Source: a virus. Taken from it: a stretch of 20,176 nucleotides of DNA. Numbering within the stretch: position 1 is the stretch's first letter; each line of letters opens with the position of its first letter. Positions 1-20,176 of this stretch are shown in pieces. The stretch spans positions 1 through 20,176 of the IMG/VR virus record IMGVR_UViG_3300035698_002909. One strand, written 5' to 3'. The notes under the pieces were generated by a model that made no database searches, was not told the origin of the DNA, and was given only the letters and a program-made list of their open reading frames with translations. The translations under genes and the position numbers were made by a program.

Positions 1-1710
1 ATCGATACCACCGTTATCAGAGAAGATTTTAACAGCGTTATCAGCTGCTAATTCACCTCTCACCAATACGCGACCTCCACCTGACTCTAGTGTTAGGTCA
101 ACACCAGCACCTGACATAGTTATGTCTGAGTTTGCTGCACCAGCAATAGAGAAAGCAGCAGTTGTATCAACTGTAATACCACCTGTTCCAGCATCAACAT
201 CAATTCCGCCATCAGCTGCACTTGCTTGAATTCTTACTGAATCAGCAACCGCGGCTTCGCTAGAAATTAAGCTTAGTTGCAATGCACTCGATGCCGAAAT
301 ACCACCCGCTGCTGAAACAAGTTCAACTGCAGACACCGCGGCTTCTTCACCTTTCACAACAACGCGACCTAGTGTCGATTGCAGGGTTAAGTCTGCGGCT
401 GCGGCCGACACTGTAAAGTTAGAGGCTGTTGCTGCATCCAAAGAAATTCCAGCAGCTGTATCAACTGATATCGCCCCAGCACTCGCTGAACCAACGGCAA
501 CCGTGTTAGCCACTGCTCCTGTTCCGATGTTTACAGCTTTAGCATTTGTCGCACCGCCAGCAACATTAACGGTTGTCGCTCCTTCACCAGCTCCGATTTC
601 TACGATGTTAGTTCCGCTTGAATCGCCAAGAGTCATTGTGCCTGTTTGAGCAGTACCACCAATTGTAATAGTTCCAGTTGTTGTGGATGCTCCGATTGCG
701 TAGGTAGAAGCGCCTACACCATCGACGTCGAAGTTACCTGTGCCAACATCAATTGCAACCGCTGTAGCACCTGTACTATTACCAATTGTTACAGAGTGAG
801 CAACTGCATTTGTTCCAATGTTTATTGCCCCTGTACCTGCATTTAGGACAAGACTTGTAGCTCCTGTTCCATTTCCTAAAGTTACGGTTCTGGCTGCTGC
901 ACCCGTTCCAATATTAATCGCAAATGCATCTGCGTCATTACCTATTCCAATTGCTGCAGCGGAAGAGTTCAGCTCTAGAACACCGTCTGAATCTAAAAGT
1001 AGGGTGTCATCAGAATTTAGGATGATATCGCCTGTTCCCGTAGATGTTAAAGTGATATGTCCTGTGCCTGAATTAAGAGCGATTCCAGTTCCAGCTGTAA
1101 CGTTACCAATTGTAATCGTTCTTGCTGCTGCACCTGTTCCTAGATTCATTGCTGCTGTATCTGCGTCGGATCCAATAGCTATTGTAGTACCAGCACTTTC
1201 CCAAGATCCTCCTGCGTCGAAGTCTACAGCTCCTGAAGCACCAAGGGTTGAGAATGATCCTGCTGCTGGTGTTCCTGATCCAATTGCTGGGGGTGCTGCA
1301 AATGCTGAACCAAGCTTCAATGGTGTTACAATTCTTGCATCATCAGTATAAGCTACTGCCTCTGCAGTTGTAGCTAGTTCAGCAATCCCTTTAACCGTTT
1401 CTGATGCATCTGGTGCTCCAGCAATCGCCAAATTGTCCGCGTAAGTCTTAATCGCTAAGGAACTTGAGGCTGTCGTATCTAGTGCTCCAGCAAAAGTAGC
1501 GTCTGTTGAAAGTGTTACTTGGTTTGTTTGCCAAACCCCGCCCCCTACATGAAAATACAAAAGGTTAGGAGATGCACTTTCATCCAACCATGGTTGCCCT
1601 TTAGGGTAATTAGTATCTGAGGTTGCTGGTGCCCTTTGGGCTATAATAGGACTCGGTAACACATTTACATATGGGGCGTCCCTTCCTAGGGCTTGCAATA
1701 ATTTTGCCAT
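1..1710 (-). CDS. Repeat-rich tail fibre protein, C-terminal part beyond window
   Basis: The reading frame is open from an ATG at 1710 to the left edge (570 residues, no stop), so the gene is incomplete. A good ribosome binding site, AAGGAA, sits 5 bases before the ATG. Residues 1-65 form a virion-attachment-like N-terminus. Residues 101-133 (SETVKGIAELAT, then TDDARIVTPLKL) match the phage tail-fibre repeat of the Phage_fiber_2 type. From about residue 177 the protein is almost entirely Ala/Gly/Thr/Ile repeats of the form NIGTGAAARTVTIGN (near 188-203, 265-280, 296-311 and 393-408). A second repeat type, DLTLxSxxGRVxVxGE, occurs near 440-455 and 538-553. Such repeats are typical of long beta-structured fibres. 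The role is probably host attachment; the receptor-binding tip would lie beyond the window. It is separated from the rest of the structural operon by a plus-strand cassette. Confidence 0.85.
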   Translation of the reverse strand, partial: MAKLLQALGRDAPYVNVLPSPIIAQRAPATSDTNYPKGQPWLDESASPNLLYFHVGGGVWQTNQVTLSTDATFAGALDTTASSSLAIKTYADNLAIAGAPDASETVKGIAELATTAEAVAYTDDARIVTPLKLGSAFAAPPAIGSGTPAAGSFSTLGASGAVDFDAGGSWESAGTTIAIGSDADTAAMNLGTGAAARTITIGNVTAGTGIALNSGTGHITLTSTGTGDIILNSDDTLLLDSDGVLELNSSAAAIGIGNDADAFAINIGTGAAARTVTLGNGTGATSLVLNAGTGAINIGTNAVAHSVTIGNSTGATAVAIDVGTGNFDVDGVGASTYAIGASTTTGTITIGGTAQTGTMTLGDSSGTNIVEIGAGEGATTVNVAGGATNAKAVNIGTGAVANTVAVGSASAGAISVDTAAGISLDAATASNFTVSAAAADLTLQSTLGRVVVKGEEAAVSAVELVSAAGGISASSALQLSLISSEAAVADSVRIQASAADGGIDVDAGTGGITVDTTAAFSIAGAANSDITMSGAGVDLTLESGGGRVLVRGELAADNAVKIFSDNGGID

Positions 1711-1764
1711 TATATTTCCTTGGTTGGATGTTTATCCTATCTATAAGTGTTCAAACCTTAAAAT

Positions 1765-1790
1765 AACATGCTTTTATTAAAAAACATGTT
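1765..1790. repeat. Inverted repeat, candidate operator
   Basis: The arms AACATGCTTTT (1765-1775) and AAAAACATGTT (1780-1790) are complementary at 10 of 11 positions around a 4-base centre ATTA. The palindrome lies between the divergent tail fibre and helix-turn-helix genes, 5 bases upstream of the -35 box of the latter. It could be the binding site of that regulator (inference). The arms are A/T-rich and no gene reads into the repeat, so a terminator is less likely. Confidence 0.45.
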
Positions 1791-1795
1791 CTATA

Positions 1796-1824
1796 TTGCG
1801 TTAAACTGCTGTTAAGTGTATAGT
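1796..1824 (+). promoter_or_regulatory. Sigma70-like promoter of the plus-strand cassette
   Basis: TTGCGT (1796-1801) and TATAGT (1819-1824) are separated by 17 bases. The predicted transcription start, 7 bases after the -10 box, is position 1831, which is the A of the ATG of the next gene. The transcript would therefore be leaderless, and indeed no Shine-Dalgarno sequence precedes that ATG. Confidence 0.55.
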
Positions 1825-1830
1825 TGTGTT

Positions 1831-2025
1831 ATGACAGATAAATATTATACAATATATGAAATAGCAGACATGTTAAGGATAAACCACAGAAAGGTAGCAT
1901 CCTTAATAAGAAACAAAAAACTAGGGGCTGTAAACGTCGGAACAGAAAAGAGGGCTCTTTGGAGAATATTTGAAGGGCACTACAGGAAGTTTCTAGCAGA
2001 TACCTATAACGAAATGGAGGAGTAA
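1831..2025 (+). CDS. Small helix-turn-helix DNA-binding protein (excisionase/MerR-like fold)
   Basis: This is a 64-residue protein. YYTIYEIADMLRINHRKVAS at residues 4-23, followed by LIRNKKLGAVNVG and a short basic/hydrophobic wing, is the winged helix-turn-helix pattern of the HTH_17/excisionase-type family. The frame could also open at a GTG at 1816, but that codon lies next to the -10 box; the ATG at 1831 coincides with the predicted transcript start and is preferred. The gene heads a four-gene plus-strand cassette, diverges from the tail fibre gene and has a palindrome just upstream. It may regulate itself or the fibre gene (inference). A role in recombination directionality is possible, but no integrase is visible in the window. 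Confidence 0.7.
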   Translation: MTDKYYTIYEIADMLRINHRKVASLIRNKKLGAVNVGTEKRALWRIFEGHYRKFLADTYNEMEE

Positions 2026-2026
2026 T

Positions 2027-2224
2027 ATGAAAACAAACGAACTAATAGGATTCATGATCGCGGGACTTGGCGCCTTCTTCTGTATCCTAGGATATTACAC
2101 AAACAGGATCTCAGAAAAGATCGACAGCATTAACAAGAAAGCTGATGGGAGATTGAACTCACAGAATGCTAGGACTGATCAGCTTTATAAGATGTTTTGT
2201 GAACTGCTGAAGGATAAGAAATGA
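2027..2224 (+). CDS. Small membrane protein with coiled-coil tail
   Basis: This 65-residue protein has one hydrophobic segment (about residues 6-24, IGFMIAGLGAFFCILGYY) followed by a charged, probably helical tail (NRISEKIDSINKK onward). Positive charge just after the segment suggests that the C-terminus faces the cytoplasm. A strong GGAGG (2016-2020) inside the end of the upstream gene serves as ribosome binding site, and the ATG follows the upstream stop after one base. The next gene overlaps its stop as ATGA, so translation is probably coupled. The function is not recognised; a holin-like, antiholin-like or superinfection-exclusion role is conceivable from size and topology only. Confidence 0.65.
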   Translation: MKTNELIGFMIAGLGAFFCILGYYTNRISEKIDSINKKADGRLNSQNARTDQLYKMFCELLKDKK

Positions 2225-2316
2225 AATCGTTCTTGTACTTCAACTATTTCTTAATGTTCGTGATGATCACTTTTGCAATCGCGATGTTTGTACTTTTTTT
2301 AACAGGAGATTTTTAA
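2221..2316 (+). CDS. Tiny 31-residue membrane protein
   Basis: The gene starts at an ATG that overlaps the stop of the upstream gene (ATGA, 2221-2224) and ends at TAA 2314-2316. Almost the whole product is one hydrophobic helix, from about residue 4 to 28 (FLYFNYFLMFVMITFAIAMF and on), ending LTGDF. No separate ribosome binding site is needed if translation is coupled. The tight overlap on both strand and frame, plus the clear single transmembrane character, supports a real gene, though it is very short. No family is recognised. Confidence 0.5.
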   Translation: MKSFLYFNYFLMFVMITFAIAMFVLFLTGDF

Positions 2317-2330
2317 TACAGGAGAATAAT

Positions 2331-2471
2331 ATGGAAAAAATTATAACTAAATATGTAATGTTAACTTTATGCGTGTCGTTTTTACTACACTTCTATATGC
2401 CAACCAAAATCATGATATATGATGGTCTTAAGTCCAAAGAGATAATTCTTTTATACCATAAGATTAGGTAA
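2331..2471 (+). CDS. Tiny 46-residue membrane protein
   Basis: The 46-residue product starts at ATG 2331 with AGGAG (2320-2324) at good spacing. It begins MEKIITKY, has a hydrophobic stretch at about residues 9-23 (VMLTLCVSFLLHFYM) and ends in a short basic tail. It is the last gene of the cassette. Its stop lies 8 bases inside the convergent KTSC-like gene, so the two genes overlap at 2464-2471. Function unknown; membrane location is inferred from hydrophobicity. Confidence 0.55.
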   Translation: MEKIITKYVMLTLCVSFLLHFYMPTKIMIYDGLKSKEIILLYHKIR

Positions 2472-2934
2472 GCTTCTTGTATGGAAACTGCATATTCTTT
2501 AGAAGAACATTCATAGAACTACCCATGCTTGGCGACTTTCCAGCCCACCAACTTCCCCATTTGTTTTTGCCTTTTGTGCGTGCTGGAACCGCGCCTTTTT
2601 TGAACACGTCAAATATTTGAGGACTTACACCTTCATATGAATAAATGGATCCCTCATCTTTAGGGTATTTTCCTTTAAACTGAACAAGTAGATTGCCGTT
2701 TTTTGGATCAAATTTGAACGCGTTAATAACACTCGAATCCATTGATTTTTGCAGTGGTGGCATTTGTGGTGCTAGAGAAGCCTGGAGAACATCAATCCTA
2801 GAGGTAAGAAATTCTAATTCTTTTGCTATTTCTCCCTTTAATTCATCTGATAGAACTTCTCCAGACTGTACAACTTTATTTAGCCCAGAAAGCAACTCTT
2901 CTAATAGTTGTTGAAGGAGTTGTAGTTCATCCAC
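2464..2934 (-). CDS. Coiled-coil protein with KTSC-like C-terminal domain
   Basis: This is a 156-residue protein. Residues 1-55 are leucine/glutamate-rich and probably form a coiled coil. Residues 65-150 follow the KTSC domain pattern: SSVINAFKF, GNLLVQFKG, IYSYEGVSPQIFDVF, then W-rich GSWWAGKSPSMGSSMN. KTSC domains are small alpha/beta modules of unclear function, common in phages and near nucleic-acid enzymes. The start is GTG at 2934, one base overlapping the upstream TAG, with GGGGA 5 bases before it. An ATG at 2930 is out of frame. The gene is last in the minus-strand structural run. It may be virion-associated by position, but that is inference. Confidence 0.65.
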   Translation of the reverse strand: MDELQLLQQLLEELLSGLNKVVQSGEVLSDELKGEIAKELEFLTSRIDVLQASLAPQMPPLQKSMDSSVINAFKFDPKNGNLLVQFKGKYPKDEGSIYSYEGVSPQIFDVFKKGAVPARTKGKNKWGSWWAGKSPSMGSSMNVLLKNMQFPYKKLT

Positions 2935-4019
2935 TATTGTCCCCTAGCTGCATAAATCTTATGAAGTATTCCCAATAATGCTTGTTCGCCTGGCCCAGAC
3001 TGTGGACTCTGTTGCTGTTGCCCTTGTCTTTGTTGTAATTCCTGCAATTGTTGCTGCAACATTTGAATTTGTTGCATCACTTCAGGATTAAATTGTTGTT
3101 GTTGGGATTGCTGTTGTATCATAGATAAGATTCTATTTTCCAACTCTTGAATTTGCTGAGGATTTTGTGCTTGTTGCTGCAATTGTTGTTGAGCCTGTAG
3201 AGGCTGTTGTTGATCTGAAGCTACCTGTTGCTGCTGCATTTGTTGAGGTTGACCTGGCTGCTGCATCTGTTGTGGTTGATTCATCTGAGGCTGCTCTTGC
3301 ATTGCTGGATTAATAGGATCTTGCCTTGTCATCTCTTCTAACATGACATTTCTTTTGCCTTTAATAATGTCTGTTATCTTTTTCTTGAGCTTTTTGAATG
3401 CGGGAGATTTTTTATCCTCTCCTTTTTGTTCTAGTTGTGCGGTGATCATGCTTAAAAAGCTAAGCTGTTGTTTTGCAGAATCTGAAAGATTAGACAGGTC
3501 TGTGTCTCCTATGATCTCTTCGAAATAACTTTTGTTTTGTGTTGGTTCACCTGGTGCAACCTCTAAAGATTCACCAACCACATCTGTGATTTGCTGTGGG
3601 GCCTGTTGAGGGCTTACCTCTTCTTTCGCAATCTCTCCGCCTGCTGAAGCTGCTGTCGCGCCACCAGCGAGATATTTACTGATACCTGGAAACTTAGAAA
3701 TGAGACCAGGTGCTGCTTTAGATATCAATCTGGCACCGTATGCCATCGATCCTAGCTTTACACCTTCTTTTAGCATATCTTTGGTGATGTCATTTTTTTG
3801 TTTTTTCTTTTTTGCTGATATAACACCTGAAGCCTGATAGGTATCATTCGACTCTTGTTCCATATTCTTTGAAAAGAAATCAAGAATTCTCCCAGTTGAA
3901 TACCCTGAACTTTGCGCTTGCTTGATTTTAGGTGCTAGATTAGGAACCATCTTAATCAAATGGTTTAGCACTTCATCTTCACTATAACCTTTAGCAAGCG
4001 ATGTAAGAATCGGATTCAT
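2934..4019 (-). CDS. Gln-rich virion protein, probable internal/ejection protein
   Basis: This is a 361-residue protein. Residues 1-50 (GYSEDEVLNHLIKMVPNLAP, then KIKQAQSSGYS) are predicted helical. A lysine cluster at 70-76 is followed by an Ala/Gly-rich, weakly hydrophobic stretch at 88-130 that could interact with membrane. Residues 241-340 are a low-complexity tract with 51 glutamines in 100 residues. The start ATG overlaps the upstream stop as ATGA (4016-4019), with AAGGGG as ribosome binding site. Its place after the nozzle gene, next to two other Gly/Gln-rich proteins, matches where T7- and P22-type phages encode proteins ejected with DNA. The name is by position and composition, not by a recognised domain. 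Confidence 0.5.
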   Translation of the reverse strand: MNPILTSLAKGYSEDEVLNHLIKMVPNLAPKIKQAQSSGYSTGRILDFFSKNMEQESNDTYQASGVISAKKKKQKNDITKDMLKEGVKLGSMAYGARLISKAAPGLISKFPGISKYLAGGATAASAGGEIAKEEVSPQQAPQQITDVVGESLEVAPGEPTQNKSYFEEIIGDTDLSNLSDSAKQQLSFLSMITAQLEQKGEDKKSPAFKKLKKKITDIIKGKRNVMLEEMTRQDPINPAMQEQPQMNQPQQMQQPGQPQQMQQQQVASDQQQPLQAQQQLQQQAQNPQQIQELENRILSMIQQQSQQQQFNPEVMQQIQMLQQQLQELQQRQGQQQQSPQSGPGEQALLGILHKIYAARGQ

Positions 4020-5410
4020 TTTGCCCCTTTTAAGAAGTCAATCCACCTGCCATAATCTTGGAATATATAATTCAGAGAATCCAGCGGTGCATTTGTAAGT
4101 TCGCCTAGTTCGCCTTGTTGGTCTGCACTTAGTACTAGACCTTCATTCAAAGCCTTTGTAAGGCCCTCGTAATATTGTCTCCAGTCCAAGCCTTTCTCGT
4201 GACGCAATTTATCTCGCAATCCTAGTAACGAAACATCATCTGTAATGTTATCTTTTAAAAACTTCGCATAATCGTCTGTTATCTTTTGAGCAAGCTTAGG
4301 GTTGTCCTTACTGAATTTATCATAATCTGGAGTTACCTTACCTTGATTTCTAATAAACTCATTTGCATCACCAGCTAAAACATCCTGTGTAGATTTTTCT
4401 TTATAAGGTACTTTTGGTAATGAGCTGACCATTCTATTAGCTTCTTCTGAAAGAGGCTTAATGAGCATTTCAACTTCTGTTTTGCTAAGACCGCTATCTG
4501 TAAGTTTTGATCTAACGTATTCTTCATCGCCTGCTGCAACTAGTGGCTTAACTAGGTTTTCTAGTCTTTTTAGCTGGTCAGCTCTATATTCACCACCTCT
4601 GAATATTCCTGATACGATACCAGGTGTATTGGCATTGTCGAAATTTGAACGAACCGTTTTATACTTGTTGAAATCGGTCTCTGTTTTCTTGTACCACTCC
4701 TCAGGAGATAGGTTTTTATATTGTTGACCTATACGCGTGAATTGGTTCAGCTCTTCTGGAGTTGTGTTTTCCGGTAGTTTTTTCTCTGCATACTTTTGAA
4801 GCTCTTCTGATTTAGCCAGTTGTAGAGACTGAAGTCGGTTTCTTACCTCTTCTTGTGGAACACCTGCATAACGTTCTACCAATTTTTCGTATGGCTCACC
4901 AGTGACGAAAGACATTTGCATAAGATCAGGGTTTAAACCACCTTGACCTCCTACTCCGCCTTGACTAACGCTACCTTGATTAACGCCACCTTGAGTCGCG
5001 TTACCTCCTACCATACCTTCAATGCCACCACCACCTGAAACTGCGCCACCTGAAGTTGCACCGGCGTTTGTAGGCACCTGTCCACCTCCACCACCTTGCT
5101 GTCCGTTTCTACCCTGGTTATACATGTTCATGACAGCTTGCTTTTGAAACTGCGGTAGAACTGTATTAGTTAGTTGATCAGCTCCTGGTACACCTGCCGT
5201 AGATTGTGCCCACTTCATCGAAATATCAGCGGGGGTATCATTTGGATTCAACATAGACTTGAAGTTATCCAAAGCTCCCGTTTGTTTTTCCTGAATCATT
5301 CTTTGTTGCGCTAGCTGTTCAGGAGGGGCAAAATTCTTTCCAACTCCCTGAGCTAACATTTCTCCATATACTCCCGATAGAGATTTAGGGAGATCAACCA
5401 CCTGTACCAT
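4016..5410 (-). CDS. Putative internal virion protein with Gly-rich linker
   Basis: This is a 464-residue protein. An N-terminal region (1-98) is joined through a Gly/Gln/Asn/Ser linker at about 100-158, which carries short imperfect repeats such as GGVNQGSVSQGG, to a long, charged, mostly helical C-terminal region with no cysteine and no hydrophobic helix. AGGAG lies 8 bases before the ATG at 5410. The gene lies between two other candidate ejection proteins and overlaps the next by ATGA. A role in a DNA-ejection conduit is inferred from position. No peptidoglycan-hydrolase motif was found by eye. Confidence 0.5.
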   Translation of the reverse strand: MVQVVDLPKSLSGVYGEMLAQGVGKNFAPPEQLAQQRMIQEKQTGALDNFKSMLNPNDTPADISMKWAQSTAGVPGADQLTNTVLPQFQKQAVMNMYNQGRNGQQGGGGGQVPTNAGATSGGAVSGGGGIEGMVGGNATQGGVNQGSVSQGGVGGQGGLNPDLMQMSFVTGEPYEKLVERYAGVPQEEVRNRLQSLQLAKSEELQKYAEKKLPENTTPEELNQFTRIGQQYKNLSPEEWYKKTETDFNKYKTVRSNFDNANTPGIVSGIFRGGEYRADQLKRLENLVKPLVAAGDEEYVRSKLTDSGLSKTEVEMLIKPLSEEANRMVSSLPKVPYKEKSTQDVLAGDANEFIRNQGKVTPDYDKFSKDNPKLAQKITDDYAKFLKDNITDDVSLLGLRDKLRHEKGLDWRQYYEGLTKALNEGLVLSADQQGELGELTNAPLDSLNYIFQDYGRWIDFLKGAK

Positions 5411-5419
5411 TATTAACTC

Positions 5420-6094
5420 CTATACGTTACCCATTAACGGGCCATAGTTACTCCACATATCCGCAAGCCCTTGACCACCTTGTTGCATTCCCGGAAATCC
5501 TGCTTGTGCATATCCACCTGCGAATCCTGGTTCAGCTTGTCTTCTACCATACATAAACGGTTGAGCACCTAAAACGCTTCCAGACATAGAGTTATATTGA
5601 CCCATTAAGGAATTAGCTGCTTGTTGACCTAGGCCTGCTTTTAATTGCGCGAGTTGGTTTTGTAATGCTCCGCCTGCTGATCCAAGTGATTGCCCAAATC
5701 CTGATGAGGACATTGCACCACCCATTCCACCAGCGCCCGCAAACCTTTCTGCTAAACCAGGGATAGTCTGTTGATTGAATTGATCCATGTGTGGTTGTGC
5801 AAACTGACTCACAGCTTCCGAGCTTGGATCCATGTATTGGTTCATTAAGTCTAGTGACTTTCCATAACCTTGTCCAAGCTGTCCATTAGGACCTAGCATG
5901 CTTTGCATCTGCTTTAAAAGAGATTGCTGCTCCTTGGTCATGGTGTCCATTTTTTCCATTCCAGCCTCTTGACCACCGAAGCCACCGAGCATTCCTAATG
6001 CAGCTCCGATCCCCATGCCCCAAGGTCCCGCTCCAGCTCCTGAAGCTGCACCAGCTGCGCCACCTGCAAATCCTCTTCCCCAATCATAATTCAT
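5420..6094 (-). CDS. Gly/Ala-rich virion protein, probable ejection/pore protein
   Basis: This is a 224-residue protein. Residues 8-42 form a glycine-zipper-like hydrophobic stretch (GFAGGAAGAASGAGAGPWGM onward) that could span a membrane. Residues 48-115 are Gln/Met-rich and helical. Residues 120-170 hold a Gly/Ser/Ala segment with SSSGFGQSLGSAGGALQ then QLAQLKAGLGQQ, a pattern often seen in small podovirus virion proteins. The C-terminus is aromatic/Gly-rich. AAGGAG precedes the ATG at 6094. Small proteins with an N-terminal glycine zipper encoded right after the nozzle in P22/T7-like phages are commonly ejected into the cell envelope; this is the basis for the call. Confidence 0.5.
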   Translation of the reverse strand: MNYDWGRGFAGGAAGAASGAGAGPWGMGIGAALGMLGGFGGQEAGMEKMDTMTKEQQSLLKQMQSMLGPNGQLGQGYGKSLDLMNQYMDPSSEAVSQFAQPHMDQFNQQTIPGLAERFAGAGGMGGAMSSSGFGQSLGSAGGALQNQLAQLKAGLGQQAANSLMGQYNSMSGSVLGAQPFMYGRRQAEPGFAGGYAQAGFPGMQQGGQGLADMWSNYGPLMGNV

Positions 6095-6097
6095 TCT

Positions 6098-6580
6098 CTA
6101 ACTCTCCTTAAGGTAATTACAAGTAACGTCACATTGCACTAAAGCTTCAGTATAAGGATTTGTGAAAATTACTGAAGTCGAATTTAAACAAATATCTGGA
6201 TAACTTGCTGTAAAAAATATTCCATCAACCGTACTGCAGTTAGCTAAAATGCCGGCTGACTCGCGTAAGTTTTCTATCTCATGAGAAAATTGGATCGTCT
6301 GACCAGCTGAAATACTTCCTCCGTTTAGGCTAACAAGATCAAATGTTTTCCTATAGACATTTCTTAGTCTTTGGTCGTTGTCTTTCTGATAGTACTGTGA
6401 CGATGTTCCTTTTTCTTCTAACGAATATAACCCACCCTCTTTAGAGTTTACCGCATCGGTTACCTGCTTAAGCAGATTCTCTAACTTGTTTTCGAAGTTT
6501 TCTTTGTCTTCGATACTTGGTAGATTCAGGCTTTTTGCAAGCTGGGTAGTTATTTGTGGGTTGTCTGATGAGAAACTCAT
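6098..6580 (-). CDS. Conserved-type phage structural protein of unknown role
   Basis: This is a 160-residue protein. The frame opens further upstream at 6607, but the better start is ATG 6580. GGAGG lies 9 bases before it and the ATG overlaps the upstream TGA as ATGA (6577-6580). Residues 8-45 are helical and charged. The rest is probably beta-rich and holds four cysteines in the C-terminal part (NCSTVDG, DICLNS, QCDVTC). It lies between the nozzle gene and the ejection-type genes, so a tail or internal virion role is plausible. I do not recognise the family. Confidence 0.55.
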   Translation of the reverse strand: MSFSSDNPQITTQLAKSLNLPSIEDKENFENKLENLLKQVTDAVNSKEGGLYSLEEKGTSSQYYQKDNDQRLRNVYRKTFDLVSLNGGSISAGQTIQFSHEIENLRESAGILANCSTVDGIFFTASYPDICLNSTSVIFTNPYTEALVQCDVTCNYLKES

Positions 6581-9420
6581 ACTAACCTGCCTCCCCCTCT
6601 TGCCCAAATTTTAATCGCGTTCAACTCAAACCCTGACTGATGAGTATCTATCGTATTCATTAGGTCGTCATCATAAAACAGTCGGTAAGTTAAATATTGA
6701 CCATGGCAATTCGCATAGAAACGATGCCACGCATAGTTAGTTCCTGGAAGGTAGGTTTTATAATCTTGTGATATCCATTCACCACCAGAATCGTATGGTG
6801 TTAAAATAGAGGTATCTGCGTCAATTGAGAAGTTGTCATCGTCAATATACGTTACTTCATATAGACCACCGTTTAGCTCAATTGTTCCAGCGATATCTCT
6901 AAATGTAATAGTCACACCAGTTAACAGTCCGTGATTTTCCGATGTTATGACTCCAGGGTTTGTATACGATATATCCGATATGGAGCCAAACTGAGAAATT
7001 GCTGTGCTGAAACTCTTGTTTCCTACAATTAAATTCCCATTAATAGTAACGGTGCTATTGACCGACACGTCTACGGAAACAGCTGAACTTACCGACGCGT
7101 CTGTTTGGAAGTCTGTGTAAGGGCTGTTCATGGCCAAACCACTATCTGCGTAAGGACTGAAGTCTTTAGTTATGATATCTATGTTTTGGACTAATGCAAG
7201 TCTCCCATTCCCGATATAGGTAGCTAAATCGTCTGGATCAGGGGTGAACATAATTTGATCGTGAGAGGTTGACTCGTATATTTTTTCTTCAAAATTCCAC
7301 TGTGTTAGATCCAAGTTGTCATCATCAACAATAGATACCTGGTAAAACTTGTTGTTTAGTGAGGTGCTTACTGCTACGTCGTCATCTTCGTCAACAAAGG
7401 TCAAACCTGTTAAGTAAATAATCTCATTCTGCTCTAGATTGTGATTGATCACTTCAATACGAATGTTTGCTGTGTCTGACAACGTTACAGCTGTTACAGA
7501 AAGAGACTCTTGCTCAATCATATTAGTTAGCGCGTCTGCGTTCGTCTCAACGTCTGGATATTGATACCAATGGATCCAACCTTGTTGATTACCAGATGAA
7601 ATTGCAGGGAACTCGGCCGTATAAGATATATCCCAGCTTACCGGTTCATCCCACGAAATAGGAAGATCCCATGAAAGACCAGTTGGAGTGTTTAACTGAC
7701 CAAACACGGTCACGTTATCTCTAAATGAAGACCAACAACCATTCCTGTAGTTGTAAAGAAGAACTCTATTAGGGAATTTCTTACCTAGTCCACCTTCGGA
7801 ATAAGTCCAATAAACTAGCTCTTTGTAAAAGTCTCTCTCGGCTTGAACTCTTTCCTTTCCGCCCTCTTCATTGTGAAGCTCAAAAACCGTGTCTGGAATA
7901 TCTAAATCTATTCTCTGTACGTCTGATCCCGAAGAAGCGACTATAGCCTTATCACCTACCGCTAATACACCGTTATCAAACAACACTGTGGAGAAGGTGC
8001 TTTCGGATCCAAAGTCTGACGATATCCTTTCCCAGATGAAGGGTAATCCATATTCACCAACGTAACGTAGTTGCCATGTGGTTTTTTCGAAAAACACAAT
8101 GAGAGTATTCTTGTAAAATCTTGCCGATACTATTTCTTCGTTAGTAGGTGCATCGATAAACCCACCCTTACCAGGTATTGAAGAAATCCACGCGTCTTGC
8201 TGCAAAGGGTTACCTGTTTGAGAAAATCGGCATCTATTGAATATCTTAGTGGCACTAGCTGCGTTTGTCCCTTCATAAACATTCAACGCTAAAAGCCGAC
8301 CATAGTACTGAATCAATATCTTAGCCTGGAAAAGGAACGAGGTTTCATATTGATAGGTAGCTTTAACGGTTGCATCTGCTGTTAACGCAGGAGAAAAGTT
8401 AAGAACGATCGCGCCTGTTGCGTAATTGATAGTACCTGAATTTGTAGAAGGTGATCCGTTCAGTGTTCCTAATGGGTAAACGCCTGCTTGGTCCCTGAAT
8501 CCTACTATTGGATCTACGCTATTTTCTACTGTTATCGTTACTGACCCAGGAATAATTGGATTGTTTGCTAACGTGTCATTGTGTGTAACCCAAGGTGTTA
8601 CTACAGGGCTTCCAGCTAGAGTTTCATTGGTTATCTGTGTACCGGCTACCGCAGGGGTAAAGTCTGTCCACGTAGATAGATCAGGAGTCGACCGTATTCT
8701 GTTATTGGTGCTTAACGCAGGTGCTGCATTATTTGTTACAAAGAATTGCCTTTCTTCAGGTGTTGCACCTCGATAGTTAGCTGCCCAGAAAAAATCAGCA
8801 TCACTACCAGACCAAACTGTTGTAGTAGATGCGACGGAGAAATCATTACCGTTATATGAGTATACATATTTTGTATCGAAGAACGCTGTCTGTTCGCTAT
8901 TTATATTGGCTCTTTCTCTATTGTCAATTCCCATAGCTGGCAATGAAGGGAAATAACAAAACTCGATATCTACATTTGTGGCTACGCCTAAAGAGGGATC
9001 AAAGTTTAAACGCAGTTCGCCTGTTGAGTAATTGATAGTCCCGGTGCTGCTTCCTGCTTCTACAAGAATACCATCTTTTAATGTCGCATCCGTAAATGAT
9101 AGAGCTCCCACTGTTACAATTACCGAGCCTGGCTCTATTTCTGCATTAGGCTCCGTTGTACGCAATCCAAACGATATATCGGCAAATATATCCGCTACTG
9201 TATAGGATGCACCATTAGCCTGACTATTTAGCGTTACAGGCGTTGTAATGCACCTTCTAAGCCTACCTATCAGCTTAATGCCTTCACGCTTCTTTACCCT
9301 CTCACGCCAAGTATACGCGTTCTGCTGGGTTTGAAAAGCCTCGTCTATAACAAGAAAAGGCTTCTTATTCTTTTTCAAACCAGACTTAAACGCGGAAATG
9401 TTTATTGGCTGTAAAGGCAT
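6577..9420 (-). CDS. Tail nozzle protein (tail tubular protein B / P22 gp10-like) with inserted beta modules
   Basis: This is a 947-residue protein. The N-terminus (residues 20-53: KPFLVIDEAFQTQQNAYTWR, then VKKREGIKLIGRL) resembles the opening of podovirus nozzle proteins. The core at about 365-600 has propeller-like strands (ARFYKNTLIVFFEKTTWQLR). It ends in three consecutive SWD motifs at 583-597. Two copies of a PGS...GTINYxTGxxxLNF module lie at 97-160 and 290-358. Two FCCH-like modules (NHGLLTG...LNGGLYEV...DDNFSI pattern) lie at about 640-715 and 815-882. T7 gp12 is about 150 residues shorter; the difference is roughly explained by these modules. GGGAGG precedes the ATG, which overlaps the upstream stop (TAATG). 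The order adaptor, small gene, nozzle supports the assignment. Confidence 0.7.
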   Translation of the reverse strand: MPLQPINISAFKSGLKKNKKPFLVIDEAFQTQQNAYTWRERVKKREGIKLIGRLRRCITTPVTLNSQANGASYTVADIFADISFGLRTTEPNAEIEPGSVIVTVGALSFTDATLKDGILVEAGSSTGTINYSTGELRLNFDPSLGVATNVDIEFCYFPSLPAMGIDNRERANINSEQTAFFDTKYVYSYNGNDFSVASTTTVWSGSDADFFWAANYRGATPEERQFFVTNNAAPALSTNNRIRSTPDLSTWTDFTPAVAGTQITNETLAGSPVVTPWVTHNDTLANNPIIPGSVTITVENSVDPIVGFRDQAGVYPLGTLNGSPSTNSGTINYATGAIVLNFSPALTADATVKATYQYETSFLFQAKILIQYYGRLLALNVYEGTNAASATKIFNRCRFSQTGNPLQQDAWISSIPGKGGFIDAPTNEEIVSARFYKNTLIVFFEKTTWQLRYVGEYGLPFIWERISSDFGSESTFSTVLFDNGVLAVGDKAIVASSGSDVQRIDLDIPDTVFELHNEEGGKERVQAERDFYKELVYWTYSEGGLGKKFPNRVLLYNYRNGCWSSFRDNVTVFGQLNTPTGLSWDLPISWDEPVSWDISYTAEFPAISSGNQQGWIHWYQYPDVETNADALTNMIEQESLSVTAVTLSDTANIRIEVINHNLEQNEIIYLTGLTFVDEDDDVAVSTSLNNKFYQVSIVDDDNLDLTQWNFEEKIYESTSHDQIMFTPDPDDLATYIGNGRLALVQNIDIITKDFSPYADSGLAMNSPYTDFQTDASVSSAVSVDVSVNSTVTINGNLIVGNKSFSTAISQFGSISDISYTNPGVITSENHGLLTGVTITFRDIAGTIELNGGLYEVTYIDDDNFSIDADTSILTPYDSGGEWISQDYKTYLPGTNYAWHRFYANCHGQYLTYRLFYDDDLMNTIDTHQSGFELNAIKIWARGGGRLV

Positions 9421-10010
9421 TATCCTCCCATTACCAATAATTGAAATCTGTTACCTGTCGCCGGAACTGTCATTCTCATTGTTAGGGTACCAACAGCTTT
9501 TGTAGTAGGTGTAAAAGACCTATCTAATCCTATTGATGTAGCCGAGTTAGCGATAACCAAGTAGTTTTCACTCGGAATATTATTATTGAATGTAACGGTT
9601 AACACCGATCCTGAAGCGCTAACATCTGATATATTGAAAGATCTGCCAAGAAGCACTTGAGGATTGGCTGTGGTAATTAATTCAAAATAACATGCTGCTC
9701 GAATAGGCATTGCCGATAGGTAAAACAGATCTCCTGATGCTCCTTCACCCTCTGGCCTCCATCCTAATTCAACCCTAGTTGTTGCAGCGGATGTCGCATC
9801 GCTAGACGCTAACCATGACTCACCTGCAGCTGTTGCGGGAAGAGTAGTTTGTGCTACTAGATTAATGAGAGTATGACGGCCCGTACCAGCTGAGTACGCT
9901 TCATGATCGTCTTCAAACCTATCTTGGACAATAGTAAAGTTTCCACGGATAGTGTCCCTACTAGCTATAAGGGTATCACCAGATGGATTTGGTCTTGGTT
10001 CGTATGTCAT
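9420..10010 (-). CDS. Virion structural protein between adaptor and nozzle
   Basis: This is a 196-residue protein. The N-terminal segment IRGNFTIVQDRFEDDHEAYS, followed by GTGRHTLINL, is a pattern seen in phage virion proteins that start with a short helical attachment region and a DHxxY...GxH loop. The C-terminal part (about 120-196) is Thr/Ser/Ala-rich and beta-like, ending FQLLVMGG. GGGAGA lies 8 bases before the ATG. The position between adaptor and nozzle suggests a tail knob or adaptor-associated component. No enzyme motif is visible and the exact role is unknown. Confidence 0.6.
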   Translation of the reverse strand: MTYEPRPNPSGDTLIASRDTIRGNFTIVQDRFEDDHEAYSAGTGRHTLINLVAQTTLPATAAGESWLASSDATSAATTRVELGWRPEGEGASGDLFYLSAMPIRAACYFELITTANPQVLLGRSFNISDVSASGSVLTVTFNNNIPSENYLVIANSATSIGLDRSFTPTTKAVGTLTMRMTVPATGNRFQLLVMGG

Positions 10011-10027
10011 AATAGATCTCCCTTAAA

Positions 10028-11086
10028 TTAGTACCGTGCGTTTTCGTTTACCTGATTACTAGCATCTCTAAATATTGTCGGTATTTGACGAGATCCAATC
10101 TGGCCATATGTTTTAGTCCTAGCCTGACTTACTTGCTCGTCAATAAACACCTGCATCATTTGGACACCTTCCATATCCAATCTGTCCTGGTACAACTTCT
10201 TTGCCACACCAAAGACAATTAGCTCCCACCATCCAAACTCTTCAGGTCTTCCAGTTAAATCAGGTGCTGTGTTGCTAGTAGTTCCCATTAATAGCTGAGA
10301 TGGCTCACGGAATGCCTCTACCTCTACTGTGTATGCTTGATCTGGGACTGTGCTTAAGACAAATTGATTCTGATAAAATAGAATCGCTAGTGGCTTCGCA
10401 TATGGTGTTTGGGAATACTGGACATTAATGTCATTTCCAGCTGGTATTACCGATGTGAACTCTAAACCAGCAATAGCACCTGTCTTATAATCTATTGATC
10501 CACCTGCCAAACAATCCCCAATCAGACCTCCTGCTCCGTCGTCGGTGACGTGCAAGGTGCTTAACTCCGTGTTTGCTGATATCAATATGTTTTGTACACG
10601 AGAGATATTATTAACTGTATATGTTGGCGGATAACCATCAGGAAACGCTGTTACAGCTGCCGTTTTTGTTTGCACCATTGGATTATTGTAAACACTTCGA
10701 CGTATTGGAAAGGCCGTTGTGTTTCCTGAAAAGACTCCAGCGGCATCGTTACCAGTATCAAATGTCTCGTTTGATTGTGCGTAATTAGCAAAGTCATAGA
10801 AGGACGTCTTGTCTTGATAAAATGGGACTTGTTGCTTACCTATATACGCTGGCGCGTTTACTGTTGACCAGTTGTCAAAGTCGAACGGGTAAACATCTAC
10901 ACCCTGAATCGTGTTGAAGGTGTAAACATCTTTTAACTTTAGAATCCTAAGATCATCTGGGAAGTCATAAAGGTAATATGAATTGATATACTTGATAATC
11001 TTTTCATCTGGTACCTGAAGTCTATTTCCTGAAGCGGAAATATCCCTGATCTTCTCGATCATGTCTGATAGGATTCCTACAGTCAT
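10028..11086 (-). CDS. Head-tail adaptor (tail tubular protein A / P22 gp4-like)
   Basis: This is a 352-residue protein. An N-terminal helical region (LSDMIEKIRDIS, DEKIIKYINSYYLYDFPDDL) is followed by beta strands (LKLKDVYTFNT) and a C-terminal helix pair (FGWWELIVFGVAKKLYQDRL, then MMQVFIDEQ). This helix-beta-helix layout fits gp11/gp4-type adaptors that join portal and nozzle. It is longer than T7 gp11 (about 196 residues). Part of the excess is a module at 165-226 with GGSIDYKTGAIAGLEF, the same module found twice in the nozzle protein. The ATG overlaps the upstream stop as TAATG; the ribosome binding site is weak, so translation may be coupled. Confidence 0.65.
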   Translation of the reverse strand: MTVGILSDMIEKIRDISASGNRLQVPDEKIIKYINSYYLYDFPDDLRILKLKDVYTFNTIQGVDVYPFDFDNWSTVNAPAYIGKQQVPFYQDKTSFYDFANYAQSNETFDTGNDAAGVFSGNTTAFPIRRSVYNNPMVQTKTAAVTAFPDGYPPTYTVNNISRVQNILISANTELSTLHVTDDGAGGLIGDCLAGGSIDYKTGAIAGLEFTSVIPAGNDINVQYSQTPYAKPLAILFYQNQFVLSTVPDQAYTVEVEAFREPSQLLMGTTSNTAPDLTGRPEEFGWWELIVFGVAKKLYQDRLDMEGVQMMQVFIDEQVSQARTKTYGQIGSRQIPTIFRDASNQVNENARY

Positions 11087-11454
11087 TAAATATAGTCCGT
11101 TGGTACGAATCTAACCCGTGAGATAGTTTCAATTTGTCTTGGTGGCCTAATAGGTCCACTTGTTGACTGCTCTTCGTTAGCATAGCGACATATCTTTTTC
11201 TTAGTGTTGTTCAAATGCTTTACCAACCCCATTGGGATCTCGCATACTTCACCGTGGATGAGCTCGAATGTTTGGATGTTATCACCTGGATAGTTTCTGT
11301 ATGAGAACTGAAAGAACCCACCTTCAGCTTCTGTGAACTCAAAGACACCTTTCACCATCTTAGAATCTTCTTTGCGCATCTTCTTAATCATCTCTTCAAC
11401 TTCAGCCTTAGGCTTGTGGTTGGTGATTGGTTTATTAAGCTCAATTACTCTCAT
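11086..11454 (-). CDS. Conserved phage hypothetical protein
   Basis: This is a 122-residue protein. The N-terminus is lysine/glutamate-rich. The central part, VKGVFEFTEAEGGFFQFSYR then FELIHGEVCEIPMGLVKHLN, matches a pattern I associate with small conserved proteins encoded just before the adaptor gene in podovirus-like phages. AGGAGA precedes the ATG, which overlaps the stop of the 43-residue gene (ATGA). The C-terminal stretch is basic with a Pro/Arg motif (GPIRPPRQIE). The role is unknown; by position it may act in head completion. Confidence 0.6.
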   Translation of the reverse strand: MRVIELNKPITNHKPKAEVEEMIKKMRKEDSKMVKGVFEFTEAEGGFFQFSYRNYPGDNIQTFELIHGEVCEIPMGLVKHLNNTKKKICRYANEEQSTSGPIRPPRQIETISRVRFVPTDYI

Positions 11455-11582
11455 TTATCTCTCCTATTGCTTCTGCGACCTTTTACGTCCTTATCTTCAA
11501 TTAACTTGCCCATCAAGCGCTCTTTAGGAAGTTTCCCTGTGGCTCTTGGTTTAGCTACTGGTTTTTTTACTTTCTTTTTCAT
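11451..11582 (-). CDS. Very basic 43-residue protein
   Basis: The gene starts at ATG 11582 and ends at TGA 11451-11453, which overlaps the start of the next gene as ATGA. AAGGAA sits just before the start. The product holds 12 lysines and 6 arginines against 5 acidic residues in 43 positions, with Lys-rich ends (MKKKVKKPVAKPRATGK and KGRRSNRRDK). Good start signal, overlap with the next gene and its place right after a terminator support it as real. It may bind DNA or pack in the virion (inference from charge). No family recognised. Confidence 0.6.
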   Translation of the reverse strand: MKKKVKKPVAKPRATGKLPKERLMGKLIEDKDVKGRRSNRRDK

Positions 11583-11597
11583 TTTTTTCCTTATGTT

Positions 11598-11622
11598 AAA
11601 AAAGAGGGGGTTTCCCCCCTCT
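11598..11622 (-). terminator. Intrinsic terminator after the capsid module
   Basis: On the minus strand an 8-bp stem (AGAGGGGG paired with CCCCCTCT) closes a 4-base loop GAAA and runs into a tract of six T. It starts 9 bases after the stop of the 338-residue gene and ends 15 bases before the next ATG. There is no room for a promoter in between, so downstream tail genes either depend on read-through or on a promoter within the upstream gene. This resembles in layout the T7 terminator after the capsid gene. Confidence 0.85.
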
Positions 11623-11630
11623 ATCAATTA

Positions 11631-12647
11631 CTATTCCGCTTGGTGACGATCAAAACGGTACGCCAGCCAATCGTAAACAGCTGAGCTGCTTGTGATTACA
11701 CTGCTTCCTAATTGCATTATGTACTTATCGCGCGAGTCGAAAGCGTCTTGTAAATTAAAGCCTTCTGGAATCTGTGGCTGAGTAGCACTTCCAGCCAACG
11801 GAACGACTCCAGACCCACCAGGTACTGCTACTGCAGGGCTTACGCCAGCTGCTGCTACTGCACTTGTTGGGAAGTCAAACGCTGTAAATCCGCTTGAATC
11901 CAGATCCAATGTAACAGATGACTCTGTTGCACTGTTGGTAACACTAAGAACACGAGCGTGAACGTTGTTTAGCTCCAACATACCAAATTCAACTGGTACA
12001 CGGAAGGACAGGATCTGTCCTGGTGTAAAGTCGTTTTTAGCTGTGAAGTAAACAACTGCTTGTGCTGCTTGTGAGATACCTGCAATCAAAGCATAACGTG
12101 GATACATTAGATTAGGATGATATTTCTTCACCGATCCAGCTGTTGCATCTGCTGCTAATGATAGTCCACCAGTAGCCATGTAACCAAGTGTGATGCTTAC
12201 ATCTGCTGTAACAGCTGTTACCTGGAAAGTATACCCTGCAAGCTGAAGCTCACCAGTAGTTCCATACAGACGCACGTAGTCACCTACAACAATACTTCCT
12301 GTGCTATCCATTGACACAACGTATGTACCAGCAGAGCCAGTAACAGCTGTTGTCGCAAGAGCTGCGTATACAGGAGGTTTAGCTGTATTGATGAATGTAA
12401 ATCCACCGCTAGTTACCGCCTCTGTTGATAGAATACCAGATGTAACCGCTTGATCTAATGTTTGAGCAGCATCTGCCGCAAAGCCTAGTCTCCAAGATGA
12501 TTCAACTGATGTTTCTGCTGCATCATCACCCCAAGCTGTTCTATTTCTTAGCACGAAATAGTCCGGCTCTGCTGACAAACGTACCTGTTTCATTAACGTT
12601 GAGTCGGAAGTAAAAGATCCGCCTTCAATATATTGATATGGCAACAT
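11631..12647 (-). CDS. Beta-rich virion protein after major capsid, probable head decoration
   Basis: This is a 338-residue protein. The frame extends to 12692, but ATG 12647 has a perfect AAGGAGG 6 bases upstream and is preferred. There are no cysteines, and Ala/Thr/Val/Ser/Gly dominate. Two FCCH-like modules are visible. The first, at about 95-160, has IVVGDYVRLYGTTG...LAGYTFQV. The second, at about 183-258, has DFTPGQILSFRV...FGMLELNN...RVLSV. The second module plus the stretch to DAFDSR (about 304) is clearly related to the separate 116-residue protein encoded upstream. It follows the major capsid gene by 11 bases and precedes a strong terminator, so high expression is expected. A decoration or capsid-surface role is inferred from this. 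Confidence 0.6.
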   Translation of the reverse strand: MLPYQYIEGGSFTSDSTLMKQVRLSAEPDYFVLRNRTAWGDDAAETSVESSWRLGFAADAAQTLDQAVTSGILSTEAVTSGGFTFINTAKPPVYAALATTAVTGSAGTYVVSMDSTGSIVVGDYVRLYGTTGELQLAGYTFQVTAVTADVSITLGYMATGGLSLAADATAGSVKKYHPNLMYPRYALIAGISQAAQAVVYFTAKNDFTPGQILSFRVPVEFGMLELNNVHARVLSVTNSATESSVTLDLDSSGFTAFDFPTSAVAAAGVSPAVAVPGGSGVVPLAGSATQPQIPEGFNLQDAFDSRDKYIMQLGSSVITSSSAVYDWLAYRFDRHQAE

Positions 12648-12658
12648 AATTAACCTCC

Positions 12659-13609
12659 TTAAATTCCTGTTGAGCGCAGATTTTGCACCCACAGATCGTT
12701 ATTGATACATTGACCTTGATAGAAATTGCAAGCTGCCATTTGTCTCAAGTGAGCAGGATCTGTCTGACCTCCTGCTGGAGTATAGAAATACTTAGCACGT
12801 CCACCCGCTTGGAATACAACTTTATATCCCTCTTGAGCAGTAATGAAAATATTTGCAATATCATTACCTAGCAGTGAAGCACTAGGAGTGATAGATCCTT
12901 GGCTTGATACGAAATAACGCACGTTGTTCACTCCACCCCATTCGCTTGAAAGAGTGTCGATAGCACCTGTTCCGTATTCAAACTTACGTCTGAATCCTGT
13001 TACTGCATTAAGTACTGGGATCATACGAGTATGACAAAGACCCATGTAACAGTCACCTAGTGGTGATGTACCGATCTTATCAGATGCATTGATCATGTTG
13101 GTGATATACTCTCCATCGTTACCCTGTAGCAATGCGACGATGTCGTCGGAATCGCTTAGAGATAGCTCTGTTGGGAGATCTCCGTTTGAACCACCAACTG
13201 AGTTGACAACAGACGCTGTTGACTCAAGGTTGTTTCTTTGTAGGATATCACTGGTTTCTTTATAAGCCTGTCCAAGTCTTGCTGCAGATGCATTTAGAAT
13301 AGGATCCTGGTTTGTCATTGCGACTTGTTTTGTAATAACTAGATAGGTTGCATAGTTACGTACACGGCAATCAACATCTACACGAGATAGTAGCTGGGAT
13401 GGCGGGTTTAACTGTGCATTATCTAGTGGTACCTCGAATGTATCGAGAGCGTCATAACGAGACTGGCGGTTGATAAAACCGTCGTTGTCCGCTACCTCTA
13501 CAACAGATGCAGCTAGATTATGGATATTGTTTCTTTCAGGTGTTGAAAGCAGCTTATCCGTAAAGTTTTGCTGAATCTGAGGGGGCATGTTATTTAAATT
13601 AACTGACAT
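12659..13609 (-). CDS. Major capsid protein, N4-gp56 type
   Basis: This is a 316-residue protein. The segment VDCRVRNYATYLVITKQVAM, then the DPILNASAARLGQAYKETSD helix and LQRNNLEST, follows the pattern of the N4-gp56 family of HK97-fold major capsid proteins. It is preceded by an early VPLDNAQLNPPSQL stretch and followed by GDCYMGLCHTRMIPVL and a C-terminal domain ending NNDLWVQNLRSTGI. GAGGTGAT lies directly before the ATG. The position after scaffold and before the decoration-like gene is the canonical one. The length fits the lower end of the family. Confidence 0.8.
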   Translation of the reverse strand: MSVNLNNMPPQIQQNFTDKLLSTPERNNIHNLAASVVEVADNDGFINRQSRYDALDTFEVPLDNAQLNPPSQLLSRVDVDCRVRNYATYLVITKQVAMTNQDPILNASAARLGQAYKETSDILQRNNLESTASVVNSVGGSNGDLPTELSLSDSDDIVALLQGNDGEYITNMINASDKIGTSPLGDCYMGLCHTRMIPVLNAVTGFRRKFEYGTGAIDTLSSEWGGVNNVRYFVSSQGSITPSASLLGNDIANIFITAQEGYKVVFQAGGRAKYFYTPAGGQTDPAHLRQMAACNFYQGQCINNDLWVQNLRSTGI

Positions 13610-13621
13610 ATCACCTCTGTT

Positions 13622-14383
13622 TTAAAGACCAGAAGCTTGACTCGCGTATGACATCATTTCCTCGTAGAGACGATTTTTTTCTGAAGCTGTAGACTTCATT
13701 GCTTGGGCTACAGGCCTCTTATCGTATGCCAATGGGGTTTGAACGCTTTTAGCATTCTTTTCCATCTTCCTCTCTATTTCCTTTGTCCGTCGTTGATTTG
13801 GTACTTTATCTAACAAATTCAACGCCTTGATGTATTTGTAGCTTTGAAGCGCCATCTTATATGGATCGTTTGTCGCAGCTATCATTGAGGCAAGCTCTTG
13901 GTCGTGTTTTTCTAATAGTTCTAATGTTTCTACATTGACAACATCATCAAAATCAGAAAATTTGGTCCGGAGTGAGTTAAGTTGACGCGCTTGGTCTTCT
14001 TGCGCAAGCCTTGCTTCAAGATCAGCGACTTTTTTTTCGAGAGGTTTTACTTGCTTGTTAGCAATTTTCTTCACCCGACCCGCTGGCACATACTCATCAT
14101 CTGGATCATCGAGATCTTCTTCTACTTGAACAGCTTCCGGCTTCTGCTTTTCAGCATACCACGCGTTTTGCTCTTTAAGCTTCTGATTCTCCCATTCCAT
14201 CTCTTTCTGACGTTGCCTCATAGCGCGCCAATTCCGTTCCTGTTCGTCTTGTTGGGCCGTGTCCTCTTCAACATTGGGCTCTTCGACTTGAGGCTCTTCC
14301 TGGTCTGCTATGTTAGATTCATTATGTTCAGTCTCTTGAGGTGCGACCTCTTCTTCTACGCTGTCTAGTTCCTGATCAGTCAT
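13622..14383 (-). CDS. Scaffolding protein
   Basis: This is a 253-residue protein. The frame opens at a TTG at 14419, but ATG 14383 with AAGGAA 5 bases upstream is the better start. Residues 1-50 are strongly acidic (Glu/Asp/Gln-rich). Helical, coiled-coil-like stretches follow at about 50-80 (RQRQKEMEWENQKLKEQ) and 105-140 (KPLEKKVADLEARLAQE). The C-terminal part is basic. This acidic, coiled-coil, capsid-adjacent layout is typical of phage scaffolds that are absent from the mature head. It is the first gene after a promoter and forms one unit with the major capsid gene, 12 bases downstream. Confidence 0.75.
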   Translation of the reverse strand: MTDQELDSVEEEVAPQETEHNESNIADQEEPQVEEPNVEEDTAQQDEQERNWRAMRQRQKEMEWENQKLKEQNAWYAEKQKPEAVQVEEDLDDPDDEYVPAGRVKKIANKQVKPLEKKVADLEARLAQEDQARQLNSLRTKFSDFDDVVNVETLELLEKHDQELASMIAATNDPYKMALQSYKYIKALNLLDKVPNQRRTKEIERKMEKNAKSVQTPLAYDKRPVAQAMKSTASEKNRLYEEMMSYASQASGL

Positions 14384-14460
14384 GAATTTCCTTTGCAGTG
14401 GTGAACTGCTATCAACCAAATACGGTGATGAACCCGAGTTACATCTTTCTTATAATTTAG

Positions 14461-14488
14461 AATATAATAGATAATTTGTCTATGTCGA
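14461..14488 (-). promoter_or_regulatory. Promoter of the capsid unit
   Basis: Read on the minus strand, TCGACA (14483-14488) and TATATT (14461-14466) are separated by 16 bases. The expected start, near 14454, gives a leader of about 70 bases before the scaffold ATG. That leader holds a 5-bp hairpin (GCAGT/ACTGC, 14395-14409) shortly before the ribosome binding site. The whole 110-base gap is A/T-rich near the promoter and is the widest gap in the minus-strand run, which supports a real control region. Confidence 0.5.
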
Positions 14489-14493
14489 AAATA

Positions 14494-14844
14494 TTAACTT
14501 CTAGTGTCGAAAGCGTCTTTAATATTCATTTCAGGTGTAAAAAGATTAGGTACCACACCAGACGAGGACGGAACACAAACAGGTGGTGAGGTGCCTTCAG
14601 AATACAAAAGAGACAGAGTAAATGGTGTCCAGTTGGTGGTATCCAACTCTGTCGTTATCGTATCTGATGAGGTGTCAATTACGCGTGTACGCTTGTTGTT
14701 TATCTCTTCCATCCCAAATAGTTTGCCCACTCGGAAAGAAACGATTTGTCCTACGGTAAAATCATGATCCTCTGTGAATGTAACGACGGCATTTTGTGCA
14801 TTTGTGATGGCACTTATTTCAGAATACGCCGGGTAGTTAACCAT
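14494..14844 (-). CDS. Partial paralogue of the 338-residue capsid-module protein
   Basis: This 116-residue protein consists of one FCCH-like module (HDFTVGQIVSFRV...FGMEEINNKRTRV) and a tail that ends in DAFDTRS. It aligns over its full length with residues 183-305 of the 338-residue protein: shared anchors are AQxAVVxFT, DFTxGQIxSFRV, FGMxExNN, GxSPxVxVP, SGVVP and DAFDxR. The paralogue stops just after DAFDTR, where the longer protein goes on. A 14-base stretch encoding this motif is identical in both genes. Its ATG overlaps the upstream gene by 8 bases, with AGGAAG upstream. It may be a minor head protein that competes or co-assembles with its relative (inference). Confidence 0.7.
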   Translation of the reverse strand: MVNYPAYSEISAITNAQNAVVTFTEDHDFTVGQIVSFRVGKLFGMEEINNKRTRVIDTSSDTITTELDTTNWTPFTLSLLYSEGTSPPVCVPSSSGVVPNLFTPEMNIKDAFDTRS

Positions 14845-15358
14845 TGTTTGGAAGCTTCCTGTCTTGGAAATCTTTGACCGGGTGATAAAGAGGGGTGTTG
14901 TCTGCTGTTACGCCGAACTTCTTGAATCCGAAGTATTCCATAGCCTCTTCCTGGTAGGCTTTTATGTCTGCTATCTGTTCGGGTTTATAGTTGTCTTTGT
15001 TTAACAACATATTAGGGAAGTTAGACCAGTGAGGAAGTGACCAACAAAACCAGGTGTATTGCAGCTTTGGATCTGTTTTAAACACTGTGGTGTTAGGCTC
15101 TGGGTATGGTCTCTTTTCTGATGTGACCATACGGCGAAGGAGCACATTTGTCATCTGTGCATCCTTCTTCTCGTGAACTGTTATGTAAAAAGTCTTACCG
15201 TCATATGGATCGCTATTAATGCTTTCGTTCAGATCTTCCACGAAACCTTTTATCATTTCGTGGCCCATGTCACCAGCTACTACGGTTTCCCCAGTATTAG
15301 CTGCGTCTATAGATATCTGACCAACTGTATCACGATCGGCATATGCACTTTTACTCAT
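14837..15358 (-). CDS. Conserved-type phage protein of unknown role
   Basis: This is a 173-residue protein. A longer frame to 15463 exists, but its first 35 residues overlap, in another frame, the 56-residue gene. ATG 15358 (product starting MSKSAYADRDTV) overlaps that gene's stop and has AAGGGC before it. The core FYITVHEKKDAQMTNVLLRR, RPYPEPNTTVFKTD, QYTWFCWSLPHWSNF and a C-terminal helical part with EYFGFKKFGV suggest a compact folded protein. It resembles conserved proteins encoded between portal and scaffold in podovirus-like genomes, but I cannot name the family or its function. Confidence 0.6.
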   Translation of the reverse strand: MSKSAYADRDTVGQISIDAANTGETVVAGDMGHEMIKGFVEDLNESINSDPYDGKTFYITVHEKKDAQMTNVLLRRMVTSEKRPYPEPNTTVFKTDPKLQYTWFCWSLPHWSNFPNMLLNKDNYKPEQIADIKAYQEEAMEYFGFKKFGVTADNTPLYHPVKDFQDRKLPNNG

Positions 15359-15521
15359 AACGCCCTTTGTGAGCTTGTGAACGGATCTTACCAGCTTCTT
15401 TATCCATAGTGCGGTCTGTACGCTCCATGTACTGATTAGTTTTTCCCATTTCTTTACCTGCAAACTGTGCTTTGCTTGGCTGATAATCTTTGTCGCTCAT
15501 TGCGCCTTTATTGTATTTCAT
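15351..15521 (-). CDS. Small charged 56-residue protein after portal
   Basis: The product starts MKYNKGAMSDKDYQPSKAQF and ends SQAHKGRYE; it is rich in Lys, Gln, Arg and Asp/Glu and probably helical. ATG 15521 lies one base after the portal stop. AAGGGG, inside the portal end, serves as ribosome binding site, and the stop overlaps the next ATG by 8 bases. A second in-frame ATG at 15500 is possible but has a poorer signal. This compact fit with both neighbours supports the gene, although it is short. Function unknown. Confidence 0.6.
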   Translation of the reverse strand: MKYNKGAMSDKDYQPSKAQFAGKEMGKTNQYMERTDRTMDKEAGKIRSQAHKGRYE

Positions 15522-15522
15522 T

Positions 15523-17550
15523 TTAAACCCCTTGTGGTTGGTTATTTGTTACGGCTGTTGGTGTGACCTGTGCCTCTGGTTGCAGAGTTTGCAACACCAT
15601 TAGTTTTTGTTGCAACTGGTCTAAGTCCATACCTTCTAGCTCTTTTATAGCTTTTAAAACATTTAATAGCGAAGCCGTATCCTCTGTGTGAGCTCGTTTT
15701 ATCTTGTCTTCTGCGATAGCTATGTCTGTTTGGATTTTTGCTATGCGCTCCTGTCCAAGGCTTCGATCGCTTTGTGCCTTCGCTAATGTAGCTTCATTCT
15801 CAATTTGTATTTGCTGCTGCTGTTGCTGAGCTTGTTGCTGCTGTTGCTGTTGCTGCGCCTCTGCTGCCTTCTTCATCTTATCAATGATACGATCTTTGTT
15901 TTGTATCGTCATAGCTTCTACGATCTCATCTGATGGGAATTCCTCACCGAATCGTTGCTGCAATTCAAATAGCTGCGCAAGCTCAAGCTGCTGCTGTGTC
16001 TCCGTTAATACGCCTTGAACAATCTTAGCCCCGTACTTAAAGAAAGCCTTGTCGTCAAACTCTGGTGTTGGTTCTTCTCCGATAACTGACTTGACCTTGC
16101 CATAAGTCCAGAAGTTTTGGATCATCTCTATTATGATATCACCGCAGCGACGCTGTGACTCGTCCATCTGATCAAAGTACTTTTGTAGCGTTGTAAGACC
16201 TGACCCCTGGCGTAACACTGAAAGAACACCAGCTTTGTCGTCAATTGCGGAGCCTAACATCTCCTCGTTAACACCTGATATTTCACGCATGACACCTTTC
16301 AGCATGTCTTCCATCTGAAGCATTACAGGTGATGGCGGGATAATCTCCATTGGCTGGACATCGTTCATGTCCATCTTATCATTAATAACAAGAACACGGC
16401 CATTACCCTTGTTCATAGAGTCGTCGGGAGTTAGGAGTGCTCCCTTCTTAACCTTTAGACCTTGCTGTTGAGACGAAAGAATATCAAGGTCGGTAACCTT
16501 ACGCATATTGAATAGGAACTGCGCGTCACGCATATCCCTAACAAGCCCTTTGTACTTATAACCGTAATACGGTGTGTCTGGATTGAAGTTACCGTAAACC
16601 CCAACGTGGCTATACCTATCAAGTCCGTATGGCCTTTCTTCATCTACAATAACGCGATTGTTTACCCTTAAGCATCTTCGCACTGTCTGCTTAGGCTTCT
16701 TAATAATGCGAACCTTGTCGCCTAGCTGCTGAAGAACAATGCGAATATCTTCTTCGTCACCCTCTATCTCTTTTGTTTCTTCAGTGAGTGTATCAACAAC
16801 ATATGTAGCTTCTCTCTGAGATAGATACCAATATTCATCAAATGCCAGAATATTGTTTTTCATTAGGTTATAATTCTCAGGCATGTAGTAAAACTTGCCG
16901 TCTTGCTGACTGTTGCTAGCTGGTATCTCGTCAATCTGATCAGCAAAGTCTTTATAGTATAACTTAGCCTCTTCCCGAGAAAAGTATTGTCTTGTCCATA
17001 TATATCTACAGTCTGAGAGGTCTTTATTCCTGAAGTATGGATCAATGATTACAGACTTGAAATCTACATAGCGCATCTTGATCTCAGGAGAAATTGGATC
17101 TGTTGAGAAATCAGGGAATATACTAATCAATCCGAATCCCTGAACAATAGCACCCTGTTCAAATGCATCGCTATAAACCTCGTACCCACCATTCTTATGA
17201 ACATGGTAGAGGCATTTTGTGAACTGATCAGATGTTTGTTGAACTGGAGATATAACTGGTACACATATGGTGGACTTACGATTCTTTCTTTGGTGACCCG
17301 ATACCATCATCACAGAAGCGTGGGTCAAATTGAAGTTGAACATCTTCTTCTTCATGTTATACCCGGATGGGTATAAAGAACCCCAAACATCCGGATCACC
17401 TAGATATGTACGCTGGTCCATGTCGGCCTGGTTCCACTGAGTCTGCAGGTTGGTGATGGAATCCTGGTAGTTTGAATCGATCATTTGACCGATTTCCCTG
17501 TCTTTCTCGGCTCCAGGCCAGAAGACTTGAGGATCACTGTTGCGAGGCAT
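15523..17550 (-). CDS. Portal protein, P22-like
   Basis: This is a 675-residue protein. It forms the dodecameric ring through which DNA enters and leaves the head. Features that match P22-type portals are the N-terminal helical part (DRTYLGD-like region QRTYLGDPDVWG), MVSGHQRKNRKS at about 83-94, the wing/stem segments with DPYFRNKDLSDCRYIWTRQY, and the conserved ISGVNEEMLG with QGSGLTTLQKYFD. At 566-580 there is a poly-Gln run broken by one Ala, followed by a long helical C-terminus (barrel-like) ending NNQPQGV. AGGGA lies 8 bases before the ATG. Terminase lies upstream, but the HNH gene on the other strand is inserted between them. Confidence 0.85.
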   Translation of the reverse strand: MPRNSDPQVFWPGAEKDREIGQMIDSNYQDSITNLQTQWNQADMDQRTYLGDPDVWGSLYPSGYNMKKKMFNFNLTHASVMMVSGHQRKNRKSTICVPVISPVQQTSDQFTKCLYHVHKNGGYEVYSDAFEQGAIVQGFGLISIFPDFSTDPISPEIKMRYVDFKSVIIDPYFRNKDLSDCRYIWTRQYFSREEAKLYYKDFADQIDEIPASNSQQDGKFYYMPENYNLMKNNILAFDEYWYLSQREATYVVDTLTEETKEIEGDEEDIRIVLQQLGDKVRIIKKPKQTVRRCLRVNNRVIVDEERPYGLDRYSHVGVYGNFNPDTPYYGYKYKGLVRDMRDAQFLFNMRKVTDLDILSSQQQGLKVKKGALLTPDDSMNKGNGRVLVINDKMDMNDVQPMEIIPPSPVMLQMEDMLKGVMREISGVNEEMLGSAIDDKAGVLSVLRQGSGLTTLQKYFDQMDESQRRCGDIIIEMIQNFWTYGKVKSVIGEEPTPEFDDKAFFKYGAKIVQGVLTETQQQLELAQLFELQQRFGEEFPSDEIVEAMTIQNKDRIIDKMKKAAEAQQQQQQQQAQQQQQQIQIENEATLAKAQSDRSLGQERIAKIQTDIAIAEDKIKRAHTEDTASLLNVLKAIKELEGMDLDQLQQKLMVLQTLQPEAQVTPTAVTNNQPQGV

Positions 17551-17582
17551 GTGTGTTATCCCTGTGTTCTTTCCGGTTTAAA

Positions 17583-17591
17583 TGATATAAT
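17583..17591 (+). promoter_or_regulatory. Extended -10 promoter of the HNH gene
   Basis: TGATATAAT holds a perfect TATAAT (17586-17591) with the TGn extension of extended -10 promoters; no good -35 box is visible. The predicted start, 7 bases after the hexamer, is 17598, the A of the ATG of the HNH gene. No Shine-Dalgarno sequence precedes that ATG, so the message is probably leaderless. Confidence 0.6.
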
Positions 17592-17597
17592 GCGTTC

Positions 17598-18140
17598 ATG
17601 AATTATTTATCACCTTTATATATTGCCAAGTTCTGGATGAAAGTTAAAGAAGATCCTGATTCCAAACCTATCCGCGATTCGTATAAATGGTACGGTAAAT
17701 GTTGGAATTGGACAGGATCCCTTCTTCAATCTGGTTATGGACGTTTTTATATAAATTCTCAATGCTTTAGAGCACATAGAGTATCATACTACCTTTATAC
17801 CGGAAGTGTATCAAAAGAAAAGTTAATATGCCACAGATGTGATAATCCAAGGTGTGTTAATCCGCTACATTTGTTTGAGGGTACTGCGAAAGATAACTCA
17901 ACAGACATGAAAATAAAAGGGAGAGGATCAAAGGGAAGGAAGTCTAAGTTATCGTCGTCAAAATACTATGGTGTTTTCTTAAGAAAAGAGAAAAAAACAA
18001 AAATATGGCGGTGCGTATTATCTCACAACTACAAGCAGTATAGACTTGGGGAGTTTGAAAACGCTGAAGAAGCTGCTAAAGTTTACGACGATGAGATAAA
18101 GAGACGCGGTTTTGATAAACCATTAAACTTTCCTGATTAG
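17598..18140 (+). CDS. HNH homing endonuclease with C-terminal AP2 domain
   Basis: This 180-residue protein is a free-standing homing endonuclease of the HNH-AP2 type. Residues 35-104 carry the HNH core: CWNWTG, AHRVSYYLYTG, ICHRCDNPRCVNPLHLFEGT and KDN, with His79, Asn88 and His91 as likely catalytic/metal residues and Cys81/Cys86 nearby. Residues 120-170 form an AP2-like DNA-binding domain (SKYYGVFLRKEKKTKIWRCV, then YRLGEFENAEEAAKVYDDEI). It is antisense to all its neighbours, and its stop overlaps the terminase stop by 4 bases (18137-18140). Such enzymes cut related genomes lacking the insertion and so spread; the target is probably in or near terminase or portal of relatives (inference). 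Confidence 0.9.
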   Translation: MNYLSPLYIAKFWMKVKEDPDSKPIRDSYKWYGKCWNWTGSLLQSGYGRFYINSQCFRAHRVSYYLYTGSVSKEKLICHRCDNPRCVNPLHLFEGTAKDNSTDMKIKGRGSKGRKSKLSSSKYYGVFLRKEKKTKIWRCVLSHNYKQYRLGEFENAEEAAKVYDDEIKRRGFDKPLNFPD

Positions 18141-20176
18141 TTATTCCAATAGGCGTTGACTGCCTCTATATCATTTGCTGGTGAGGATACACCCTGTACT
18201 TGCCTAAGACCCTCGGCTAAATACCTAATACTATCACACCCGTGACTTGCCCAGTTGTGAAGAGGCTTGTTTCCATAGACCTTTCTTTTGTCGTCCCATT
18301 CTCTATGATAATTCTCTAGAGCCTTGAGCAACGTACCACATTTTTTATTATCAATATGCACTCTTGAGGACATTATAACCTTTACCGCTTCGATTCCGTC
18401 TACTATGAAGCTCTTCTTTACAGTAGTTACAGGTATTTGCATGTCCTCTAGTATCTCTTTACGAGTCATTCCTGTAGACAACCCATCAACATGCTCTACA
18501 TCATGAGGGAATAGATGTGTGCCATATCGATACTTTTTATCATCTAGCAAACCTTTATACCAATTGAGAGTTTTGTTGCTATGTTCTTCGTAATCTATAA
18601 TCTTTATGCGGTCGCCATCCATCTGAAAGAAAATGATAGCAGTTGAGTCGTCCCAGCCAAGATCCCATGAGGTATGAACTAATTTGTATGGATCATAATC
18701 TATCTGGTATATTCTATCTTCTTCATACATTTTGGTTACAAGCTTGGCATAGAAAGCTCCATCTATTCCCCTGTCGAAGGAGCATAAATATTCCTGCTCT
18801 ACCAGCTCCTCACTCATACCCTCAAGAAGCTCTTTCTCTATGTCTTCTTCAGTTAAAACTCCGGTATCTTTGTAGGTAAGCTTCTCCACGAACCAATCAG
18901 GTTGAGTGTCTGCCATCTTATATAAGTCAAAGAAGTGGTTTCTTCCTCTAGGGGTGTTGTGACTAACAAAACCATTAGAGAAAAAGGAGTGTGTTTCTGG
19001 AATAACAAAATCAAACACTTCCGATTCGCTTTCTTCTATGCTTTTTATCTTTGAGAAGTACAGATTTTCTTTTAACAAAGACTCTATATATGGATGCTGT
19101 TTTATCTTGTTAAGTTTTTTAAGAAGTCTCCTGCTAATTCGGTTTGGATTTGTTACTATGTTTTTTGGAAGTTTATATCCAATAAGTTTATCTGTATTTA
19201 TTGGATAAATATTTCCTGACTCCTCACTACATGATGATTTTAGAAATTTAGAATTTTCTTGTTTGCGTGAGACCCTAAAACCTATTTCTCTATAAAATAT
19301 TTCTGAGAAATGGTTATTTATTTCTAAATTATAAATATCACTCCCAACTTTTACCCTCTTTGTTGGGGCTTTTCTCTCATAGATAATGGATGAAACAATA
19401 CCAAAGTTTAAAAGTATAACTTGAATTGTTTCTAGAAGAATCTTACATGATGATGTAAGCTTTATCCTTCCCCCTTTTTTCTCATTTGAATTGCTTGTTC
19501 CATCAGCATCAAACATCCCTTGAAGAAAGGCTTTCATTTGTAATTTAGTGCTGCCTAAAAGTTTTTCTGGAAATTCTTTATTTTTTGCTCCCTTTTTAAA
19601 CCCTAAAAAATTCAAAACTCTACATAATTCCATTGAACATAAACGGTGATGAGTACCATCTCTTTCCGGTTTAAACCCAATTGAGTGTAAAAAATCTATA
19701 ATATCCTTGTCTATATTCGCTACAATTACATAAGAATCTGAAAAGTAACCGTCACCATTTATCAAACCCATTAAATAGAAAAAATCTTCAGTGTGACAAA
19801 ATTCATCTATTTTGAATTTTACATGTCCATGCGTGTTGTGTTCAAACTCTGATAAATCTATTCCTGACCCCCAAACATCTTGGCTATATTGAATAGGAAT
19901 ATAATCACCAATTTTCAAATCTTTAGAAAAAATCCAATCCTCACCATTCCATAATCTATGAACTGGAGTACACTCAATGCTATACCCACAATTTAAAGTT
20001 ATCTTTAAAGTTTTCTGATTTCCCCCATAGTAAAAATCTGTGGCATTATTAAACCCGTTAAGACCCCATATATTTTTATTCAAATCGGAATATTCTTTTC
20101 TGGATTTGGAGACATTTTCAATCCTTTTTAAACCGTCTTCGGTAATCACTAATGTTTTCGGGTTCACACATGAGAT
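18137..20176 (-). CDS. terL: Terminase large subunit, intein-containing, N-terminal half outside window
   Basis: The frame is open to the right edge; an apparent GTG start at 20167 is really intein residue 2. The first visible residues are Ile-Ser, then Cys1 of the intein. After splicing, Ile-Ser joins TPRGRNHFFDLYK, the ATPase coupling motif of terminases (..S/T-T-P-x-G..). The 272-residue C-extein continues with the RNase H-like nuclease: TSWDLGWDDSTAII (first acidic motif), THLFPHDVEHVDG (middle acidic residue) and HNWASHGCDSIRYL (last acidic residue). It cuts and packages DNA into the prohead through the portal. The Walker A and B motifs would lie beyond the edge. The last codons overlap the convergent HNH gene. 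Confidence 0.9.
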   Translation of the reverse strand: MSCVNPKTLVITEDGLKRIENVSKSRKEYSDLNKNIWGLNGFNNATDFYYGGNQKTLKITLNCGYSIECTPVHRLWNGEDWIFSKDLKIGDYIPIQYSQDVWGSGIDLSEFEHNTHGHVKFKIDEFCHTEDFFYLMGLINGDGYFSDSYVIVANIDKDIIDFLHSIGFKPERDGTHHRLCSMELCRVLNFLGFKKGAKNKEFPEKLLGSTKLQMKAFLQGMFDADGTSNSNEKKGGRIKLTSSCKILLETIQVILLNFGIVSSIIYERKAPTKRVKVGSDIYNLEINNHFSEIFYREIGFRVSRKQENSKFLKSSCSEESGNIYPINTDKLIGYKLPKNIVTNPNRISRRLLKKLNKIKQHPYIESLLKENLYFSKIKSIEESESEVFDFVIPETHSFFSNGFVSHNTPRGRNHFFDLYKMADTQPDWFVEKLTYKDTGVLTEEDIEKELLEGMSEELVEQEYLCSFDRGIDGAFYAKLVTKMYEEDRIYQIDYDPYKLVHTSWDLGWDDSTAIIFFQMDGDRIKIIDYEEHSNKTLNWYKGLLDDKKYRYGTHLFPHDVEHVDGLSTGMTRKEILEDMQIPVTTVKKSFIVDGIEAVKVIMSSRVHIDNKKCGTLLKALENYHREWDDKRKVYGNKPLHNWASHGCDSIRYLAEGLRQVQGVSSPANDIEAVNAYWNN
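18956..20170 (-). mobile_element. Intein with LAGLIDADG homing endonuclease, in terL
   Basis: This 405-codon intein begins CVNPKTLVITEDG (block A, Cys1). Block B is GYSIECTPVHRLW with Thr68 and His71 (TxxH). Two LAGLIDADG motifs follow: YLMGLINGDGYF at about 132-143 and FLQGMFDADGTS at about 215-226. Block F is VFDFVIPETHSFFSNG (385-400) and block G ends FVSHN; the penultimate His404 and the terminal Asn405 are present, followed by Thr as +1 residue. All splicing residues and both endonuclease acidic motifs look intact, so splicing and homing activity are plausible. Two sampled 60-base lines inside are 18/60 and 20/60 G+C against 28/60 in a C-extein line, consistent with separate origin. Confidence 0.9.

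Follow-up and report, generated by a model that had tools for sequence, protein, structure and literature searches.

The stretch of DNA analysed here, referred to as the window, is a 20,176-nt IMG/VR virus record whose late genes lie on the minus strand: a terminase gene with an intein, a portal gene of the P22 family (Pfam E 1e-64), a gene for a capsid-type protein, tail genes, ejection-type genes, a gene for a KTSC protein and a tail-fibre gene. Between the tail-fibre gene and the KTSC gene, which is the last of the preceding block, four co-directional ORFs of 64, 65, 31 and 46 aa fill the 641 nt from 1831 to 2471 on the plus strand, opposite to the late genes (Table 1). We refer to their products as the HTH protein, TM65, TM31 and TM46. 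The coordinates and ORF lengths given in the first-pass annotation were right; its title, which spoke of a reverse-strand cassette, holds only in the sense that the cassette runs against the late genes, the genes themselves being on the plus strand. The KTSC gene is convergent with TM46, and the two ends overlap (2464-2471). Relatives of the KTSC protein are present in L002, L007, L011-L014 and L023, and homologues of the tail-fibre protein flank the same kind of cassette in related records.

Table 1. Features of the cassette and of its flanks in the window
Feature	Position	Strand	Basis and remarks
Tail-fibre gene, 570 aa, continuing beyond the window	1..1710	-	phrog_972 tail fibre, E 8.5e-6; hotspot flank, divergent from the cassette
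AT-rich inverted repeat AACATGCTTTTATTAAAAAACATGTT	1765..1790	.	possible operator, 10/11 pairs
-35-like TTGCGT	1796..1801	+	17 nt before the -10-like hexamer; same layout in L130
-10-like TATAGT	1819..1824	+	6 nt before the HTH ATG
HTH_17 regulator, 64 aa	1831..2025	+	Pfam HTH_17; ATG start favoured over GTG at 1816
Shine-Dalgarno GGAGGAG of TM65	2016..2022	+	sequence
TM65, bitopic membrane protein	2027..2224	+	TM about 6-23, coiled-coil helix, C-terminal ARTDQLYKMFCELLKDKK; homologues
TM31, tiny one-helix membrane peptide	2221..2316	+	ATGA overlap with TM65; hydrophobicity
Shine-Dalgarno AGGAG of TM46	2320..2324	+	sequence
TM46, possible one-helix membrane peptide	2331..2471	+	Shine-Dalgarno and contiguity only; coding status uncertain
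KTSC-domain protein	2464..2934	-	Pfam KTSC, E 9.6e-8; last gene of the block preceding the cassette
Three genes (361, 464, 224 aa)	2934..6094	-	placed like P22 ejection block 16-20-7, judging by order and lengths

The 361-, 464- and 224-aa products are presumed to be ejection proteins; a profile comparison with P22 detected no sequence similarity of their genes to P22 genes. Among the flanking genes, the portal (91.6%) was the only one to stand out clearly in that comparison, followed weakly by the terminase (14%), and no homology to gp16 or gp9 emerged for the cassette flanks. In one related record, L035 (G007), an 869-aa protein that closes the ejection-type block (13348-15957) matches the phrog_938 endolysin (E 5e-7) and perhaps carries a virion muralytic domain. 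At the far end of the window, the large terminase gene (18137-20176, minus strand), inside which the window ends, is split by an intein (Pfam Intein_splicing, E 4.8e-13) that contains an endonuclease domain of the LAGLIDADG type (LAGLIDADG_3, E 3.5e-18), and an HNH_3 endonuclease gene (17598-18140, plus strand) lies between the portal and terminase genes and is oriented against them. A 947-aa tail protein (6577-9420, minus strand) has a C-terminal match to E1_FCCH, a ubiquitin-activating enzyme domain (E 1.2e-10). By eye, the 116-aa product encoded at 14494-14844 (minus strand) looks like a fragment, now diverged, of the C-terminal region of the 353-aa product encoded at 11631-12692 (minus strand). 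Searches with Rfam and for tRNAs returned nothing.

The four-ORF gene chain as such is real. When the region 1711-2471 was subjected to 2000 dinucleotide shuffles, the longest same-strand ORF chain obtained was 579 nt, as compared with the 641 nt observed, and a chain of at least four ORFs arose in only 3 of the 2000 shuffles. The GC content of the cassette is 0.340 versus 0.413 for the window, which places it at the 5th percentile.

The HTH protein scores 27.5 bits against Pfam HTH_17, where the gathering cut-off is 27, and falls just below the cut-off of the NCBIfam excisionase family. Its AlphaFold model is a confident winged helix (pLDDT 88), and the best solved matches of the model include the Xis of mycobacteriophage Pukovnik and Streptomyces BldC (4j2n, 6ama; TM-score 0.67-0.69), with a modest Foldseek E-value of 0.03. 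The protein thus has both sequence family and fold in common with the HTH_17, excisionase and BldC winged-helix proteins. Unlike excisionases, however, it heads a membrane-protein operon and does not lie beside int. A close relationship to one known excisionase operon was considered and rejected, because no tyrosine integrase was found in 13 relatives. Scans of viral contigs with the single sequence and with a profile gave no relatives of the HTH protein, which reflects a limit of the seed pattern, since L130 has one. We think that the HTH_17 protein most likely regulates its own operon.

The sequence upstream of the HTH gene can be written TTGCGT-17-TATAGT-6-ATG, and that of the L130 gene TTGCAT-17-TATTCT-6-ATG. 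A TAnnnT hexamer exactly 6 nt before the ATG was found in 7 of 12 HTH genes against a background of 3.9%; the binomial probability is 9e-8 before allowing for 14 spacings, and applies to a pattern that was noticed and tested in the same data, with some start codons picked by hand. The same hexamer at the 6-nt spacing occurs in only 3 of 146 genes of the TM-coil family, to which TM65 belongs (see below). A Shine-Dalgarno sequence, as defined by our pattern, precedes 105 of the 146 TM-coil genes and none of the 12 HTH genes. Because the -10-like hexamer lies 6 nt before the ATG and a Shine-Dalgarno sequence is missing, the HTH mRNA is probably leaderless. The lambda cI mRNA transcribed from PRM is leaderless, and the likeness to the HTH gene of the window is suggestive only. 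The first-pass annotation had credited the cassette with its own promoter and an operator-like palindrome. The former is supported by the layout repeated in relatives but not by a consensus promoter scan, which found no promoter for the cassette and fewer sites than in shuffled sequence. As for the palindrome, the repeat AACATGCTTTTATTAAAAAACATGTT is present, but it is marginal, as 5% of shuffles contain one as good.

TM65 is modelled as a single helix comprising residues 3-64 (pLDDT 88). A single-sequence search identified one relative, in L003, and the use of an alignment then yielded relatives in eight records. Common to these proteins are a hydrophobic helix at the N-terminus, a coiled coil and the C-terminal motif RTDxLYxMFxxLLKxxK, which is invariant at R, D, Q, L, Y, K, M and F in nine sequences. 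A sister type has the same membrane anchor and the C-terminal sequence DFHGRLCxIEERxK; the scan for this type returned at least 162 IMG/VR stretches, of which 80 were fetched for mapping. Lysine and arginine are commoner on the C side of the TM helix in 23 of 27 members, and by the positive-inside rule this excess argues for a cytoplasmic coil. The TM-coil proteins, as we call both types, are accordingly predicted to be inner-membrane proteins whose coil is cytoplasmic. The statement in the first-pass annotation that the membrane proteins have no known family is correct for curated libraries, TM65 having no match among Pfam, NCBIfam or PADLOC families, but TM65 does have a family, which is defined here: TM-coil is an undescribed and common family of membrane proteins. 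The best library match of the L003 homologue is PHROG 1009 (function unknown; E 1.1e-4), which aligns with the TM and coil region only, does not cover the conserved C-terminal motif and has no match to TM65 of the window. Searches by tblastn with TM65, the L004 homologue and a DFHGRL protein found no relative in 50,697 phage isolate records, nor did those with the L004 homologue and the DFHGRL protein in 72,556 plasmid records. The record L079 carries ten tandem TM-coil genes (2-2202) of both C-terminal types, mostly with overlapping stops and starts.

The status of the two last ORFs is less uniform. TM31 is far more hydrophobic than its own shuffles (fraction 0.003), and membrane ORFs of 24-52 aa lie directly after 17 of 146 TM-coil genes versus 10 of 412 other genes (P 4e-5). 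Analogues of 34-36 aa are located at the same place in L106, L123 and L142, and in L106 and L142 the order of HTH gene, TM-coil gene and 36-aa membrane peptide is that of the window. This recurrence of small membrane ORFs behind TM-coil genes supports TM31, which is plausible as a real gene. The case for TM46 is weak: neither its hydrophobicity (fraction 0.12 of shuffles) nor its codon usage (equalled by 34% of spurious ORFs) is distinctive. No homologue was found for TM31 or for TM46. One could envision from these results that only the HTH and TM65 genes are genuine, that TM31 and TM46 are chance ORFs and that the cassette is a degraded moron. We consider this improbable, given the Shine-Dalgarno sequence before TM46 together with the evidence just presented for TM31; in any event, it mainly limits the list of parts and is compatible with any of the functions proposed below.

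Comparison of this position in related phages, which the first-pass annotation had suggested, revealed variable content. The site in relatives holds, between the fibre gene and an ejection-type gene, a regulator and one to ten antisense TM-coil genes, or it is empty. Small genes on the opposite strand are present in the interval of the window, G002, G003, G006, G007, G009 and G013, in which both flanks are readable, and of G008, G010 and L023, in which one flank is readable; the fibre-to-ejection/KTSC interval contains no gene in G001, where it measures 134 nt, or in G012, where it measures 13 nt. All five convincing Pfam HTH_17 genes in 15 records sit in this hotspot, four of them followed by a TM-coil gene, and the chance of such placement is about 1e-5 by a simple binomial over genes that may share descent. 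The 80 loci fetched by TM-coil similarity, some of which are the same contigs as the earlier records and which include two pairs of near duplicates, contain 13 HTH genes, 12 of them within a TM-coil run and nine at the first position of the run. Automatic recognition of the flanks placed 12 of the 80 TM-coil runs between fibre and ejection genes and 20 more beside one recognised flank; the remainder lie by capsid, portal or terminase genes, in early operons, or are unclassified. The fibre-ejection site is a favourite of the TM-coil family, though the family is not bound there, and the HTH regulator seems to be specific to this site. The HTH protein of the window is 51% identical to that of L130, whereas no similarity that convinces was seen between the ejection-type proteins next to them, which suggests that the module moves apart from its flanks. 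In the hotspot of G002, the HTH and TM-coil genes are followed by one for a Dcm-like DNA methylase (L026, 10882-11622), as judged by eye. Operons that combine ParA, a ribbon-helix-helix (RHH) protein and a TM-coil gene were observed in G009 (C1, 21787-23003) and in L108, hinting at plasmid-like maintenance in some relatives.

The proposal in the first-pass annotation that the cassette is a moron is well supported by a hotspot with variable or no content, by genes that run against the late genes and by the conserved promoter of the regulator. The best reading is that the moron would be transcribed independently, as suggested by its opposite strand and the conserved placement of the promoter. 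With respect to timing, no tyrosine integrase was found in 13 relatives, among which a resolvase-type recombinase occurs in two and ParA in one; for this reason, expression early in infection appears at least as likely as expression in a lysogen. The scans of genome contigs detected only one phage-like contig, L023, in an alphaproteobacterial MAG, in which it may be misbinned. Elsewhere within the order and class of L023, the TM-coil profiles found nothing beyond weak matches, and the portal profile nothing beyond weak partial ones.

The site between P22 genes 16 and 9 is a known moron in rapid flux (PMC2629481, PMC8022706). This "ant moron", consisting of the immI region and sieA, lies between the last ejection gene and the tailspike gene, and its content is highly variable and missing in some phages (PMC2629481, PMC8022706). 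In the P22 record, gene 16 is followed by sieA, orf59a and mnt in antisense orientation, then by arc and ant, and then by the tailspike gene 9. The regulator is thus on the spike side and the membrane protein on the ejection side, with promoters of their own and in opposition to the late operon. The window cassette occupies the corresponding place by gene order and likewise has its regulator on the fibre side and its membrane proteins on the ejection side. Unlike that of P22, it forms a single divergent run, with a probably leaderless HTH_17 regulator and one-pass coiled-coil proteins. Comparison of the cassette with SieA, Mnt, Arc and Ant by phmmer and profiles uncovered no homologue (best E 0.035 in the five-protein set). 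The likeness to P22 is one of place and layout, not of descent. The gene set found in this known kind of place is new.

Our working model is that the cassette constitutes an independently transcribed moron of a podovirus lineage with a P22-type portal, at a hotspot bounded by the ejection-type genes on one side and the tail-fibre gene on the other. A sigma70-like promoter in the gap between fibre gene and cassette would start the HTH_17 mRNA. TM65, and probably TM31, would be made downstream and inserted in the inner membrane, and TM65 is predicted to have its N-terminus out, with the coiled coil and the conserved C-terminal motif in the cytoplasm. Against a related superinfecting phage, the membrane protein would then most likely act by hampering entry or early steps, in the manner of SieA in P22, and the one to ten paralogues that the relatives' cassettes contain would be the outcome of diversification to counter competitors among phages. 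SieA is a small inner-membrane protein with a conserved cytoplasmic motif near its C-terminus, encoded by a gene antisense beside the ejection genes (PMC10883804). It has three predicted TM segments and the sequence FxRYPxEAxxFNK, whereas TM65 has one TM segment and neither this motif nor any similarity to SieA. Superinfection exclusion at the inner membrane is the function that we tentatively prefer on the basis of place, layout and paralogue expansion, while holding it to be short of probable. Against this reading, the fibre-ejection position is not required, as some TM-coil genes are located in early operons or near the genes for capsid, portal or terminase. A bolder formulation, which we regard as doubtful, is that uncultured phages with a P22 portal possess, in TM-coil, a new and very widespread family of proteins for superinfection exclusion or host takeover, with a common anchor and coil, interchangeable C-terminal recognition motifs (RTDxLYxMF, DFHGRLC), tandem arrays beside the fibre gene and a leaderless BldC/Xis-like switch.

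Alternatively, the TM-coil proteins might be cytoplasm-facing anchors that function in early host takeover or anti-defence, with the C-terminal motif binding a conserved host protein and no role in exclusion. The near-invariance of the two C-terminal motifs, in proteins that are divergent elsewhere, would be consistent with such a function, as would the location of some TM-coil genes in early operons by YqaJ- and RecT-type genes, the failure to find an integrase in relatives and the lack of a TM-coil match in PADLOC. For a plain early gene, however, there would be no need of a dedicated regulator that recurs beside it at the fibre-ejection site, and we think that this alternative is somewhat unlikely.

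Another scenario invokes a membrane tether. The phi29 protein p16.7 consists of an N-terminal membrane anchor followed by a coiled-coil region. TM65 resembles it in having an N-terminal TM segment and a coiled coil, and a related protein of TM65 gave a weak PHROG gp16.7-like match (E 0.03), but TM65 is a single helix to residue 64 without a predicted C-terminal DNA-binding domain. In this scenario, a small HTH_17, RHH or XRE protein would bind phage DNA and the TM-coil protein encoded beside it would anchor the complex at the membrane for replication or partition, as a two-protein version of p16.7. TM-coil genes do adjoin HTH_17, RHH or XRE genes at eight places in 15 records, to which the ParA-RHH-TM-coil operons of G009 and L108 may be added. 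Nevertheless, G002 and G009 also contain solitary TM65 homologues amid structural genes, no DNA-binding partner was recognised for most of the TM-coil runs of the 80 loci, and autoregulation accounts for the pairing of HTH and TM-coil genes equally well. Such a tether is, in our opinion, quite unlikely.

A gene order with a regulator at the head of one or several tiny membrane peptides, together with weak matches to holins and spanins, also recalls a toxin-antitoxin or lysis-like unit, in which the peptides would damage the membrane and the HTH protein would keep them off until needed. The first-pass annotation had raised a compact lysis unit, and had named a late lysis module with a known holin in all relatives as a finding that would refute its reading; such a module was looked for and not found. 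No holin family gave a match better than E 0.07, the best of the holin/spanin type being E 0.079 for TM65 and E 0.013 for one homologue. A lysis module is unlikely and was rejected on the grounds of endolysin neighbours, none of which was seen beside TM65 or TM-coil genes in the relatives' maps read, of the presence/absence pattern, the site being empty in G001 and G012, and of topology. Since, in addition, TM65 homologues occur without any regulator and the coiled coil is predicted to be cytoplasmic, unlike that of a spanin, we judge the toxin or lysis-like reading to be very unlikely.

To our knowledge, the variability of the fibre-side moron in P22 was noted long ago, and only the P22 version has been studied. 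Here, an unrelated gene set is found in the P22-matching place throughout a large uncultured lineage. The TM-coil family to which its membrane protein belongs is common, with at least 162 stretches for one motif type, yet none turned up in the isolate phages and plasmids that we searched, and its two nearly invariant C-terminal tails would be expected to have a specific binding partner. The leaderless promoter proposed for the regulator makes a simple, testable prediction of the transcript start. With these natural variants at hand, one can ask why the site collects genes and whether exclusion functions are favoured there.
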